64,000 nt of DNA from Micromonospora carbonacea (lineage in GTDB: Bacteria; Actinomycetota; Actinomycetes; Mycobacteriales; Micromonosporaceae), in NCBI RefSeq assembly GCF_014205165.1, contig NZ_JACHMZ010000001.1, forward strand, positions 3,060,501 through 3,124,500, read 5' to 3'. A program made the translations under genes and the position numbers. Shown here in pieces: positions 1-64,000 of the stretch. Under the pieces are notes generated by a model. The model was not told the DNA's origin. It made no database searches and was given only the letters and a program-made list of their open reading frames with translations. Each line of letters opens with the position of its first letter. Positions within the stretch are counted from its first letter, which is position 1.

Positions 1-1
1 C

Positions 2-640
2 ATCCGGTACGCGACCGCCCACAACTTCGTCGGCCGTCCGATCGCCGGCTACCGGGAGCCGCTGTGCCTGCTCACCCGGCCCGCCGCCGACGCGCTGCGC
101 CGGGCGCAGCAGGCGGCCCGCGCCACCGGCCACCGCCTCAAGGTGTACGACTGCTACCGGCCCCAACGCGCCGTCGACGACTTCGTCGACTGGGCGGGGC
201 GGCCCGGCGAGCAGAAGATGAAGTCCGAGTTCTACCCCGACGTGGCCAAGTCACGGCTGTTCGCCGACGGCTACCTCGGCGCGCCCACCGCGCACAGCCG
301 GGGCAGCACCGTCGACGTGACGCTCGTGCCCGACCCGCCGCCCGGGCAGCCCCCGTACGTGCCCGACGCGCCCCTGGTGGCGTGCACCGCCCCGGTGGGG
401 GAGCGCTACGCCGACAACGGCGTCGACATGGGCACCGGCTTCGACTGCTTCGACCCGCGCGCCCACACCGCCGACCGCCGGATCACCGGCGCGGCCCGGG
501 ACAACCGGGAGCTGCTGCTGCGGCTGATGGCCGACGCCGGCTTCACCAACTATCCGCGCGAGTGGTGGCACTACCGCCTGGCCGACGAGCCGTACCCCGA
601 CACCTACTTCGACTTCCCGGTGGCCCGCTCGTCACTGTGA
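2..640 (+). CDS. D-Ala-D-Ala dipeptidase (VanX/DdpX-type), 5' truncated
   Basis: The reading frame is open from the first bases of the window, so the start lies upstream; 212 residues are visible. The sequence shows the zinc-peptidase M15D pattern: an AHSRGSTVD segment holding the His and Asp metal ligands near residues 98-105, and EWWHY near the C-terminus holding the catalytic Glu and last zinc His. VanX enzymes hydrolyse the D-Ala-D-Ala dipeptide. They act in vancomycin resistance or, without VanH/VanA partners, in peptidoglycan dipeptide recycling. No vanH or vanA genes lie on the visible side, so a recycling or nutritional role is more likely than resistance. A secretion signal cannot be judged because the N-terminus is missing. 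The gene converges on the esterase gene and overlaps its 3' end by nine bases. Confidence 0.85.
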   Translation: MRYATAHNFVGRPIAGYREPLCLLTRPAADALRRAQQAARATGHRLKVYDCYRPQRAVDDFVDWAGRPGEQKMKSEFYPDVAKSRLFADGYLGAPTAHSRGSTVDVTLVPDPPPGQPPYVPDAPLVACTAPVGERYADNGVDMGTGFDCFDPRAHTADRRITGAARDNRELLLRLMADAGFTNYPREWWHYRLADEPYPDTYFDFPVARSSL

Positions 641-1423
641 CCGGTCGGCGGGGGAGCGCAGCGGCAGCCAGGCCAGCACGTCGGAGATCTTCTCGTCCCA
701 GTACGCCCAGTCGTGGTCGCCGGGGGAGAAGTCCACGGTCAGCGGCACGCCCCGCCGCCGGGCCGTCTCGACGAAGCGGGTGTTGTCGTCGAACAGGAAG
801 TCCTCGGTGCCGCAGGCGACGTAGAGGGCCGGCAGGTCGTCGCCGGCGCGTTCCAGCAGCGCCACCGTGTCGTCGTCGCTGCCGGGCACCGGCCGGTCGC
901 CGAAGACCGTGTGCCACACCGCCGGGTCCAGCGGGTGGGTGGGGTGGTGCCGCCGGTGGGCGACGTTCAGCGCCCCCGACAGGCTCGCCGCCGCCGCGAA
1001 CCGCCCCGGCTCGCGCAGCGCCCACTTCACCGCGCCGTAGCCGCCCATCGACAGGCCGGCGACGAAGGTGTCCTCCCGCCGGTCGGACAGCCGGAAGAAC
1101 GACCGGCAGACCTCGGGCAGCTCCTCGCTGAGGAACGTCCAGTAGCGGTTGCCGTGCTCCTCGTCGGTGTAGAAGCTCCGCGCCACCTGCGGCATCACCA
1201 CGGCCAGGCCGAGCGGAGCGACGTACCGCTCGACGGAGGTGCGCCGGGTCCAGATCGTGTCGTCGTCGCTGAGGCCGTGCAGCAGGTACAGCACCGGCGG
1301 GTCGCCGGCCGGCGCGCCGCCGGCCAGCCCGATGCCGACGCCGGCCGGGTCCGGCAGGAGCACCGTCATCGAGGTGCCCATGCCCAGCGCCTCGGAGTGG
1401 AAGTTGCACCGGATCAATGCCAT
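632..1423 (-). CDS. alpha/beta-hydrolase esterase (EstA / S-formylglutathione hydrolase-like)
   Basis: A 263-residue alpha/beta hydrolase of the putative-esterase (Esterase D / tributyrin esterase) family. The nucleophile elbow is GLSMGG with Ser125. The N-terminal half carries LYLLHGLSDD, the oxyanion-hole HG turn. A likely acid Asp is in CGTEDFLFDDN and the catalytic His in SPGDHDWAYWDE near the C-terminus. There is no signal peptide, so it is probably cytoplasmic and acts on short-chain acyl esters; the natural substrate is not indicated. Many proteins with this layout are annotated as S-formylglutathione hydrolase, but no formaldehyde-oxidation genes are adjacent. The ATG start gives the usual family length. 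The gene stands alone between convergent and divergent neighbours. Confidence 0.85.
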   Translation of the reverse strand: MALIRCNFHSEALGMGTSMTVLLPDPAGVGIGLAGGAPAGDPPVLYLLHGLSDDDTIWTRRTSVERYVAPLGLAVVMPQVARSFYTDEEHGNRYWTFLSEELPEVCRSFFRLSDRREDTFVAGLSMGGYGAVKWALREPGRFAAAASLSGALNVAHRRHHPTHPLDPAVWHTVFGDRPVPGSDDDTVALLERAGDDLPALYVACGTEDFLFDDNTRFVETARRRGVPLTVDFSPGDHDWAYWDEKISDVLAWLPLRSPADRSQ

Positions 1424-1602
1424 GGGCGTGGATGCTACGCGCCGCAGGGCGGCGGCGAGGCCGGCGGAGCCCGCCGGCCGGGGCGGGACCTAGGTCCGGT
1501 CGACGCAGGAACTTCGTCCCGAGTCGTCCGCGAGGGTGGCTGCCCGGTTAACCAGGCTGTAACGTCCGCCCTGCTGGATCCGTCACAGAGAAGTGGGAGT
1601 CA

Positions 1603-2004
1603 GTGGTGACCGACGTGTCGACGGCGCTGGGCGTGCGCCTCTATCCCGACCTGGTCGAGCTGGGCGGCCTCGCGTCCGCGCTGGCCCTGGCCGCCACCCG
1701 GTGCGGGGCCGACGTGGGCCGCATCAGCGCCCCCGAGCAGGGGCGGGGCCGGTTCACCTGCGCCGAGCTGCGCTCCGAGCGGGGCACCATCTGCGTGGGC
1801 CTGGGCTCGCAGGCCCGCTACTTCATGGTCGACATCGCGGGCGCGGACGGCTGCCGGGCCGACGGCGACACCACCGACCTGGACCAGGTCGTGCGGATCG
1901 CCGACGCCTGGCGCGGCGGGGCGAGCCTCGGCGAGCTGCGGGCCCGCTTCCCGTTCCTCGACCACGTCTCCGAGCCGGTCGTCGAGGGCACCACCCGCGC
2001 CTGA
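1603..2004 (+). CDS. small conserved hypothetical protein (DUF6193-like)
   Basis: A soluble acidic protein of 133 residues starting at one of two consecutive GTG codons, with a GGGAG ribosome-binding site seven to ten bases upstream. The C-terminal half (VDIAGADGC..., then [20 protein letters not shown]) resembles the conserved end of DUF6193 proteins, which are sometimes found near natural-product genes; this is a recollection of a family pattern and uncertain. There is no signal peptide, membrane segment or recognisable catalytic motif. It lies about 100 bases before rtcB on the same strand but has its own ribosome-binding site, so co-transcription is possible but not shown. Confidence 0.6.
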
Positions 2005-2060
2005 TCCGCCGGCGACCGGGCCGATTATCCGTTGCCGGCCGTCCCGCCCCCGGCCTACCT

Positions 2061-2104
2061 TTCCTCATCCGACGGGGAGGGACTCCTCGTCCGACGAGGA
2101 GAGA
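2061..2104 (+). repeat. two-copy 22-bp tandem repeat with SD-masking hairpin in the rtcB leader
   Basis: Positions 2061-2082 and 2083-2104 are a direct tandem duplication matching at 18 of 22 bases. The second copy folds on itself: CTCCTCGTC (2083-2091) is complementary to GACGAGGAG (2093-2101). The GAGGAG that serves as the rtcB ribosome-binding site (2097-2102) lies in the 3' arm, so the hairpin would hide it. The first copy (TCCTC...GGGGAGG) can pair in a similar but weaker way, allowing alternative structures. Confidence 0.6.
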
Positions 2105-2108
2105 CACG

Positions 2109-3308
2109 ATGGCCTTCACCCCGCTGCCCGGCACCCGCGCGCCCGTACGGGTCTGGACCGACCCGTACGCGATCGAGCCGCAGGCCGCCCGGCAGCTGCG
2201 CAACATCGGCGCGCTGCCGTGGGTCGAGGGCGTCGCCGTGATGCCCGACGTCCACTTCGGCAAGGGCGCGACCGTCGGCTCGGTGATCGCGATGCGGCAG
2301 GCGGTCTCCCCGGCCGCCGTCGGCGTGGACATCGGCTGCGGCATGTCGGCCGTGCGCACCTCGCTCACCGCCGCCGACCTGCCCGACGACCTCGCCGGGC
2401 TGCGCTCGGCGATCGAGGCCGCGATCCCGGTCGGCTTCGCCAAGCACGACGACCCGGTCGACCCGCGCCGGGTGCGGGGGCTGGAGCAGCGCGGCTGGGC
2501 CGACTTCTGGGCGGGCTTCGCCACCCTCGACGAGCGGGTGGCCCCGCTGGAGGGCCGCGCCCGCCAGCAGCTCGGCACCCTCGGCGGCGGCAACCACTTC
2601 ATCGAGGTCTGCCTCGAGTCCGGCGGCCCCGACGCCGGCCGGGTCTGGCTGATGCTGCACTCCGGCTCGCGCAACATCGGCAAGGAGCTGGCGGAGCGGC
2701 ACATGGCCGTCGCCCGGCGGCTGCCGCACAACGCCGGGCTGCCCGACCGGGACCTCGCGGTGTTCCTCGCCGGCACCCCGGAGATGGCGGCGTACCGGCG
2801 GGACCTGTGGTGGGCGCAGGAGTACGCCCGGCGCAACCGCGCGGTCATGTTGGCCCTGCTCTGCGGCGTGGTGCGCGACGCGGTGGGGCAGGTCGGCTTC
2901 GACGAGCCGATCAGCTGCCACCACAACTACGTCGCCGAGGAGACCTACGACGGGGTGGACGTGCTGGTCACCCGCAAGGGCGCGATCCGGGCCGGTGCCG
3001 GTGACCTGGGCATCATCCCCGGGTCGATGGGCACCGGGTCGTACATCGTGCGCGGCAGGGGCAACCCCGACGCGTACTGCTCCGCCTCGCACGGGGCCGG
3101 GCGGCGGATGTCGCGCGGGCAGGCGAAGCGGACGTACGGCACCGCCGACCTGGTGGCGCAGACCGCCGGCGTGGAGTGCCGCAAGGACGCCGGGGTGGTC
3201 GACGAGATCCCGGCCGCGTACAAGGACATCACGCAGGTGATGGCGCAGCAGGAGGACCTGGTCGAGGTGGTCGCCCACCTCAAGCAGGTGGTCTGCGTGA
3301 AGGGCTGA
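2109..3308 (+). CDS. rtcB: RNA-splicing ligase RtcB
   Basis: A 399-residue RtcB protein: a GTP- and Mn-dependent ligase that joins 2',3'-cyclic-phosphate or 3'-phosphate RNA ends to 5'-OH ends through a histidine-GMP intermediate. The family signature blocks are all present in order: [27 protein letters not shown] (metal-binding Cys), [41 protein letters not shown], and [10 protein letters not shown] with the guanylylated His. The ATG at 2109 has a GAGGAG ribosome-binding site and gives the usual family length; an in-frame extension upstream lacks conservation. No archease gene is next to it. Convergent smpB and then kptA follow, so three RNA-processing genes lie within 2.4 kb. Confidence 0.95.
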
Positions 3309-3338
3309 CCGGGGTCGCCGCCGGGGGCTTGTCCGGGC

Positions 3339-3827
3339 CTACCGGCGGCGGCCCTGGGCGCCCTTGAGGCGGCGGCCCAGCTCCCGGGCGATCTCCCGCT
3401 TGGCGTCGCGTTCGGCGAGGGCCTGCCGCTTGTCGTAGGACCGTCGGCCCCGGGCCAGCCCCAGCTCCACCTTCGCCCAGCCGTTGGAGAAGTACAGCGA
3501 CAGCGGCACGAGCGTCAGCCCGCCCTCGCGCACCCGGTCGAGGATCCGGTCGATCTCGATGCGGCGCAGCAGCAGCTTGCGGGTGCGCCGGGGCTGGTGG
3601 TTGGTCCAGCTGCCGAAGCCGTACTCGGCGATGTGCAGGCCGTGCAGCATCAGCTCGCCGTCGTGCTCCTGGGCGAAGGCGTCGACCAGCGACACGTACC
3701 CGGCGCGCAGCGACTTCACCTCCGTGCCGGCGAGCACCAGCCCCGCCTCGTACGTCTTGAGGATGTCGTAGTCGTGGCGGGCCTTCTTGTTCGACGCGAC
3801 GAGGGTGCGTCCGGTCTCCCTGGGCAC
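3339..3827 (-). CDS. smpB: SsrA-binding protein SmpB
   Basis: A 162-residue SmpB that delivers tmRNA to stalled ribosomes for trans-translation. Typical family blocks are [10 protein letters not shown] near the N-terminus, [44 protein letters not shown], and a basic [19 protein letters not shown] tail. The start is the GTG at 3827-3825, preceded by GGGAGG eight bases upstream; a longer in-frame reading exists but is not SmpB-like. In many actinomycetes smpB follows ftsX or prfB. Here it sits alone, convergent with rtcB and divergent from kptA. Confidence 0.95.
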
Positions 3828-3930
3828 GGTCGGCCTCCCGCTGCTGGTTGCGCCCCGACGGCGAGAGGCTAGCAGCCGCCCGCCCGGTAATCGGGTGGAG
3901 CCGCGCGACGGAGGCGACCACAATGCCGCC

Positions 3931-4476
3931 ATGGACCACCGCACCATGGTCAAGTTGAGCAAGCGGATGTCGAAGGCGCTGCGGCACGAGCCGTACCGCC
4001 TCGGCCTCGCACCGGACGGGGCCGGCTGGGTGCCGGTCGACGACCTCCTCGCCGCCCTGCGGGTGGGGCGGCCCGACCTCGACGCGGTCGTGGCCGGGAA
4101 CGACAAGCAGCGCTTCGCGGTCGAACGCGGCCCCGACGGGGTCGAGCGGATCCGCGCCAACCAGGGCCACTCGATCCCCGTCGAGCTGGGGCTGCCGGCC
4201 GCCGAGCCGCCCCCGCGGCTCTACCACGGCACCGGCGCGGCGGCCCTCGACTCGATCCGGGCCACCGGGCTGCACCGGGGCGGCCGGCACCACGTACACC
4301 TGTCGGCCGACGTGGAGACGGCCCGCCGGGTCGGCGCCCGGCGCGGCGGCGCGGTGGTGGTGCTCGCCGTCGACGCGGCGGCGATGGCCCGCGCCGGGCA
4401 CGCCTTCCACCGCAGCGCCAACGGGGTCTGGCTGACCGACGCCGTCCCGGCCCAATACCTGAGCCCGGGCGGGTAG
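3931..4476 (+). CDS. kptA: RNA 2'-phosphotransferase Tpt1/KptA
   Basis: A 181-residue KptA/Tpt1 protein. The family removes an internal RNA 2'-phosphate by transferring it to NAD+, giving ADP-ribose-1'',2''-cyclic phosphate. Visible signatures: [13 protein letters not shown] at the N-terminus (winged-helix lobe), [26 protein letters not shown] and [14 protein letters not shown] (NAD-binding lobe). In fungi this enzyme completes tRNA splicing; its bacterial role is unsettled. Proximity to RtcB suggests RNA repair (inference). The ATG at 3931 is preceded by GGAGG about 17 bases upstream, which is long, so the in-frame ATG at 3946 is an alternative start. Confidence 0.9.
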
Positions 4477-4503
4477 GGGCACCCCGCAAACCCCGGCGCG
4501 GCA

Positions 4504-4532
4504 TTGAAAGTCGTCCGTCCGCCCGGCAAGAT
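4504..4532 (+). promoter_or_regulatory. candidate promoter of the exporter-megasynthase operon
   Basis: TTGAAA at 4504-4509 and CAAGAT at 4527-4532 are separated by 17 bases. They lie 39 bases before the GTG start of the MFS gene, in the only gap before that two-gene unit. The -10 match is weak (3 of 6), so this is a suggestion by position and spacing. Confidence 0.35.
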
Positions 4533-4570
4533 CGTCGGAACCGGGGCGACGACAGTGACGGGGACACTCA

Positions 4571-5863
4571 GTGGCGAAGGTGGCCGACGCGGGGCGCGCC
4601 GCGCGTGACCTGCGGCTGGTGGTGGCCGCGCACGCGGTCTCCACCTACGGCAGCTACCTGAACCTGGTGGCGCTGGGCCTGTTCACCCTGGAGCTCACCG
4701 GCTCCGCCGCGCAGACCGGCCTGTTCATGGCCGTCCGGCTGGCCGCCGGTTTCCTCATGGGGCCGGTCAGCGGGCTGCTCGCCGGCCGGCACCGCCGCAC
4801 CCGCCTGATGATCGGCGCGGACCTGCTCTCGGCGGCGACCCTGGCGCTGCTGGTGGCCGCCCCCGACGGGGCGCGTCCCGTGGCGGTCTACCTGCTCGCG
4901 GTCGTGCTCGGCTGCGGGCAGACCCTGTGGGGGGTCGCGCTGCGCAGCGAGTTGCCCGACCTGGCCGGGCCGGCGCGGCGGGCCCGCGCGAACGCCCGGC
5001 TCGTCGCGGCCCGGTCGGTGGCGATGCTGCTCGGCTTCGCCTCGGCGGGCGTCCTGGTCGCCTGGCTCGGCTACGAGGTGGCGTTCCTGCTCGACGCCGG
5101 CACCTACGCCCTCTCCGCGGGGCTGCTGGCCCGGGTGCCGGCCCGCCGGCCGGTCGCCGCCGCGCCGGAGGCCGCCGGGCCCACCGGGCCCCGGGCCTGG
5201 GCGGGCGTCGGGGTGCTGCGGGCGGTCGCGCCGGTCGTCGCGGCGATGATCGGGGTACGCGCCGCCGACGCGTTCGGCTCGGCGGCCCACAACGTCGGTA
5301 TCCCGGTGCAGGCCAGCCTGGTCAGCCCCGAATCGCCGGCCGCGTACGCCGCCGTGTTCCTGACCTCGTGGGCGGTGGGCAGCCTCGCCGCCGGCCGGTG
5401 GTGCGCCCGGCTGGCCGCCCGCACCGGTGGGGTGGGCTCGCCGCGCGCCTTCGGCGTGGCCACCTGCCTCATGTCGCTGTTCTTCGTGCTCGCCTTCACC
5501 GATCCGCCCCTGTGGCTGCTGATCCCGCTGACCCTCGCGGCGGGGGCGGCCGACGGCTACGCCGAGATCAGCTACACCACGCGGCTCCAGGGCGTCGACG
5601 AGTCCCGGCGGGCCCGGCTGTTCGGGTTCGCCAGCGCGGCGCAGAACGCCGGCTTCGGCCTCGGCATGATCGGCTGCGCCGTCGCGCTCGACCGGGTGGC
5701 CCCGTTCCCGGTCGTCGCCGTCGCCCACGGGATCGCCTGCGCCGTGGCCCTCGCGTTCCTGCTCGCCCAGACGGTGCGGCCCCCGGGCCGGCGTGACCCA
5801 CCGGCCCGGGCCGACCGGCACGACGACCCCCCGACCCCCCGAACCGCCGAGGTGACGCCGTGA
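4571..5863 (+). CDS. MFS transporter, probable natural-product exporter
   Basis: A 430-residue major facilitator protein with about 10-12 hydrophobic segments, beginning with an Ala/Leu-rich first helix after residue 14. The loop between helices 2 and 3 reads GLLAGRHRRTRLMIGADL, the MFS motif A region. It resembles the enterobactin-exporter/MFS_3 branch found beside siderophore and NRPS genes. The GTG start follows ACACTCA with a weak ribosome-binding site (GACGGGG). The stop overlaps the GTG of the megasynthase by four bases (GTGA at 5860-5863), so the two are translationally coupled. This supports export of the megasynthase product or self-protection (inference). A hydrophilic Pro/Arg-rich tail of about 30 residues follows the last helix. 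Confidence 0.85.
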   Translation: MAKVADAGRAARDLRLVVAAHAVSTYGSYLNLVALGLFTLELTGSAAQTGLFMAVRLAAGFLMGPVSGLLAGRHRRTRLMIGADLLSAATLALLVAAPDGARPVAVYLLAVVLGCGQTLWGVALRSELPDLAGPARRARANARLVAARSVAMLLGFASAGVLVAWLGYEVAFLLDAGTYALSAGLLARVPARRPVAAAPEAAGPTGPRAWAGVGVLRAVAPVVAAMIGVRAADAFGSAAHNVGIPVQASLVSPESPAAYAAVFLTSWAVGSLAAGRWCARLAARTGGVGSPRAFGVATCLMSLFFVLAFTDPPLWLLIPLTLAAGAADGYAEISYTTRLQGVDESRRARLFGFASAAQNAGFGLGMIGCAVALDRVAPFPVVAVAHGIACAVALAFLLAQTVRPPGRRDPPARADRHDDPPTPRTAEVTP

Positions 5864-8800
5864 CGACCGCCAGCCCGCCGGCCCGCCGCCCCGCCGTCAG
5901 CCGCGGCGGCGAGTTGCCCGCCGACCCGGAACACCCCCGGACGCTGGGCGCGGCGCTGCGGCGCGCGGCGCGGGACTTCCCCGACGCCGGCATCCGCGTC
6001 GTGGCCGAGGACGGCACCGACACCCTGCTCGACCACGCGACGCTGCTCACCCGCGCCCGCGCCGTACGGGCCGGCCTGCGGGCCCGCGGGGTGGCCCCCG
6101 GCTCGGCGGCGATCCTGCGGGTCGACTCCGGCGTGGACTACTGGCCGGCGTTCTGGGGCTGCGCGCTCGGCGGCGTCGTGCCGTTGACCGTCGGCGCGCC
6201 GGCCGGCTACGACGCGGACAGCCCCGCCGTCGCCGCGCTGCTGCACGCCTGGCGGGCCCTCGACGCCCCGGTCGTGCTCGCCGGGGCGGCGGACGCGGCG
6301 GGGCTGGCCGGGCTGCCGCTGGCCGACCGGGTGGTCGACGTCGCGGAGCTGGCGGCGGCCGGCCCGGCGGGTCCTGCGGCGGGGCGGGCGGCAGCGGACC
6401 CGGCGGGGGCGTCGGCCGACGCCGACGTGGAGCCCGGCCCCGACGAGGTGGCGGTGCTGCAACTCTCGTCGGGCAGCACCGGCACCCCGAAGATCATCCC
6501 GCTGACCCACCGGGGCCTGTCCGAGTACGCCGTCGGCGCCCGCGTGCTGCTCGACGTGCGCCCCGGCGACGTGCTGCTCAACTGGCTGCCCCTGGACCAC
6601 GTCGCCGGCCTGCTCCTCTACCACCTTGGCGGGGTGTTCCTCGGCGCGTCCTCCGTGCACGTCGCCACCGGGCTGGTGCTGGCGGACCCGACGCGCTGGC
6701 TCGACCTCATGGCCCGCCACGGGGTCACCCACGGCTGGTCGCCGAACTTCGGCCTGGGGCTGGTGGCCGACGCGGTCGGCCGCGACCCGGGCGGCCGGCG
6801 CTGGGAGCTGGGCGGGGTGCGGCGCATGGTCAGCGGCGGCGAGCAGTGCCTGCCGGAGACCTTCCGCGCGTTCGTCGCCGCGACCGGGGTGCCGGCGGCG
6901 GCGATGACCCCGGCGTGGGGGATGTCGGAGACGTCGACGGGGATCACCTTCGGGTCGTTCACCGAGCCGGGCTGCCGGCAGGTGGTCCGCACCGCCAGCC
7001 TGGACGGCGACGTGGAGTGGGTCGAGGACGCCACCGGCGCGAGGGAGGACGTCACCGAGCTGCTCTCCGTCGGGCGGCCCGCGCCCGGGGCGACCCTGCG
7101 GATCGTCGACGCCGACGGCGCGGTGCAGCCCGAGGGGCGGGTCGGCCGGGTGCAGGTGCGCTCGGCCCGCGTCACCCCCGGCTACCTCGGCGACCCCGAG
7201 GCCACCCGCGCCGCGTTCCCCGACGGGGACTGGCTGGACACCGGGGACCTGGGCTACCTGCGCGACGGGGCGCTGACCGTCACCGGCCGCGCCAAGGACC
7301 TGCTCATCCTCAACGGGCAGAACATCCCCTGCCACGAGATCGAGCGCGTCGTCGGCGCGGTCGCGGGGGTGCGCGCCGGGCTCGTCGCCGCCGTCGGGGT
7401 GCCCGACGCCCGCACCGGCACCGAGGCGCTCGTGGTGTTCGCCGTCACCGACGCCGAGGGGGGCCACGCCGCCGCTCCCGCTGATCCGCACGCCACGACC
7501 GGGTCGGCGGCGGAACGGGTGGCCGGGGCGGTGTCGACGGCGGTGGCCCGGCGCTGGCAGCTCGCCCCACGGCGGGTGGTGATCCTCGGCGAGGCCGACT
7601 TCCCCCGTACCACCGGGGGCAAGATCCGGCGCGCGGAGCTGCGCCGCCGGTTCCTCGCCGACGGCTTCCCGCCGCCGACGGGCCGGCCGGGCGACGCCGC
7701 CGCCGGCGGGCCCGGGGCGGCCCCGGCGGGGGAGGAGGGCTTGGTGGCCCCCGGCCGGCCGGCGGTCCGCGCCGTCGTCCGCGCCGCGCTCGCCGACGTC
7801 CTCGGCCGCCCGGCCGAGACGGACCGACCCTTCTACGAGCTGGGCGTCGGCTCCGTCGAGATCGTCGCGCTGCGGGCCAGGCTGGAGGAGGCGCTGGGCC
7901 GCTCGGTGCCGCAGCCCGCGCTGTTCGCCCACCCGACCGTCGACGCCCTCGCCGCGCACCTCGCCGCCGCCGGCCCGGCCCCCGCCGGGGGAGAGGCGGC
8001 GGCGCGGCCGGCGGACCGGCGGGTCGCCGTCGTCGGGATGGCCGCCCGCTTCCCCGGCGCGGCGGACGTCGACGAGTTCTGGGCGGCGCTGCTGGCGGGG
8101 GTGGAGAGCGTCCGCGCGTTCACCCCGGCGGAGCTGGCCGCCGCCGGGGTGCCCGAGCACCTCGCGGCGGACCCGGGATACGTCGCGGCCAGCGGCGTGC
8201 TGGACGACGTCGCCGGCTTCGACGCCGCATTCTTCGGCGTCAGCCCCCGCGAGGCCGAGCTGCTGGACCCGCAGCACCGGCTGTTCCTGGAGACCTGCCA
8301 GCACGCCCTGGAGGACGCCGGCTGCCCCGGCGAGGCCGGCGGCCGGCGGATCGGCGTCTTCGCCGGCGGCGGCATGAACCTGTACCCGCACCACACCTAC
8401 CTGCGCCACCAGCTCCCGCAGGCCGTCGCCTCCGCCGACCCGGCCACCGCCATCGGCGCGGCGTTGGGCAACCAGCCCGACTTCCTGGCCACCCGGGTCG
8501 CGTACCGGCTGGGGCTGACCGGACCCGCCGTGACCGTGCAGACCGCCTGCTCCACCTCGCTCGTCGCGGTGCACCTGGCCGCCCGCGCCCTGCTCGCCGG
8601 GGACGCCGACGTCGCCGTCGCGGGCGCGGTGGCGGTGCACGTCCCGCAGGTCACCGGCTACCGGCACACCCCCGGGTCGATCCTGTCGGCATCCGGCCGG
8701 TGCCGGCCCTTCGACGCCGACGCCGACGGCACGGTCGGCGGCAACGGGGTCGCCGCGGTGGTGCTCAAGCCGCTGGACCGGGCGCTCGCCGACGGCGACC

Positions 8801-11800
8801 GCATCCACGCGGTGCTGCTCGGCTCGGCCGTCAACAACGACGGGTCGGGCAAGGTCGGGTGGACCGCGCCCGGGGTGGCGGGGCAGGTCGACGTGGTCCG
8901 GCGGGCGTTGCGCGACGCCGGGGTGCCGGCCGCCTCCATCGGGTACGTCGAGGCGCACGGCACCGGCACCGCCCTCGGCGACCCGGTCGAGCACCACGCG
9001 CTCGCCGAGGCGTACGCGCCCGCGCGGGCGTTCCTCGGCTCGGTGAAGGCCAACATCGGCCACCTGGACAGCTGCGCCGGCATGGCCGGGCTGATCAAGG
9101 CCGTGCTCGCCGTCCGCTCCGGCCGGGTGCCGCCGCAGATCAACTTCGCCCGGCCGAACCCCGCGCTGCGTCTGGCCGACGGGCCGTTCACGGTGACCAC
9201 CGTCGCCGCCGACTGGCCGGCGACCGGGGCGCCCCGGCGCGCCGCCGTCAGCGCCCTCGGCGTCGGCGGCACCAACGCCCACGTCGTCGTCGAGCAGCCG
9301 CCGGCCCCGCCGCCGCGCGCCGCCGACCCGCCCGACGTGGTTCCCGGGCTGCTGCCGATCTCCGCCGCCGACCCCGCCGCGCTGGCCGCGCTCGCCCTGC
9401 GGCACCGGGACCGGCTGCGCGCCGACCCCGACCTGGCCCTGGCCGACGTGGTGCGCACCGCCGGCACCGGCCGCCGGCACCTGGGCCACCGGCTCGTCGC
9501 CCTCGGTGGGTCGACCGCCGCCCTCGCCGAGGCCCTCGACCGGCACGCCGCCGGACTGCCGGCCGACGTGCTGACGGGCGAGGCCGGTGGGGACGCCGGC
9601 GGGCCGGTCGCCCTCGCCTTCCCCGGCCAGGGCGACGTCGGCGACGCGCTGCTCCCGCTGGCCGCCCGGTTCCCGGTCGTCCGGGTGGTGCTCGACGAGG
9701 CCGCCGCCGCGTACCGGGAGGCCGTCGGCGGCGACCTCGTCGCCCGGCTGCGCGCGGACCGGCCGGCCGTCGCCCGGCCCACCGACGTCGCCCAGCCGGC
9801 GCTGGTCGTCGCCGGGGTGGCACTGGCCCGGCTGTGGCGCTCGTGGGGCCTGTCCGTGGGCCACGTCCTCGGCCACAGCGTCGGCGAGTACACCGCCCTG
9901 GTCGTCGCGGGCGCGCTGCCCCTCGCCGACGCCGTGCGGCTCGCCGCCCACCGGGGCCGCCTGATGGCCGACCACCTGCCGCCCGGCGCGATGCTGGCGG
10001 TGCTGGCCGACCGGCCGACCGTGGACGCGCTGGCCGCCGGGTCGCCGCTGGAGCTGGCGGCGGTCAACGGGCCGACGCAGCACGTCCTCGCCGGCCCACC
10101 CGACGCCGTCGCCGCCGTCGCCGACCGGGCCGCCCGGCTCGGGGTGGCGACCCGGCGGCTCCCCGTCGACCGGGCGTTCCACTCGGCGGCGGTCGCGCCG
10201 GTGCTGGGCCCGCTGCGCGAGCTGGCCGCCACGGTCGAGTTCCGGCCGACCCGGCTGCCGCTGGTCAACGCCCTCGACGGCCGGGTCCGCCCGCCCGGCT
10301 GGCGGCCCGACGCCGAGCACCTGTGCCGGCACGCCCGCGAGCCGGTGCGCTGGCACGACGCGGTGTCCACCCTGTCCGCCGAGGCGGTCGCGACGGTGGT
10401 CGAGGCGGGCGCGGGCGGCCTGCTCACCGCCCTCGCGGGCACGACCGGAGCCGCCCCCGGGGCGACCGGCGCGGGGCCGCGGTGGGTGCCGTCGCAGCGG
10501 CGGGGGCTCGACCCGGTGGCGGGGCTGTGGCGGGCGGTGGCAGAGCTGCACGTCGCGGGCACGCCGGTGGACTGGGCGGCGCTCGTGGACGGGCACGGCG
10601 GACGCCGGGTGACGCTGCCCAGCTATCCCTTCCAGCGCCGCCCCTTCTGGGCGACCCCGGAGCCCGCAGCCGCATCGGCTCCCGTCGTGTCCCCGGCTCC
10701 CGTCGTGTCCCCGGCCCCCGCCGTGTCTCCTGCTCCCGCCGGTGACAGGCGGGCGGACGCGGTGCCGGCGGCGTCCCCGGCGGGGACGGCGGGCGGGGCG
10801 GACGCGGTGCTGGAGCGGGTCCGGGCGCTGACCGCCGAGCGACTCGGCCTGGCCGCCGCCGAGGTCGATCCGGACGCCGGCTTCTTCGCCCTGGGCGCGG
10901 ACTCGCTCCTGCTGATCACCATGTCCCGGGAGATCGAGCGCGACTTCGCCGTCCGGGTGCCGGTGCGGGACCTGTTCACCACCGTCGACACGCCGCGCCG
11001 GCTCGCCACGGCGATCACCGCCGCCGCGCCGCCGACCGGTCCGGACGCCACGGCGTCGGCGGCGTCCCCACCCGCCACCGACGGCGGACCGTCCGGGGAC
11101 GCCCGCCGGCCGGTGCCGGGCGAGCTGGTCGACGTCGTCCGGCAGCAGCTCGACCTGATGCGCCAGCAGCTCGCCCTGCTCGGTGTCGCCGCCGGCCTGC
11201 CGGCGGACCCGCCCACCGCCCCGCCGGAGCCCGCCGCCCCGCCGCGCCCCGCGCCCACGCCGGCCCCCGCGTACGCCCCGCCAACCCCCGCCCCCACCCC
11301 TGCGCCCCCGGCCCCCGCTTCCGTGCCGGTCCCCGTGTCCGGGCCGGCGCCTGCTGCCGCGCCGGCCGGCGCGGACCCGCGCCCGGCGGCCGGCGCGGCG
11401 ACGAGGCCGGACACCGTCGACTTCAGCCTCTACTTCTTCGGCGACTATCCCGACCAGGACCGCGACGACAAGTACGGCGTCATCGTCGACGCGGCGGAGT
11501 TCGCCGACGCGCACGGCTTCCACGCCGTCTGGCTGCCCGAGCGGCACTTCCACTCCTTCGGCGGCCTCTTCCCCAACCCGTCGGTCCTCGCCGCCGCCCT
11601 CGCGACCCGCACCCGGCGGGTACGGCTCAACGCCGGCTCGGTCGTGCTGCCGCTGCACCACCCCGTCCGGGTCGCCGAGGAGTGGTCCATGGTGGACAAC
11701 CTCTCCGGCGGCCGGATCGGGCTGGGCTGCGCGCCGGGCTGGCACGCCAACGACTTCGTCTTCCACCCCGAGCACTTCGGCCGGCACAAGCAGGTGATGT

Positions 11801-14800
11801 ACGAGCACCTGGAGACCGTCCGGCGGCTGTGGCGCGGGGACGCGGTGCCGGCCCGCTCCGGCAGCGGCGAGGCACTCGACGTGCGTCTGTTCCCCCGCCC
11901 GGTGCAGCCCGAGCCGCCGGTGTTCACGGCGATCGTCGGCAACCCCGACAGCTACCGGGAGGCCGCCCGCCGCGACGTCGGGGTGGTGACCAACCTGATG
12001 ACGCAGGACGTGGCGGGCCTCGCCGAGAACGTGGCGCTCTACCGGCGCACCCGCGCCGAGCACGGCCTCGACCCGGCCGGCGGGCGGGTGGTGGTGCTGC
12101 TGCACACCTACCTCGGCGAGGACGCCGACCGGGCCCGCGCCGAGGCGTTCGAGCCGTTCTGCGCGTACCTGCGCTCGTCGTTCAGCCTGCTCGGCCAGGT
12201 GGTCAACAGCCTCGGCATGAACATCGACCTGGCCGGCACCCCCGACGAGGACGTGCGGTTCGTGCTGGGGCGGGCGTACGAGCGGTACTGCGCGCAGCGG
12301 GCCCTCATCGGCTCGCCGCAGAGCTGCCGGTCCGTGGTGGAGGCGGTGCTCGCCGCGGGGGCCGACGAGATCGCCTGCTTCGTCGACTTCGGACTGCCCG
12401 CCGACGCCGTCCGCGCCGGCCTGCCGGTGCTCGACGCGCTGCGCCGGGCCACCCCGCGCCGACCCGTCGGCGACCCGCCGCACCCCGGCGGGCGGACCGC
12501 GCCGCTGTCGTCGGCGCAGCGCCGGCTGTGGCTGATGGAACGGCTGCACCCGGGCACGCCCGCCTACAACGAGGCGGCGGCCGTGCGGCTGGTCGGCCCC
12601 CTCGACCACGCCGCGCTGCGGGGCGCGCTGCGCGACGTGGTCGACCGGCACGCCCCGCTGCGCACCCACTACGCGGAGGTCGCCGGGGAGCCCCGGCAGG
12701 TCGTCCGCGACCGGGTGCCGGTCGAGCTGCCGGTGCGCGAGCACACCGGCGGGGCCGAGGACGAGGCGGTCCGCGCCGCGCTGGCCGCCGAGAGCCGCCG
12801 GGTGTTCGACCTGGCCGCCGGGCCGGTGTTCGCCTTCACGCTGCTGCGCTTCTCCGCCACCCGGCACGTGCTGGTGCTGGCCTTCCACCACCTGGCCACC
12901 GACGGCGGCTCGTACGCCGTGCTGACCGACGAGGTGTCGGCCCGCTACCGGGCCCGGGTGACCGGCGTCGCGGCGGAGCTGCCCCCGCTGCCGGTGACCT
13001 ACCCGGAGCTGGCGGCGGCCGGCGACGGCGAGCCCGACGACAAGGACCTGGCCTACTGGCGGGGCCAGCTCGACCCGGCCCCGCCCACCCTCGTCCTGCC
13101 CTCCGACCTGGCCCGCCCGGCGCTGCCGTCGGCGGCCGGGGAGAGCGTCTTCCGCGAGCTGCCCGCCGAGCTGGCGCGGCGGGTCCGGCGGTTCAGCCGC
13201 GCCGAGGGGGTCACCCCGTTCACCACCCTGCTGAGCGCGTTCGGGGTGCTGCTGTCCCGGTTCACCGGCCAGGACGACCTGGTGGTCGGCACCGGCACGA
13301 GCGGCCGGGACGAGCGGACCGCCGGCCTCGTCGGGTTCTTCGTGCGAACCCTCCCGCTGCGGCTGGACCTCACCGGCGACCCGAGCTTCCGCGAGCTGCT
13401 GGCCCGGGTGCGGGTCACCGCCGCCGACGGGTACGAGCACGACCGCGTCCCGTTCGACGCGCTGGTCGAGGCGGTCGCCCCGCACCGGGAGGCCGGCCGG
13501 CACCCCCTGTTCGACGTGGTGGTCGAGTACGAGAGCGGGCCCGGGGCGTTCGCCTTCGACCTGCCGGGCGTCACCGCCGAGCCGCTGCCGCTGGGCCTGG
13601 CCAAGGCCCCCGTCGACCTGATGGTCTACCTGTCGCACGGCGAGACGCTGCGCTGCCACGTGGAGTACCGCACCGACGTGCTCGACCGGGCGACCGTGGA
13701 CCGGCTGCTCGACCACCTGCACCGGCTGCTCGACGTGCTGACCCGCGCGCCGGGCGAGCCCCTGTCCCGGCTGGCCGCCCGGTTCGACGACCCCGCCGCC
13801 CGGCCGGTCGGCCCGCGTCCCGCGCCGGCCGCCGACCGGTTGCACGACCTGTTCCTCCGGCAGGCCGACCGGACCCCCGACGCGGTGGCCGTGGTCGACG
13901 GGGAGCGGCGGTGGACGTACCGGGAACTGCGGGACCGGGCGCGGGCGCTGGCCCGCCGGGTCGCGGCGCACGGCGTCGGCCCGGACGACCTGGTGGCGGT
14001 GCTGCTGCCGCGCCGGGCGGAGCTGGTCGCGGCGCAGCTCGGCGCGCTGCTGGCCGGCGCGGCATTCCTGCCGCTGGACCCGGACCTGCCGGCGGCCCGG
14101 CTGCGCGACCTGCTCGCCGACAGCGACGCCCGCCTGCTGCTGACCGCCGCCGACGTCGCCGACCCGTTCGCGGAGACCGGCTCCGGCGCCGGCGGATCCG
14201 CCCCGGGGGCCGCCGGTTCCGGAGCCGTCCGGGTGGCGCGGATGCTGGTGGACCGGCCCGGCGACCCCGGCCTGCCCGACCCCGTCGACGCCGCCGGCCC
14301 CGGCCACCTCGCCTGGTGCGTCCACACCTCCGGCTCCACCGGCCGCCCCCGGCTGGTGGGCGTGCCGCACCGGGCCGCCGTGGACGTCGTGGACTGGCAC
14401 GTCCGCGCCCTGGCCCTCACCGGCGCGGACACCGTGGCGCACGCGCTCGGCCTCGGGTTCGACGCGAACCTCGCCGAGATCCATCCGACGCTGGCCGCCG
14501 GGGCGACCCTGCACCTCGTGCCGTCGCGGGTGCGCGCGGACCCGGCGCGGCTGGTCGACCGGTGGCGGCGGGCCGGGGTGACGGTCGCCTACCTGCCGGC
14601 GCCCCTGGCGGAGCTGGTGTTCGCGGTGCCGCCGGCCCCGGCCGTCCGGGTCCTGGTGGTCGGGGGCAGCCAGCTGCGCCGCCGCCCGCCGGCCGGGTAC
14701 CCGGCGGAGGTCCTCGACGCCTACGGCCCGACCGAGGCCGCGATCGTCACCACCGCCGGCCCGGTGCCGCCCGCCGGGACGGGCCCGATCGATATCGGCC

Positions 14801-16908
14801 GCCCCGTGGACCACCGCCGCCTCTACGTGCTGGGCCGCGACGGGACGCCGGTGCCGGCCGGCGCGGTCGGCGAGCTGCACGTCGGCGGCACCGGCCTCGC
14901 CCGCGGCTACCTGGGGCGGCCCGGCGCGACGGCGGCGGCGTTCCTGCCGGACCCGAACGCCGCCGAGCCGGGGGCCCGGATGTACCGCACCGGCGACCTG
15001 GTGCGGCTGCGCGGCGACGGCACGGTCGAGTTCCGCGGCCGGGTCGACGACCAGGTGAAGATCGCCGGGCACCGGGTGGAGCCGGGCGAGGCGGCCGCCG
15101 CGCTGGCCCTGCTGCCGGGGGTACGGCAGGCCGCCGTCGTCGCCCGGCACGACCGGGCCGAGCCGTACCTCGTCGGCTACGTCGTCCCCGACACCGCTGA
15201 CGGCCCCGACGCCGACACCGCTGACGCCGACACCGCTGACGCCGACACCGGTGCCGCCGGCGGTGCCGCGCCGCCGGACGCCCGCACCGCCCGGCTGGCC
15301 GCCGAGCTGGGGGAGCGGCTGCCGGCGCACCTGGTGCCGCGCGCCTGGGTGGTGCTGGACGCGCTGCCCGTCGGCGACACCGGCAAGGTCGACGTGTCCC
15401 GGCTGCCCGCGCCCGCCGCGCCGCCCGCCGGCGAGGAGCCACGGCCGGGCGTGGAGCGGCTCGTCCACGACGCGTGGTGCGCGGAGCTGGGCGTGCCCCG
15501 GGTGCCGCTGGACGTCTCGTACTTCGCCGCCGGGGGCGACTCCCTGGGCGCGGTGCGGCTGGCCAACCGGCTGCGCGAGGCGCTCGGCGTCGACGTCGGC
15601 GTGGACCGGGTGCTGCGCAGCCCGGGGGTGCGGGCGATGGCCGCGGCCCTCGACCCGGCCGGCCGGGCGCCGGCGACGTACCAGCAGGAGCTGATGTGGC
15701 ACCGCCAGCGCCAGGCCCCGAACCCGGCGGCCGTGCACATGGCCGTACGCGTCGACCTCACCGGCCCGCTCGACGTCCCCGCCCTCACCGCGGCGGTCGA
15801 CGCCCTGGTGGGCCGGCACGAGGCGCTGCGTACCCGGGTCGTGGCCGGCGACGGCGGGGCGGTGCAGGAGGTGCTGCCGCACCGCCCGGTGGCGGTGCCC
15901 GTGGTCGACCTCGCCGCCACCGACGCCGACGCCGCCGCGGTGCGGGCGTGGTGCGTGGCGGTCGGCCGGGAGCCGTTCCCGGCCGACGGGCCGTGGCTGC
16001 GCGCCCGGCTCGCCCGGCTGGCCGCCGACCGCTGGGTGCTGTCGCTGGTCGTGCACCACCTGTGCGGGGACGGCTGGTCGATGCTCCAGCTCCTCGACGA
16101 GCTGGCTCGGGCGTACGCGGGCGCGCCGCCCGCGCGCGTCCCGGCCCTGCGCTACGTCGAGCACGCGCGCCGGCAGCGCGCGGCGCAGGTGCCGCCGGAG
16201 GCGCTGCGGCACTGGCGGGAGACGCTCGCCGACCTGCCCCGGGCCGTCGCGCTGCCCACCGACCGGCCCCGCCCGGCCGTGCCCTCGGGCGTCGGCGCGG
16301 AGTACGCCTTCACGCTGCCGGCCGCGCTCACCGGGCGGCTGACCCGGCTCGCCGCCGGCGCGGGGCTGACGCTGTTCCCGCTGCTCGCGGCCGCCTACGC
16401 CCGGTTCGTCGGCGCGCTGACCGGCACCCGCGACGTCCTGCTGGCCTGCCCCTACGCGCACCGGGACCGCCGGGAGCTGGAGGCGGTGGTCGGCCTGTTC
16501 ACCGGCACCCTGCCGCTGCGGGTGCGGCTGCGCGACGACGAGCCCCTGGCCGACCTGGCCGCCCGGTTCGACGCGGTGTTCCTGGCCGCGGTGCGGCACC
16601 AGCCGGCCCCGCTGCCGGCCCTCTACGCCGCGGTGGACCCCGGCTGGCGGATGGGGGACCCGCCGCCGTTCGCCGGGGCGCTGTTCACCTGGAACCCGGG
16701 GATGCCGCCGGCGCGCCTGCCGGGGCTGGCGGCGGAGGTCACCGACCAGGGGTTGGACTGCGCCCGGCGGGACTGGTCGATCATGCTCACCCCCGCCGGC
16801 GACGGCCTGCTCGGCGTCGTCGAGTACTCGACGGACCTGTACGACGAGTCGACCGTCGCCGAGCGCTGCCGCCGGTACGTCGACATCCTCGTGCGGGCGG
16901 CCGGGTAG
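5860..16908 (+). CDS. hybrid PKS-NRPS megasynthase: AL-ACP-KS-AT-ACP-LLM-C-A-PCP-C
   Basis: A 3682-residue assembly line. Domains by residue: acyl-AMP ligase about 20-600 (SSGSTGTPKIIPLTH near 203); ACP1 about 630-705 (Ser665 in GVGSVE, not the usual GxDS); KS about 720-1150 (Cys897, His1033, His1068); AT about 1250-1545 (Ser1340 in GHSVGEY, RAFHS near 1438, malonyl-type); ACP2 about 1645-1715 (Ser1682 in GADSL); a Pro/Ala linker; FMN-dependent luciferase-like monooxygenase of the MupA/Atu3671 family about 1853-2200; C about 2211-2645 (HHLATDG from 2343); A about 2660-3185 (specificity residues read by eye D-A-A-Y-V-G-A-I-V-K, no confident substrate); PCP about 3190-3265 (Ser3228); terminal C about 3274-3682 (HHLCGDG from 3399). 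There is no KR, DH, ER or thioesterase. Predicted chemistry: a carboxylic acid is activated, extended once with malonate to a beta-ketoacyl chain, oxidised, joined to one amino acid, then released or passed on by the terminal C domain (inference). Confidence 0.93.
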   Translation: MTTASPPARRPAVSRGGELPADPEHPRTLGAALRRAARDFPDAGIRVVAEDGTDTLLDHATLLTRARAVRAGLRARGVAPGSAAILRVDSGVDYWPAFWGCALGGVVPLTVGAPAGYDADSPAVAALLHAWRALDAPVVLAGAADAAGLAGLPLADRVVDVAELAAAGPAGPAAGRAAADPAGASADADVEPGPDEVAVLQLSSGSTGTPKIIPLTHRGLSEYAVGARVLLDVRPGDVLLNWLPLDHVAGLLLYHLGGVFLGASSVHVATGLVLADPTRWLDLMARHGVTHGWSPNFGLGLVADAVGRDPGGRRWELGGVRRMVSGGEQCLPETFRAFVAATGVPAAAMTPAWGMSETSTGITFGSFTEPGCRQVVRTASLDGDVEWVEDATGAREDVTELLSVGRPAPGATLRIVDADGAVQPEGRVGRVQVRSARVTPGYLGDPEATRAAFPDGDWLDTGDLGYLRDGALTVTGRAKDLLILNGQNIPCHEIERVVGAVAGVRAGLVAAVGVPDARTGTEALVVFAVTDAEGGHAAAPADPHATTGSAAERVAGAVSTAVARRWQLAPRRVVILGEADFPRTTGGKIRRAELRRRFLADGFPPPTGRPGDAAAGGPGAAPAGEEGLVAPGRPAVRAVVRAALADVLGRPAETDRPFYELGVGSVEIVALRARLEEALGRSVPQPALFAHPTVDALAAHLAAAGPAPAGGEAAARPADRRVAVVGMAARFPGAADVDEFWAALLAGVESVRAFTPAELAAAGVPEHLAADPGYVAASGVLDDVAGFDAAFFGVSPREAELLDPQHRLFLETCQHALEDAGCPGEAGGRRIGVFAGGGMNLYPHHTYLRHQLPQAVASADPATAIGAALGNQPDFLATRVAYRLGLTGPAVTVQTACSTSLVAVHLAARALLAGDADVAVAGAVAVHVPQVTGYRHTPGSILSASGRCRPFDADADGTVGGNGVAAVVLKPLDRALADGDRIHAVLLGSAVNNDGSGKVGWTAPGVAGQVDVVRRALRDAGVPAASIGYVEAHGTGTALGDPVEHHALAEAYAPARAFLGSVKANIGHLDSCAGMAGLIKAVLAVRSGRVPPQINFARPNPALRLADGPFTVTTVAADWPATGAPRRAAVSALGVGGTNAHVVVEQPPAPPPRAADPPDVVPGLLPISAADPAALAALALRHRDRLRADPDLALADVVRTAGTGRRHLGHRLVALGGSTAALAEALDRHAAGLPADVLTGEAGGDAGGPVALAFPGQGDVGDALLPLAARFPVVRVVLDEAAAAYREAVGGDLVARLRADRPAVARPTDVAQPALVVAGVALARLWRSWGLSVGHVLGHSVGEYTALVVAGALPLADAVRLAAHRGRLMADHLPPGAMLAVLADRPTVDALAAGSPLELAAVNGPTQHVLAGPPDAVAAVADRAARLGVATRRLPVDRAFHSAAVAPVLGPLRELAATVEFRPTRLPLVNALDGRVRPPGWRPDAEHLCRHAREPVRWHDAVSTLSAEAVATVVEAGAGGLLTALAGTTGAAPGATGAGPRWVPSQRRGLDPVAGLWRAVAELHVAGTPVDWAALVDGHGGRRVTLPSYPFQRRPFWATPEPAAASAPVVSPAPVVSPAPAVSPAPAGDRRADAVPAASPAGTAGGADAVLERVRALTAERLGLAAAEVDPDAGFFALGADSLLLITMSREIERDFAVRVPVRDLFTTVDTPRRLATAITAAAPPTGPDATASAASPPATDGGPSGDARRPVPGELVDVVRQQLDLMRQQLALLGVAAGLPADPPTAPPEPAAPPRPAPTPAPAYAPPTPAPTPAPPAPASVPVPVSGPAPAAAPAGADPRPAAGAATRPDTVDFSLYFFGDYPDQDRDDKYGVIVDAAEFADAHGFHAVWLPERHFHSFGGLFPNPSVLAAALATRTRRVRLNAGSVVLPLHHPVRVAEEWSMVDNLSGGRIGLGCAPGWHANDFVFHPEHFGRHKQVMYEHLETVRRLWRGDAVPARSGSGEALDVRLFPRPVQPEPPVFTAIVGNPDSYREAARRDVGVVTNLMTQDVAGLAENVALYRRTRAEHGLDPAGGRVVVLLHTYLGEDADRARAEAFEPFCAYLRSSFSLLGQVVNSLGMNIDLAGTPDEDVRFVLGRAYERYCAQRALIGSPQSCRSVVEAVLAAGADEIACFVDFGLPADAVRAGLPVLDALRRATPRRPVGDPPHPGGRTAPLSSAQRRLWLMERLHPGTPAYNEAAAVRLVGPLDHAALRGALRDVVDRHAPLRTHYAEVAGEPRQVVRDRVPVELPVREHTGGAEDEAVRAALAAESRRVFDLAAGPVFAFTLLRFSATRHVLVLAFHHLATDGGSYAVLTDEVSARYRARVTGVAAELPPLPVTYPELAAAGDGEPDDKDLAYWRGQLDPAPPTLVLPSDLARPALPSAAGESVFRELPAELARRVRRFSRAEGVTPFTTLLSAFGVLLSRFTGQDDLVVGTGTSGRDERTAGLVGFFVRTLPLRLDLTGDPSFRELLARVRVTAADGYEHDRVPFDALVEAVAPHREAGRHPLFDVVVEYESGPGAFAFDLPGVTAEPLPLGLAKAPVDLMVYLSHGETLRCHVEYRTDVLDRATVDRLLDHLHRLLDVLTRAPGEPLSRLAARFDDPAARPVGPRPAPAADRLHDLFLRQADRTPDAVAVVDGERRWTYRELRDRARALARRVAAHGVGPDDLVAVLLPRRAELVAAQLGALLAGAAFLPLDPDLPAARLRDLLADSDARLLLTAADVADPFAETGSGAGGSAPGAAGSGAVRVARMLVDRPGDPGLPDPVDAAGPGHLAWCVHTSGSTGRPRLVGVPHRAAVDVVDWHVRALALTGADTVAHALGLGFDANLAEIHPTLAAGATLHLVPSRVRADPARLVDRWRRAGVTVAYLPAPLAELVFAVPPAPAVRVLVVGGSQLRRRPPAGYPAEVLDAYGPTEAAIVTTAGPVPPAGTGPIDIGRPVDHRRLYVLGRDGTPVPAGAVGELHVGGTGLARGYLGRPGATAAAFLPDPNAAEPGARMYRTGDLVRLRGDGTVEFRGRVDDQVKIAGHRVEPGEAAAALALLPGVRQAAVVARHDRAEPYLVGYVVPDTADGPDADTADADTADADTGAAGGAAPPDARTARLAAELGERLPAHLVPRAWVVLDALPVGDTGKVDVSRLPAPAAPPAGEEPRPGVERLVHDAWCAELGVPRVPLDVSYFAAGGDSLGAVRLANRLREALGVDVGVDRVLRSPGVRAMAAALDPAGRAPATYQQELMWHRQRQAPNPAAVHMAVRVDLTGPLDVPALTAAVDALVGRHEALRTRVVAGDGGAVQEVLPHRPVAVPVVDLAATDADAAAVRAWCVAVGREPFPADGPWLRARLARLAADRWVLSLVVHHLCGDGWSMLQLLDELARAYAGAPPARVPALRYVEHARRQRAAQVPPEALRHWRETLADLPRAVALPTDRPRPAVPSGVGAEYAFTLPAALTGRLTRLAAGAGLTLFPLLAAAYARFVGALTGTRDVLLACPYAHRDRRELEAVVGLFTGTLPLRVRLRDDEPLADLAARFDAVFLAAVRHQPAPLPALYAAVDPGWRMGDPPPFAGALFTWNPGMPPARLPGLAAEVTDQGLDCARRDWSIMLTPAGDGLLGVVEYSTDLYDESTVAERCRRYVDILVRAAG
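10678..10741 (+). repeat. 18-bp tandem repeats coding the AT-ACP2 linker
   Basis: About three and a half imperfect 18-base units encode a repeated (P-V/A-V-S-P-A) linker between the acyltransferase and second ACP. Low-complexity Pro/Ala linkers of this kind are normal between megasynthase domains; the near-identity of units suggests recent slippage expansion. Confidence 0.6.
15190..15252 (+). repeat. 15-bp tandem repeats inside the megasynthase A domain
   Basis: Repeats of GACACCGCTGACGCC, three to four copies with one variant unit, encode an acidic DTADA-type loop inserted in the C-terminal subdomain of the adenylation domain, between the conserved Lys-containing A8 region and the A10 TGKVD motif. 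The loop looks like a surface insertion. Confidence 0.6.
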
Positions 16909-16964
16909 CCCCGGACCGGCCACCGTGGACGGTTCTTGTCATACCCCCGTCGCAGTATGGAGTC

Positions 16965-17378
16965 ATGGCTGCTCCCGCACTGGCTCACGAGCCCACCCCG
17001 CCGCGTGCCCTGTCGCTGCGCGAGACCCGCACCCGGCTGACCCAGCTCATCGCGATGGCCGAGCTGACCGACACGGTCACCCTGGTCACCCGCGACGGCG
17101 ACCCGCGCCCGATCGCCGCGATCGTGCCCGCCTCGGCCGCCCGCACCGCGGCCCAGGCGCGGGCCGACGCCGACCGGCTCGCCACCGTGACGGCGGGCTG
17201 GGCCCGCCGCCTGGAGGAGTCCCACCGGCAGAGCAGCCGGCGGCACGCCGCCGAGCTGCGCGCCGTCACCGAGGCGCTCGCCGAGGTCTGGGCCGAGCTC
17301 GACCGCCGGGTCGCCCCCGGCGGCGACCCGGCGCTGGCCCGGCTCCGCGCCGCCCACGCCGACCTGCTGCGCGACTGA
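16965..17378 (+). CDS. Phd/YefM-like N-terminal domain protein
   Basis: A 137-residue protein with two parts. Residues 15-58 (LSLRETRTRLTQLIAMAE, then VTLVTRDGDPRPIAAIVPAS) match the Phd/YefM antitoxin fold, in which a short helix-strand module binds DNA. Residues 60-137 are a charged, Arg/Glu-rich helical region that may be coiled coil. No RelE/Doc-type toxin gene follows; the next gene is an acetyltransferase about 200 bases away. It may be an orphan antitoxin-like regulator. The ATG at 16965 is only 57 bases after the megasynthase stop, and TATGGA just upstream could be a -10 element of its own promoter, so it need not belong to the biosynthetic operon. Confidence 0.6.
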   Translation: MAAPALAHEPTPPRALSLRETRTRLTQLIAMAELTDTVTLVTRDGDPRPIAAIVPASAARTAAQARADADRLATVTAGWARRLEESHRQSSRRHAAELRAVTEALAEVWAELDRRVAPGGDPALARLRAAHADLLRD

Positions 17379-17575
17379 CCCCGTCGCGTCGCGCGCCCGG
17401 CCCCGGCGGCCCGGGCGTCGGACGCCTGCGCTCCGGGGGCCCGCGGCTCGAGGGGCCCGAGCGCCGCCGCGCCCCTCGTCCCCCTGCGGCGGGCCGCCTG
17501 CGGCCGGGCCGGGTGTTCCCGCACGCCCGGGTATGGTCTGCTGGACCGGTCCGCCCTGCGTCCCCGGGAGGCCCG

Positions 17576-18142
17576 GTGTTCGTTCGCCCCCTGACCGCCG
17601 ACGCCGAGCTGCGTCCGCTGGAGCCGTGGCGGGCCGAGGAGTTCCTCCACCACCTCGACCGCGCCCGGGAGCACATCGCGCCCTGGGTGGGTGCGTCGTT
17701 CGTGGCCACCGACCTCGCGTCCGCGCGGGCCGTCCTGCATCGCTACGCCGACGCGTGGGCCCGCGACGCCGGCGGGATCTGGGGCATCTGGCTCACGGGT
17801 CCGGCCCCGCGGCAGCCGACGCTGGTCGGCGGGGTCATGTTCGTCTCGTTCGACACCGCGCTGGGCGTGTGCGAGGCCGGCTGCTGGCTGGAGCCGGGCG
17901 CGCAGGGGCGGGGCCTGATCACCCGCGCCGCCGGCCTGATCGTCGACTGGGCGGTGCGGGAGCGGGGCGTCCACCGGGTCGAGTGGCGGACGAACCCGCG
18001 CAACACCCGCAGCATCGCCGTGGCCCGCCGGCTGGGCATGCGCCGCGACGGCACGCTGCGCCAGGCGGTCCCCGGGCCGCGCGGGCGGATCGACATCGAC
18101 GTCTGGTCGGTCCTCGCCGACGAGTGGCGGCCACCGGTCTGA
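17576..18142 (+). CDS. GNAT N-acetyltransferase (RimJ/RimL type)
   Basis: A 188-residue GNAT protein. The acetyl-CoA-binding region reads GCWLEPGAQGRGLITRAAGLIVDWA (Q/RxxGxG/A motif AQGRGL), followed by VHRVEWRTNPRNTRSIAVARRLGMRRDGTLR, the typical RimJ/RimL C-terminal pattern ending in IDIDVWSVLADEW. The GTG start directly follows a GGGAGG ribosome-binding site. The substrate could be a ribosomal protein N-terminus or a small molecule; position inside the natural-product locus allows product modification or self-resistance, but nothing in the sequence decides this. A short direct duplication covers its last codons and the following 30 bases. Confidence 0.8.
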   Translation: MFVRPLTADAELRPLEPWRAEEFLHHLDRAREHIAPWVGASFVATDLASARAVLHRYADAWARDAGGIWGIWLTGPAPRQPTLVGGVMFVSFDTALGVCEAGCWLEPGAQGRGLITRAAGLIVDWAVRERGVHRVEWRTNPRNTRSIAVARRLGMRRDGTLRQAVPGPRGRIDIDVWSVLADEWRPPV

Positions 18143-18179
18143 CGGCTCGTGACGGTTCGGCCACCGGCCTGACGGCTCG
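18129..18179 (+). repeat. 30-bp-spaced direct repeat at the 3' end of the GNAT gene
   Basis: A 21-base segment (18129-18149) that spans the last codons and stop of the acetyltransferase recurs at 18159-18179 with one mismatch. It is probably a small local duplication. Confidence 0.6.
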
Positions 18180-18186
18180 GTGGCCG
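18158..18186 (+). terminator. hairpin after the GNAT gene
   Basis: CGGCCACCG (18158-18166) pairs with CGGTGGCCG (18178-18186) around an 11-base loop, 15 bases after the acetyltransferase stop. There is no T-tract, which is common for actinomycete terminators. Confidence 0.4.
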
Positions 18187-18523
18187 GCGGCACCGTCGCG
18201 CGGCGCGCCGCCGCGCCGCCGTGCGGGGCGTGGCCGAGTCGTTTCGGGGACTGGCCGGGCCGCTTCGGAAGGCGTGGCGGCTTCCCGACAGCCACGGGCC
18301 CGTCGGGGCCGGCGGTTGTCGGCCCGCCCGGGGCATCGGCCCTGTTCAGGGTCCTCCCGCCCGACGCGCCGCTCAGGCGGTTCCGGAAACAGCTTGTTCG
18401 AAATCCGCCACTGGTGTCCCGCATTTCGGGAGGGCTCTTGGCATTCCCATCGGCGCTCGTGGAGCCTCTCACCGGAGAGCAAGCGATCGATCGCTGTAAG
18501 TAGCAGAGCGTGAGGGCTCCGGG
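18187..18523. other. intergenic leader before the adenylation gene
   Basis: About 340 bases with no convincing gene. The left part is GC-only low complexity. From about 18380 onward the base composition is less GC-rich, as expected for a promoter region, and a perfect 14-bp palindrome AGCGATCGATCGCT lies at 18482-18495, 29 bases before the next start. I could not assign a clear -35/-10 pair. Confidence 0.4.
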
Positions 18524-20232
<1,709 letters not shown>

Positions 20233-20236
<4 letters not shown>

Positions 20237-20534
20237 CTGAGCGGAGCCGGGCGGCGTCGGCCATCGGACGCCGCCGGCGGGACCGCTCCCCGGTCGACGT
20301 GCGCCCCGCCACGGGCGGGACGGCCCGCTGCCGGCCCTGCTCGCCGCCATCGCCGTGCCGTCCGTGCTCGCCCCGGTCGACAACCGGGTCGAGGTCACCG
20401 TGGTCACGATCCCCTACCTGGTGGCCGGGGTGGTCACCCCGGTGACCGGCCTGTTCGTCGAACGGTTCATGATCGTGTGGACGGTCGGGCTGGCGGTCTT
20501 CTTCGGGCTGCGCTGGTGGTTGGGGGCGATGTGA
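20233..20534 (+). pseudogene. small three-helix membrane protein, apparent frameshift
   Basis: An ATG at 20233 overlaps the adenylation-gene stop (ATGA), and its frame reads [16 protein letters not shown]... before becoming Arg/Pro/Ser-rich nonsense. A different frame from about 20328 to the TGA at 20532-20534 encodes a convincing hydrophobic protein: LPALLAAIAVPSVLAPV, VTVVTIPYLVAGVVTPVTGL and FMIVWTVGLAVFFGLRWW look like three membrane segments. That second frame has no ATG, and its first GTG (20355) has no ribosome-binding site. It ends in a GTGA overlap with the nitrilase gene. Coupling at both ends, in different frames, suggests one gene with a single-base frameshift near 20320, either real, programmed or a sequencing error. 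The function of the hydrophobic protein is not recognised. Confidence 0.55.
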
Positions 20535-21373
20535 CGGGCGACGACGAGCCGGTGCGCGAGCCGTTTCGGGTCGCCGCCGCGCAGATCGAGGCGGTCGGCG
20601 GCGACCTGGCCGGCAACGCGGCGGCCCACGTCGCGGCCGTCGCCGAGGCCGCCGCCCTCGGCGCCCGCGTGGTCGTCTTCCCCGAGCTGTCGCTGTGCGG
20701 GTACGACTACCCGCTGCTCACCGCCGACGTCGCCCGCTGCGAGGTCGAGGTGGGCGACGCGGTCCTGCGGACGGTGGGCGGGGCCTGCCGGGCGCACCGG
20801 GTGACCGCCGTGGTCGGCGGCTGCGCCCGGCGCGCCGACGGGTGGGCCATCGCCGCGTTCGTCGTCGGCCCCGACGGCGCGGTGGCCGCCACGTACCACA
20901 AGCGGCACCTCGACGCCGACGAGCGCGCGGTGTTCGTCGCCGGCCACACCGACACGATGGTGCAGCTCGGCGGCTGGCGGCTCGGCCTCGGCGTCTGCTA
21001 CGACGCCAGCTTCCCCGAGCACGCCCGGGGCCTGGCCCTGGCCGGCGCGGACGCCTACCTGGTGTCCGGCGCGTTCACCGTCGGCGACTCCGACCACCGG
21101 CGCGGCGTCTACTTCCCGGCCCGCGCCCTGGAGAACACCGGCTACGTGCTGTTCGCCAACTACGCGGGCGCGCACGGCGGCTGGCGCTTCGCCGGCCACA
21201 GCGCCGTCTACGGCCCCGACGGGCGGGCCCTGGCCGCCGCCGGCACCGCCGCCGGGCTCGCCGTCGCCGACCTCGACGACGCGGTCCTGCGCCGCCAGCG
21301 CGACAGCCAGCGGATGCTGCGCGACCGGGCCGCCCCGGCGCCCGCCCCGGCCCCGGTCGTCGTCGTACCCTGA
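20531..21373 (+). CDS. carbon-nitrogen hydrolase (nitrilase superfamily amidase)
   Basis: A 280-residue nitrilase-fold hydrolase. The catalytic triad is visible: Glu52 in FPELSLCGYD, Lys124 in TYHKRHL and Cys156 in GVCYDASFPEHAR. Family members hydrolyse amides (omega-amidases, carbamoylases) or transfer acyl groups through a Cys thioester. There is no signal peptide. The GTG start at 20531 overlaps the stop of the small membrane-protein frame by four bases and follows a GGGGG ribosome-binding site. In this locus it could trim an amide of the product or its precursor (inference); it is not close enough to a known subfamily for me to name the substrate. A Pro/Ala tail ends the protein. Confidence 0.85.
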   Translation: MTGDDEPVREPFRVAAAQIEAVGGDLAGNAAAHVAAVAEAAALGARVVVFPELSLCGYDYPLLTADVARCEVEVGDAVLRTVGGACRAHRVTAVVGGCARRADGWAIAAFVVGPDGAVAATYHKRHLDADERAVFVAGHTDTMVQLGGWRLGLGVCYDASFPEHARGLALAGADAYLVSGAFTVGDSDHRRGVYFPARALENTGYVLFANYAGAHGGWRFAGHSAVYGPDGRALAAAGTAAGLAVADLDDAVLRRQRDSQRMLRDRAAPAPAPAPVVVVP

Positions 21374-21375
21374 CC

Positions 21376-21400
21376 ACCCCACCCCACCCCACCCCACCCC
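21376..21400 (+). repeat. (ACCCC)5 pentanucleotide tract
   Basis: Five perfect ACCCC units fill the 45-base gap between the nitrilase and the PLP gene. The complementary strand reads repeated GGGGT and could form a G-quadruplex on the template strand of these genes. Such tracts are also slippage-prone. Confidence 0.85.
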
Positions 21401-21418
21401 ACCACGCGAGGAGCACCG

Positions 21419-22600
21419 GTGACCGGCATCGGCACGACCGCGATCCACGGCGACGACGGCTTGCACCCGCCGGGCGCGGTGTCGCCCCCGATCGTGCAGA
21501 GCGCCACGTTCGGGGCCGAGAGCGACGAGCGGTTCACCGAGGTCGCCACGCAGGTGCGCCCCGACGCCTTCTACACCCGCTACGGCAACCCCAACCACGC
21601 CCAGGCGGCCGCCGTCGTGGCCGAGCTGGAGGGCGTCGAGACGGGCCTGGTCACCGCCTCCGGGATGGGCGCGGTCACCACCATCGCGCTGGCCCTGCTC
21701 AGCGCCGGGGACCACGTGATCGTGCAGCGCAGCACGTACGGCGGCACCACCTCGCTGGCCACCGGCCTGCTCACCCGGTTCGGGGTGACCTGCACCCAGG
21801 TCGACCAGACCGACGTCGACGCGTTCGCCCGCGCCCTGACCCCGCGCACCCGGCTGCTGCTCGTGGAGACCCCCAGCAACCCGCTGCTGGAGCTGACCGA
21901 CCTGACCGCCGTGATCGAGCTGGCCCACGCCCACGGCGCGTACGCCGTCGTGGACAACACGTTCGCCACCCCGGTCAACCAGCGGCCGGCGGCCCTCGGC
22001 GCGGACCTGGTCTGGCACAGCGCCACGAAGTTCCTCGGCGGCCACTCCGACGTCACCGCCGGGGTGGTCGTCGGCTCCGCCGAGCTGGTCGACCGGGTCT
22101 GGCGGACCGCCATCGTCACCGGCGCGACGCTGGGCCCGATCGACGCCTGGCTGCTGCTGCGCGGCATCCGCACGCTGCCGCTGCGGATGGCCCGGCACAA
22201 CGACAACGCCCTCGCCCTGGCCCGGGAGCTGGAGGCGCATCCGGCGGTCGCCCGGGTCCGCTACCCGGGGCTGCCCAGCCACCCCCAGCACGACCTGGCC
22301 ACCAAACAGATGAGCGGGTACGGCGGCGTGTTCAGCCTCGACCTGGCCGGCGGCCAGCCGGCGGCGGCCACCCTCCTCGCCGAGCTGCGGCTGGCCAAGC
22401 GGGCCGCCAGCCTCGGCAGCGTGAGCACCCTCGTGGTGCACCCGCGTTCCATGTGGGCGGGGATCGTCGACACCGCGCAGCTCGCCGCCACCGGCATCGG
22501 GGAGGGCCTCGTGCGGGTCTCCACCGGCATCGAGGACACCGCCGACCTGCTCGCCGACTTCACCCGCGCCCTCGACGCGGTGACCGGGCGGACGGCCTGA
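21419..22600 (+). CDS. trans-sulfuration PLP enzyme (cystathionine gamma-lyase/synthase family)
   Basis: A 393-residue Cys/Met metabolism PLP-dependent enzyme. Visible family blocks: YTRYGNPNHAQAAAVVAELEG, the ASGMGAVTT loop, RSTYGGTTSL, VVDNTFATPVNQRP (Asp binding the pyridine N), HSATKFLGGHSDVTAGVVVG with the PLP-binding Lys, and SLGSVSTLVVHPRSMW near the substrate carboxylate. Whether it acts as gamma-lyase, gamma-synthase or methionine gamma-lyase cannot be decided by eye. The GTG start has a GAGGAG ribosome-binding site. The stop overlaps the start of the iminopeptidase gene by one base (TGATG). It may feed sulfur amino acid supply for the neighbouring NRPS genes or be ordinary metabolism. 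Confidence 0.88.
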   Translation: MTGIGTTAIHGDDGLHPPGAVSPPIVQSATFGAESDERFTEVATQVRPDAFYTRYGNPNHAQAAAVVAELEGVETGLVTASGMGAVTTIALALLSAGDHVIVQRSTYGGTTSLATGLLTRFGVTCTQVDQTDVDAFARALTPRTRLLLVETPSNPLLELTDLTAVIELAHAHGAYAVVDNTFATPVNQRPAALGADLVWHSATKFLGGHSDVTAGVVVGSAELVDRVWRTAIVTGATLGPIDAWLLLRGIRTLPLRMARHNDNALALARELEAHPAVARVRYPGLPSHPQHDLATKQMSGYGGVFSLDLAGGQPAAATLLAELRLAKRAASLGSVSTLVVHPRSMWAGIVDTAQLAATGIGEGLVRVSTGIEDTADLLADFTRALDAVTGRTA

Positions 22601-23592
22601 TGGGGCACCCGCTGGTGGAGCCGTACGACCAGGGGATGCTCGACGTGGGCGACGGACACCGCGTCTACTGGGAGGTGTCCGGCAACCCGGACGGCATGCC
22701 GGCCGTGGCCGTGCACGGCGGCCCCGGCGGCAGCTCGTCGCCCGGCACGCGCCGCCTGTTCGACCCGGCCCGCTACCGGCTCGTCCAGTTCGACCAGCGC
22801 GGCTGTGGGCGCAGCACCCCGCACGCCAGCGACCCGGCCGCCGACCTGCGGCACAACACCACCGACCACCTGCTGGCCGACATGGAGCGGCTGCGCGAGC
22901 ACCTCGGCGTCGACCGGTGGCTGCTGTTCGGCAACTCGTGGGGCTCCACCCTGGGCCTCGCGTACGCCCAGCGCCACCCGCAGCGGGTCAGCGCGATCGT
23001 CCTCGTCGGGGTCACGATGAGCCGCCGGTCGGAGATCGACTGGCTGTACCGGGGCGTCGGCCGGTTCTTCCCCGAGCAGTGGCGGCGGTTCGTCGACGCC
23101 GTGCCGGCCGCCGACCGCCCGGCGATCGCGCCGGGCCGGGGCCCGGCCGCCGAGCTGCTCACCGCGTATGCGCGGCTGCTCGAACATCCGGACGCGCAGG
23201 TCCGCCAGCGGGCCGCGATCGCCTGGCTCACCTGGGAGGACGCCGTCGTCTCCCTGGAACCGAACGGCAAGCCGGACGCCTACCGCGACCAGCCGCCGGA
23301 CGACCAGGTCGCCTTCGTCCGGCTCTGCGCGCACTACTTCTCGCACGGGGCCTGGCTCGCCGACGACGCCCTGCTGCGCGACGCCCACCGGCTCGCCGGC
23401 ATCCCCGGCGTGCTCGTGCACGGGCGCTTCGACCTCGGCGCGCCGCTGGAGACGCCGTGGTCGCTGGCCCGCGCCTGGCCCGACGCGGAGCTGATCGTGG
23501 TCGACGACTCCGGGCACACCGGCAGCGACACGATGCGCCGGCACCTGCGCGCCGCACTCGACCGGTTCGCCCCGGTGTCACCGACCGGGTGA
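22600..23592 (+). CDS. pip: proline iminopeptidase
   Basis: A 330-residue alpha/beta hydrolase of the S33 prolyl aminopeptidase family, which removes N-terminal proline from peptides in the cytoplasm. Key motifs: VHGGPGGSSSPGTRRLFDP (oxyanion hole), FDQRGCGRSTPHAS, NTTDHLLADMERLREHLGV, the nucleophile elbow GNSWGSTL, catalytic Asp in HGRFDLGAPLETPW and His in DDSGHTGSD. The length and the Trp-rich lid (WLTWEDAVVSLEP) are standard. It is translationally coupled to the upstream PLP gene. Confidence 0.92.
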   Translation: MGHPLVEPYDQGMLDVGDGHRVYWEVSGNPDGMPAVAVHGGPGGSSSPGTRRLFDPARYRLVQFDQRGCGRSTPHASDPAADLRHNTTDHLLADMERLREHLGVDRWLLFGNSWGSTLGLAYAQRHPQRVSAIVLVGVTMSRRSEIDWLYRGVGRFFPEQWRRFVDAVPAADRPAIAPGRGPAAELLTAYARLLEHPDAQVRQRAAIAWLTWEDAVVSLEPNGKPDAYRDQPPDDQVAFVRLCAHYFSHGAWLADDALLRDAHRLAGIPGVLVHGRFDLGAPLETPWSLARAWPDAELIVVDDSGHTGSDTMRRHLRAALDRFAPVSPTG

Positions 23593-23700
23593 GCGGCGTC
23601 AGCCAGGACAACTATCGGCGGCTCGGTTCGAGTTCGGCGGCGCTCGACAATGCGCGACGGCGCATAGGGAGCTGAGTCACCTACGCCATCACTGTCGACC

Positions 23701-23715
23701 GCGTGAGCGTCACGC
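23701..23715. promoter_or_regulatory. inverted repeat upstream of XRE regulator, possible operator
   Basis: GCGTGA-GCG-TCACGC is a perfect 6-bp inverted repeat with a 3-base spacer, about 95 bases before the start of the next regulator gene, within the promoter-length gap 23593-23809. It could be an autoregulatory site; no direct evidence. Confidence 0.3.
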
Positions 23716-23809
23716 TACCTAACGTGGTTGTCGGCTATCGTCCGGAGTGGTGCCTGTCCACGTAGGACCGGCGGCGCTGTCGTCCAGACCTCAGCCGGGA
23801 GTCTCCGCC

Positions 23810-25123
23810 ATGTCCGCATCGTCGCGCTTCGCCGTGCGTCTACGAGAACTGCTCCGAGAGCGTGGCGTCAGTTTCCGGGCCCTCGCCGCCCGCACCTACT
23901 ACGGCAAGAGCTATCTTCACGACCTCGCCCACGGCCGCAAGCCGCCGACGCCCGAGGTGGCGGCGCGGCTGGACGATGCCCTCGCTGCCGGCGGCGAACT
24001 GGTCTGCCTCGCGGGCGTTCTCCGCGACGGGAGATGGGAGATCGACTGCGCTGCCCTGTGGCGGCACCGCGACGCCGAGCAGCTCGCCGACCTGCTGGTC
24101 ACCACGGTGCCCGGCCCGGACAACGCGGCCGAGTTGGCGCACCAGTGGTTGATAGCGGATCCTCCGCAGCGCTACGAGCTGAGCGCAGGCCGGCAGGTGG
24201 GCACCGAGACCGTGGCTCGCGTCGAGCGCCGGGTGGGACAGCTCCGCCGCCTGGACGACCACGTCGGCGGGGCACAGACGTACGCGATGGTGATCGCCGA
24301 ACTGGAGGCCACCGCCGGCCTGCTGCGCGCGGGCACCCACTCCGAGGTGGTCGGTCGGCGGCTGCTTGCCGCAGCGGCGGACCTCTGCCAGCTTGCCGGA
24401 TTCGTCGCCGAGGACGCCGGCCGGACCGCCGACGCGCGGCGGTACTACCTGGCCGGAATGCGAGCCGCGCACGCGGCGGGGGACACCGCCAGCGCGGCCA
24501 ACTGCCTGAGCACGTTGAGCTATCTGGAGGCGAGCACCGGGGACCGGCGGGAGGCGGTCACGCTGGCCAGATCCGCGTACGCCGGGGGCCGGCAGGCGGC
24601 CGAGGCGACGGGCCGGGCGCTGCTGCTGGAGCGGGTCGCGTGGGCGCACGCCCGTGTCGGTGAGGCGAGCCAGGCGGAGCGGGCACTGGGCATGGTGGAG
24701 GAGGCGTACGCGGGTCGCGATCCGAGCGCCGCGCCGCCGTGGGCGTACTGGCTGAGCCCGGACGAGGTGGAGATCATGGCGGGCCGGGTGTGGACGGAAC
24801 TTCGCCGGCCGCTGCGCGCGGTGCCGATCCTCGAACGGGTGACCGCCGGCTACGGCTCCGAGGTGCCCCGGGAGTCGTCGCTGTACCTCACCTGGCTGGC
24901 CGAGGCCCTACTCCAGGCCGGTGAGGTCGAGCGGGCGGCGGACGTGGCGGGACGGGCGCTGGAGTTGGCGCGACGGGCACAGTCGCAGCGGGCGACGCGG
25001 CGGGTCGCCGAGCTACGGAGGCTCCTGGTGGAGGTTGCCGCGAACTCGGTGGCGGCGCGGGAGTTCGTTGACCTGTCCACGGACCTGTCCGTCACCGTTT
25101 CGGTGGTGCCGGGCGGACAGTAG
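23810..25123 (+). CDS. XRE-family regulator with TPR-like C-terminus
   Basis: A 437-residue protein with an N-terminal helix-turn-helix at residues 5-60 (FAVRLRELLRERGVSFRALAARTYYGKSYLHDLAHGRKPPTPEVAARLDDALAAGGEL), followed by about 350 residues of Ala/Leu-rich paired helices (for example GRTADARRYYLAGMRAAHAAGDTASAANCLSTLSYLEA) typical of TPR ligand- or partner-sensing regions. This architecture is abundant in actinomycetes, often near regulated secondary-metabolism or transport genes, but the target cannot be deduced. The ATG at 23810 leaves a 217-base leader. The next gene is a small ORF and then a second protein of the same general plan. Confidence 0.85.
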   Translation: MSASSRFAVRLRELLRERGVSFRALAARTYYGKSYLHDLAHGRKPPTPEVAARLDDALAAGGELVCLAGVLRDGRWEIDCAALWRHRDAEQLADLLVTTVPGPDNAAELAHQWLIADPPQRYELSAGRQVGTETVARVERRVGQLRRLDDHVGGAQTYAMVIAELEATAGLLRAGTHSEVVGRRLLAAAADLCQLAGFVAEDAGRTADARRYYLAGMRAAHAAGDTASAANCLSTLSYLEASTGDRREAVTLARSAYAGGRQAAEATGRALLLERVAWAHARVGEASQAERALGMVEEAYAGRDPSAAPPWAYWLSPDEVEIMAGRVWTELRRPLRAVPILERVTAGYGSEVPRESSLYLTWLAEALLQAGEVERAADVAGRALELARRAQSQRATRRVAELRRLLVEVAANSVAAREFVDLSTDLSVTVSVVPGGQ

Positions 25124-25294
25124 CGGACGTCGTTCGCCTGGATCGCGCAGTCGTTTCATCACAGGCTGTGATCAGGGCGTGCGACGGCTGAACCGGCACC
25201 GGTTCGGGTACGAGCCGCTCCCTTCAACCGGGTGTGGCGGTGGCGGTCCTTCCCCGGGCCACTGCGCCGCGCCCCTGGCGACGGAGGCGGGACG

Positions 25295-25459
25295 ATGAGC
25301 GACGACGGGCCGGTCGAGGGTCGGGGCGAGCAGATCCAACAGGCGGAGCGGGAGGCAGCCCGGCAGCGGCTGCTCGCACAGGCCGAGGCGGAGCGGATAC
25401 CGGCCGAGGAGACGACCCGGGCGGTGCCGGACCGGCGGTGGCGGCGTGGACAGCGGTGA
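25295..25459 (+). CDS. small charged hypothetical protein
   Basis: A 54-residue protein (starting MSDDGPVEGRGEQIQQ), very rich in Glu, Arg and Gln and predicted helical throughout (AEREAARQRLLAQAEAE). It starts at an ATG behind GGAGGCGGG, a good ribosome-binding site, and its end overlaps the start of the next regulator by 14 bases, which supports translation and coupling. Function unknown; it could be a small partner of the adjacent regulator. Confidence 0.5.
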   Translation: MSDDGPVEGRGEQIQQAEREAARQRLLAQAEAERIPAEETTRAVPDRRWRRGQR

Positions 25460-26645
25460 CCTCCTGCCCGTCGGCCGGCGGGTCGCGTACTGGCGGGGAC
25501 GGCGGCGACTGTCGCAGCAGATGCTGGCCGACCGGCTGGGCAAGTCCAAGAGCTGGGTCGACAAGGTCGAGCGAGGCGTCCGCGCCCTCGACCGGGTCTC
25601 CATCCTGCACGACATCGCCGCCGTGCTGCGCATCGACGCGGCGGTGCTGCTCGGCCGCGACGTCCGGCCCGCCGAGGCGACCGAACGCGCCGAGGGCGTC
25701 GAGCGGATCCGGGCGGCCCTGTCGGCGTACGAGATCACGCTCGGCCGCGCCACCCAGCGGCCCGCCGTGCCCGCCGACCGGCTGGCGCGGCAGGTCGGAC
25801 ACGGGTGGATCACCTACCAGCATGCCCGGTACCCGCAGCTCGTCGACCTGCTTCCGCCGCTGCTGGCCGACGCGCAGCGCACCCACGCCCGCGATCCCGC
25901 GGCGGGGCGCGGGCCGCTGGTCGAGGCGTACCGGATCACCGCCGCACTGCTGGTCAAGGTCGGCGAGGCCGACCTGGCCTGGCTGGCCGCCGATCGGGCG
26001 GTGGCCGCCGCGACCGGCGACCGGGCGCTGGTGGCCGCCGCCGTGGTGCAGCTCGGCCAGGCGCTGCGCGTGTCCGGCCGGGCGCGGGCGGCGAGGTCGG
26101 CGGCGCTGGCCGCCGCGTACCGGATCGCCCCGGCCGACCCCGACGACGGCACGCCGCAGGAGCTGTCGCTGTGCGGGGCGCTGCTGGTCCAGGCGGCCCT
26201 GGCCGCCGCCCGCCACGGTGACGAGGCTTCCGCCACCGAACTGCTCGGCGAGGCCGCCGCGATGGCGGACCGGGTGGGGGAGGGGCACGACCACCACCGG
26301 ACGGGGTTCGGGCCGACGACGGTCGGCTCGGCGCGGGTCGCGGCGGCCGTGGAGCTGGGCGCGGCCCGCGCGGCCGTGACCTGGCACGAGCGGACGACCC
26401 GGCGGGACGCCTGGCGGTGGCTGCCCGCCGAGCACCGGGCCGCGCACCTGCTCGACGCCGCCCGCGCCTACCTCCAGGCCGACGACCCGGCCAGTGCCGG
26501 CCGGACCCTGGTCGACGCCGATCGCACGGCACCGGCCGAGGTGCGCCACCGCCCGGCCGCCCGGTCGGTGCTGGCCCAGGTGGTACGCGACCCGCACGCC
26601 CCGGCCACGATCGTGCAGCTCGCGCTCGCCCTCGGCGTCACCTGA
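25446..26645 (+). CDS. XRE-family regulator with helical sensing domain
   Basis: A 399-residue protein. Residues 8-70 form an XRE helix-turn-helix (GRRVAYWRGRRRLSQQMLADRLGKSKSWVDKVERGVRALDRVSILHDIAAVLRID). The remainder is Ala-rich helical repeat sequence (residues 150-390), including ADLAWLAADRAVAAATGDRALVAAAVVQLGQAL, like TPR domains. The GTG start at 25446 lies inside the preceding small ORF. It shares architecture but little obvious identity with the 23810 regulator. It ends 89 bases before htpG on the same strand. Confidence 0.82.
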   Translation: MDSGDLLPVGRRVAYWRGRRRLSQQMLADRLGKSKSWVDKVERGVRALDRVSILHDIAAVLRIDAAVLLGRDVRPAEATERAEGVERIRAALSAYEITLGRATQRPAVPADRLARQVGHGWITYQHARYPQLVDLLPPLLADAQRTHARDPAAGRGPLVEAYRITAALLVKVGEADLAWLAADRAVAAATGDRALVAAAVVQLGQALRVSGRARAARSAALAAAYRIAPADPDDGTPQELSLCGALLVQAALAAARHGDEASATELLGEAAAMADRVGEGHDHHRTGFGPTTVGSARVAAAVELGAARAAVTWHERTTRRDAWRWLPAEHRAAHLLDAARAYLQADDPASAGRTLVDADRTAPAEVRHRPAARSVLAQVVRDPHAPATIVQLALALGVT

Positions 26646-26734
26646 GCGGGCGGGTGTCGCGACGGGCAGCGACGGCTCGTATCCTGTGCGCGGAGGCACC
26701 ACGAAGGCACGTGAAGTCACTGAAGGGGGTCGGT

Positions 26735-28648
26735 GTGAGCAACCGGATCGAGACGCTGGAGTTCCAGGCGGAGGCGCGCCAACTGCTCCAGCTGATGGTC
26801 CATTCGATCTACTCGAACAAGGACGTCTTCCTGCGGGAGTTGATCTCCAACGCCTCCGACGCGTTGGACAAGCTCCGCCTGGAGTCCCTGGTCGACAAGG
26901 ATCTCGCAGCCGACGTCTCCGACCTGCACATCGAGATCGAGGTCGACCGCGACGCACGCACCCTCACCGTCCGGGACAACGGCATCGGCATGTCCCGCGA
27001 GGACGTCGTCCGGCTGATCGGCACGATCGCCAAGTCGGGCACCGCCGAGCTGCTGGCGAAGCTGCGCGAGTCGAAGGACTCGGCGGCGTCGGCGGACCTG
27101 ATCGGGCAGTTCGGCGTCGGGTTCTACGCCACGTTCATGGTCGCCGACCGGGTCACCCTGCTCACCCGGCGCGCCGGGGAGAGCGAGGGCACCCGGTGGG
27201 AGTCGACCGGCGAGGGCACCTACAGCGTGGAGACCGTCGACGACGCGCCGCAGGGCACCGCCGTCACCGTGCACCTCAAGCCCGAGGACAGCGACGACCA
27301 CCTCTACGACTACACCGCCGAGTGGAAGATCCGCGAGATCGTCAAGCGATACTCCGACTTCATCGCCTGGCCGATCCGGATGACGGTCGAGCGTAAGGGC
27401 GAGGGCGACGAGACCACCCGCGAGGTGCAGACCGTCAACTCGATGAAGGCGCTGTGGGCCCGGCCGCGCAGCGAGGTCGACGAGGCCGAGTACAAGGAGT
27501 TCTACAAGCACGTCAGCCACGACTGGGCCGACCCGCTGGAGACCATCCACATGCGGGGCGAGGGCACCTTCGAGTACGAGGCGCTGCTGTTCCTGCCGTC
27601 GCACGCGCCCGTGGACCTGTTCGCCCCGCAGGCCCGCCGGGGCGTGCAGCTCTACGTCAAGCGCGTGTTCATCATGGACGACTGCGAAGCGCTGATGCCC
27701 AACTACCTGCGCTTCGTCAAGGGCGTCGTCGACGCGCACGACCTGTCGCTCAACATCAGCCGGGAGATCCTCCAGCAGGACCGGCAGATCCAGGCGGTGC
27801 GCCGGCGGCTGGTGAAGAAGATCCTCGCCACCGTCAAGGAACTGAAGGCCAACGAGGCCGAGAAGTACCGCACCTTCTGGTCGGAGTTCGGCCCGGCGCT
27901 GAAGGAGGGCCTGCTCGACGACCCGGACAACACCGACGCGATCCTCGACGTCGTCTCGGTCGCCTCCACCCACGACCCGGCCGAGCTGACCGGCCTGCGT
28001 GACTACGTCGAGCGGATGAAGGACGGCCAGTCCGACATCTACTACATGACCGGTGAGTCCCGCTCGATGATCGAGAACTCGCCGCACATGGAGGCGTTCC
28101 GCGCCAAGGGCTTCGAGGTGCTGATCCTCACCGACCCGGTCGACGAGGTCTGGGTCGAGCGGGTCGGCCAGTTCGACGGCAAGCCGCTGCGTTCCATCGC
28201 CAAGGGCCAGGTCGACCTGGACACCGAGGAGGAGAAGAAGGAGGCCGAGTCCGCCCGCGAGCAGCAGCGCCAGGAGTACGCCGGCCTACTGACCTGGATG
28301 TCGGAGAAGCTCGCCGACAGCGTCAAGGAGGTCCGCCTCTCCACCCGCCTGACCACCTCCCCGGCGTGCGTGGTCGGCGACGCCCACGACATCACCCCGA
28401 CGCTGGAGAAGATGTACCGGGCGATGGGCCACGAGGTGCCGCAGGTCAAGCGGATCCTGGAGCTCAACCCGGGGCACCCGCTGGTGGAGGGGCTGCGCAA
28501 GGCCCACGAGCAGGACGCCGCCGCCGACGGGCTCGCCGACACCGCCGAGCTGCTCTACGGGATGGCGCTGCTGGCCGAGGGCGGGGAGCTGGCCGACCCG
28601 TCCCGGTTCACCCGCGTCCTCGCCGACCGGCTGGCCCGTACCCTCTGA
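26735..28648 (+). CDS. htpG: molecular chaperone HtpG (Hsp90)
   Basis: A 637-residue bacterial Hsp90. The N-terminal ATPase domain shows FQAEARQLLQLMVHSIYSNKDVFLRELISNASDALDKLR (Glu/Asn of the GHKL site), VRDNGIGMSREDV (nucleotide-binding DxGxG) and GQFGVGFYATFMVAD lid-region glycines. The middle domain has LFLPSHAPVDLF and LNISREILQQDRQIQAVRRR with the conserved Arg that contacts ATP. The C-terminal dimerisation domain includes VRLSTRLTTSPACVVGD and RILELNPGHPLV. The GTG at 26735 with AAGGGGG upstream gives the standard length. It folds client proteins under stress in the cytosol. Confidence 0.96.
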   Translation: MSNRIETLEFQAEARQLLQLMVHSIYSNKDVFLRELISNASDALDKLRLESLVDKDLAADVSDLHIEIEVDRDARTLTVRDNGIGMSREDVVRLIGTIAKSGTAELLAKLRESKDSAASADLIGQFGVGFYATFMVADRVTLLTRRAGESEGTRWESTGEGTYSVETVDDAPQGTAVTVHLKPEDSDDHLYDYTAEWKIREIVKRYSDFIAWPIRMTVERKGEGDETTREVQTVNSMKALWARPRSEVDEAEYKEFYKHVSHDWADPLETIHMRGEGTFEYEALLFLPSHAPVDLFAPQARRGVQLYVKRVFIMDDCEALMPNYLRFVKGVVDAHDLSLNISREILQQDRQIQAVRRRLVKKILATVKELKANEAEKYRTFWSEFGPALKEGLLDDPDNTDAILDVVSVASTHDPAELTGLRDYVERMKDGQSDIYYMTGESRSMIENSPHMEAFRAKGFEVLILTDPVDEVWVERVGQFDGKPLRSIAKGQVDLDTEEEKKEAESAREQQRQEYAGLLTWMSEKLADSVKEVRLSTRLTTSPACVVGDAHDITPTLEKMYRAMGHEVPQVKRILELNPGHPLVEGLRKAHEQDAAADGLADTAELLYGMALLAEGGELADPSRFTRVLADRLARTL

Positions 28649-28666
28649 CGTCTTCCCTCTGACGTC

Positions 28667-28722
28667 GCGGGGCTCCGTGCGGCGGTGCTACAGCGCTCCA
28701 GTACCGTCGCACGGGGCCCCGC
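28667..28722 (+). terminator. strong terminator hairpin after htpG
   Basis: Two 23-base arms (28667-28689 and 28700-28722) pair fully, counting three G-U pairs, around a 10-base loop, starting 19 bases after the htpG stop. No T-run follows. It would also serve the convergent VTC operon ending at 28845. Confidence 0.8.
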
Positions 28723-28844
28723 GCGGTGCCCCGCACGTCGTCGAGGACACCGCCGTGGCGTTCGATCGTCCTCACCGATCCACCGGTATGTGCACGGCAC
28801 CCGTCCGGCGGCACGGCAGCCGCGCCGCCGGACGTCACGGGGGC

Positions 28845-29645
28845 TCAGACCGGCGGCGGTGCCTCCGGGCCGGCGTCCGGCGTGAAGTGTCGCCGCAGGG
28901 TGCGCCGCCAGCGGGCGCAGGGCAGTTCGGGGCGTAGGGCCGCCAGCCCGGTGGCGTACTTGGAGACGGCCGTCGGGCGATGGCCGTGGCTCCACAGCAG
29001 GCGGTCGACGTGCGAGGCGGTCGACCCGGTCTTCGTCTCGACGATGGCGAGCCCGGGCAGCTCCAGCCGCGCGCCGTGGCCGCCTTCCCAGCACAGTCCG
29101 AGGTCGATGGTCGCCCGGCTCGCGGTCGTCGGCAGGAACAGCGTGCTGCGCAGGTATCTGGTGGTGAGCGTCGAGGCGAACGCCAGGCCGGTCCCGCCGC
29201 CGGTGCCGAGCGTCGCGAGGATCCCGTCGACGAACGTCCGACCGGGCGACAGTGTGCCGCTGTCGTCGGGGTGGTAGGGCAGCCGGTGCTTGACCGTGCC
29301 GCCGCGGGTGCCCTCGGTCTTCACCTCCAGCCAGCACAGGCCCGAATCGACGTACGTCCGGGTCCTGATCTTGAACCGGCGGCGGCGTCGGTGGGCGGTG
29401 AGCCGGTAACTGACGAGGTCGGGGGTGTCGAAGTACACCGACTCGTAGCGGAACGACCGCCGGCCGTCGATCTCCAGCACCCGGGTGGCCGGGTCGAGCC
29501 CGGCGAGCAGCGCCGGCACCTCGGCGACCGGGAGCAGGTACTTGCGGTCGAACCGGGTCTGCAGGGCGGCGCGCCCGGTCAGCTCCGCGAGGTCGATCGG
29601 CGCGAGGTCGGCCAGCACCGTGGTGGGCGTGGCGACGGCGCTCAC
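28845..29645 (-). CDS. VTC domain-containing protein (polyphosphate polymerase-like)
   Basis: A 266-residue VTC-domain protein. Signs of the triphosphate-tunnel fold are TRFDRKYLLPVAEVPALL (basic tunnel strand), YESVYFDTPDLVSYRLTAHRRRRRFKIRTRTY, LEVKTEG (acidic metal site), RATIDLGL and VETKTGS (ExK). In yeast the VTC domain makes polyphosphate from ATP; bacterial members with a DUF4956 partner are of unproven function. The GTG start overlaps the DUF4956 stop by four bases, so the pair is coupled. It could make or use polyphosphate or another phosphorylated surface compound (inference). Confidence 0.9.
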   Translation of the reverse strand: MSAVATPTTVLADLAPIDLAELTGRAALQTRFDRKYLLPVAEVPALLAGLDPATRVLEIDGRRSFRYESVYFDTPDLVSYRLTAHRRRRRFKIRTRTYVDSGLCWLEVKTEGTRGGTVKHRLPYHPDDSGTLSPGRTFVDGILATLGTGGGTGLAFASTLTTRYLRSTLFLPTTASRATIDLGLCWEGGHGARLELPGLAIVETKTGSTASHVDRLLWSHGHRPTAVSKYATGLAALRPELPCARWRRTLRRHFTPDAGPEAPPPV

Positions 29646-30235
29646 CGCGTCGCGCCCGTCTCGGCCGGCTGGCGGGCGGCGCTCGCGGCGGCCTTCGGCC
29701 GGGAGTAGCGCACGTCGACCACGGTGGTGTCGTTGACCAGGTCGACCCGTTCCACGTTGACGGCGTGCACCCGCGCGCCGAGCTGCTGTTCGAGGTGGGC
29801 GGTGAGGGCGACCGGGTCGGTGAGCACGGTGTCGAGCACCATGACGTGCCGCCGGTAGCGGCGCAGCAGCCGCGGGTGGTCGCCGACGTACATGACCGCG
29901 AGGATCAGCGCCGTCAGGCCGGCGACCGTCCAGATCGAGGTGCCGGAGAGCGGGCCGAGGATGCCGAGTGCGAGGGCGGAGAAGTAGTACGCCACCTCGT
30001 GCTGGTCGAGCTCGGTGGAGCGGAGCCGGATGATCGAGAGTACGCCGAACAGGCCCAGCCCGAGGCCGGCCCCGACGGTGCCGCTGCTGAGCGAGCTGGC
30101 CACGGCGAAGACGCCGACGTTGACGCCGAGGTAGGCGACCACCAGGTCCCGCCGCCGATGACGGGGGAAGTACAGGGCGAAGACGAGCAGGCCCACGGCG
30201 ACCAGGTTCATCCCGGTCAGGACCAACCGCGACAT
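29642..30235 (-). CDS. DUF4956 membrane protein
   Basis: A 197-residue protein with four predicted membrane segments in the first 115 residues (including LTGMNLVAVGLLVFALYF, VGVFAVASSLSSGTVGAGLGLGLFGVLSIIRLRS and TVAGLTALILAVMYV) and a cytoplasmic C-terminal ferredoxin-like part (VMVLDTVLTDPVALTAHLEQQL). The FGVLSIIRLRSTELDQHEVAYYF block is typical of DUF4956. The family commonly sits beside VTC-domain genes, as here, and with CotH and carbohydrate-binding genes. No CotH gene is present in this copy. It is the first gene of a two-gene unit. Confidence 0.9.
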   Translation of the reverse strand: MSRLVLTGMNLVAVGLLVFALYFPRHRRRDLVVAYLGVNVGVFAVASSLSSGTVGAGLGLGLFGVLSIIRLRSTELDQHEVAYYFSALALGILGPLSGTSIWTVAGLTALILAVMYVGDHPRLLRRYRRHVMVLDTVLTDPVALTAHLEQQLGARVHAVNVERVDLVNDTTVVDVRYSRPKAAASAARQPAETGATR

Positions 30236-30341
30236 TGATGCTCCTCAGGGGTGTGCCCGGCGTCGCGGCGCACGGGGCCGACGCGAGGGCTGCGGATCGG
30301 TGCGGGACGGGGTGGGGCGGGGTGGGCTGCCGGCGAGGGCC

Positions 30342-30373
30342 GCCCGGCCAGGACCGCGCGGCCCTGGCCGGGC
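30342..30373 (-). terminator. terminator hairpin after the carbohydrate-binding protein gene
   Basis: GCCCGGCCAGG (30342-30352) and CCTGGCCGGGC (30363-30373) are a perfect 11-bp inverted repeat with a 10-base loop. On the minus strand it begins 11 bases after the stop codon at 30384, ahead of the DUF4956 gene. Confidence 0.7.
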
Positions 30374-30383
30374 TGGCCCGAGG

Positions 30384-31787
30384 TCAGGGGCGGATGATGC
30401 CGCCGCTGTACTGGCCGGCGGTCACCCCGGTCAGCACCCGGGTCGCGCCGGAGATGCTGCCGCCGGTGTAGAGGCCGCCGACGTTCGTGCCGCTGACGCT
30501 GCCGCCGGTGTAGACGTCGTACCGCTGGCCGTTGGTGATGCGGTTCGACGAGATGACGACCTCCCGGAAGCTCTTCGACGCCCGGAACGAGGCCAGCACG
30601 GTGCTGCCGGAGACGACGTGCACGATCGTGTTGGCGGCGTAGGTGGTGCTGAACCGGGGCGCCACCCAGCCCTGGCCGGTGTTCGGCACCGCCTTGAACA
30701 CGGCCATGGAGGTCAGGCCCGCGCCCACCACCGTGCCGCCGGTGAAGGTGAGCGTCGCGTCGGTGTCGAGCGCGCCCTCGCCGCCGCCCCGGGTGCTGGA
30801 GCCGTTGGCGACCACCGTGCCGCCGGCGAAGGTGAGTTCGCCGTTGGAGTCGAACCCGTCGGTGCCGCCGGTGGCCACGACCGTGCCCCCGGTGACCCGG
30901 ATGAACGCGTTCGGGGAGGGCTCCATGTGGCCGAGGCCCTCCTCGGCGGCGTTGACGGCGTCGTCGCTGGCCACGACGGTGGAGTTGCCGCCGCTGATGG
31001 TGAGCTTGAGCGCCTCCAGCGCCTCGTACGACCGGGTCACGTTGATCGTGCCACCGGAGATGTTCAGGGCGTTCTCGCCCTTGATGCCGTCGTCGGCGAC
31101 GGAGACCGAGATCGTGCCGTTGGTGATGTTGACGACGCCCTTGCCGGCCTCCGTGTCGTTCGACTTGAGCCCGTCGCCGCCGGTCGAGGTGACGGTGATG
31201 GTGCCGCCGTTGACGGTGAGCGAGTCCTTGCCCCGGATGGCGTCGTCCACCGCGTTCACGGTGATCGTGCCGGACTGGATGACCAGGTCGTCCTTGCTGA
31301 CGATGCCGTCCTGGTAGCGGGCCTGCACGGTCAGCGACCCGGTGCCGCCGATGGTCAGGTCGGCGGCGCTGAACAGCGCGGCGTCCGGCTCCCCGGCGTT
31401 GGTGTAGGTGGTCGCGTCGGTGAGCCTGTTGGTGGTGCCGGCGGCCAACGTGACGGTGACGGCGTCGGCGTCGGTCACGTACAGGGGCGAGGACGCCGAG
31501 TTCGTGATCGAGGCGCCGCTGAGAATGAGCTCGACGGTGCCGGCGGCGGCGGTGTCCACCTTGACGTAGCCGTTGTTCAGCGTGCCGCTGATCTGGTAGG
31601 AGCCGGGAGCCGTGATGGTGATGGCGCTGCCGGAGACGGTGACGTTGCTGCCCGACACGCTCGCGCCGGATCCGGTGAGGGTGATCGTGGCGGTCGGGGC
31701 GGCGACGGCGGCGGCGGCGAGCGGCCCGGCCAGCAGGGTGGCCGTGAGCCCGGCGAGGGCGGCGGTTCTGCGGGTGGTCGAGGTCAT
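30384..31787 (-). CDS. secreted carbohydrate-binding (Cthe_2159-like beta-helix) protein
   Basis: A 467-residue exported protein. An Ala/Leu-rich Sec signal (residues 1-30, cleavage near AVAA-PT) precedes regular Thr/Gly/Ser/Val repeats such as GGTITVTSTGGDGLKSND, TNGTISVSVADDGIKGEN and ISGGTINVTRSYEALEA. These are the turns of a right-handed beta-helix, with recurrent Asp-Gly-Ile-Lys motifs as in Cthe_2159-type carbohydrate-binding, calcium-dependent proteins. No anchor or sortase motif is seen. A Gly-rich repeat (YTGGSVSGTNVGGLYTGGS) is near the end. Families like this often sit with VTC/DUF4956 genes, the two genes that follow on the same strand. It probably acts at the cell surface or matrix (inference). 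The ATG at 31787 is chosen because it begins the signal peptide. Confidence 0.82.
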   Translation of the reverse strand: MTSTTRRTAALAGLTATLLAGPLAAAAVAAPTATITLTGSGASVSGSNVTVSGSAITITAPGSYQISGTLNNGYVKVDTAAAGTVELILSGASITNSASSPLYVTDADAVTVTLAAGTTNRLTDATTYTNAGEPDAALFSAADLTIGGTGSLTVQARYQDGIVSKDDLVIQSGTITVNAVDDAIRGKDSLTVNGGTITVTSTGGDGLKSNDTEAGKGVVNITNGTISVSVADDGIKGENALNISGGTINVTRSYEALEALKLTISGGNSTVVASDDAVNAAEEGLGHMEPSPNAFIRVTGGTVVATGGTDGFDSNGELTFAGGTVVANGSSTRGGGEGALDTDATLTFTGGTVVGAGLTSMAVFKAVPNTGQGWVAPRFSTTYAANTIVHVVSGSTVLASFRASKSFREVVISSNRITNGQRYDVYTGGSVSGTNVGGLYTGGSISGATRVLTGVTAGQYSGGIIRP

Positions 31788-31879
31788 GGTGATCCCGTTC
31801 TTCGAGGGCAGGTGGGTGCGGTCCTGAACGCCGGCTGTTCGGTTGGTGAACGGCCGGTGAATACGCCATGGCATCGAGA

Positions 31880-31907
31880 ATCATAAATAGATGTCTGATC
31901 GACTCAA
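31880..31907 (-). promoter_or_regulatory. promoter of the secreted beta-helix protein gene
   Basis: Read on the minus strand: TTGAGT (31907-31902), 16-base spacer, TATGAT (31885-31880). These match sigma70-type consensus at 4 of 6 and 5 of 6 positions, in the AT-richest stretch of the neighbourhood. Transcription would start near 31873, giving a leader of about 85 bases. Confidence 0.6.
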
Positions 31908-32165
31908 AGGTCTCGCGACGGAAAAGCCGGTCATCGCCCCTAATGACAGGTGGCTGACAGTGAACATTGACGAAACTCTGAGCTACGGGCGCTTGACGAC
32001 GCCGGCGACGTGTCTTCGGCCGCTCCGTCGCCCCGGACGGACGCGAGTCTTGGGCAGCTCCCGTCGGCGGACTGTCGGCGGCGGAACGGGCCGGGCGGCG
32101 GTGCCGGCGTTCCGCCATCCGAACCGCCAATGGGCACTGACCTGGGCCTGTGGCACCCTGGACCG

Positions 32166-32675
32166 GTGCGGGACCAGACCCTGACCGGCGTGCTGCTGGT
32201 CGCCGGCGTGCTCGGGGCCGCCACCGGCTTCGGCCGGTGGCGGCGTCGCCGCGACGGCCGGCTCCGGTCGGTGGTCGCGGCGGCCCCGCCAGTTCCCCCC
32301 GCCCACCCGGACCGGTGGACGCCTGCCGTCGACGGCGGCACCCTGCCGCAGGATCCGCGCCGGGCACTGCTCGCGCGGCTGGGCGCGCGCCCCGGCGCGG
32401 TGACCCTGGTCCAGTTCTCCTCGGCCGTGTGCGCGCCCTGCCGCGCCACCCGCCGGGTCCTGGAGCAGGTCGAGGCAGCCGTCGCGGGTGTCGTGCTGGT
32501 CGAGGTCGACGCCGAGCGGCACCTCGACGCCGTCCGTGAGCTGGACGTCTGGCGGACGCCCACCGTGCTGGTGGTCGACCCGGCCGGGCGGGTGGTGCTC
32601 CGGGCCGCCGGGGTGCCCGTGCGGGACGACCTGGTCGCGGCCGTCACTAAGCTGCTGGCCGGGGCCGACCGGTGA
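32166..32675 (+). CDS. membrane-anchored thioredoxin-like protein
   Basis: A 169-residue protein with one N-terminal membrane segment (LTGVLLVAGVLGAATGFG) and stop-transfer RWRRRR, then a thioredoxin fold with a CAPC redox pair (Cys89, Cys92) in FSSAVCAPCRATRRVLEQV and the cis-Pro segment WRTPTVLVVDPAGRVV. By the positive-inside rule the redox domain could be on either side; the Arg cluster after the helix suggests a cytoplasmic domain. Start choice is uncertain: GTG at 32166 or ATG at 32130, neither with a good ribosome-binding site. A DUF4395 membrane protein gene follows about 250 bases later, the usual partner of this thioredoxin type. Confidence 0.82.
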   Translation: MRDQTLTGVLLVAGVLGAATGFGRWRRRRDGRLRSVVAAAPPVPPAHPDRWTPAVDGGTLPQDPRRALLARLGARPGAVTLVQFSSAVCAPCRATRRVLEQVEAAVAGVVLVEVDAERHLDAVRELDVWRTPTVLVVDPAGRVVLRAAGVPVRDDLVAAVTKLLAGADR

Positions 32676-32875
32676 CGGTCACGCGGTCACCCGCACGCGG
32701 ATCGTTCGTGCCGTCGCCAGGGCGGGCCGCCTCCCGGTTGCCGGGCCGTGCGTCGTCGGCGTCGTCGGGGCATGTGTCGTCGGTGTCGCCGCGCGGGGCG
32801 CGACTGACCCGGCGGCGGGCGGTGGACCACGGGCGGCTGGCGGCGAGCCTCTGTCCGGCGTGCCGCCCCGCCTGA
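32672..32875 (+). CDS. possible small protein coupled to the thioredoxin gene
   Basis: A 67-residue open frame whose GTG overlaps the thioredoxin stop by four bases (GTGA). The sequence is Ser/Arg/Ala-rich and ends SLCPACRPA, a CxxC pair. It lacks clear conserved features and could be a chance frame; the coupling and the CxxC are the only support. Confidence 0.3.
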   Translation: MTVTRSPARGSFVPSPGRAASRLPGRASSASSGHVSSVSPRGARLTRRRAVDHGRLAASLCPACRPA

Positions 32876-32927
32876 CAGCCGCCCGCGCGCCACGGCGCGC
32901 CCCCTCGCCGATCGGACTCCTACCGCC

Positions 32928-33368
32928 ATGCTGCTCGATCCACGCGGCCCCCGGTTCGCCGCCGCCGTCACCACCGTCGTCCTCGCCGCCGCGCTGATCA
33001 CCGGCTCGCCCGCCCTGGTGCTCACCCAGGCGGTCGTCTTCGCCGTCACGGCGGCCAGCCCGCGCCTCGGCCCGTACGCCCTGGCCTACCGGGCGCTGGT
33101 CGCGCCCCGGCTCGGCCCGCCCGCCGAGCGGGAGCCGGCCGCCCCGGTGCGGTTCGCCCAGCTCGTCGGGTTGGCGTTCATGCTGCTGGCGGCCGCCGGC
33201 CACCTCGCCGGCCTGCCGGCGCTCACCCTGACCGCCACGGCGGCGGCCCTCGCCGCCGCCTTCCTCAACGCGGCGTTCGACGTCTGCCTCGGTTGCGAGG
33301 CGTACCTCGCGGCGCGTCGGCTCGCCGGGCGACCGGTGCCCGCCCGGGTGCCGACCGGCTCGGCCTGA
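32928..33368 (+). CDS. DUF4395 membrane protein
   Basis: A 146-residue integral membrane protein with about four hydrophobic segments (FAAAVTTVVLAAALIT, LVLTQAVVFAVTA, FAQLVGLAFMLLAAAGHLAG, TATAAALAAAFLNAAF) and the DUF4395 signature RLGPYALAYRALVAPRL near the middle and FDVCLGCEAYL near the end, containing a CxxC. DUF4395 proteins usually accompany thioredoxin-like genes and are presumed to pass reducing equivalents across the membrane (inference from gene pairing). The ATG start has a weak ribosome-binding site. Confidence 0.85.
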   Translation: MLLDPRGPRFAAAVTTVVLAAALITGSPALVLTQAVVFAVTAASPRLGPYALAYRALVAPRLGPPAEREPAAPVRFAQLVGLAFMLLAAAGHLAGLPALTLTATAAALAAAFLNAAFDVCLGCEAYLAARRLAGRPVPARVPTGSA

Positions 33369-33383
33369 TCTGGGCGGCACCGG

Positions 33384-33458
33384 GCGGGTGCTGCCCGGCT
33401 TGGCCTTAGGGGCCGTCCCGTGCGGGTGCTGCCCGGCGCGGCCTTCGGGGCCGTCCCG
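33384..33458 (+). repeat. 38-bp tandem repeat in a non-coding stretch
   Basis: Positions 33384-33420 and 33422-33458 are 37-base near-identical copies, and a degraded third copy follows to about 33500. They lie in the 377-base gap between the DUF4395 and flavin-reductase genes (33369-33745), which otherwise holds no convincing gene. Confidence 0.65.
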
Positions 33459-33606
33459 GTTGGGTGCCGACCGTCCCGGCCTGGTCGGGGCGGTCCCGTG
33501 CGGGACCTGACCTGCGCGGCCGCCGCCCGCGCGGGCCCCGCCCGGCGTCGCCCCCGGAGCCGGCGCGGGGCAGGTCGGGGCCGGGTGACCGGGCCGGCGC
33601 CGAAAT

Positions 33607-33625
33607 CCCTACTTTTCAGGTAGGG
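33607..33625. promoter_or_regulatory. CCCTAC-N7-GTAGGG inverted repeat upstream of flavin reductase
   Basis: A perfect 6-bp inverted repeat around an AT-rich 7-base centre, 120 bases before the flavin-reductase start. The surrounding bases are the only AT-rich patch in the gap, so an operator or promoter element is more likely than a terminator. Confidence 0.45.
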
Positions 33626-33745
33626 TTTGCGGGTGGTGGGGGTGGTCGGTTAGCGTCGGGGGCACCGGACGCCGCATCGATGTGCGTCTCGGCCGATCCG
33701 GGGCGGCCCGCCCCGGGCTGCACCGTGCGATCCTGGGAGCCTCCG

Positions 33746-34273
33746 ATGACCGCCGACCCGCAGCAAGAACCCATCGTCGATGCCGACACGAGCTCGCTGC
33801 GGAGGGTCCTGCGCCAGCAGGCCAACACCGTCACCGTGGTGACGGCCCCCGGCACCCCGCCGGTCGGCTTCACCGCGACGTCGTTCACGTCGGTGTCCCT
33901 GGAGCCGCCCGTGGTGTCCTTCTGCCTCGGGCTCGCCTCGTCGGCGTGGCCCACGGTGGCGCGGTCCCGGCACGTCGCGGTGCACCTGCTCGCCCAGCAC
34001 CAGCGGGACCTGGCGCGCACGTTCGCCGCCACCGGGATCGACCGCTTCGCCCATCCGACCCGGTGGCGGGTTGGCCCGGAGGCGGTGCCGATCCTCGACG
34101 ACGCCCTGGCCTGGCTGCTCTGCCGCGTGGTCGACCGGGTGGTCGTCGGCGACCACGCGATCGTGCTCGCCGAGCCCGAGCTGTTGCGGCACGCCCACGT
34201 CGGGTCGCCGCTGCTCTACCACCGGGGCGGCTTCGCCGGCGTGGACCCGGTCGACCGGGCCGCCGTGGCCTGA
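33746..34273 (+). CDS. flavin reductase domain (HpaC/DIM6-like) oxidoreductase
   Basis: A 175-residue flavin-reductase-like protein: LRRVLRQQANTVTVVTAPGTPPVGFTATSFTSVSLEPPVVSFCLG is the FMN-binding N-terminal block (the TATSFTSVSLEPP core is highly typical), followed by FAATGIDRFAH and LYHRGGFAG near the C-terminus. Such enzymes reduce FMN or FAD with NAD(P)H for a two-component monooxygenase, or act alone on flavins. The ATG at 33746 follows a GGGAG ribosome-binding site. It lies alone after a 377-base gap with a palindrome at 33607. Its partner oxygenase is not adjacent. Confidence 0.88.
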   Translation: MTADPQQEPIVDADTSSLRRVLRQQANTVTVVTAPGTPPVGFTATSFTSVSLEPPVVSFCLGLASSAWPTVARSRHVAVHLLAQHQRDLARTFAATGIDRFAHPTRWRVGPEAVPILDDALAWLLCRVVDRVVVGDHAIVLAEPELLRHAHVGSPLLYHRGGFAGVDPVDRAAVA

Positions 34274-34550
34274 ACGGCCCCGGCGGGCGACGCCACCCGG
34301 CCGGCGGGTGCGTCGCCCGGCCGACGACTGCGTGGTGTGCGGCACGACGCCGCGCCGCCGGGTGGCGCGCGGTGACGGTGCGCGGCGAGGTCCGCGCGTA
34401 CGCGGGCTGACGCCCGGCGGAGTTCCCCCCTTGGCGTGACGCCGCCCGCGGAGGGGTCGGGTGGCGCGGAGCGCGCGATCACTGGCCGGTCGTGGTGCAG
34501 CCGTGCCGGCGTGTCGTGCGCCGGAGGCGGCCAGCGTTCCCGGTCGTCGC

Positions 34551-34673
34551 TTTCCCGCGCGGACGATGCCTTCCCGCGTGGCACGAGCTTCCCGCGCGGA
34601 CGATGCCTTCCCGCGTGGACGAGCTTCCCGCGCGGTGGGTGGTTTCCCGTGCGGTCGTCGATCTCCCGTGCGG
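34551..34673 (+). repeat. seven-copy periodic YTCCCGYGYGG array
   Basis: The 11-base motif YTCCCGYGYGG recurs at 34552, 34571, 34589, 34608, 34625, 34644 and 34663, a spacing of 17-19 bases. Copies 1-4 also share their spacers (a longer 37-base unit). The array occupies the 523-base non-coding gap 34274-34796, upstream of the nine-gene operon promoter. I see no gene in this gap; open frames through it are Arg/Ser/Pro low complexity. Confidence 0.7.
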
Positions 34674-34729
34674 TGGATGCCGGTGCCCCGTGGCGGCGGC
34701 ACGCAGGGTCGGCCGCCGGCGCGGCGGAC

Positions 34730-34758
34730 TTTACAACGAAAACCGTTTCCAACAAGAT
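34730..34758 (+). promoter_or_regulatory. promoter of the nine-gene metallophore-like operon
   Basis: TTTACA (34730-34735, 5 of 6 to the -35 consensus) and CAAGAT (34753-34758, 3 of 6) are separated by 17 bases in the AT-richest patch of the gap, 39 bases before the ATP-grasp start. The same CAAGAT hexamer with a 17-base spacer occurs before the exporter gene at 4527. Confidence 0.5.
34737..34751. promoter_or_regulatory. Zur-like operator in the promoter spacer
   Basis: CGAAAACCGTTTCCA; on the other strand TGGAAACGGTTTTCG. It is an interrupted palindrome (GAAAaC/GTTTtC halves) resembling actinobacterial Zur boxes of the TGAAAAnGnTTTTCA form, with few mismatches. It fills the spacer between the -35 and -10 elements, a position where a bound repressor would block RNA polymerase. 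Assignment to Zur rests on pattern memory and the gene content. Confidence 0.45.
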
Positions 34759-34796
34759 GTACCCGGGACGCCACCGCAACAGGACGGGAGTCGTTG

Positions 34797-36071
34797 ATGG
34801 GTCACCTGCTGGTCATCGAGAGCTGGGTGGGCGCGATGAGCGCCCTGCTGCCGAGGGCGATCCGGGAGGACGGCCACCGGTTCACGTTCCTCACCCGCGA
34901 CCTGCACCACTACCTGCGGGCGACGCCGCGCGGCGAGGTCCACCCGCTGCTCGCCGCCGACAACGTGGTCACCGCCGAGACCAACGACCCGGCGGCGCTC
35001 GCCGCACACGTCGCCCGGCTGCACGCCGCCCTGCGCTTCGACGGGGTGCTCACCTCCTGCGACTACTACCTGCACACCGCCGCCGAGGTCGCCGCCCACC
35101 TCGGGCTGCCCGGCCCCGACCCGGCGGCGGTGCGCCGCGCCTGCCGCAAGGACCTGGCCCGCGAGGCGATGCGCAGGGCGGGCCTGCCCGGGCCGGCGTT
35201 CGCGGTCGCCGGCGGCTGGGCGGACACCCTCGCCGCCGCCGAGCGGCTCGGCTTCCCGCTGGTCGTCAAGCCCGTCGACCTGTGCGCCGGCATGTACGTG
35301 CGCGCCGTCGCCGACCCCGCGCAGCTGCGCGCGGCGTACGACGCGCTGGCCGGCTTCGCCGTCAACGCCCGCCGGCAGCCCCGGGTGCCGCTGGTGCTGC
35401 TGGAGGAGCTGCTCACCGGCCCCGAGGTCAGCGTCGAGACCGTCACCCGCGACGGCGTCACCACGGTCGTCGGGGTCACCGACAAGAGCCTCGCCGGCAC
35501 GAGCGCGTTCGTCGAGAGCGGGCACATGTTCCCGGCCGACCTGCCCGCCCCCGCCGCCCGCGCCGCCGCCGACACGGCCGTGGCCGCGCTCGCCGCCGTC
35601 GGCCTCACCCACGGCGTCGCCCACACCGAGCTGCGCCTGACCCCGGCCGGGCCCCGGGTGGTCGAGGTCAACCCACGGCCCGCCGGCAACCAGATCACCG
35701 AGCTCGTCCGCCGGGTCACCGGCATCGACCTGCCGATGGCGTACGCGCGCCTCGCCCTCGGCGAGCGCCCCGACACCACGCCGGTCGACACGGGGGTACG
35801 CAGCGCCGCCATCGCGTTCCTGCTGCCGCCCCGGGCGGGCACGGTCGACGCGGTCACCGGCACCGACCGGCTGGCCGGTGATCCGTCCGTCGTGGACTGG
35901 GCGGTCAGGCCCCCCGGGCACCGCACCGGCGACGCCAGCAGCAACAACAGCTACCTCGGCCACGTCATGACCGTCGACACCGAGGGGCCGGGCGCGCGGG
36001 CCCGCGCCGAGGCGCACGTCGCCGCCCTCGACGTCCGGTACGCCGACCAGCTCGCCGGGACCGCCGCGTGA
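34797..36071 (+). CDS. ATP-grasp carboxylate-amine ligase
   Basis: A 424-residue ATP-grasp ligase. After an N-terminal Rossmann-like lobe (MGHLLVIESWVGAMSALLPRA), the ATP-grasp fold shows AAAERLGFPLVVKPVDLCAGMYVR (ATP-binding Lys), LLEELLTGPEVSVETVT (adenine-contact region) and HTELRLTPAGPRVVEVNPRPAGNQ (Mg-binding Glu and Asn). It resembles the biotin-carboxylase-like/BacD branch that forms amide bonds between amino acids or between an amino acid and another carboxylate. The ATG has a GGGAG ribosome-binding site. First gene of the operon; the next starts by a GTGA overlap at 36068. With the epimerase two genes later it may form the dipeptide backbone of a small metallophore (inference). Confidence 0.88.
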   Translation: MGHLLVIESWVGAMSALLPRAIREDGHRFTFLTRDLHHYLRATPRGEVHPLLAADNVVTAETNDPAALAAHVARLHAALRFDGVLTSCDYYLHTAAEVAAHLGLPGPDPAAVRRACRKDLAREAMRRAGLPGPAFAVAGGWADTLAAAERLGFPLVVKPVDLCAGMYVRAVADPAQLRAAYDALAGFAVNARRQPRVPLVLLEELLTGPEVSVETVTRDGVTTVVGVTDKSLAGTSAFVESGHMFPADLPAPAARAAADTAVAALAAVGLTHGVAHTELRLTPAGPRVVEVNPRPAGNQITELVRRVTGIDLPMAYARLALGERPDTTPVDTGVRSAAIAFLLPPRAGTVDAVTGTDRLAGDPSVVDWAVRPPGHRTGDASSNNSYLGHVMTVDTEGPGARARAEAHVAALDVRYADQLAGTAA

Positions 36072-36913
36072 CCGCCCCCGCCCCGGCCGCCGAACCCACC
36101 GCCCCCGACAGCCTCGACGACCTGGTGGCGGCGGCGCTCGCCGGCCGGCTCGGCCCCGACCCGGCGGGGGAGCGGGTCACCGTCGGGTTCGTCACCCGGC
36201 AGGGCGCCCGCCACCCCGGCCGCGCCCGGGGCTACCGCAACCACGTGCTCAGCCTGCGGGTCGGCGCCGCCGTCGGCTCCTGCGCCGTCGAGCCCGACGA
36301 GCTGCCCGACGACGTCGCCTACGACTGCGTGGGGTCCAGCGTGGCCGGGCTGCTGGCCCACCCGAGCCGGCCGGTGCGGGTCGCCGCGCTCGACGCGTAC
36401 CTGATGGGGGTGCGCCCGCACGCGGGCGCGGCGACCGACGTGGTGCCCGTGCCCGGCGGCACGTCGCTGGCCAAGTCGGCCGCCCGCGCCGCCGCCGTGG
36501 TCGACCTGCTGCCCGCCGAGCCCGGGCAGACCGTGCTGGTCGTCGGCGTGGTCAACTCCCTGCTCGCCGAGCTGCGCCGGCGCGGCCTGCGCTACCTGCC
36601 GTGCGACCTGGCCGGCGGGCGCACCGAGTGGGACGAGCCGTGCCTGCCCGACGCGGCGGCGCTGCTGGCACGCTGCGACGCGATCCTCGCCTCCGGCATG
36701 ACCCTGGGCAACGGCACCTTCGCGCCGCTGCTGCGCCACGCCCGGGCCACCGGCGTGCCGCTGGTGGCGTTCGCCCAGTCGGGCAGCGCGGTCCTGCCGC
36801 GCTTCCTCGGCGCGGGGCTGGCCGCCGTGTCGGCGGAGCCCTACCCGTTCTTCTGGCTCGACGGCGGCCCCACGCCGCTCTACCGCTACCGCGCCGACCG
36901 GGCGGACCGATGA
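36068..36913 (+). CDS. DUF364/DUF4213 'putative heavy-metal chelation' protein
   Basis: A 281-residue protein with the two-part layout of this family: an N-terminal DUF4213 enolase-N-like region (VGFVTRQGARHPGRARGYRNHVLSLRVGAAVGSCAVE) and a C-terminal Rossmann-like DUF364 region (GQTVLVVGVVNSLLAELRRR, ILASGMTLGNGTFAPLLRHARATGVPLVAFAQSGSAVLPRFL). The family name recalls proposed heavy-metal chelation, and members often lie near ABC metal or iron transporters; no activity is firmly known to me. The GTG overlaps the preceding stop by four bases and the stop overlaps the next ATG by four. Its presence is one of the main hints that this operon concerns a metal. Confidence 0.8.
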   Translation: MTAPAPAAEPTAPDSLDDLVAAALAGRLGPDPAGERVTVGFVTRQGARHPGRARGYRNHVLSLRVGAAVGSCAVEPDELPDDVAYDCVGSSVAGLLAHPSRPVRVAALDAYLMGVRPHAGAATDVVPVPGGTSLAKSAARAAAVVDLLPAEPGQTVLVVGVVNSLLAELRRRGLRYLPCDLAGGRTEWDEPCLPDAAALLARCDAILASGMTLGNGTFAPLLRHARATGVPLVAFAQSGSAVLPRFLGAGLAAVSAEPYPFFWLDGGPTPLYRYRADRADR

Positions 36914-37983
36914 CCGCGCCGCAGCTGCTCGACCTCGTCGGCCGCACGCCGGTGGTCCTCGTGGACGCCCCGCTGCCGCACCCGCAACCCGGCTTCCTCG
37001 CCAAGGTGGAGTGCCTGAGCCCCGGCGGGATGAAGGCCCGCGCGGCGGTGTCCATGCTGGCCGGCGCGCGCTCGCGCGGCGAGCTGGCCCCGGGGGCCCC
37101 GGTGGTGGAGTCGACCAGCGGCACCATGGGCGTCGGCCTCGCCTTCGCCGGGCAGGCCCTCGGTCACCCCGTGGTGCTGGTCGTCGACCGGGAGCTGGAG
37201 CCGTCCATGCGGGCGCTGCTGCGCGCCCACGGGGCCCGGCTGGAGGTGGTGGACGCCCCGCATCCCGTCGGCGGCTGGCAGCAGGCCCGCCTCGACCGGC
37301 TGCTCCGCGTGCGGGCCGCGCTGCCCGGCGCGTACTGGCCCGACCAGTACCGCAACCCCGACAACGCGGCCGGCTACGCCGGGCTCGCCGAGGAGATCGT
37401 CGCCCAGGTCGACGCCGTGGACACGCTGGTGTGCAGCGTCGGCACCGGCGGGCACAGCGCCGGCCTGGCCCGCGCGCTGCGCCGGCACTGGCCCCGGCTG
37501 CGCCTGGTCGGGGTGGACACCGTCGGCTCCACCATCTTCGGCCAGCCCGCCCGGGCCCGGCTGATGCGCGGGCTCGGCAGCAGCATCCACCCCCGCAACG
37601 TCGACTACGCCGCCTTCGACGAGGTGCACTGGGTCGCCCCCGCCGAGGCCGTCCAGAGCTGCCGGCGGCTGGCCCGGCACGCGTTCGTCACCGGCGGGTG
37701 GAGCACCGGCGCGACCGCCCGGGTCGCCGCCTGGGCGGCCCGGACCCGGCCCGGGGACCGGGTCCTCGCCGTCTTCCCCGACGGCCCGCACCGCTATCTC
37801 GACTCCATCTTCGACGACGACTACTGCGCCCGGCGGGGGCTGCTCGGCCCCACCCGGGGCCACCCCGTCGAGATCCCCCACCCCCGGGCGGTGGAGGTCA
37901 CCCGGTGGAGCCGGTGCCGCACCGTCGTCGACCCCCGGGCCCGCACCGTCGAGCCGGCCCGGGGACAGCGGGTGCCGGCATGA
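36910..37983 (+). CDS. cysteine-synthase-like PLP enzyme
   Basis: A 357-residue fold-type II PLP enzyme. The PLP lysine is in SPGGMKARAAVSML (canonical CysK has GGSVKDR), the substrate loop is TSGTMGVGLAFAG (canonical TSGNTG), and the phosphate-binding loop is SVGTGGHSAG. The Asn after TSG is replaced, and there is a 40-residue C-terminal extension (RHPVEIPHPRAVEVTRW region). Such divergence is typical of family members that make beta-substituted alanines, for example 2,3-diaminopropionate precursors, rather than cysteine. No ornithine cyclodeaminase-like SbnB partner is present. It probably supplies an unusual amino acid for the operon's product (inference). Starts by an ATGA overlap. Confidence 0.85.
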   Translation: MTAPQLLDLVGRTPVVLVDAPLPHPQPGFLAKVECLSPGGMKARAAVSMLAGARSRGELAPGAPVVESTSGTMGVGLAFAGQALGHPVVLVVDRELEPSMRALLRAHGARLEVVDAPHPVGGWQQARLDRLLRVRAALPGAYWPDQYRNPDNAAGYAGLAEEIVAQVDAVDTLVCSVGTGGHSAGLARALRRHWPRLRLVGVDTVGSTIFGQPARARLMRGLGSSIHPRNVDYAAFDEVHWVAPAEAVQSCRRLARHAFVTGGWSTGATARVAAWAARTRPGDRVLAVFPDGPHRYLDSIFDDDYCARRGLLGPTRGHPVEIPHPRAVEVTRWSRCRTVVDPRARTVEPARGQRVPA

Positions 37984-39032
37984 ACCTCGACTGGCGGGTC
38001 TACCCGCTGCCCCTCGCCGAGCCGCTGCGCATCTCCCGGTCGGTCATGGCCCGCCGCGACGCGGTCGCCGTGCGGCTGACCCACGACGGCGACGCCGGCC
38101 ACGGCGAGGTCGTCACCAGCGCGTACCAGGGCCTCGACCTGGGCCGCATCGGCGCGCTGCTGGCTGCCCTGCGCCCCCGGGTCACCGGGTACGCCGACCC
38201 GGAGGCGCTGCGCGCCGACCTGCCGGCCCTCGCCGTGGACCTGGCCGACGCGCCGGGGGTGCTGGGCGCGCTCGACGCCGCCGTGCACGACCTCGTCGGG
38301 CGGCGCGCCGGCCGGCCCGTGTGGCAGCTCGTCGACGCCCCCGCGAGGAAGCGGGTTCCGACCGCGTACACGATCGGGCTGGTGCCGCCCGCCGACGCCG
38401 CCGCCACCGCGCGGCGGCTGGTCGCGGCCGGCTTCACGGTGCTGAAGATCAAGGCCGGGGCGGACGACGACGTCGCCCGGGTCGCCGCCGTGCGGGCCGC
38501 CGCCCCGGCGGCCCGGCTGCTGCTCGACCCCAACGGGGCGTGGACGCCCCAGCGGACCGTCCGGGTCCTCGACGCCGTCGCCGCCTGCGCCGTGGACGCC
38601 GTCGAGCAGCCCGTCCCGCCCGGCGACCCGGACGCGCTGGCCTGGATCGCCGCCCGGGTCGCGGTGCCCGTCGTCGCCGACGAGGACGTCGCCACCGTCG
38701 CCGACGTGCACCGCCTCGCCGGATCCGTCGCCGGCATCAACGTCAAGCTCGCGAGGTGTGGCGGGGTGGCCGCCGCGCGCCGGCTGATCGACGCCGCGGC
38801 CGGGCACGGCCTGGACGTCCTGCTCGGCTGCCTGGTCGCGAGCACGCTCGGCATCGCCCCGGCGCTGCACCTGGCCGGGCACGCCCGCTGGGTCGACCTG
38901 GACGGGCACCTGCTGCTCGCCGCCGACCCGTGGACCGGCATCGGCGGCGGCGACGGCGTCCTGCGTACCCCCGACGGGCCCGGCCTGGGGGTGCGCCCGG
39001 CGCGGGCCGACGACCGGGCGGTGGCCCGGTGA
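37980..39032 (+). CDS. dipeptide epimerase (enolase superfamily, MLE subgroup)
   Basis: A 350-residue enolase-superfamily enzyme. Catalytic residues line up: K156-x-K158 in VLKIKAG, metal ligands Asp183 (LLDPNGAW), Glu209 (VEQPV) and Asp234 (ADEDV), and Lys256 in NVKLARCGG. The N-terminal capping domain has ISRSVMARRDAVAVRLT. The pattern is that of L-Ala-D/L-Glu epimerase-like dipeptide epimerases, which invert one alpha-carbon of a dipeptide. A muconate-lactonising or o-succinylbenzoate synthase role is unlikely, as no pathway genes are near. In an operon with an ATP-grasp ligase, epimerising a ligated dipeptide is the natural reading (inference). ATGA overlap with the preceding gene. Confidence 0.88.
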   Translation: MNLDWRVYPLPLAEPLRISRSVMARRDAVAVRLTHDGDAGHGEVVTSAYQGLDLGRIGALLAALRPRVTGYADPEALRADLPALAVDLADAPGVLGALDAAVHDLVGRRAGRPVWQLVDAPARKRVPTAYTIGLVPPADAAATARRLVAAGFTVLKIKAGADDDVARVAAVRAAAPAARLLLDPNGAWTPQRTVRVLDAVAACAVDAVEQPVPPGDPDALAWIAARVAVPVVADEDVATVADVHRLAGSVAGINVKLARCGGVAAARRLIDAAAGHGLDVLLGCLVASTLGIAPALHLAGHARWVDLDGHLLLAADPWTGIGGGDGVLRTPDGPGLGVRPARADDRAVAR

Positions 39033-40276
39033 TCGCGACCTGGACGACGCTGCGCGGCTTCCCGCCGGCGATCCGGCTGCTGGTGGTCAACCAGCTCGGC
39101 GTCAACGTCGGCTTCTACCTGCTGCTGCCCTACCTCGCCGGCTACCTCGCCGACGACCTCGGCCTGTCCGCCGCCGTGATCGGCCTGGTCCTGGGCGTGC
39201 GCAACCTCAGCCAGCAGGGCCTGTTCCTGCTCGGCGGGTCCGCCTCCGACCGGCTCGGCGCGCGCGGGGTGATCATCGCCGGGTGCGCGCTGCGCGCCGT
39301 CGGCTTCGGCGTCTTCGCCGTCGGGGTGTCGCTGCCGGCGCTGCTGGCCGCCTCCGTGCTCTCCGGCCTGGCCGGCGCGCTGTTCAACCCGGCGGTGCGG
39401 GCCTACCTCGCGCAGGCCGCCCCGGACCGGCGCGCGGAGGCGTTCGCGCTGTTCAACGTGTTCGCCAGCGCCGGGGCCCTGCTCGGGCCGCTGCTCGGCA
39501 GCGCGCTGCTGCTTGTCGACTTCCGGGCCGCCGCCCTCGCCGCGGCCGGCGTGTTCGTGGCGCTGACCGTGGCGCAGGCCCTGGTGCTGCCGCCGCAGCC
39601 GGCCCGCAGCAGCGGGCAGAGCGTGCTGGGGGACTGGCGCGAGGCCGTCACCGACCGCCGGTTCCTCGCCTTCACGCTCGCGCTCAGCGCGATGTTCGCC
39701 CTCCAGAACCAGCTCTACCTGGTGCTGCCCGTGCAGGCGCAGCAGGCCGGCGGGCATCCGCTCGCCGTGGCGTCGCTGTTCGTCGTCTCCACCGTGGTGA
39801 CCCTCGCCTGGCAGGTGCCGGTGACCCGCTGGCTGCACCGCCGCCTCGCCCGGGGCCCGGCCATCGCGGTCGGCCTGGCGGTCATGGGCGGGGGCTTCGT
39901 GCTGCCGCTCGTGCCGGTCGGCGGCCCCGCCGGCCCCGTCCGGCTCGCGCCGGTGCTCGGCGCGGCCGTGCTGCTCGCCGTCGGGGTGCTGATCGCCCAG
40001 CCGTTCGTGCTGGAGCTGATCCCGGCGTTCGCCCGCGATGGGCTCACCGGCACCTACTTCGGGCTGTTCTACCTGGTCTCCGGGGTGGTCGCGGCGGCCG
40101 GCACGACCGCCGTCGGCCGCGCCATGGACGACGGGTCCGGCGGCGGGGTGCCGGCGGTGGCGTGGCTGCTCTGCGCCGCGCTGGGCGGGGCCTCCGCAGC
40201 GGCCGTCTGGGCGCTGCACCGCCGGGGCGCGCTCGACCCGACGCCCGCGCCCGCCCCGTCGGCGGTGCCCGCGTGA
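39029..40276 (+). CDS. MFS exporter of the metallophore-like operon
   Basis: A 415-residue MFS protein with about 12 membrane segments, starting near residue 12 (IRLLVVNQLGVNVGFYLLLPYLAGYL). Motif A region: GGSASDRLGARGVIIAGCALRAVG. Central cytoplasmic loop LPPQPARSSGQSVLGDWREAVTDRRFLAFT. It resembles the YfcJ/MdtG-like drug-exporter branch. Position between biosynthetic genes and the importer suggests it exports the product, as CntE does in staphylopine systems (analogy). Linked to both neighbours by GTGA overlaps. Confidence 0.88.
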   Translation: MIATWTTLRGFPPAIRLLVVNQLGVNVGFYLLLPYLAGYLADDLGLSAAVIGLVLGVRNLSQQGLFLLGGSASDRLGARGVIIAGCALRAVGFGVFAVGVSLPALLAASVLSGLAGALFNPAVRAYLAQAAPDRRAEAFALFNVFASAGALLGPLLGSALLLVDFRAAALAAAGVFVALTVAQALVLPPQPARSSGQSVLGDWREAVTDRRFLAFTLALSAMFALQNQLYLVLPVQAQQAGGHPLAVASLFVVSTVVTLAWQVPVTRWLHRRLARGPAIAVGLAVMGGGFVLPLVPVGGPAGPVRLAPVLGAAVLLAVGVLIAQPFVLELIPAFARDGLTGTYFGLFYLVSGVVAAAGTTAVGRAMDDGSGGGVPAVAWLLCAALGGASAAAVWALHRRGALDPTPAPAPSAVPA

Positions 40277-41160
40277 GCGGCCGGCGGGCCCGGCGGGCCG
40301 CCGGCACCGGCTTGCGCGGCGACACCGGCACGAGCGACGGTGCCGGGGCGGCCACCGCCGGGGCCAACCTGCTCACCGACAACCCCGCGCTGTACGAGGC
40401 GCAGTTCCCCGACCCGCAGCACCTCGCCGCCGGCTTCGTCGACGACCTGCTGCGCCGGTACGCGCCCCCCGGCCGCCGGCTGCTCGACGTCGGCTGCGGC
40501 ACGGGCCGCGACGCCGGGTGGCTCGCGCAGCTCGGCTGGGCCGCCACCGGCATCGACACGTCGACGGCGATGCTCGCCCACGCCCGCCGCCGGCACCCCC
40601 GGGTCCGGTTCGTGGCCGCCGACATGCGCGGCTTCGACCTCGCCGCCCGGTTCGACGCGGTGACCTGCCTGGACAGCGCCCTGCTCTACTGCCACACCAA
40701 CGCCGACCTCACCGCGTTCCTGGCCCGGTGCCACGCGCACCTGGCCCCGGGCGGGCTGCTGCTGGCCGAGCTGCGCAACGGCGCGTTCTTCCTCGGCAAC
40801 ACCGAACTGCTCGACGGCACGTCGGTGCGCACGGTGCCGTGGCGCGGCGTCGCCTACACGTCCCGGACCCGGCTGTGGATCGACCACGCGGCGCAACTGC
40901 TGCGCCGGGAACGCGCCTGGAGCTGGCCCGGAGCGCCCGAGCCGCTGGTGCAGACCTCGGCCTGGCGGCTGCTGTTCCCCCAGGAACTGCGTCACCTGCT
41001 CGACACGGCCGGCTTCGACGTGCTGGCGATGTTCGACGCGCCGGGCCCGCGCACCGAACCGCCGTGGCGGCCCGGCGCGGCGCTGTCCACCACCCTGCGC
41101 GGCGACCGGCTGCACCTGCTGGCCCGCCGCCGACCCTCTCGACTGGAGGAAACCCCGTGA
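40273..41160 (+). CDS. SAM-dependent class I methyltransferase
   Basis: A 295-residue protein with a Gly/Ala/Arg-rich N-terminal 30 residues and a Rossmann methyltransferase core: LLDVGCGTGRDAGWLAQLG (SAM-binding motif I), GIDTSTAMLAHARRRHPRVRFVAADMRGFDL (motifs II-III), FDAVTCLDSALLYCHTNADL (motif IV) and LAPGGLLLAELRNGAF. It is close to small-molecule N- or O-methyltransferases of the Methyltransf_25/11 type. In this operon it may N- or O-methylate the product (inference). GTGA overlaps at both ends. The binding-protein start that follows has an excellent GGAGGAA ribosome-binding site, suggesting that the importer is translated at higher level. Confidence 0.87.
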   Translation: MSGRRARRAAGTGLRGDTGTSDGAGAATAGANLLTDNPALYEAQFPDPQHLAAGFVDDLLRRYAPPGRRLLDVGCGTGRDAGWLAQLGWAATGIDTSTAMLAHARRRHPRVRFVAADMRGFDLAARFDAVTCLDSALLYCHTNADLTAFLARCHAHLAPGGLLLAELRNGAFFLGNTELLDGTSVRTVPWRGVAYTSRTRLWIDHAAQLLRRERAWSWPGAPEPLVQTSAWRLLFPQELRHLLDTAGFDVLAMFDAPGPRTEPPWRPGAALSTTLRGDRLHLLARRRPSRLEETP

Positions 41161-42719
41161 CATCCGTCATCCCCGCGCCCGCCGCCCGGCTGACCCGGCG
41201 CGGACTGCTCGGCGGCGCAGCCGCCGCGTCGGCCACCCTGCTGGCCGGGTGCGGCGACCGCCCCGCCGACACCGCCTCCGACCGGCCACGCCGGGGCGGC
41301 CGGCTGCGTGCCGTGTTCGCCGGCGGCGGCGCGCAGGAGACCCTCGACCCGCACCTGGCGAACCTGTTCAACGAGGCGTCCCGGGCCAAGGCCATGTTCG
41401 ACAAGCTCGCCGACTACGGCCCCGACGTGTCGATCCGGCCCCGCCTGGCCAGCGGCTGGGAGCCCAACGCCGATCTCACCCGGTGGCGGGTCACCCTGCG
41501 CGAGGCGACCTTCCACGACGGCCGCCCCGTGCGCGCCGCCGACGTGCTGCACAGCTACGCCCGGATCACCGACCCGAAGCGCGCCTTCCGGGCCCGGGCC
41601 AGCCTGGAGCTGATCGACCTGCGCGGCAGCCGGGCCGTCGACGACCGGACCGTCGAACTCGCGCTGCGCCGGCCGTTCGCCGAGTTCCCCAACGTCCTGG
41701 CGGCCTTCGGCGCGTACGTGGTGCCCGAGGGCGTCGACGCCTTCGACCGGCCCGTCGGGTCCGGCCCGTTCGCCTTCGGCGCGTTCCAGCCCGGCCGGTC
41801 CCTGCTGCTCAGGCGGTACGCCGACCACTGGGACGGCGCGCCGTACCTGGACGAGCTGGAGTACCTCGTGGCCAACGACGAGTCCGCCCGGATCAACGCG
41901 CTGCTCGGCGGGCAGGCCGACTACGCCCACGACGTCACGCCCACCACCGCCCGCACCTACGCGGGCGACGCGCGGGTGCGGATCACCCGGATGGCCAACA
42001 GCACCATGCAGGCCCTCGCCATGAAGGTCGACCGGCCGCCGTTCGACAACCGGGACCTGCGCGAGGCGATGTTCCTGCTCGCCGACCGCCGGCAGCTCGT
42101 CGACACCGTGCTCTCCGGCGCCGGCCAGGTCGGCAACGACCTGTTCGGCAGGGGCTACCAGCACTACGCCGACGGCATCGCCCAGCGCGTGCCGGACCTC
42201 GACCGGGCCCGCTTCCTCGTCGACCGGGCCGGTGCCCGGGGGCTGCGGATCCCGCTGGACACCGCCCCCGTGGCCAGCGGCTTCGTGGAGACCGCCAGCG
42301 TCTTCGCCGAGCAGGCCCGGCAGGTCGGGCTGACCGTCGAGGCGCGCAGCGGCAACAAGGACACCTACTGGAAGGACATCCTGACGGGCGGGGTGCTCGC
42401 CTGCTACCGCTCGGGGGCGATGCCCATCGAGACCCACATCTCCCAGCGGCTGTTGAGCACGTCGACCACCAACGCGACCGGATGGCGGCGGCCCGACTTC
42501 GACGCGCGCTACGCCCGCGCCGTGTCCAGCGCCGACGAGCGGGCCCGCCGGCAGGCGTACGGCGACATGCAGCGCGTCCTGCACGCCGAGGGCGGCTTCC
42601 TGGTGTGGGGGTTCGCCGACTTCCTCGTGGCCACCAGCCCCCGCGTGGGCGGCGTCTCGGCCGCCGCGCCGGCCAACACCCTCGACTGGGCGCGCTTCGA
42701 CAAGGTCTGGCTGGGTTGA
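41157..42719 (+). CDS. peptide/nickel-type ABC substrate-binding lipoprotein
   Basis: A 520-residue solute-binding protein of family 5 (OppA/DppA/NikA). The N-terminus has a Tat-type RRGLLGG (Arg14-Arg15) and a lipobox LLAGC with Cys32, so it is a secreted, membrane-anchored lipoprotein. Conserved family blocks: ETLDPHLANLFNEASRAKAMFDKLADYG, ATFHDGRPVRAADVLHSYARITDP, PVGSGPFAFGAFQPGRSLLLRRYADHWDG, NALLGGQADYAHDV and AMFLLADRRQLVDTVLSGAGQVGNDLF. It binds peptides, nickel or metal-metallophore complexes in relatives such as CntA; the ligand here is inferred to be the operon's product. GTG start behind GGAGGAAACCCC. Confidence 0.92.
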   Translation: MTSVIPAPAARLTRRGLLGGAAAASATLLAGCGDRPADTASDRPRRGGRLRAVFAGGGAQETLDPHLANLFNEASRAKAMFDKLADYGPDVSIRPRLASGWEPNADLTRWRVTLREATFHDGRPVRAADVLHSYARITDPKRAFRARASLELIDLRGSRAVDDRTVELALRRPFAEFPNVLAAFGAYVVPEGVDAFDRPVGSGPFAFGAFQPGRSLLLRRYADHWDGAPYLDELEYLVANDESARINALLGGQADYAHDVTPTTARTYAGDARVRITRMANSTMQALAMKVDRPPFDNRDLREAMFLLADRRQLVDTVLSGAGQVGNDLFGRGYQHYADGIAQRVPDLDRARFLVDRAGARGLRIPLDTAPVASGFVETASVFAEQARQVGLTVEARSGNKDTYWKDILTGGVLACYRSGAMPIETHISQRLLSTSTTNATGWRRPDFDARYARAVSSADERARRQAYGDMQRVLHAEGGFLVWGFADFLVATSPRVGGVSAAAPANTLDWARFDKVWLG

Positions 42720-43666
42720 GCCTGCCCCGTTACGCCGCCCGGCGGGCCCTGGTCGGGGCCGGGCAGGTCGTCGGCGTCGCCACCGTCGTCTTCGTCCTGA
42801 CCGAGGCGCTGCCCGGGGACGCCGCCGTGGTGATCGCCGGCGACCAGCCCGACCCCGCGCGCATCGCCCTCCTGCGCGAGCAGCTCGACCTGGACCGGCC
42901 CGCCTGGCACCGGTACCTGGACTGGCTCGCCGACCTGGCCGGGGGCGACCTGGGCGTCTCGCTGGTCTCCCAACGGCCGGTCGCCGGGGTCCTCGCCGCC
43001 GGGGCCGCGCCCACCGTGCTGCTCGCCGCCGCGACGCTGCTGCTGCTCGTCCCGCTCTCCGTCGGGCTGGGGACGCTCGCGGCGCGGCGCGAGGGCGGCC
43101 GCCTCGACCGGGCGCTGTCCGCCGCCGCCGTCGGCCTGTACGCGGTGCCCGAGTTCGCCCTGGCCCTGCTGCTCGTCGCGGTCTTCGGCGTACGGCTGGC
43201 CTGGCTCCCGCCCACCGCCGTCGGCACCGGCGGCGACCTGCTGTCCCGCCCCGCCGTGCTGGTGCTGCCGCTGGCGGTGCTGCTGGCCCGCCCGTTCTGC
43301 TCGCTGAGCCGGCTGACCCGCGCCGGCATGGTCGAGGCGATGCGCGCGGAACACGTCGCGCACGCCCGCCGGCTCGGCGTGCCCGAGCCCCGGTTGTGGC
43401 TGGTCCACGCGCTGCCGAACGCCCTCGCGCCCGTCGCCCAGCAGCTCGCCCGCACCACCGACTGGCTGCTCGGCGGGGTGATCGTCGTCGAGGCGGTGTT
43501 CGTCGTCCCCGGCCTGGGCACCGCCCTGGTCGACGCGGTGACGGCGCGTGACGTCCCCACCGTGCAGGGGCTGTGCGTGCTGGTCGCCGTGACCACGGTG
43601 ACGGTGAACCTCGCCGCCGACCTGGTGGCCTTCCGGCTCGCCCCGCGCGCCGGGGCCGCCACGTGA
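42716..43666 (+). CDS. ABC permease (DppB/NikB type)
   Basis: A 316-residue inner-membrane permease with six membrane segments. N-terminal PRYAARRALVGAGQVVGVATVVFVLTEALPGD is typical of DppB; the EAA loop is EAMRAEHVAHARRLGVPEPRLWLVHALPNALAP, which docks the ATPase. The start is a TTG overlapping the binding-protein stop (TTGA), the rarest start in this operon, perhaps limiting its translation relative to the lipoprotein. Ends in a GTGA overlap with the fusion gene. Confidence 0.9.
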   Translation: MSLPRYAARRALVGAGQVVGVATVVFVLTEALPGDAAVVIAGDQPDPARIALLREQLDLDRPAWHRYLDWLADLAGGDLGVSLVSQRPVAGVLAAGAAPTVLLAAATLLLLVPLSVGLGTLAARREGGRLDRALSAAAVGLYAVPEFALALLLVAVFGVRLAWLPPTAVGTGGDLLSRPAVLVLPLAVLLARPFCSLSRLTRAGMVEAMRAEHVAHARRLGVPEPRLWLVHALPNALAPVAQQLARTTDWLLGGVIVVEAVFVVPGLGTALVDAVTARDVPTVQGLCVLVAVTTVTVNLAADLVAFRLAPRAGAAT

Positions 43667-46401
43667 GCCCGCAGGGCGGGGGCCGTCGCCGGGGCCCGCT
43701 GCGCGGATTCCGCCGGGTGGGGCCCCTGCGCCGCCACCGCCCGGTGGCCCCCGGGCGGCTCGCCGGTCGCCCGGCGGGGTCGCGGCTGCGCCTCGCCGTC
43801 GGCGTCGCGCTGCTCGCCGTACCCCTGCTGGTCGCCGTGGCGGGGCCGGCCCTGGCCGGCGACGCGGCACCGCGCGGACGGCCGTTCGACCCGGGCGGCG
43901 CGTTCGGCACCGACTTCGTCGGGCGCGACGTGCTGCGCCAGGCGCTGCTCGGCGGGCGCTCCGTGGTCGGCGTGGCGCTCGCCGCGACCGCCCTGGCGTA
44001 CCTGGCGGGGGTGCCGTTGGGGCTGCTCGCCGCGCTGACCCGCCGCCGGTGGGTCGACGAGCTGGTCATGCGCCCCCTGGACCTGCTGCTCGCCGTGCCG
44101 TCGCTGATCCTGCTGATCCTGCTGGCGGCCACCGCGCCGCGCGGGCCGGCCACCCTGGTCGGCATCGTCGCGCTGATCGGCCTGCCCGAGGTCGCCCGGA
44201 TCAGCCGCGCGGCGGCGCTGCCGCTGGCGCACGGCCCGGCCATGGAGGCGATGCGGCTGTACGGGGAGACGTGGTGGCGGCGCGCCGTCGGCCACGTCGT
44301 GACCGGCAGCCGCCGGGTGCTGCTCGCCGACGCGGGCGTGCGGTTCGTCGGCGCGTTGTACCTCGTCGCCACGGCCAGCTTCCTCGGCGTCGGCGTCGCC
44401 CCCGACGCCGCCGACTGGGCGGTCATGGTGGACCGCAACCGTGCCGGGCTGCTGCTGCAACCCTGGTCGGTGCTGGTGCCCGCCGCTCTCCTCGTCGCCC
44501 TCGCCGTCGGCGTCAACCTCGTCGCCGACCGGCTGCTGACCACCCGCGGCGACGCCACCGGCCGGGCCGCGGCCGGCGAGGACACCCCCCGCGACGACGC
44601 CGGCCACGACGCCGGCCGTGGCGGGGCCGCCCCCGAGGACGCCGCCCGCGAGGACGCCGGCCCCGTCGGGCCGCCCGGCCGCGCCGTGCCCGGGCCGCGC
44701 CGGCCCGCCGGCCGGGAGCGCCGCGCCGACCCGACCGCCGCCGGCAGGCCGACGTCGCCGGTGGACTCCCGCCCGCCGGTCCGGGTGGTCGGGCTCGACG
44801 CCGGGGTCGCCGGGCGTCGCCTGCTCGCCGGGGTCTCGTTCACGGTGGCGGCGGGCGAGGTGCTCGCCCTCGTCGGCCGCTCCGGCAGCGGCAAGACCAC
44901 CGCCGGTCGGGCCCTGCTGGGGGAGGCCGGCCCCGGCGTCCGCCTCGCCGGCCGGGTGGAGGTGGCCGGCCGTCCCGTGTCCCCGGCGACCCCACCACCC
45001 CCGGGCGTCGTCGGCTACGTCCCGCAGCAGCCGTCGGCGGCGCTCAACCCGGTCCGCCGGGTCGGCGCGGTGCTGCGCGAGGTCGCCCGGCGGCACGCCC
45101 GGCCGGTGCGGCGGACCCCCGGCCGCCCGTCGCGGCGCGCGGCGGCCCGCACGACGGTGGCCGGGCGGGAGACGGTGCGTCGGGCGGTGGCCGACGCGCT
45201 GGCCCGCGTCGACCTGCCCGCCGACCGGGAGTTCCTGCGGCGCTTCCCGCACCAGCTCTCCGGCGGCCAACAGCAGCGCCTCGTCGTCGCCCACGCGCTG
45301 CTGGCCAGGGCGCGCGTCCTGGTCGCCGACGAGCCGACCACCGGGCAGGACAGCCTCACCCGCCGCGACGTCGCCCACGAGCTGCGGGCCCTCGCGGACG
45401 CCGGGCTGGCGGTGGTGCTGCTCAGCCACGACCTGCACCTGGTGCGCGCCGTGGCCGACCGGCTGGTCGTCCTGGACGCCGGCGTGGTCGTCGAGGCCGG
45501 GGCGGCGGCCGACGTGCTCGCCGCCCCCCGGGACGAACGCACGCGCCGCCTGCTCGCCGCTGCCCCGGCCGCGTCGAGTGCCGTCGCCCCCGCCGCGCCC
45601 CGCGTCGCCGTGCCGCGTGCCGCCGCTCCCGCCGGAACACCGGCGCTGCGCGTGCGCGACCTGGCCGCGGCCCACCGCGCCGGTGCCCGCCGCCGTGGCG
45701 TGCTGCACGCGGTCACCGCCGCCGTCGCCCCCGGCGGGTGCCTCGCCGTGGTCGGCCGCTCCGGCAGCGGCAAGACGACGTTCGCCCGCTGCGTCGCCGG
45801 GCTGCACCCGCCGCGCGGCGGAACGGTCGGCCTCGGCGGCCGGCCGCTGGCGGCGACCCTGGACCGGAGAACCCGGGCGGACCTCGCCGCCGTCCAGTAC
45901 GTCTTCCAGGACGCCCGGGCCAGCTTCCACCCCCACCGGTCGGTCCTGGAGCAGGTGTCCCGGGCCGCCGTGCGGCTGCGCGCCCTGCCGCCGGCCCGGG
46001 CCCGCGACGCCGCGCGCCGCGTCCTCGGCGAGACCGGGCTCACGGCGGACGTCGTCGCGCGTCGCCCCGACCGGCTCTCCGGCGGCGAGCTGCAACGCGC
46101 CGCCCTGGCCCGGGCGCTGCTCGCCGAGCCCCGCGTGGTGATCTGCGACGAGATCACCTCGGGGCTGGACGCGGTCAGCCGGGACCGGATCGTGGCCCTC
46201 GTCGACCGGCTGCGCCGCACCCGGGGGCTGGCCCTCGTGGTGATCAGCCACGACCGTGACGTCGTCGCCCGCCTCGCCGACCACGTCGTCGTCCTGGACG
46301 CGGGGCGGGTCGTGGAGGCCGGGCCCGCGGCCGCCCTGCTCACCGCCCCCCGGCACCCGCTGACCCGGGCGCTGCTGCACACATCGCAGCCGGCCGCCTG
46401 A
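43663..46401 (+). CDS. fused ABC permease plus two ATPase domains (DppC-DppD-DppF in one chain)
   Basis: A 912-residue three-module protein. Residues 1-285: DppC-type permease with DFVGRDVLRQALLGGRS and the EAA loop AMEAMRLYGETWWRRAVGHVV. Residues 290-370: charged Asp/Glu/Arg/Pro linker. Residues about 370-630: ATPase 1, Walker A GRSGSGKTT near 404, signature LSGGQQQR near 533, Walker B LVADEPTT. Residues about 655-905: ATPase 2, Walker A GRSGSGKTT near 698, signature LSGGELQR near 805, Walker B VICDEITSG. In standard Dpp/Nik/Cnt systems these are three separate genes. Both ATP sites appear intact. It completes the importer with the 41157 and 42716 products. It is the last gene of the operon; a converging gene lies 29 bases beyond. 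Confidence 0.92.
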   Translation: MSPQGGGRRRGPLRGFRRVGPLRRHRPVAPGRLAGRPAGSRLRLAVGVALLAVPLLVAVAGPALAGDAAPRGRPFDPGGAFGTDFVGRDVLRQALLGGRSVVGVALAATALAYLAGVPLGLLAALTRRRWVDELVMRPLDLLLAVPSLILLILLAATAPRGPATLVGIVALIGLPEVARISRAAALPLAHGPAMEAMRLYGETWWRRAVGHVVTGSRRVLLADAGVRFVGALYLVATASFLGVGVAPDAADWAVMVDRNRAGLLLQPWSVLVPAALLVALAVGVNLVADRLLTTRGDATGRAAAGEDTPRDDAGHDAGRGGAAPEDAAREDAGPVGPPGRAVPGPRRPAGRERRADPTAAGRPTSPVDSRPPVRVVGLDAGVAGRRLLAGVSFTVAAGEVLALVGRSGSGKTTAGRALLGEAGPGVRLAGRVEVAGRPVSPATPPPPGVVGYVPQQPSAALNPVRRVGAVLREVARRHARPVRRTPGRPSRRAAARTTVAGRETVRRAVADALARVDLPADREFLRRFPHQLSGGQQQRLVVAHALLARARVLVADEPTTGQDSLTRRDVAHELRALADAGLAVVLLSHDLHLVRAVADRLVVLDAGVVVEAGAAADVLAAPRDERTRRLLAAAPAASSAVAPAAPRVAVPRAAAPAGTPALRVRDLAAAHRAGARRRGVLHAVTAAVAPGGCLAVVGRSGSGKTTFARCVAGLHPPRGGTVGLGGRPLAATLDRRTRADLAAVQYVFQDARASFHPHRSVLEQVSRAAVRLRALPPARARDAARRVLGETGLTADVVARRPDRLSGGELQRAALARALLAEPRVVICDEITSGLDAVSRDRIVALVDRLRRTRGLALVVISHDRDVVARLADHVVVLDAGRVVEAGPAAALLTAPRHPLTRALLHTSQPAA

Positions 46402-46430
46402 CCGGCCCCCGGCCCGGTGCGGGCGACCCG

Positions 46431-46700
46431 TCAGGCGGAGTCGGAGCGGCCGGCGGTGGCCGCGACGAGGACGACGCCGACCCCGGCGACCCCCGCCTGC
46501 ACGACCACGTCGACCAGGCGGAACCCCTGGCCGTTCGCGCCGGCGAGCCGGGCGACGACGCTGCCGGCCAGCGCGGCGACCACACCGACGACGAGGGTGA
46601 GCCACAGCGGCGCGGTCGGCCGGCCCGGCACCGCGAGCCGGCCGAGCGCCCCTACGGCGAGCCCGACGACGACGGCGCTGACCAGCGTGGCGACGGTCAC
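46431..46700 (-). CDS. GlsB/YeaQ/YmgE-family membrane protein
   Basis: An 89-residue hydrophobic protein with three membrane segments (TLVSAVVVGLAVGALGRLAV, LWLTLVVGVVAALAGSVVARLAG, VDVVVQAGVAGVGVVLVAAT) separated by short loops, the layout of transglycosylase-associated/GlsB stress-response proteins. The GTG start overlaps the stop of the STAS gene by four bases (46697-46700). Members are often induced by general stress; pairing with a STAS protein fits a stress-response regulon (inference). Confidence 0.8.
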   Translation of the reverse strand: MTVATLVSAVVVGLAVGALGRLAVPGRPTAPLWLTLVVGVVAALAGSVVARLAGANGQGFRLVDVVVQAGVAGVGVVLVAATAGRSDSA

Positions 46701-47152
46701 GCCCACTCCGCCGACCGGCGGACGCGCCCCTGCCCGGCCGGTGCCGGGCGACGGCTGCCACCCCCGCCGCCCGGCACGACCGCCCGGCCGACCGGCGGTG
46801 CCACCGGGCCGGGCTGCTCGGGGGACCCGGCCGCTGCGTCGCCGACGACGACCGGCAGCACCTGGTCCAGCCGGGCCGACTGGAGGATGCGCCGGATCCG
46901 GGGGTTCGGTTCGCGTACGACGAGCACCCCGTCGGCGCGGGTCAGCCGCCGGTGCACGTCCAGCAGGAACCCGATGGCGGCGGCGTCGATGTGCCGGCAG
47001 GCGGACAGGTCCACCACGACCTGCGCGGGGCGCAGCGCGAGCAGCCGGTCGAACACGGCCCCGGTCTCCGGCAGGCAGGCCAGGTCGAACTCGGTCACGG
47101 CCACCTCGACCAGGGGGATCGTGCACTCCCGGCGTGCCAGCGGCGTCGTCAC
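46697..47152 (-). CDS. STAS-domain anti-sigma-factor antagonist-like protein
   Basis: A 151-residue protein with a STAS domain at about 15-110: LVEVAVTEFDLACLPETGAVFDRLLALRPAQVVVDLSACRHIDAAAIGFLLDVHRRLTRADGVLVVREPNPRIRRILQSARLDQVLPVV. The phospho-acceptor position, usually DSSG in SpoIIAA homologues, reads DAAAIG here, so Ser is absent and classical kinase control is doubtful. The C-terminal 45 residues are Pro/Gly/Arg-rich and disordered. GTG start at 47152 behind an AGGAAGGGG ribosome-binding site. Confidence 0.82.
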   Translation of the reverse strand: MTTPLARRECTIPLVEVAVTEFDLACLPETGAVFDRLLALRPAQVVVDLSACRHIDAAAIGFLLDVHRRLTRADGVLVVREPNPRIRRILQSARLDQVLPVVVGDAAAGSPEQPGPVAPPVGRAVVPGGGGGSRRPAPAGQGRVRRSAEWA

Positions 47153-47304
47153 GGCCGTACCCCTTCCTCTCGCCCGACCGGTCCAGGCCACCGTGCCGGC
47201 CGGGGTTGGCGGGCACCGCGCGGACATGTGACAGTTGCGTGACAAATCCGTCGTACGCCGGACACGGTTGGCCGCCGGGCGACGGCCTTGGGGATGATGC
47301 CGTC

Positions 47305-47991
47305 ATGACGGCCGTACTGGTGATCGAGGACGACGACCGCATCCGGCTGGCACTGCTGCTCGCCCTGGAGGACGAGGGCTACGACGCCCGGGGCGCGGCC
47401 ACCGCCGAGGAGGGGCTGCGCGCCCAGCGCCGCGACCCGGCCGACTACGTCCTGGTCGACCTGATGCTGCCCGGCCTCGACGGCTTCGAGTGCATCCGGC
47501 AGGTGCGCCGCGACGACGACGTGCCGATCGTGGTGGTGAGCGCCCGCGACGACACCCACGACATCGTCGCCGCCCTGGAGGCCGGCGCGGACGACTACCT
47601 CGTCAAACCGGTGGCGATCAAGGAACTCACCGCCCGGCTGCGGGCGCTGCGCCGCCGCGCCCGGGCCGCCGCCCCGGTCGCCGCCGAACCGGTGCCGGTC
47701 CTGGCGTTCGGTGACCTGGAGGTCAGCCCCGAGGCGGGCGAGGTGCGCCGCGCCGGGCAGCGGGTGCCGGTGACCCGCACCGAGTTCCGGCTGCTGTGCG
47801 AGCTGGCCGAGCACGCCGGCCGGGTGCTGTCGCGCCAACAGCTGCTGCAACGCGTCTGGGGCTACGACACCGGGGACGAGCGGCTGGTCGACGTGCACGT
47901 CGGCCGGCTGCGGCAGAAGATCGAGTCCGACCCCGCCAACCCCGAACACCTGGTGACCCTGCGCGGGCTCGGCTACAAGCTGCGCCGATGA
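47305..47991 (+). CDS. OmpR/PhoB-family response regulator
   Basis: A 228-residue response regulator. Receiver domain: acidic pocket IEDDDR at residues 7-12, phospho-acceptor Asp52 in LVDLMLPGLDG, conserved Ser/Thr in VVVSARDD, Lys in YLVKPVAIKEL. DNA-binding winged helix from about 135: VTRTEFRLLCELAEHAGRVLSRQQLLQRVWGYDTGDERLVDVHVGRLRQKIE. ATG start at 47305. ATGA overlap with the kinase gene. It most resembles CseB/MtrA-type regulators. Target genes unknown. Confidence 0.93.
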   Translation: MTAVLVIEDDDRIRLALLLALEDEGYDARGAATAEEGLRAQRRDPADYVLVDLMLPGLDGFECIRQVRRDDDVPIVVVSARDDTHDIVAALEAGADDYLVKPVAIKELTARLRALRRRARAAAPVAAEPVPVLAFGDLEVSPEAGEVRRAGQRVPVTRTEFRLLCELAEHAGRVLSRQQLLQRVWGYDTGDERLVDVHVGRLRQKIESDPANPEHLVTLRGLGYKLRR

Positions 47992-49367
47992 GCCCGCTGC
48001 GCCGCCCGCCCCGGCTCCGCCTCGGCCTGCGCGCCCGGGTCATGGCCGCCTTCGCCCTGGGCGCGCTGCTGCTCGCCGCGTCGATGGCCCTGATCTCCTA
48101 CGAGCTGACCCGCCAGTCGCTGATCGACGAGCGGGAACGCACCGCCGTGCGGGCCGCGTACTTCGACGCCGCCGTGGTGCGCAGCGGCCTCGACACCGAC
48201 AACCCCGACGTGGTGGAGGTGCTGCGGTCGCTGGACACCGGCAGCAGCAGGCGGGCGCTGCTGCACCTGGACGGCAGGTGGCACGCCCGCATCGCCGACT
48301 CGGGCCTCACCGCCGCCGTGCCGCCGGAGCTGCAACAGCTCGTCGGCTCGGGGCAGCCGGCCGTGCAGCGGGTCCGGGTCGACGGCCGGACCGCCCTGCT
48401 GGTCGGGGTGCCGCTGTCCAGCTCGGCCACGTACTACGAGGTCACCTCCCTGTGGGAGCTGGAACGGACCTTCCAGGCGCTGGCCCTGGCCCTGACGGCG
48501 GTGGCCATCCTCGTGGCCGGCTCCGGGGCGGCCCTGGGCTGGTACGCGACCCGCCACGGGCTGCGCCCCCTCACCGCGGTCGCGGACGCCGCGGAGAAGA
48601 TCGCCGCCGGTGACGTCACCGCCCGCCTCGACCCGGCCACCGACCCGGACCTGACCCGGCTGTCCACCTCGTTCAACCACATGGTCGACCAGTTGGCCCG
48701 CCGCATCGAGCGCGACCGCCGCTTCGCCGCCGACGTCAGCCACGAGCTGCGCTCGCCGTTGCAGACCCTCGCCGCGGCGGCCAGCGTCCTGCAACGGCGG
48801 CGGGAGCACCACGACGAGCGCACCGCCGTGGCCGCCGGCCTCGTCGCCGACGAGATCGACCGGTTCCAGCGGCTGGTCAACGACCTCATCGACCTGGCCC
48901 GCAGCGACCAGCCCGCCCACCGCGCGCCCGTCGACGTGGTCGACCTGGCCCGGCGGGCCTGCGCCGGCCGCGACCTGCCGGCCACGCTGGTCCGGCTCGC
49001 GGCCGGCACCCCGGCCACCTGGCAGGTGGAGCGGCGGCGCGTCGCACAGGTGCTGGCCAACCTCCTCGACAACGCGGTGCGCTACGGTGCGGGCCCGGTG
49101 GCGGTGCGGCTGTCGCGCGACGGCGACACCGGTGTCATCGAGGTGGACGACGACGGCCCCGGCGTGCCGGTCGAGGACCGGGCCGCCATCTTCGACCGCT
49201 TCGTCCGGGGCCGGGCCGCCCATGCCCGGGGCACCGGTGACGGGACCGGCCTCGGGCTGGCGCTGGTCGCCCAGCACGCCGCCGCGCACGGCGGCACGGC
49301 CGACGTCGGCGACCGCCCCGGCGGGGGAGCGCGGTTCCGGTTGGCCCTGCCGGGGAGCCTGGCGTGA
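47988..49367 (+). CDS. sensor histidine kinase
   Basis: A 459-residue membrane kinase. Two membrane helices (VMAAFALGALLLAASMALISYEL and ALALALTAVAILVAGSGAALGWY) flank an extracytoplasmic sensor of about 130 residues. Then HAMP (GLRPLTAVADAAEKIAAGDVTARL), dimerisation helix with phospho-acceptor His252 in FAADVSHELRSPLQTL, and HATPase with QVLANLLDNAVRYG (N box), VDDDGPGVP (G1) and GTGDGTGLGLALV (G2). It phosphorylates the adjacent regulator. The stop overlaps the lipoprotein GTG by four bases, so sensor and lipoprotein are made together. Confidence 0.93.
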   Translation: MSPLRRPPRLRLGLRARVMAAFALGALLLAASMALISYELTRQSLIDERERTAVRAAYFDAAVVRSGLDTDNPDVVEVLRSLDTGSSRRALLHLDGRWHARIADSGLTAAVPPELQQLVGSGQPAVQRVRVDGRTALLVGVPLSSSATYYEVTSLWELERTFQALALALTAVAILVAGSGAALGWYATRHGLRPLTAVADAAEKIAAGDVTARLDPATDPDLTRLSTSFNHMVDQLARRIERDRRFAADVSHELRSPLQTLAAAASVLQRRREHHDERTAVAAGLVADEIDRFQRLVNDLIDLARSDQPAHRAPVDVVDLARRACAGRDLPATLVRLAAGTPATWQVERRRVAQVLANLLDNAVRYGAGPVAVRLSRDGDTGVIEVDDDGPGVPVEDRAAIFDRFVRGRAAHARGTGDGTGLGLALVAQHAAAHGGTADVGDRPGGGARFRLALPGSLA

Positions 49368-49942
49368 GCCGCCGATTCGCCGCGCGGGCGCTGCTGGCCG
49401 CCCTCGTGGCGGCCTGCACGGTGGCGGGCTGCGGGGTGCCGGCCGAGGACACCCCCCGGGCCGTCGAGGCCCCGCCCGGGCCGTTCCCGTCGGCCGCGAC
49501 CGTCGACGGCCCCGCGACGGTCGGCCCGGTCACCATGACGCTGTGCTTCGTGCAGGACGACCGGCTGGTCCCGGTGGACCGGCGGGTGAGCCGCTCCCTC
49601 GACGCCGAGGCCCAGCTGCGGGACCTGCTCGCCGGCCCCAGCGCCGTCGAGCGGGACAGCGGACTGACCAGCGCGTTGCCGGGGGCGATCGGCGCCGCCG
49701 TGGTGGGCGTCGCCGACGGTCAGGCGCGCGTCCGGGTCGACGGGACCGGCGACGACACCGGCCGCAGCGACGAGGTGCTCGCGTTCGGTCAGATCGTCTG
49801 CACGCTGGCCGCCCGCGACGACGTCGACGCCGTGGCGTTCCTGCGCGACGGCCACCCGCTCGGGGTGCCGCGCGCGGACGGCTCGCTGTCCGTCCAGCCG
49901 CTGACCCCCGCCGACTACGCCGCGCTGACCGTCACCCGCTGA
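49364..49942 (+). CDS. GerMN-domain lipoprotein of the two-component operon
   Basis: A 192-residue lipoprotein: signal peptide with lipobox VAGC (Cys23), then a GerMN domain (VTMTLCFVQDDRLVPVDRRVSRSLDAEAQLRDLLAGPSAVERDSGLTSALP, then VRVDGTGDD...LAFGQIVCTLAARDDVDAVAFLRDG). The arrangement regulator-kinase-lipoprotein recalls mtrA-mtrB-lpqB and the CseA/CseB/CseC system, where a lipoprotein modulates the sensor. LpqB is much longer with a beta-propeller, so this is a short analogue. Ends two bases from the converging GH95 gene. Confidence 0.85.
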   Translation: MSRRFAARALLAALVAACTVAGCGVPAEDTPRAVEAPPGPFPSAATVDGPATVGPVTMTLCFVQDDRLVPVDRRVSRSLDAEAQLRDLLAGPSAVERDSGLTSALPGAIGAAVVGVADGQARVRVDGTGDDTGRSDEVLAFGQIVCTLAARDDVDAVAFLRDGHPLGVPRADGSLSVQPLTPADYAALTVTR

Positions 49943-49944
49943 CG

Positions 49945-52203
49945 TCATCCGCCGCCGGTGTCCGGGCCGAAGGCCAGTTCCACCGGTCGGCCGGCGGGCA
50001 GGTCGACCGCCGCGTCCCCGTACGGGCTGGCCACCGTGATCCGCTGGTCGACGGGGGAGAGCAGCCGGGCCCGCACCGACGAGGCGTCCCAGGCCAGCTC
50101 CTCGACGGTGACCCGGCCCCGGCAGGCGGCCCCGCGCAGCACCCCCCGGCCGAGGCCGGGCAGCGGGGCCGGCAGCAGCCGCACGAGGCCGGGCCGGGAG
50201 TGCACCAGCGACTCGATCAGCACGCCGGGCAGGGCGTGCGCGGCGTCGGCGTTGTAGGTCTCCCGGCCGGGGTTGTGCGCGCTCATCAGCGACCGGAAGA
50301 ACATGTCGTTGCCGAGGATCTTGGCCACGTTCTCCCCGGCCAGCGCGCCGTCGCGCAGGCGTGTCGCGGCGAGGGCCCGGTGCAGGCTGCCGTGGGCGGA
50401 GAGGTTCTCGTCGCCGCGCAGCACCAGCGCGCGACGCGCGGCGGCGGCCAGCTCGGGGGTGTCGTCCGGATTGATCTCGTCCAACGGCCACACCGGGTAG
50501 AGGTGGCTGACGTGCCGGTGGTCCTCGTCGCTGCGGTAGCCCGGCCAGGCCCACTCCGCCAGCGCGCCGCGCTCGTCGACCAGGTACGCCGGCAGCCGCT
50601 CCCGCAGCGCCGCCCACCGCTGCGTGCCGGTGACGGCGTCGGCGGTGGCCAGGGCGTGCCGGGCGGCGGCGATGTCCATGGTGGCGTTGACCGCCAGGTG
50701 CACCGGGCGGCCGTCGTCGTCCAGCGGGCCGGTCTCGGCCGAGTACGACGGCACCACGACCGCCGTGCCGTCGGCGGCGCCGACGGTGAGCACGTGGGCG
50801 AGGAACTCGGCGGCCTCCGTGAGCCAGCCGGCCAGTTCGCCGAGCGGCTCCCCGGTCACCAGGTGGTGCTCGTGGAGGGGGTGGAGCAGCCAGTCCGCGC
50901 CGGGCAGCCAGGCGGCGAACGGCCAGTCGTCGTGCATGTGGAACAGGTGCCCGTGCTCCCCGTCGGTGCGGCTGGGCGCGAGCAGGCCCGGCGCGCCGTA
51001 GATCGCCTCGGCGTTGCGCCGCCAGTCGTCGACCTGCGACCCGACCAGCCGCGCGTGCGCCGCGCTCACCTCGGGCAGGGCCCCGATGGCGGCCCCCGCC
51101 AGTTGCAGGTTCAGGTTGGCGTCGGTGGTGAAGTCCCCCGCCCAGGCCGCGTCCCAGGAGCCCAGCCACAGCCCGGTCAGCCGGGGCGGCAGGACGCCGC
51201 TGGCGCTCAGCAGCAGGTACCGTCCCGCGTGGAACAGCCGCTCCACCAGCGCCGGGTAGGGCCGCTGCGGGTCGGCGGCCTGCCGGGCGAGCAGCGCGCC
51301 GACGGGCAGCTCCCGCTCGGCGGCCGGCACGGCCAGGTCGAGGCTCGCCCGGTCGTAGGCGGGGGAGTGCCGGGCCGCGTGCCGGGCGCGCAGGCCGGCG
51401 TACCCGGCGGTGCAGCGGGCGCGCAGCGTCTCCTCCAGCTCGGCGGTGCGCCACGGCGGCGTGCCGGGCCGGTCGAGCACCATGGTGAGCAGGGCCGGCC
51501 CGCGCACCGCCACCCGGTCGCCGAGCACCCGCACGTCGCCGGTGAGCAGGGCCAGGCCCTCGAAGCCGTACGTGCCGCCCACCGGCGGGTAGTGGCCGCG
51601 TATCCGCAGGAAGACGTCCCGGCCACGCCGGTACGCCGCGGTCTCGTAGCGGACGTCCGCCGGGCGGCCGGGCAGGTCGCCGGTGAACCCGACCACGCAG
51701 TCGCCCATGTCCAGCCGCAGCGCCACGAGGCCGTCGGCGCGGGAGACGAAACAGCGCCGCTCGCCGCCGGCCCACTCGACGACGACCTCCCCGGTGCGGA
51801 AGTCGGTGCTCCGCCGGTAGCCGGCCGGCAGCGCCGTCGCGCCCGGCCCCACCACTCCGCCCGGCCCCGCCGCGTCGACGGTCACCGCGAAGCCGGGGTG
51901 GAACGACTGGGTCCAACGCAGCTCCCGGCCGCCACCGAGCAGCCGGCTCGCCTCGGCCCGCCGGCCGGCGAGCACCAGCTCGCGCACCCGGGGCAGCAGG
52001 TGGGCCAGCCGGGGCGGCCGGGCGTCGTGGGTGCCGTTGGGCAGCACGAAGCGGTGGTGGTTGACGACGATCCGCTCGGCGTACGGCGCGCCGGCCACCA
52101 TGATCCCGTACTCGCCGTTGCCGGACAGGAAGGCGTCCTCCCAACCGGCGGCGGGGGAGTCGTCCCAGATCCGGTGCGCGGACGCGGGCAGCCCGGCCGT
52201 CAC
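49945..52203 (-). CDS. GH95-family alpha-L-fucosidase-like glycoside hydrolase
   Basis: A 752-residue cytoplasmic enzyme of the GH95 type. N-terminal beta-sandwich: WEDAFLSGNGEYGIMVAG (family start motif), IVVNHHRFVLP. The (alpha/alpha)6 barrel contains LLSASGVLPPRLTGLWLGSWDAAWAGDFTTDANLNLQLAG, TDGEHGHLFHMHDDWPFAAWLPG, the catalytic-region NATMDIAAARH, WAWPGYRSDEDHRHVSHLYPVWP and NVAKILGNDMFFRSLMSAHNPG. GH95 enzymes release alpha-1,2-linked L-fucose or L-galactose by inversion. There is no signal peptide, so it acts on imported oligosaccharides. The GTG start overlaps the LacI stop (GTGA); third gene of the GH3-LacI-GH95 operon. Confidence 0.88.
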   Translation of the reverse strand: MTAGLPASAHRIWDDSPAAGWEDAFLSGNGEYGIMVAGAPYAERIVVNHHRFVLPNGTHDARPPRLAHLLPRVRELVLAGRRAEASRLLGGGRELRWTQSFHPGFAVTVDAAGPGGVVGPGATALPAGYRRSTDFRTGEVVVEWAGGERRCFVSRADGLVALRLDMGDCVVGFTGDLPGRPADVRYETAAYRRGRDVFLRIRGHYPPVGGTYGFEGLALLTGDVRVLGDRVAVRGPALLTMVLDRPGTPPWRTAELEETLRARCTAGYAGLRARHAARHSPAYDRASLDLAVPAAERELPVGALLARQAADPQRPYPALVERLFHAGRYLLLSASGVLPPRLTGLWLGSWDAAWAGDFTTDANLNLQLAGAAIGALPEVSAAHARLVGSQVDDWRRNAEAIYGAPGLLAPSRTDGEHGHLFHMHDDWPFAAWLPGADWLLHPLHEHHLVTGEPLGELAGWLTEAAEFLAHVLTVGAADGTAVVVPSYSAETGPLDDDGRPVHLAVNATMDIAAARHALATADAVTGTQRWAALRERLPAYLVDERGALAEWAWPGYRSDEDHRHVSHLYPVWPLDEINPDDTPELAAAARRALVLRGDENLSAHGSLHRALAATRLRDGALAGENVAKILGNDMFFRSLMSAHNPGRETYNADAAHALPGVLIESLVHSRPGLVRLLPAPLPGLGRGVLRGAACRGRVTVEELAWDASSVRARLLSPVDQRITVASPYGDAAVDLPAGRPVELAFGPDTGGG

Positions 52204-53282
52204 CTGCCGTCCCCGGGGGCGGCGGCCGTGCTGTCCCGGATCGTCAACCGGGGTTCGAGCAGCGTCGCGTCGGGCACCGGCTCGTCGTGCACCTTGCGCA
52301 TGAGCAGCGACACCGCCTGCTGGCCGACCTCCTCCGCCGGCAGGGGCACCGAGGTGAGCCGGGGGCTGGCCTGCTCGGCGAACTGGTCGGGGCAGATGCC
52401 GACCACCGACACGTCCTCCGGCACGCGCCGGCCGAGGGTGGGCAGCGTCGCCAGCACGGGCCCGACGGCCGACTCGTTCTGCACGATCAGCCCCGACAGG
52501 TCCGGCCACCGGTCCAGCAGCTCCACCAGCTCGCGGCGGACGGCCGCCGTGCCCTCCTCGCACGGCCGGACCACGGTGTCGACGCCGAGCCGCGCGGCGG
52601 CGTCGAGGATGCCGTTGCGGGTGCGGTGCGCGAAGCCGGTGCCCCGGTCGTAGACGGCGGCGGGCGCGCCGAGCAGGGCGATCCGCCGGTGGCCCAGCCC
52701 GGCCAGGTGCTCGACGCAGACCACCCCGGCCCGGTGGAAGTCCAGGTCGACGCAGGTCAGACCGGTGGGGTCGGCGGGGAAGCCGATCAGCACGCTGGGC
52801 CGCCCCAGCTCCCGCAGCAGCGGCACCCGCGAGTCGTGCATCTCCACGTCCATCAGCAGCAGGCCGTCCACCATGGCGCTGGCCGCGATGCGGCGCAGCC
52901 CCGCCGGCCCCTCGTCGGAGGTGACCAGCAGCACGTCGTGCTCGACGGTGCGGGCGGTGGTCACCACCGCCATCGCGAACTGCATCACCACCGGCACCTG
53001 CATCCCGGAGCGCAGCGGCAGCACCAGCGCGATCACGTTGGCCCGCCGGCTGGCCAGGGCGCGCGCGCCGGCGTTCGGGTGGTAGCCGAGCATCCGGATG
53101 CTGGCCAGCACCCGGTTGCGGGTCACCTCGGAGATCGCCCGCTTACCGCTGAGCACGTACGACACGGTGCTGACGGCGACCCCGGCGTGCCGGGCGACGT
53201 CGGAGATGGTGACCAGGTCGGGTGACTTCGGCCGCGCCGCCGGGGGCAGGCGCGGGCCGTGGTCACCGGGACCGGCCGGCAC
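52200..53282 (-). CDS. LacI-family transcriptional repressor
   Basis: A 360-residue repressor. Helix-turn-helix at 24-70: VTISDVARHAGVAVSTVSYVLSGKRAISEVTRNRVLASIRMLGYHPNAGARALASRR (hinge helix at the end), then a periplasmic-binding-like sugar sensor (VIALVLPLRSGMQVPVVMQFAMAVV through VVGICPDQFAEQASPRLTSVPLPAEEVGQQAVSLLMRKV). It probably binds the two GAAGCGCTTC palindromes upstream of the GH3 gene and is released by an imported sugar (inference). The GTG at 53282 overlaps the GH3 end by 20 bases. Confidence 0.92.
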   Translation of the reverse strand: MPAGPGDHGPRLPPAARPKSPDLVTISDVARHAGVAVSTVSYVLSGKRAISEVTRNRVLASIRMLGYHPNAGARALASRRANVIALVLPLRSGMQVPVVMQFAMAVVTTARTVEHDVLLVTSDEGPAGLRRIAASAMVDGLLLMDVEMHDSRVPLLRELGRPSVLIGFPADPTGLTCVDLDFHRAGVVCVEHLAGLGHRRIALLGAPAAVYDRGTGFAHRTRNGILDAAARLGVDTVVRPCEEGTAAVRRELVELLDRWPDLSGLIVQNESAVGPVLATLPTLGRRVPEDVSVVGICPDQFAEQASPRLTSVPLPAEEVGQQAVSLLMRKVHDEPVPDATLLEPRLTIRDSTAAAPGDGR

Positions 53283-55746
53283 CCGTGGCCTCCCGCGCCG
53301 GGGCGTCGGCGGCGGACGCCGCCCGGACGCCGAGCGTGCCGACGAGCCGGATGTCGGTGGCGGACCGGCCGACCAGCACGGTGTGCGTGGCGTCCTCCAC
53401 GACCCGGGCGCCCCGGGTCTCGTCCCACCAGCCCAGGTCGGCGGCGCGCAGCCGCAGCCGGACCACCCGGCGCTCGCCGGGGGCGAGGGCGACCCGCGCG
53501 TAGCCCCGCAGCTGGCGCAGGGGCTGCTTGACCCGGGAACGCCGCTGCCGGGTGTAGAGCTGCACGACGTCCTCCCCCGGCCGGTCGCCGCTGTTGGTGA
53601 CCTCGACGCGCACCTCGACCTCCCCGTCGGCGGCCACCGACGCCGCGCTGAGTCGCAGGTCAGCGTAGTCGAAGCGGGTGTAGCCGAGCCCGTGGCCGAG
53701 CGGGTACAGGGGATCGCCCCGGTGGTAGAGATAGGTGGCGTCGGCGTCGATGATGTCGTAGTCGAGCAGGTCGGGCAGCTCGGCGGCGTCGGCGTACCAG
53801 GTCTGGGTGAGCCGGCCGCCCGGCTCGGCGTCGCCGAACAGCACCGCGGCCAGCGCCGCGCCGTGCTCCTGGCCGCCGTGCGCCGACCACAGCACCGCCG
53901 GCAGGTGGGCGTCGGCCCACCCGATCGCGTACGGGTAGCTGCTGGTCAGCGCGAGGACGGTGCGGGGGTTGGCGGCGTGGGCGGCGCGCAGCAGCGCCTC
54001 CTGCCCGGCCGGCAGCGCCAGGCCCGACCGGTCCTCGGTCTCCCGCCCGTTGACCATCGGGTGGTTGCCGAGGGCCACCACCACCACGTCGGCGTCGGCG
54101 GCGAGGGCGGCCGCCTCGGCGGCGCCGTCGGCGACCAGCTCCACGGCGAACGGGGTGGCCGCGCCCGGCTCGGCGGCGTCGGCGCGCAGCCGCCCGTCGG
54201 GCCCGGCGGCGACGTACCGGCCGGTGGCGAGGTGGTGCAGCAGCACCGTGCCGTCGGGGCCGGGCCGCCACCGGAAGGTCTCCCGGACGATCCAGCCCCC
54301 GGGCCCGGTGCGGTCGTTGACCAGGACGCCGTCGTCGTCGCCCCCGACGTGCCGGCCGTTGGCGACGGTGCGCAGCGCCACGGCGTCGCCGCCCCAGTCG
54401 AACACGTCGAGCCAGGTCGCCTCGGTGGCGGCGGTGGCGTCGAGGGTGAGCGGGCCGCCGTCGGCGTCGGTGGCGCAGCGCACGTAGCGGTCCCCGGCGC
54501 GCAACGCGATCCGGTCGGCGCCGCTGTGGCTGGTGACGGTGTCGACCCGCGCCGCCAGGGCGTCGAGGGTGCTGACCGCGTACGGCAGGGTGCCGCTGTA
54601 CCAGTCGGTGTGCACCGCGTCGGCGAGCGGGCCGAGCACGGCGACCCGCAGCCCCGGGCGCGCGGTCAGGGGCAGCAGCCCGTCGTTGCGCAGCAGCACG
54701 ACGCACTGCCGGGCCGCCTCGCGGGCCAGCTCCCGGTGCGCGGGGCAGTCGACGACCTCCGGCGGCACCCCGGCCCACGGGTCCTCGTGCGCCGGGTCCA
54801 GGTCGCCGAGGCGCAGCCGGACGCCGAGGATCCGGCGGACCGCCCGGTCCACGTGGGCGGTGGTGATCAGGCCGCGCTCCAGCGCCTCGGCGATCCGGCC
54901 GGTGGTCAGCGCGCTGTTCGTGTCGTCCTCGGTGAAGTTGTCGATCCCGGCGCGCAGGGCGGCGGCGAAGCCGCTGACGTGGTCGGGCTCGCGGCCCTGC
55001 ACCCCGGCGATGTTGGTGGCCGCCCCGGCGTCGCCGACGACCATGATCTCGTCGGCGGCCATCGCGCGCAGCTCGCCCTCGATCAGCGGGCTCAGGTGCG
55101 CCGGAGTTCCGTTGACCAGGTTGTAGGAGGCCATCACGGCCACCGCCGCCCCGGCCGCCAGGGGCGCGCGGAACGCCGGCAGCTCGTACTCGTGCAGCAC
55201 CCGCGGGGGCAGGTCGCTGGAGGTGGTGGCGCGGTCGGTCTCGTTGTTGTAGCCCAGGAAGTGCTTGAGCGTCGGCGCGGTCCGCAGCCGGTCGGGGTGG
55301 TCGCCGCGCAGCCCCCGCGCGTACGCCGTGGCGAGGTGCCCGGTGAGCCACGGGTCCTCGGACCAGCCCTCCTCGTTGCGCCCCCAGCGGGGGTCACGCA
55401 GCGGGTTGACCACCGGCGCCCAGACGTTCAGCCCGACCCGCTCGGGGTCGGCGTGGTGCTTGGCGCGCACCTCGGCGCCGACGGCGGCGCCCACCGACCG
55501 CACCAGCTCGGCGTTCCAGCTGCTGGCCAGCCCGATCACCTGCGGGAAGACCGTGGCCGTGCCGAGCCACGCCACCCCGTGCAGCGCCTCGGTGCCGGTG
55601 CGGAACGGCGGCAGCCCGAGCCGGTCGACCGGGGCCTGCCACTGGTGCAGCAGCCCGATCTTCTCGGCCAGGGTGAGGCGGGCCAGCAGGTCGTCGACGC
55701 GGGCGGCGGGGGACGGGCCGGGCGTCCGGCCGGTGCTGTCGGTCAT
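53263..55746 (-). CDS. GH3 beta-glucosidase/xylosidase with inserted beta-trefoil domain
   Basis: An 827-residue GH3 enzyme. The N-terminal barrel has EALHGVAW, NVWAPVVNPLRDPRWGRNEEGWSEDP, TLKHFLGYNNE and the nucleophile Asp239 in VVGDAGA. The second sandwich supplies the acid/base Glu in NGRETEDRSGLALP, followed by a fibronectin-III-like end (RVEVTNSGDRPGEDVVQLY). Between them, residues about 415-525 form an extra domain rich in RYV, GGPLTLDA, WLDVFDW, HLATGRYVAAG, like a fascin or ricin-type beta-trefoil, where many GH3 enzymes carry PA14. No signal peptide; a cytoplasmic role on imported oligosaccharides is likely. First gene of the operon behind two LacI-type operators. An upstream in-frame ATG (55767) is possible. 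Confidence 0.9.
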   Translation of the reverse strand: MTDSTGRTPGPSPAARVDDLLARLTLAEKIGLLHQWQAPVDRLGLPPFRTGTEALHGVAWLGTATVFPQVIGLASSWNAELVRSVGAAVGAEVRAKHHADPERVGLNVWAPVVNPLRDPRWGRNEEGWSEDPWLTGHLATAYARGLRGDHPDRLRTAPTLKHFLGYNNETDRATTSSDLPPRVLHEYELPAFRAPLAAGAAVAVMASYNLVNGTPAHLSPLIEGELRAMAADEIMVVGDAGAATNIAGVQGREPDHVSGFAAALRAGIDNFTEDDTNSALTTGRIAEALERGLITTAHVDRAVRRILGVRLRLGDLDPAHEDPWAGVPPEVVDCPAHRELAREAARQCVVLLRNDGLLPLTARPGLRVAVLGPLADAVHTDWYSGTLPYAVSTLDALAARVDTVTSHSGADRIALRAGDRYVRCATDADGGPLTLDATAATEATWLDVFDWGGDAVALRTVANGRHVGGDDDGVLVNDRTGPGGWIVRETFRWRPGPDGTVLLHHLATGRYVAAGPDGRLRADAAEPGAATPFAVELVADGAAEAAALAADADVVVVALGNHPMVNGRETEDRSGLALPAGQEALLRAAHAANPRTVLALTSSYPYAIGWADAHLPAVLWSAHGGQEHGAALAAVLFGDAEPGGRLTQTWYADAAELPDLLDYDIIDADATYLYHRGDPLYPLGHGLGYTRFDYADLRLSAASVAADGEVEVRVEVTNSGDRPGEDVVQLYTRQRRSRVKQPLRQLRGYARVALAPGERRVVRLRLRAADLGWWDETRGARVVEDATHTVLVGRSATDIRLVGTLGVRAASAADAPAREATGAGRSR

Positions 55747-55791
55747 GGTGGATCGGTTACCTTCCATGGGCGAGCGATGCCCGGACGGCAG

Positions 55792-55807
55792 GTCGAAGCG
55801 CTTCGAC
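55792..55807. promoter_or_regulatory. LacI-type operator O1
   Basis: GTCGAAGCGCTTCGAC is a perfect 16-bp palindrome with the central CG typical of LacI-family sites, 46 bases before the GH3 start. Confidence 0.8.
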
Positions 55808-55865
55808 GGCCGTCGTGACAGGTGGCATCGCGGGGTGGTGGTGTGCGGCTGCCGACCCGGACGCG

Positions 55866-55880
55866 GTGAAGCGCTTCGAC
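55866..55880. promoter_or_regulatory. LacI-type operator O2
   Basis: GTGAAGCGCTTCGAC repeats the O1 core (GAAGCGCTTC) with one changed flank base. Centre-to-centre distance from O1 is about 73-74 bases, close to seven helical turns, which would suit DNA looping by a tetramer or two dimers. The 242-base gap 55747-55988 holds no gene. Confidence 0.75.
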
Positions 55881-55988
55881 AACCGACGAGGAACCAGGCC
55901 GCCCCCGTCTGCCCGGACGGGACGGCTGCTCCGAGGTTGGCACCACCGGGCCGTAGTGGTCAAGGGCTGACGGCCACGGGTTCCGGCG

Positions 55989-57200
55989 TCAGCGGGCGGG
56001 CAGCCGGCCACTTTCGACGGTGGCCAGGGCGGCCGTGGCCCCGCCGAGCGCGGCGGCGGTGCCCCCCAGGGTGGACGCCTCCAGCCGGCAGCCGCCGGCC
56101 TCCGGGGCGAGGGCCCGGGCGGCCAGCTCGGCCCGGGCCGCCGGCAGCAGCCACGGCCCCAGCGTCGCCAGGTGGCCCCCGACCAGCACCGCCTCGGGGT
56201 TGAGCAGGCCGGCCAGCAGGGCGACCGCGTGGCCGAGGTGGCGGCCGGTCTCGGCCAGCCCGGCCCGCACGGTCGGGTCGTCCTGCCCGGCCAGGGCCCT
56301 GAGCCTGTCGAGCTCGGGAAGGAAGTCGGTGACGGGGCCGTCCCCGGCGGTGTCGGGCAGCAGCCGGCCCACCACGGCCGGCAGGCCGACCAGCGCCTCC
56401 AGGCAGCCGGAGCGCCCGCAGGGGCAGGCCGGACCGGTCGGGTCGAGGCCCAGGTGCCCGATCTCGCCGGCGAAGCCCCGGCTGCCGCGCAGCAGCCGGC
56501 CGTCGACGATCACCCCGGCGCCGATTCCCGCGCCGCCGGTGAGGTGGACCAGGTCGGTGGCCCCGGCCCGGGCGCCGTGCCGCTGCTCGGCCAGGACGGC
56601 GAGGTTGGCCTCGTTGTCCACGGCGACGGTGAAGTCCGGGTCGCGCAGGGCGGCGCGCAACTGGTCGGCGAGGGGCACGTCGCGCCAGCCGAGCGCGGGG
56701 GACAGGGGCACGCAGCCGGCCGCGTCGACCAGGCCCGGCACCCCGACGGTCAGGCCGAGCACGGCCCGCCCCGCGCCGGCGATCCGGGCGGTGGCCCGGC
56801 GGGCCAGCGCGACGAGGGCCCGGACCGTCTCGTCCGGCGTGGCGGCCGGCGCGGCGAAGGCGCGCCGCCAGGTGAGCAGCCGGTTGCCGCCGAGGTCGAC
56901 GGCCACCGCCGCCAGCTCGTCGACGCCGACCTGGAGGCCGAGGGCGGCGTACGGCTCGCCGTCGAGGACGAGCATGGTGGCCGGGCGGCCGATCCGGTTC
57001 TCGGTCAGCCCGGTCTCGCGCACCAGCCGGCGCTCGATCAGCTCGCCGACGAGGCTGGAGACGGTGGCCTTGTTGAGCCCGGTGCGGGCCGCGATGTCGG
57101 CCCGGGAGCAGGGGGCGTGCACCCGGACGTGCCGCAGCACCACGGCCCGGTTGGCGACCCGCACGTCGCCGAGGTCCGTCGGCTGCGGGTCGTTCTGCAT
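55989..57200 (-). CDS. ROK-family transcriptional regulator
   Basis: A 403-residue ROK repressor. N-terminal winged helix: VRVANRAVVLRHVRVHAPCSRADIAARTGLNKATVSSLVGELIERRLVRE. ROK sugar-kinase-like domain: GLTVGVPGLVDAAGCVPLSP, LVHLTGGAGIGAGVIVDGRLLRGSRGFAGEIGHLGLDPTG and the zinc motif CPCGRSGCLE. Because it has a DNA-binding domain it is a NagC/Mlc/XylR-type regulator rather than a kinase. The ATG at 57200 is chosen since the conserved region begins soon after; an upstream start at 57284 is possible. It diverges from the transporter operon, with a palindromic site at 57354-57384 between them. Confidence 0.92.
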   Translation of the reverse strand: MQNDPQPTDLGDVRVANRAVVLRHVRVHAPCSRADIAARTGLNKATVSSLVGELIERRLVRETGLTENRIGRPATMLVLDGEPYAALGLQVGVDELAAVAVDLGGNRLLTWRRAFAAPAATPDETVRALVALARRATARIAGAGRAVLGLTVGVPGLVDAAGCVPLSPALGWRDVPLADQLRAALRDPDFTVAVDNEANLAVLAEQRHGARAGATDLVHLTGGAGIGAGVIVDGRLLRGSRGFAGEIGHLGLDPTGPACPCGRSGCLEALVGLPAVVGRLLPDTAGDGPVTDFLPELDRLRALAGQDDPTVRAGLAETGRHLGHAVALLAGLLNPEAVLVGGHLATLGPWLLPAARAELAARALAPEAGGCRLEASTLGGTAAALGGATAALATVESGRLPAR

Positions 57201-57353
57201 GCTGATCAAGATGTGCCCGCTCCCTGCGCTGCCGGTGCGCGATCCCCGGTCGGTCCGCGCGTCCATCATCGCGCACCGCGGCACCCCACCGGACCACCGC
57301 GCGCGGCACGTCGCCTCGCGGTCGCCGCTCCCTTGTGGGCCGGATCACCGTCG

Positions 57354-57384
57354 ATTAGTTTATTCGGTTAGTAACCCAACTAAT
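57354..57384. promoter_or_regulatory. ROK/XylR-like operator between the ROK gene and the transporter operon
   Basis: Half-sites ATTAGTT (57354-57360) and AACTAAT (57378-57384) are exact inverted repeats 17 bases apart, enclosing a second palindrome GGTTAGTAACC (57366-57376). The stretch is strikingly AT-rich for this genome. It resembles XylR sites, which have TTAGTTT/AAACTAA arms. Most likely the binding site for the adjacent ROK protein. Confidence 0.65.
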
Positions 57385-57438
57385 CCTAGCCGGGCGCGCG
57401 TGCTCCGCAAGCCCCGCGTGTCAGATGAAGGGAACGCC

Positions 57439-59100
57439 GTGAAGCCGTCCCTGCCAGGCGTATCCACCGATCGCCGGACCCTGCTGCGCCTCGCCGGTCT
57501 CGGCGCCGCCGCGACCATGGGTGGCGCCACCCTCGCCGGTTGCAGCAAGGAGGCCGGAAGCAAGGGCAGCGCCACCCAGGCCGACGCGGTCCGGGCCGTC
57601 CTGCCCAACCACAAGCCGGCCGAGGTCCTCAAGCCGGACATCCCGGGGGAGGGGCCGATCCCGGACGGCTACCTCAGCTACCCCAAGGACCTCGTCGACG
57701 CGGTCACCGAGCAGCCCGGCAAGGGCGGCGCGGCGATCCGCACGATGAGCCCCTGGTGGGGCCCGACCCCGCCGACGCTGGGCAGCAACTCCTACCTCGC
57801 CGCGATCAACACCAAGCTGGGCGTCGAGATCAACCCCAGCCTCCAGGACGGCACCACGTTCGCCGACAAGCTCAACGCCATGCTCGGCGCGCGCGACGTG
57901 CCCGACCTGCTCATGGCGCCCAACTGGGAGGTCGACAAGGTCGCCCGGTTCTCCGACGCGGTCAAGGCGCTCTTCGAGGACCTCACCGACCACCTCAAGG
58001 GCGACGCCGCCGCGAAGTACCCGTACCTGTCCGCGCTGCCCACCGGGGCCTGGGAGTACTCGGTCTGGGGCGGGCGGCTGTCCGCCGTGCCGTACCCCAC
58101 CGACGGCCCCTTCGCGTGGACCCTGTTCCACCGCAAGGACCTGTTCGACAAGGCCGGCCTGGCCGCGCCGACCTCGCCCGAGGAGCTCTACGAGCTGGCC
58201 AAGAAGGCGACCGACCCGGCCAAGGGCGTGTGGGCCTTCGGCACCGTCTTCGACATGGTCCAGCAGTTCTACGGCTGCCAGCAGACCTGGCGCAAGAAGC
58301 CCGGCGGCGGCCTGGAGCACAAGTTCGAGAACCCCGCCTACAAGGCGGCCCTGGAGTTCACGGCGAAGCTGTTCAAGGAGGGGCTGGTCCACCCCGACAC
58401 GGTGGCCAGCAAGGGCGCCGACGAGAAGCAGCTGTTCAAGGCCGGCAAGATCCTGATGTTCCAGGACGGGCTCGGTGCCTGGCAGGGCCTGCAGGGCGAG
58501 CAGTCCAAGGTGCTGCCGAGCTTCAACATGCAGCCGCTGCCCGTGTTCGGCGCGGCCGGCGCGCAGCCGGTCATCTGGGGCAGCGAGAAGCCGATCTTCT
58601 TCACCTTCGTCAAGAAGGGCCTCGGGGCCGACCGGGTCGACGAGATCCTCCGGGTGCTCAACTGGTGCGCCGCGCCGTTCGGCAGCCGCGAGTTCGAGCT
58701 GCGCGAGTACGGCGTGGAGGGCAAGCACTTCACCCGCGCGGCCGACGGCAGCCCGGTCCCGACCGAGCTGGGCCGCAAGGAGCTGGGCGGCCAGTACAAC
58801 TTCTGCCGGGTCGCGGTGAAGGTGAAGAGTGGCGACACCCCGGACTACGTCCAGCAGTACCTGGACTACCTGAAGAAGAACGTCGCCCTGCTGGAGAAGG
58901 ACCTGTTCGCCGGGATCAAGCTGGAGCTGCCCGCCAACTGGTCGAAGATCATCCAGCCGACCGACGACAAGATCCGCGACATCCTGCGCGGCCGCCGCCC
59001 CGTCAGCGACCTCGACCAGGTGACGAAGGAGTTCATGGCCTCCGGCGGCGAAGAGGGGCGCGCCTTCCACGAGAAGGCGCTCGCCGACAACGGCCGATGA
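57439..59100 (+). CDS. extracellular sugar-binding lipoprotein (LplA-like)
   Basis: A 553-residue binding protein. N-terminal Tat signature DRRTLLRLAG (Arg12-Arg13) and lipobox LAGC with Cys35. The mature part contains ARDVPDLLMAPNWEVDKVARFSDAVKALFEDLTDHLKG, SAVPYPTDGPFAWTLFHRKDLFDKAGL and AGKILMFQDGLGAWQG, typical of the large family-1 binding proteins (LplA/YtcQ type) for oligosaccharides. GTG start at 57439 with AAGGGA upstream. ATGA overlap with the first permease. No ATPase gene follows, so a shared MsiK-like ATPase elsewhere must energise it. Confidence 0.92.
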   Translation: MKPSLPGVSTDRRTLLRLAGLGAAATMGGATLAGCSKEAGSKGSATQADAVRAVLPNHKPAEVLKPDIPGEGPIPDGYLSYPKDLVDAVTEQPGKGGAAIRTMSPWWGPTPPTLGSNSYLAAINTKLGVEINPSLQDGTTFADKLNAMLGARDVPDLLMAPNWEVDKVARFSDAVKALFEDLTDHLKGDAAAKYPYLSALPTGAWEYSVWGGRLSAVPYPTDGPFAWTLFHRKDLFDKAGLAAPTSPEELYELAKKATDPAKGVWAFGTVFDMVQQFYGCQQTWRKKPGGGLEHKFENPAYKAALEFTAKLFKEGLVHPDTVASKGADEKQLFKAGKILMFQDGLGAWQGLQGEQSKVLPSFNMQPLPVFGAAGAQPVIWGSEKPIFFTFVKKGLGADRVDEILRVLNWCAAPFGSREFELREYGVEGKHFTRAADGSPVPTELGRKELGGQYNFCRVAVKVKSGDTPDYVQQYLDYLKKNVALLEKDLFAGIKLELPANWSKIIQPTDDKIRDILRGRRPVSDLDQVTKEFMASGGEEGRAFHEKALADNGR

Positions 59101-60128
59101 GCGGCCCGGGCACCGCCGGCGCGGTGGACGCGCCGGCGGCGGCCGGGCAGGCCCCGCCGCCGACCCGAAGGCCCCGCCGCGCCGGCCGCCGCCGGCACCG
59201 GGCCAGCCTGGGCGCGCGGCTGCGCCGCGACTGGCCGCTGCTGGCGATGACCGCGCCGGCCGCCGCGCTGCTGCTGGTCTTCCACTACCTGCCGACCCTC
59301 GGCAACGTCATCGCCTTCCAGGACTACAACCCCTTCGTCGGCGACGACCCCGTGGAGGCGTTCCTCTACAGCGAGTGGATCGGCTTCGGCAACTTCGAGG
59401 CGCTCTTCGCCGACCCCCTGTTCTGGGACGCGGTGCGCAACACCCTCACCATCACCGCGTTCCAGCTGGTGTTCTTCTTCCCGCTGCCGATCCTGCTGGC
59501 GATCCTGCTCAACAGCCTGGTCTCCGGGCGGGTGCGCGGCTTCGTGCAGAGCGTCGTCTACCTGCCGCACTTCTTCAGCTGGGTGCTGGTGGTCACGTTC
59601 TTCGTGCAGATGCTCGGCGGGGCCGGGCTGCTCGCCCAGGAGATGCGCGAGGCCGGGATGCAGCCGTGGAACATCATGACCAACCCGGACACGTTCATCG
59701 TGCTGGTCACCGCCGAGGCGGTGTGGAAGGACATCGGCTGGGGCGCGATCGTCTTCCTGGCCGCCCTCGCCGCGATCGACCCCAACCTGTACGAGGCGGC
59801 GGCGGCCGACGGCGCCGGGCGGTGGCGGCGCATGTGGCACATCACGCTGCCCGGGCTGCGGCCCGTGATCGTGCTGCTGCTCATCATGCGGCTGGGCGAC
59901 GCGCTGTCGGTCGGCTTCGAGCAGTTCATCCTGCAACGGGAGGCGGTCGGCCGCGACGCCGCCGAGGTGCTCGACACCTTCGTCTACTACCAGGCCATCG
60001 CCACCCAGCAGTGGGGCCTGGGCGCGGCGGCCGGGCTGTTCAAGGCGGTGGTGGGCCTGATCCTCATCCTCGCGGCCAACAAGCTCGCGCACCGGCTCGG
60101 CGAGCAGGGGGTGTATTCCAAGTCATGA
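59097..60128 (+). CDS. ABC sugar permease (LplB-like)
   Basis: A 343-residue permease with six membrane segments after a 45-residue Pro/Arg-rich cytoplasmic lead. Conserved LplB-type blocks: HYLPTLGNVIAFQDYNPF, VRNTLTITAFQLVFFFPLPILLAILLN, VVYLPHFFSWVLVVTFF and the EAA loop DPNLYEAAAADGAGRWRRMWHITLPGLRP. Start by an ATGA overlap with the binding-protein gene and end by an ATGA overlap with the second permease. Confidence 0.92.
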   Translation: MSGPGTAGAVDAPAAAGQAPPPTRRPRRAGRRRHRASLGARLRRDWPLLAMTAPAAALLLVFHYLPTLGNVIAFQDYNPFVGDDPVEAFLYSEWIGFGNFEALFADPLFWDAVRNTLTITAFQLVFFFPLPILLAILLNSLVSGRVRGFVQSVVYLPHFFSWVLVVTFFVQMLGGAGLLAQEMREAGMQPWNIMTNPDTFIVLVTAEAVWKDIGWGAIVFLAALAAIDPNLYEAAAADGAGRWRRMWHITLPGLRPVIVLLLIMRLGDALSVGFEQFILQREAVGRDAAEVLDTFVYYQAIATQQWGLGAAAGLFKAVVGLILILAANKLAHRLGEQGVYSKS

Positions 60129-61099
60129 CCGCACAGCTCAGTGGCATCGGACCGGTGCCGGCCGCCCCCGAGACGGCCGGCAGGCCGAGGCGGCGGCGCG
60201 GCAGCCCGCGGCCCCCGTGGGAGGAGCCGCCCTCGCCGGTCGGCCTGTTCGGCAAGGGCGTCGTGCTCGTCCTGCTCGTCGCGGCGGTGCTCGTTCCCCT
60301 GTGGGCGGTGCTGGTGACCAGCCTCGCCTCCCGGGAGACCATCGACGCGGCCGGCGGCATGGTGATGGTGCCCCGGGAGTTCGACCCGTCGGCGTACATC
60401 ACGATCTTCAACGGCGGGCAGATCACCCGGGCCGTCTGGATCAGCACCCTGATCACGGTCGTCGGCACGACGGTGAGCCTGGTGCTCACCGTGCTGGCCG
60501 CGTACGGGCTGTCCCGGCCGGGCTCGGTGGGGCACCGGGGACTGCTGTTCTTCTTCCTGCTGACCTTCCTGATCTTCCCCGGCCTGGTGCCCAGCTACCT
60601 GGTGGTCACCGGGCTCGGGCTCAAGGACAGCATCTGGTCGCTGATCCTGCCCAGCGCGATCAGCGTGTTCAACCTCGTGGTCATCCGGGCGTTCTTCATG
60701 GGCGTGCCCGGTGAGCTGCTCGACAGCGCCCGCATCGACGGGGCGGGCGAGTTCCGCATCCTCACCCGGATCATGCTGCCGCTGTCGAAGGCGGTGATCG
60801 CGGTGGTCGGCCTGTTCTACGCCGTCGGCTACTGGAACGCCTACTTCAACTCGGTGCTCTACATCGACGACAACGACAAGTTCCCGATCCAGCGGGTGCT
60901 ACAGAGCTACATCCTGGCCGGCCAGTCGCCGAACGTCTCCGGCGCCGCGGTCAGCCTGCCCGGGATCACCGCGTACCCGCCGACGCTGGCGGTGAAGATG
61001 GCCGTGGTCGTGGTGACCGTCGTCCCGGCGATCATCGTCTACCCGTTCGTGCAGCGGCACTTCACCAAGGGCGTCATCACCGGCGCGGTGAAGGGCTGA
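60125..61099 (+). CDS. ABC sugar permease (YtcP/LplC-like)
   Basis: A 324-residue permease, the partner of the preceding one. Six membrane segments from residue 38; features include VPLWAVLVTSLASRETI, AYGLSRPGSVGHRGLLFFFLLTFLIFPGLVPSYLVV, the EAA loop PGELLDSARIDGAGEFRILTRIMLPLSKA, and GLFYAVGYWNAYFNSVLYI typical of carbohydrate permease 2. The operon pauses after it at a long perfect palindrome before the GH42 gene. Confidence 0.92.
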   Translation: MTAQLSGIGPVPAAPETAGRPRRRRGSPRPPWEEPPSPVGLFGKGVVLVLLVAAVLVPLWAVLVTSLASRETIDAAGGMVMVPREFDPSAYITIFNGGQITRAVWISTLITVVGTTVSLVLTVLAAYGLSRPGSVGHRGLLFFFLLTFLIFPGLVPSYLVVTGLGLKDSIWSLILPSAISVFNLVVIRAFFMGVPGELLDSARIDGAGEFRILTRIMLPLSKAVIAVVGLFYAVGYWNAYFNSVLYIDDNDKFPIQRVLQSYILAGQSPNVSGAAVSLPGITAYPPTLAVKMAVVVVTVVPAIIVYPFVQRHFTKGVITGAVKG

Positions 61100-61104
61100 C
61101 ACCC

Positions 61105-61140
61105 GGCGTCCCGCGCGGAGCCGGCTCCGCGCGGGACGCC
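61105..61140. terminator. perfect 36-bp palindrome between permease and GH42 genes
   Basis: Arms 61105-61122 and 61123-61140 are exact reverse complements of 18 bases each, giving a hairpin with a minimal loop, five bases after the permease stop. It may end or attenuate transcription or protect the upstream mRNA 3' end, so that GH42 is expressed less than the transporter. Confidence 0.7.
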
Positions 61141-61184
61141 GGCCGGCGCATCCGGACACCACCTCGACGAACGGACGGTGCGGC

Positions 61185-63248
61185 ATGTGGGACGAGGCCC
61201 GGCTCCGCTTCGGCGGCGACTGGAACCCCGAGCAGTGGCCCGAGCGGGTCTGGGCCGAGGACGTGGCCCTGATGCGCCGGGCCCACGTCGACCTCGTCAC
61301 CGTCGGCGTGTTCGCCTGGTCCCGCCTCGAACCCGCGCCCGGCCGCTACGACTTCGGCTGGCTCGACCGGGTGCTGGACCTGCTCGCCGACAACGGCATC
61401 GGCGCGGCGCTGGCCACCCCGACCGCGTCGCCGCCGCCCTGGTTCTCCCTGGCCCACCCGGGCGCGCTGCCGGTGACCGCCGACGGGGTGCGGCTGCACC
61501 ACGGCAGCCGGGACACCTACTGCGCCGCCGCGCCGGCGTACCGGGCCGCCGCCCGGCGGATCGCCGGGGTCCTCGCCGAGCGCTACGCCCACCACCCGGC
61601 GCTGGCCCTGTGGCACGTGCACAACGAGTACGGCACCGTCTGCCACTGCGAGCACGCGGCGGCGGCGTTCCGGGCGTGGCTGGTCGGGCGGCACGGCGAC
61701 CTGGCGGCCCTCAACGACGCCTGGACCACCAGCTTCTGGAGCCAGCACTACTCCGACTGGGCGCAGATCAGCACCCCCCGGGCGACGCAGTACCTGGCCA
61801 ACCCCGGCCAGCTGCTCGACTTCCGGCGGTTCTGGTCCGACACCCTGCTCGCCGCGTACACCGAGCAGCGGGACCTGCTGCGGGCGGCGAACCCGGCGGT
61901 GCCCGTCACCACCAACTACGTCCTCGGCGACTGGGTGCCCGTCGACCACGCCCGCTGGGCCGCCGAGGTCGACCTGGTGGCCGTCGACCACTACCCGTCG
62001 GCGGTCGACGGCGGGGCCGAGGAGCAGACGGCGCTGGCCGCGGACCTGGCCCGGGGCTGGGCCCGGCACGGCGCGCGCGCCCGGGCCGCCCGCGCCGCCG
62101 CCACCGGGGGCGGCCGGCGGCCGGTGCCCGGCGATGCCGCCGGGGGCGGCGCCTGGCTGCTCATGGAGAGCGCCCCGAACCTGATCTACACCGCCGGGCG
62201 GATGCACACCAAGGAGCCCGGCCGGATGGCCCGGCACAGCCTCGCGCACGTCGCCCGGGGTTCGCGCGGCGCGCTGTACTTCCAGTGGCGCGCCCCCGTC
62301 GGCGGGGCGGAACGCTTCCACTCCGCGCTCGTGCCGCACGCCGGCCCCGACAGCCGGGTGTTCCGCGAGACGGTGGAGCTGGGCGCGGTCCTGGACCGGA
62401 TCGCCGAGACCGACGGCGCGGCCGTGGAGGCGTCCGTGGCGATCGGCTGGGACGCCGGCTGCGGCTGGGCCCTGCAACACCCGGGCCTGCCCTCGCAGCT
62501 CGTCGACCACCACGAGGAGGTCGCGGCGGCGCACCGGGCGCTGTGGCGGGCCGGCTTCGGCTGCGACGTGGTGCTGCCCGGCGACCCCGTCGACGGGTAC
62601 GCGCTGCTGGTGCTCCCGGCCCTCTACCTCGCCTCCGACGCCGCCGCCCGGTGGGCCCGGGACTACGTCGAGGGCGGCGGGCACCTCGTGGTGACCTGGC
62701 TCAGCGGCGTCGCCGACGAGCACGCCCGGGTACGCACCGGCGGCTATCCCGGCGCGTTCCGCGACGTGCTCGGCGTCCGGGTGGAGGAGTTCCACCCGCT
62801 CGCCGCCGGCGACGAGGTCGCCCTGGCCGGTGGCGGCGTCGGACGGATCTGGTCCGAGGGCGTCGGACTCGCCGGGGCCGAGGTCGTCCGCGCGTACGCC
62901 GCCGGGGTGCTCGCCGGGCAGCCGGCGGTGACCCGGCACCGCCACGGCGCGGGCACCGCCTGGTACGTCTCCACCCGGCCCGACGACGAGACGTACCGGC
63001 GGCTGCTGACCGACGCGGCCCTCGCCGCCGGGGCGACGCCGACCTGCCCCGCCGCGCCGGCCGGGGTGGAGGTGGTGCGCCGCCGGGGCGCGGCGGCGAG
63101 CTGGCTGTTCCTGCTCAACCACACCGACCGGGCGCACCGGGTGCCGGCCGCCGGCGTGGAGCTGCTCACCGGCGTGGCGGTCGACACCGCCGTGGAGGTG
63201 CCCGCCGGCGGCGTCGCCGTGGTGCGGGAGGCCCCCGCCGCCGGCTGA
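61185..63248 (+). CDS. GH42 beta-galactosidase
   Basis: A 687-residue GH42 enzyme. The N-terminus FGGDWNPEQWPERVWAEDVALMRRAHVDLVTVGVFAWSRLEP is diagnostic. The acid/base Glu148 is in WHVHNEYG, the nucleophile Glu328 in LLMESAPN. The trimerisation domain (about 400-600) shows GYALLVLPALYLAS and YVEGGGHLVVTWLSGVADEH, and a small C-terminal sandwich ends the protein. A Cys pair near CHCEH may take part in the zinc site of some GH42 enzymes. Insert RARAARAAATGGGRRPVPGD near 300-320 is unusual low complexity. No signal peptide; acts inside on imported beta-galactosides. Confidence 0.93.
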   Translation: MWDEARLRFGGDWNPEQWPERVWAEDVALMRRAHVDLVTVGVFAWSRLEPAPGRYDFGWLDRVLDLLADNGIGAALATPTASPPPWFSLAHPGALPVTADGVRLHHGSRDTYCAAAPAYRAAARRIAGVLAERYAHHPALALWHVHNEYGTVCHCEHAAAAFRAWLVGRHGDLAALNDAWTTSFWSQHYSDWAQISTPRATQYLANPGQLLDFRRFWSDTLLAAYTEQRDLLRAANPAVPVTTNYVLGDWVPVDHARWAAEVDLVAVDHYPSAVDGGAEEQTALAADLARGWARHGARARAARAAATGGGRRPVPGDAAGGGAWLLMESAPNLIYTAGRMHTKEPGRMARHSLAHVARGSRGALYFQWRAPVGGAERFHSALVPHAGPDSRVFRETVELGAVLDRIAETDGAAVEASVAIGWDAGCGWALQHPGLPSQLVDHHEEVAAAHRALWRAGFGCDVVLPGDPVDGYALLVLPALYLASDAAARWARDYVEGGGHLVVTWLSGVADEHARVRTGGYPGAFRDVLGVRVEEFHPLAAGDEVALAGGGVGRIWSEGVGLAGAEVVRAYAAGVLAGQPAVTRHRHGAGTAWYVSTRPDDETYRRLLTDAALAAGATPTCPAAPAGVEVVRRRGAAASWLFLLNHTDRAHRVPAAGVELLTGVAVDTAVEVPAGGVAVVREAPAAG

Positions 63249-63358
63249 CCGTCCGGCCTCCCTGCGCGGGCGATCCCGCAGGTGGGCCACCCCGAACTCC
63301 CACGTTTCTCTCATCTTCCTCGGGTGGTGGGTCCAGACCGGCCTGTTCTGCTCTACCG

Positions 63359-64000
63359 GTGCGATTGCGAATCAACCGGCGGCGACGAGCCGTCCTGCTT
63401 GCCGCCGCCTGCCTGGCGGTCCTGGTGACGGCCGCGGTGGTGGCGGACCGGTGGGTGGCCCGGACGGCGGCGCAGCGGCTGGCCGACCGGCTGGCCTGCG
63501 CCGCCGGCCTCGACCGCTCGCCCGAGGTCGACCTCGGCGGCTTCCCCGTGCTGCCCGGCGTGCTCACCGGGGAGCTCGGCCGGGTGAGCGTGCGCGCCAC
63601 CGACGTCACGCGCGGCGACGTGCGGGCCGCCGAGGTGGACGCCGAGCTGTCCCGGGTGCGGCTGCCCGGCGGGCAGCCGGCCCGCGTCGGCGCGCTGGAC
63701 CTGCGGATCCGGGTCGGCTTCGACGCCCTGCCCGGCGCCGTCGGCGAGCGCCCGGTGCGCTACCGGGGCGTCGGCGGGCTGCTCGCCGTCGAGACCACCG
63801 CGCCGATGGCCGGGCAGCAGCTCCCCGTCACCGTGCTCGCCCGGCCCGCGATCGACGCCGGCCGGCTGACCGTCACCCCCACCGAGATCGAGGTGCTGGG
63901 CATGCGGCGGCCCGCCGGCGCCAACCTGGTGGAGCGGCTCACCGGCGGCCGTGACCTGTCCCGGCCGCTGCCCACCCTGCCCGCCGGCCTGAGCTGGCAG
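63359..64000 (+). CDS. DUF2993 (LmeA-like) protein, 3' truncated
   Basis: The first 214 residues are visible and the gene runs off the window. An uncleaved or cleaved N-terminal signal/anchor follows basic residues (RLRINRRRRAVLLAAACLAVLVTAAVVAD). Then comes the DUF2993 pattern: AQRLADRLACAAGLDRSPEVDLGGFPVLPGVLTGELGRVSVRATDV, and VTPTEIEVLG. DUF2993 proteins such as mycobacterial LmeA are cell-envelope lipid-binding proteins. The GTG start lies close to the AT-richer bases TTCTGCTCTACCG, so the transcript may be nearly leaderless. The 110 bases before it hold no gene. Confidence 0.82.
   Translation, partial: MRLRINRRRRAVLLAAACLAVLVTAAVVADRWVARTAAQRLADRLACAAGLDRSPEVDLGGFPVLPGVLTGELGRVSVRATDVTRGDVRAAEVDAELSRVRLPGGQPARVGALDLRIRVGFDALPGAVGERPVRYRGVGGLLAVETTAPMAGQQLPVTVLARPAIDAGRLTVTPTEIEVLGMRRPAGANLVERLTGGRDLSRPLPTLPAGLSWQ

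Follow-up and report, generated by a model that had tools for sequence, protein, structure and literature searches.

The window analysed is a 64,000-nt stretch of Micromonospora carbonacea DNA, and all coordinates are window positions. Nine genes lie on one strand (+) between 34797 and 46401. The eight four-base overlaps listed in a preliminary description of this DNA were all found again with agreeing reading frames (GTGA at 36068, ATGA at 36910 and 37980, GTGA at 39029, 40273 and 41157, TTGA at 42716 and GTGA at 43663). The end of the stretch it had delimited (34730-46401) stands, but the start does not: the first gene begins with the ATG at 34797, the frame from 34730 is non-coding, and 34730-34796 is upstream sequence holding a Zur-like box. 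Of the 35 pairs of same-strand neighbours that gene calling gave in the window, 12 are joined by four-base overlaps. As they are generally common here, they were taken as evidence of an operon and of nothing beyond that.

The first gene (34797-36071) encodes an ATP-grasp ligase with an L-amino-acid-ligase C-terminal domain (PF13535, PF18603, by domain search), for which the nearest solved sequence is the L-amino acid ligase 3vot. The second (36068-36913) encodes a DUF364 protein (PF04016) that passes the Pfam cut-off and shows the enolase-N-like plus Rossmann-like fold of the family; it is probably a biosynthetic enzyme. The third product (36910-37983) had been called a divergent cysteine synthase, and this was refined to an SbnA-like PLP beta-substituting enzyme, while the other families proposed earlier agreed with the domain and profile searches. 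Among NCBIfam models, TIGR03945 (SbnA) gave the best match at 249.5 bits, ahead of the cysteine synthase models cysKM (162) and cysK (145.5); this score is below the curated TIGR03945 (2,3-diaminopropionate synthase) cut-off of 349.95, and among solved sequences a cystathionine beta-synthase scores level with SbnA (5d87). In the cited part of PMC12414870, K47 of SbnA is the PLP lysine, and R132, Y152 and S185 select O-phosphoserine. When the window sequence and those of 79 loci were compared, all 80 had K47, R132 and Y152, and all 80 had Gly in place of S185. The fourth gene (37980-39032) encodes, on domain and profile matches, a dipeptide-epimerase-like racemase of the enolase superfamily, whose catalytic KxK and second Lys, three metal ligands and DxD motif are each kept in 76 or 77 of 77 sequences. 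We take the DxD motif to be a dipeptide-epimerase trait within that superfamily. The sixth gene (40273-41160) encodes a SAM-dependent methyltransferase by domain search, possibly with a later start than the one called; its nearest solved relatives are amino-sugar N,N-dimethyltransferases.

In the case of the fifth gene (39029-40276), domain and profile matches indicate an MdtH-like MFS transporter, presumed to be an exporter. The seventh (41157-42719) encodes a family-5 solute-binding lipoprotein of the Opp/NikA/opine type on domain, profile and solved-sequence matches. Its N terminus, read by eye, is twin-arginine and lipobox-like, the closest solved proteins are AgaA (6hlx) and the nickel-binding protein 3t66, and the top profile scores come from nickel-type models. 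Domain and profile matches identified a Nik/Opp-type permease B (42716-43666) and a permease C with two ATPase domains (43663-46401). The complete importer described before is therefore present, but permease C and both ATPase domains form a single 912-aa polypeptide; among the 69 loci that the gene caller allowed to be judged, 8 have this fusion and 61 have the parts on separate genes.

Domain searches of the nine proteins found no NRPS module, no IucA/IucC (NIS) synthetase and no peptidase family, nor, in agreement with the preliminary description, any nicotianamine-synthase-like or opine-dehydrogenase domain. A whole-genome search with PF10100 gave no match here, but none in its control genomes either.

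The operon had been read as serving metallophore synthesis, export and reuptake, and the gene content allows other readings. The product may be an antimetabolite or a signalling dipeptide that responds to zinc, is exported and is made as in bacilysin with an ATP-grasp ligase, a non-protein amino acid and MFS self-export, the Opp importer merely recycling the product or related peptides. The solved relatives of the ligase include, besides 3vot, the alanine-anticapsin ligase BacD, and the MdtH-like MFS protein would also suit such a product; however, the closeness of the binding protein to AgaA and 3t66 among solved proteins argues against it, as does the regulatory evidence given below, and we regard it as unlikely. 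Alternatively, the operon could import environmental zinc-peptide complexes, with the enzymes degrading or remodelling the imported peptide. The importer is complete, and epimerase and ATP-grasp families are also found in peptide recycling. A ligase, an SbnA-like beta-substituting enzyme, a methyltransferase and an MFS transporter are nevertheless ill-suited to catabolism, none of the nine proteins belongs to a peptidase family, and this function appears very improbable.

Conservation was assessed in the best 80 of 304 loci, picked by DUF364 similarity, which are related and not independent of one another. All nine genes are colinear in 67 of these 80, from Micromonospora to Streptomyces, so the order is not due to chance. 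Within the same best 80 of 304 loci, overlaps are well kept between the ATP-grasp and DUF364 genes (79/80), the DUF364 and SbnA-like genes (73/80), the SbnA-like and epimerase genes (74/78) and the binding protein and permease genes (70/70). Retention is weaker for epimerase/MFS (47/76) and MFS/methyltransferase (52/72), and the overlap is mostly lost for methyltransferase/binding protein (8/69) and permease/permease (10/69). The methyltransferase is absent and the other eight genes are present at two loci (L010 and L086), and several genes are missing within the contig at four (L015, L040, L043 and L069).

Recurrence near Zur-regulon genes, which the preliminary description proposed to look for, was mainly observed: besides the conserved box and the second system described below, a paralogue of L32 and/or a COG0523-type (CobW) gene adjoins the operon in 5 of the best 80 of 304 loci, both types being in the Zur-regulon table of PMC6103462. 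L31 and L33 paralogues were found near none of these 80 loci, and a ZnuA-like gene, weak at 28% identity, near one. In the flanks, two families turn up at more than 10 of the best 80 of 304 loci, a GNAT acetyltransferase (40/80) and a TAP-like alpha/beta hydrolase (23/80) that is divergent from the operon and shares its promoter region. The hydrolase could be a secreted peptidase; its position favours the import of zinc-peptide complexes and counts, as unexplained, against a metallophore. As for the suggestion that recurrence solely with cell-wall recycling genes would speak against a metallophore, the flanks were examined in part, and the families that recur are these two.

The Zur-box-like palindrome CGAAAACCGTTTCCA (34737-34751, + strand), of the Fur-family type, is located 45 bases ahead of the first ATG. 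When a 15-bp Zur motif with 10 scored positions (from the cited part of PMC5472717) was applied, the window copy matched the actinobacterial znuA motif at 8 of 10 positions. At least 8 of 10 were matched in 74 of 78 operon promoters; among shuffles this was so in 23 of 1560, and among random windows in 37 of 1557. For at least 9 of 10 the counts were 61 of 78 promoters, 1 of 1560 shuffles and 22 of 1557 random windows. The box is thus kept across genera with the Zur-regulon motif, and from it we infer Zur repression of the operon at 34737-34751. A scan of three Streptomyces genomes gave 21 motif rows, against 2 with the reversed pattern. The rows correspond to 16 separate loci: five sites shared among three znuA promoters (four of the five named by eye), one each at L31/L33, at L32 with CobW/COG0523 and at an ABC-3/ABC-ATPase pair, two at the nine-gene operon, two at other family-5 binding proteins and four elsewhere. 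In M. carbonacea itself, znuA is preceded by a box of equal score (8/10), and its operon holds an ABC ATPase, an ABC-3 permease and, downstream, the best-scoring of the genome's four Fur-family genes. The loose motif (at most 2 mismatches) is non-specific in this genome (53 places versus 24 for the reversed pattern).

These results bear on a further alternative, namely a metallophore for Ni, Co, Cu or Fe with the box read by Nur, Mur or FurA. The four Fur-family genes and the top scores of the binding protein with nickel-type models are in its favour, and staphylopine-type chelators bind several metals. However, the box fits the 15-bp Zur motif, the scan that picked up the operon in Streptomyces with this motif also returned znuA, L31/L33 and L32/COG0523 there, and the organism's own znuA box matches equally well, and we consider this alternative improbable; zinc is more likely than nickel. 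The Zur-type box, together with zinc-regulon neighbours at some loci, also argues against an antimetabolite or signalling dipeptide.

A diverged second DUF364 plus SbnA-like system (type 2) recurs with Zur-type boxes, an MFS protein and an Opp or FecCD importer. The importer is FecCD-type in 17 of 23 loci, a pairing that again disfavours the antimetabolite, and Zur-type boxes at the strict threshold occur in only 13 of 23. The DUF364 profile was found in 98 of 246 sampled Streptomyces species, or about two fifths. Type-1 and type-2 systems occur in 59 and 40 of the 246 genomes and both in 1, a rarity with Fisher p = 9e-5 when phylogeny is ignored; S. flavidovirens, outside this sample, carries both.

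The conserved box, its regulon and the second system support the metallophore reading, as do the colinearity of the nine genes, the kept active sites of the SbnA-like enzyme and the epimerase, the L32/COG0523 neighbours and the rarity of Streptomyces genomes with both systems. Counting against it are the window copy's score of only 8 of 10, the poor specificity of the loose motif in this genome, the Gly at S185 and the SbnA score below the cut-off, the relatedness of the chosen loci, the gene losses at four of them and the strict-threshold boxes in only 13 of 23 type-2 loci. In all probability the nine genes form a Zur-repressed operon by which a small zinc metallophore is made, exported and re-imported, with no gene for an NRPS, a NIS synthetase, nicotianamine synthase or opine dehydrogenase. 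When zinc is replete, Zn-Zur on the 34737-34751 box would block transcription, as the conserved motif and regulon suggest. When zinc is scarce, the SbnA-like enzyme would condense an activated serine, probably O-phosphoserine, with the amine of an amino acid; from the chemistry of SbnA, the product would be an N-(2-amino-2-carboxyethyl) amino acid serving as the chelating unit, an aminocarboxylate. The ATP-grasp ligase may couple this unit to another amino acid, the epimerase may invert one stereocentre of the dipeptide-like product and the methyltransferase may then methylate it, with DUF364 performing a core step. The MFS protein would send the product out, and its zinc complex would be retrieved through the ABC importer together with the binding lipoprotein of Opp/NikA type. 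Our guess is that the product is a small methylated dipeptide.

The genes for EDDS include an ornithine cyclodeaminase and an argininosuccinate lyase. By domain content the operon has neither, and has an ATP-grasp ligase, an epimerase and DUF364 instead. [S,S]-EDDS of Amycolatopsis japonicum is Zur-controlled (cited parts of PMC6103462 and PMC12161575), and both systems are actinobacterial with Zur control (predicted here) and aminocarboxylate chemistry (inferred here); the SbnA-like step likely forms the chelating unit. Coelibactin of S. coelicolor, in the cited parts of PMC6103462 and PMC3430247 a Zur-regulated non-ribosomal peptide and zincophore candidate, is likewise from an actinomycete, whereas the operon, a zincophore candidate with predicted Zur control, contains no NRPS domain. 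Opine clusters have two importer classes, a dipeptide/oligopeptide type and a FecCD type (Morey and Kehl-Fie 2020, PMC7438024, in part), and the same two, Opp and FecCD, stand beside the DUF364 core. With the staphylopine Cnt and pseudopaline systems of that source, the operon has in common a dedicated exporter (here presumed) and ABC re-import. Its gene content includes an exporter with an Opp- or FecCD-type importer, as in opine zincophores, the transport direction being predicted, but its core is SbnA-like, DUF364, ATP-grasp and epimerase, without nicotianamine-synthase-like or opine-dehydrogenase domains. SbnA of staphyloferrin B (PMC12414870, in part) is the best-matching family, with Lys47, Arg132, Gln151 and Tyr152 retained; Ser185 is Gly, the operon has no SbnB or NIS synthetase domain, and its predicted control is zinc-type, not iron-type. 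For the DUF364 protein Dhaf4260 (3l5o), which has the same two-domain fold, a role in metal-chelator synthesis was already proposed (Miller et al. 2010, PMC2954201, in part). The difference here is that DUF364 belongs to one defined operon that has a Zur-type box and an SbnA-like partner, in two diverged lineages.

The actinobacterial zincophores named in the cited parts of the literature are NRPS-made (coelibactin), opine-type and EDDS. The enzyme set of the operon differs from the zinc-scavenging systems compared, and related clusters occur commonly in Streptomyces, a soil bacterium. On balance we lean towards DUF364 plus SbnA-like enzyme as the core of an unrecognised zincophore superfamily, independent of NRPS, NIS and nicotianamine synthase and with at least two diverged lineages, in which ATP-grasp/epimerase, GHMP kinase, PhyH dioxygenase or HemK-like methyltransferase and Opp or FecCD importers would be modular and DUF364 would carry out a chelator-forming reaction of a new kind. 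The operon offers three means of finding this apparently chemically different class, namely its defined set of genes, a test of the promoter and, as a marker, DUF364 beside an SbnA-like enzyme; and DUF364, 'putative heavy-metal chelation' since 2010 by structure and gene context, gains a setting in which its reaction may be measured.

The genome of Micromonospora carbonacea (7.53 Mb, a single contig, with the window at C1:3060501-3124500) carries nine genes on the + strand at 34797-46401 that are joined by eight four-base overlaps, an arrangement that was confirmed in the sequence. They encode, in order, an ATP-grasp ligase whose C-terminal domain is of the L-amino-acid-ligase type, a DUF364 protein whose closest named relatives are from Micromonospora, a PLP enzyme, an enolase-superfamily racemase, an MFS protein, a methyltransferase, a family-5 binding lipoprotein, a permease, and a further permease that forms one polypeptide with two ATPase domains. 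The operon is preceded by a flavin reductase gene, whose end is at 34273, and followed by STAS-domain and two-component genes. Elsewhere in the window, on the strand of the operon, a 3,682-aa ORF (5860-16908) and the stand-alone AMP-binding enzyme gene after it (18590-20236) probably form a biosynthetic cluster of their own. Inside the large ORF, ARAGORN called a tRNA with a four-base anticodon (7578-7670), probably a false positive.

When a DUF364 profile built from 18 sequences was searched against contigs with one genome per species, 304 encoding places were found, and the best 80 were retained for comparison. All nine genes were colinear in 67 of these best 80 loci. Among the 13 others, six stop at a contig edge (L027, L031, L037, L038, L054 and L087), L009 is N-rich, L010 and L086 lack the methyltransferase alone, and several genes are missing inside the contig in L015 (Actinoplanes), L040 (Nonomuraea), and L043 and L069 (Streptomyces; the L043 sequence has some N). 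Across the same best 80 of 304, the flavin reductase was matched in two loci (L008 and L009) and the response regulator, weakly, in one (L062). Thus, neither flank is part of the conserved cluster. The permease-ATPase fusion was called in eight of 69 loci judged (split in 61), all eight of which we take to be Micromonosporaceae. A GNAT acetyltransferase is near the operon in 40 of the best 80 loci and was not found in the window. In 23 of the best 80, a divergently oriented gene next to the operon (for example L016:6988-8466) encodes a TAP-like alpha/beta hydrolase, which could be a secreted peptidase; this gene may share the Zur box of the operon.

The candidate box in the window is the 15-base palindrome CGAAAACCGTTTCCA (34737-34751), 45 bases 5' of the ATG. 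PMC5472717 gives the S. coelicolor ChIP Zur motif as tGaNNatSatNNtCa and the motif from znuA genes of 17 actinobacteria as taaTGaNAANNNTTNtCANta. For 78 promoters (L009 and L014 were set aside for N or length), the 250 bases 5' of the ATP-grasp gene were scored at the znuA motif's 10 fixed central positions, with 1560 dinucleotide shuffles and 1557 random windows, some overlapping the true site, as controls. Scores of at least 8/10 were obtained for 74/78 promoters versus 23/1560 shuffles and 37/1557 random windows, and at least 9/10 for 61/78 versus 1/1560 and 22/1557; the promoters are related to one another and hence not independent. The ChIP motif (11 fixed positions) reached at least 9 in 60/78 promoters versus 28/1560 and 68/1557. 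The window's box scores 8/10, equal to the box before the znuA of the same genome, which heads ZnuA, ABC ATPase, ABC-3 permease and Fur-family genes, the last being the best-scoring of four in the genome.

Three Streptomyces genomes were also scanned with TGANAAYNATTNTCA, allowing one mismatch, and gave 21 rows versus 2 for the reversed pattern. The 16 distinct loci include five sites at three znuA promoters (four of the five named by eye). L31/L33, L32 with a CobW/COG0523 gene after it, and an ABC-3 permease with an ABC ATPase account for one locus each, and the nine-gene operon and other family-5 binding proteins for two each. Of the remaining four, two adjoin YcaO genes. In S. flavidovirens (L117, G006:C28:47180), a family-5 binding protein gene directly 3' of a Zur-type box encodes a protein ~22-27% identical to that of the operon. 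In S. anulatus (L166:6080-10408; G005:C15:28092), the Zur-type box TGAAAATCATATTCA has a FecCD/ABC importer on one side and, on the other, an ORF for a 44-aa peptide with a peptidase-S15 and a YcaO gene after it; in another Streptomyces (L104:1501-3015), a YcaO gene adjoins a Zur-type box. Both are possible Zur-regulated azole-type RiPP zincophore loci.

Recurrence of the operon near Zur-regulon genes, raised in the preliminary description, was seen in some loci. An L32 paralogue and/or COG0523 gene, types that figure in the Zur-regulon table of PMC6103462, is nearby in five of the best 80 of 304 loci (L026, L029, L049, L058 and L068); L31 and L33 paralogues were found in none of these 80 and a ZnuA-like match, a weak one, in a single locus.

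A second, diverged system (type 2, the nine-gene operon being type 1) was reached from one Zur-motif site in S. flavidovirens. Its operon there encodes a binding protein that shares 47-50% identity with the listed type-1 proteins, together with permeases, ATPases, a methyltransferase-like protein, an SbnA-like PLP enzyme, a PhyH dioxygenase, a DUF364 protein, MFS and a Fur-family gene. We compared 23 type-2 loci (L120, L139-L160), drawn from 21 of 40 Streptomyces-sample genomes, one phylum-sample genome and S. flavidovirens. All 23 have an MFS gene and a PLP enzyme at most two genes from DUF364, and every one of these enzymes keeps the four SbnA residues that type 1 also keeps (Lys47, Arg132, Gln151 and Tyr152); for two of them, SbnA was the best model (127 and 133 bits), versus 77 and 84 bits for the best cysteine synthase model. 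The importer is Opp-type in four loci (L120, L141, L142 and L144) and FecCD-type in 17, with none identified in L143 and L147. A GHMP-kinase match is present in all 17 FecCD-type loci, four of which have it at 33-37% identity on the opposite strand. In L139, L140, L148, L149, L151-L158 and L160, the kinase is encoded on the same strand as DUF364 and the SbnA-like enzyme, and it might provide the latter with an O-phospho amino acid. Zur-type boxes scoring at least 9 occur in 13 of the 23 loci, and over 430 kb there were 16 motif matches at this threshold versus 0 for the reversed motif. Eight of the ten remaining loci have an 8/10 site between importer and exporter genes (none there in L147 and L153), and four more such sites lie elsewhere within the ten.

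DUF364 profile matches were found in 6/396 phylum-sample genomes (four type 1 by score), 16/250 genomes of the window's family (15 type 1 by score) and 98/246 genomes of a single-genus sample, assigned to Streptomyces because one of its genomes (G169) has at L131 a locus identical in sequence to L025 of S. fructofermentans. Type 1 (at least 437 bits) is present in 59 of the 246 and type 2 (244-271 bits) in 40; both occur in one genome versus 9.6 expected (Fisher p = 9e-5, phylogeny not corrected). S. flavidovirens, which carries both types, is absent from the matches of this sample. Similarity to the DUF364/PLP-enzyme part of the operon was also found on four records of large plasmids from Streptomyces or Embleya (NZ_CP109328.1, NZ_CP104318.1, NZ_CP108777.1 and NZ_CP108785.1), over 77-87% of a 2 kb query and at 79-82% identity, which makes transfer of the system on plasmids a possibility.

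The conserved gene order, the Zur-type promoter box and the recurring second system support the metallophore function first proposed for the operon. The features tested place it outside the opine family; it would work in the manner of the staphylopine or EDDS systems. We conclude that a metallophore system is well supported, and that its metal is likely zinc.
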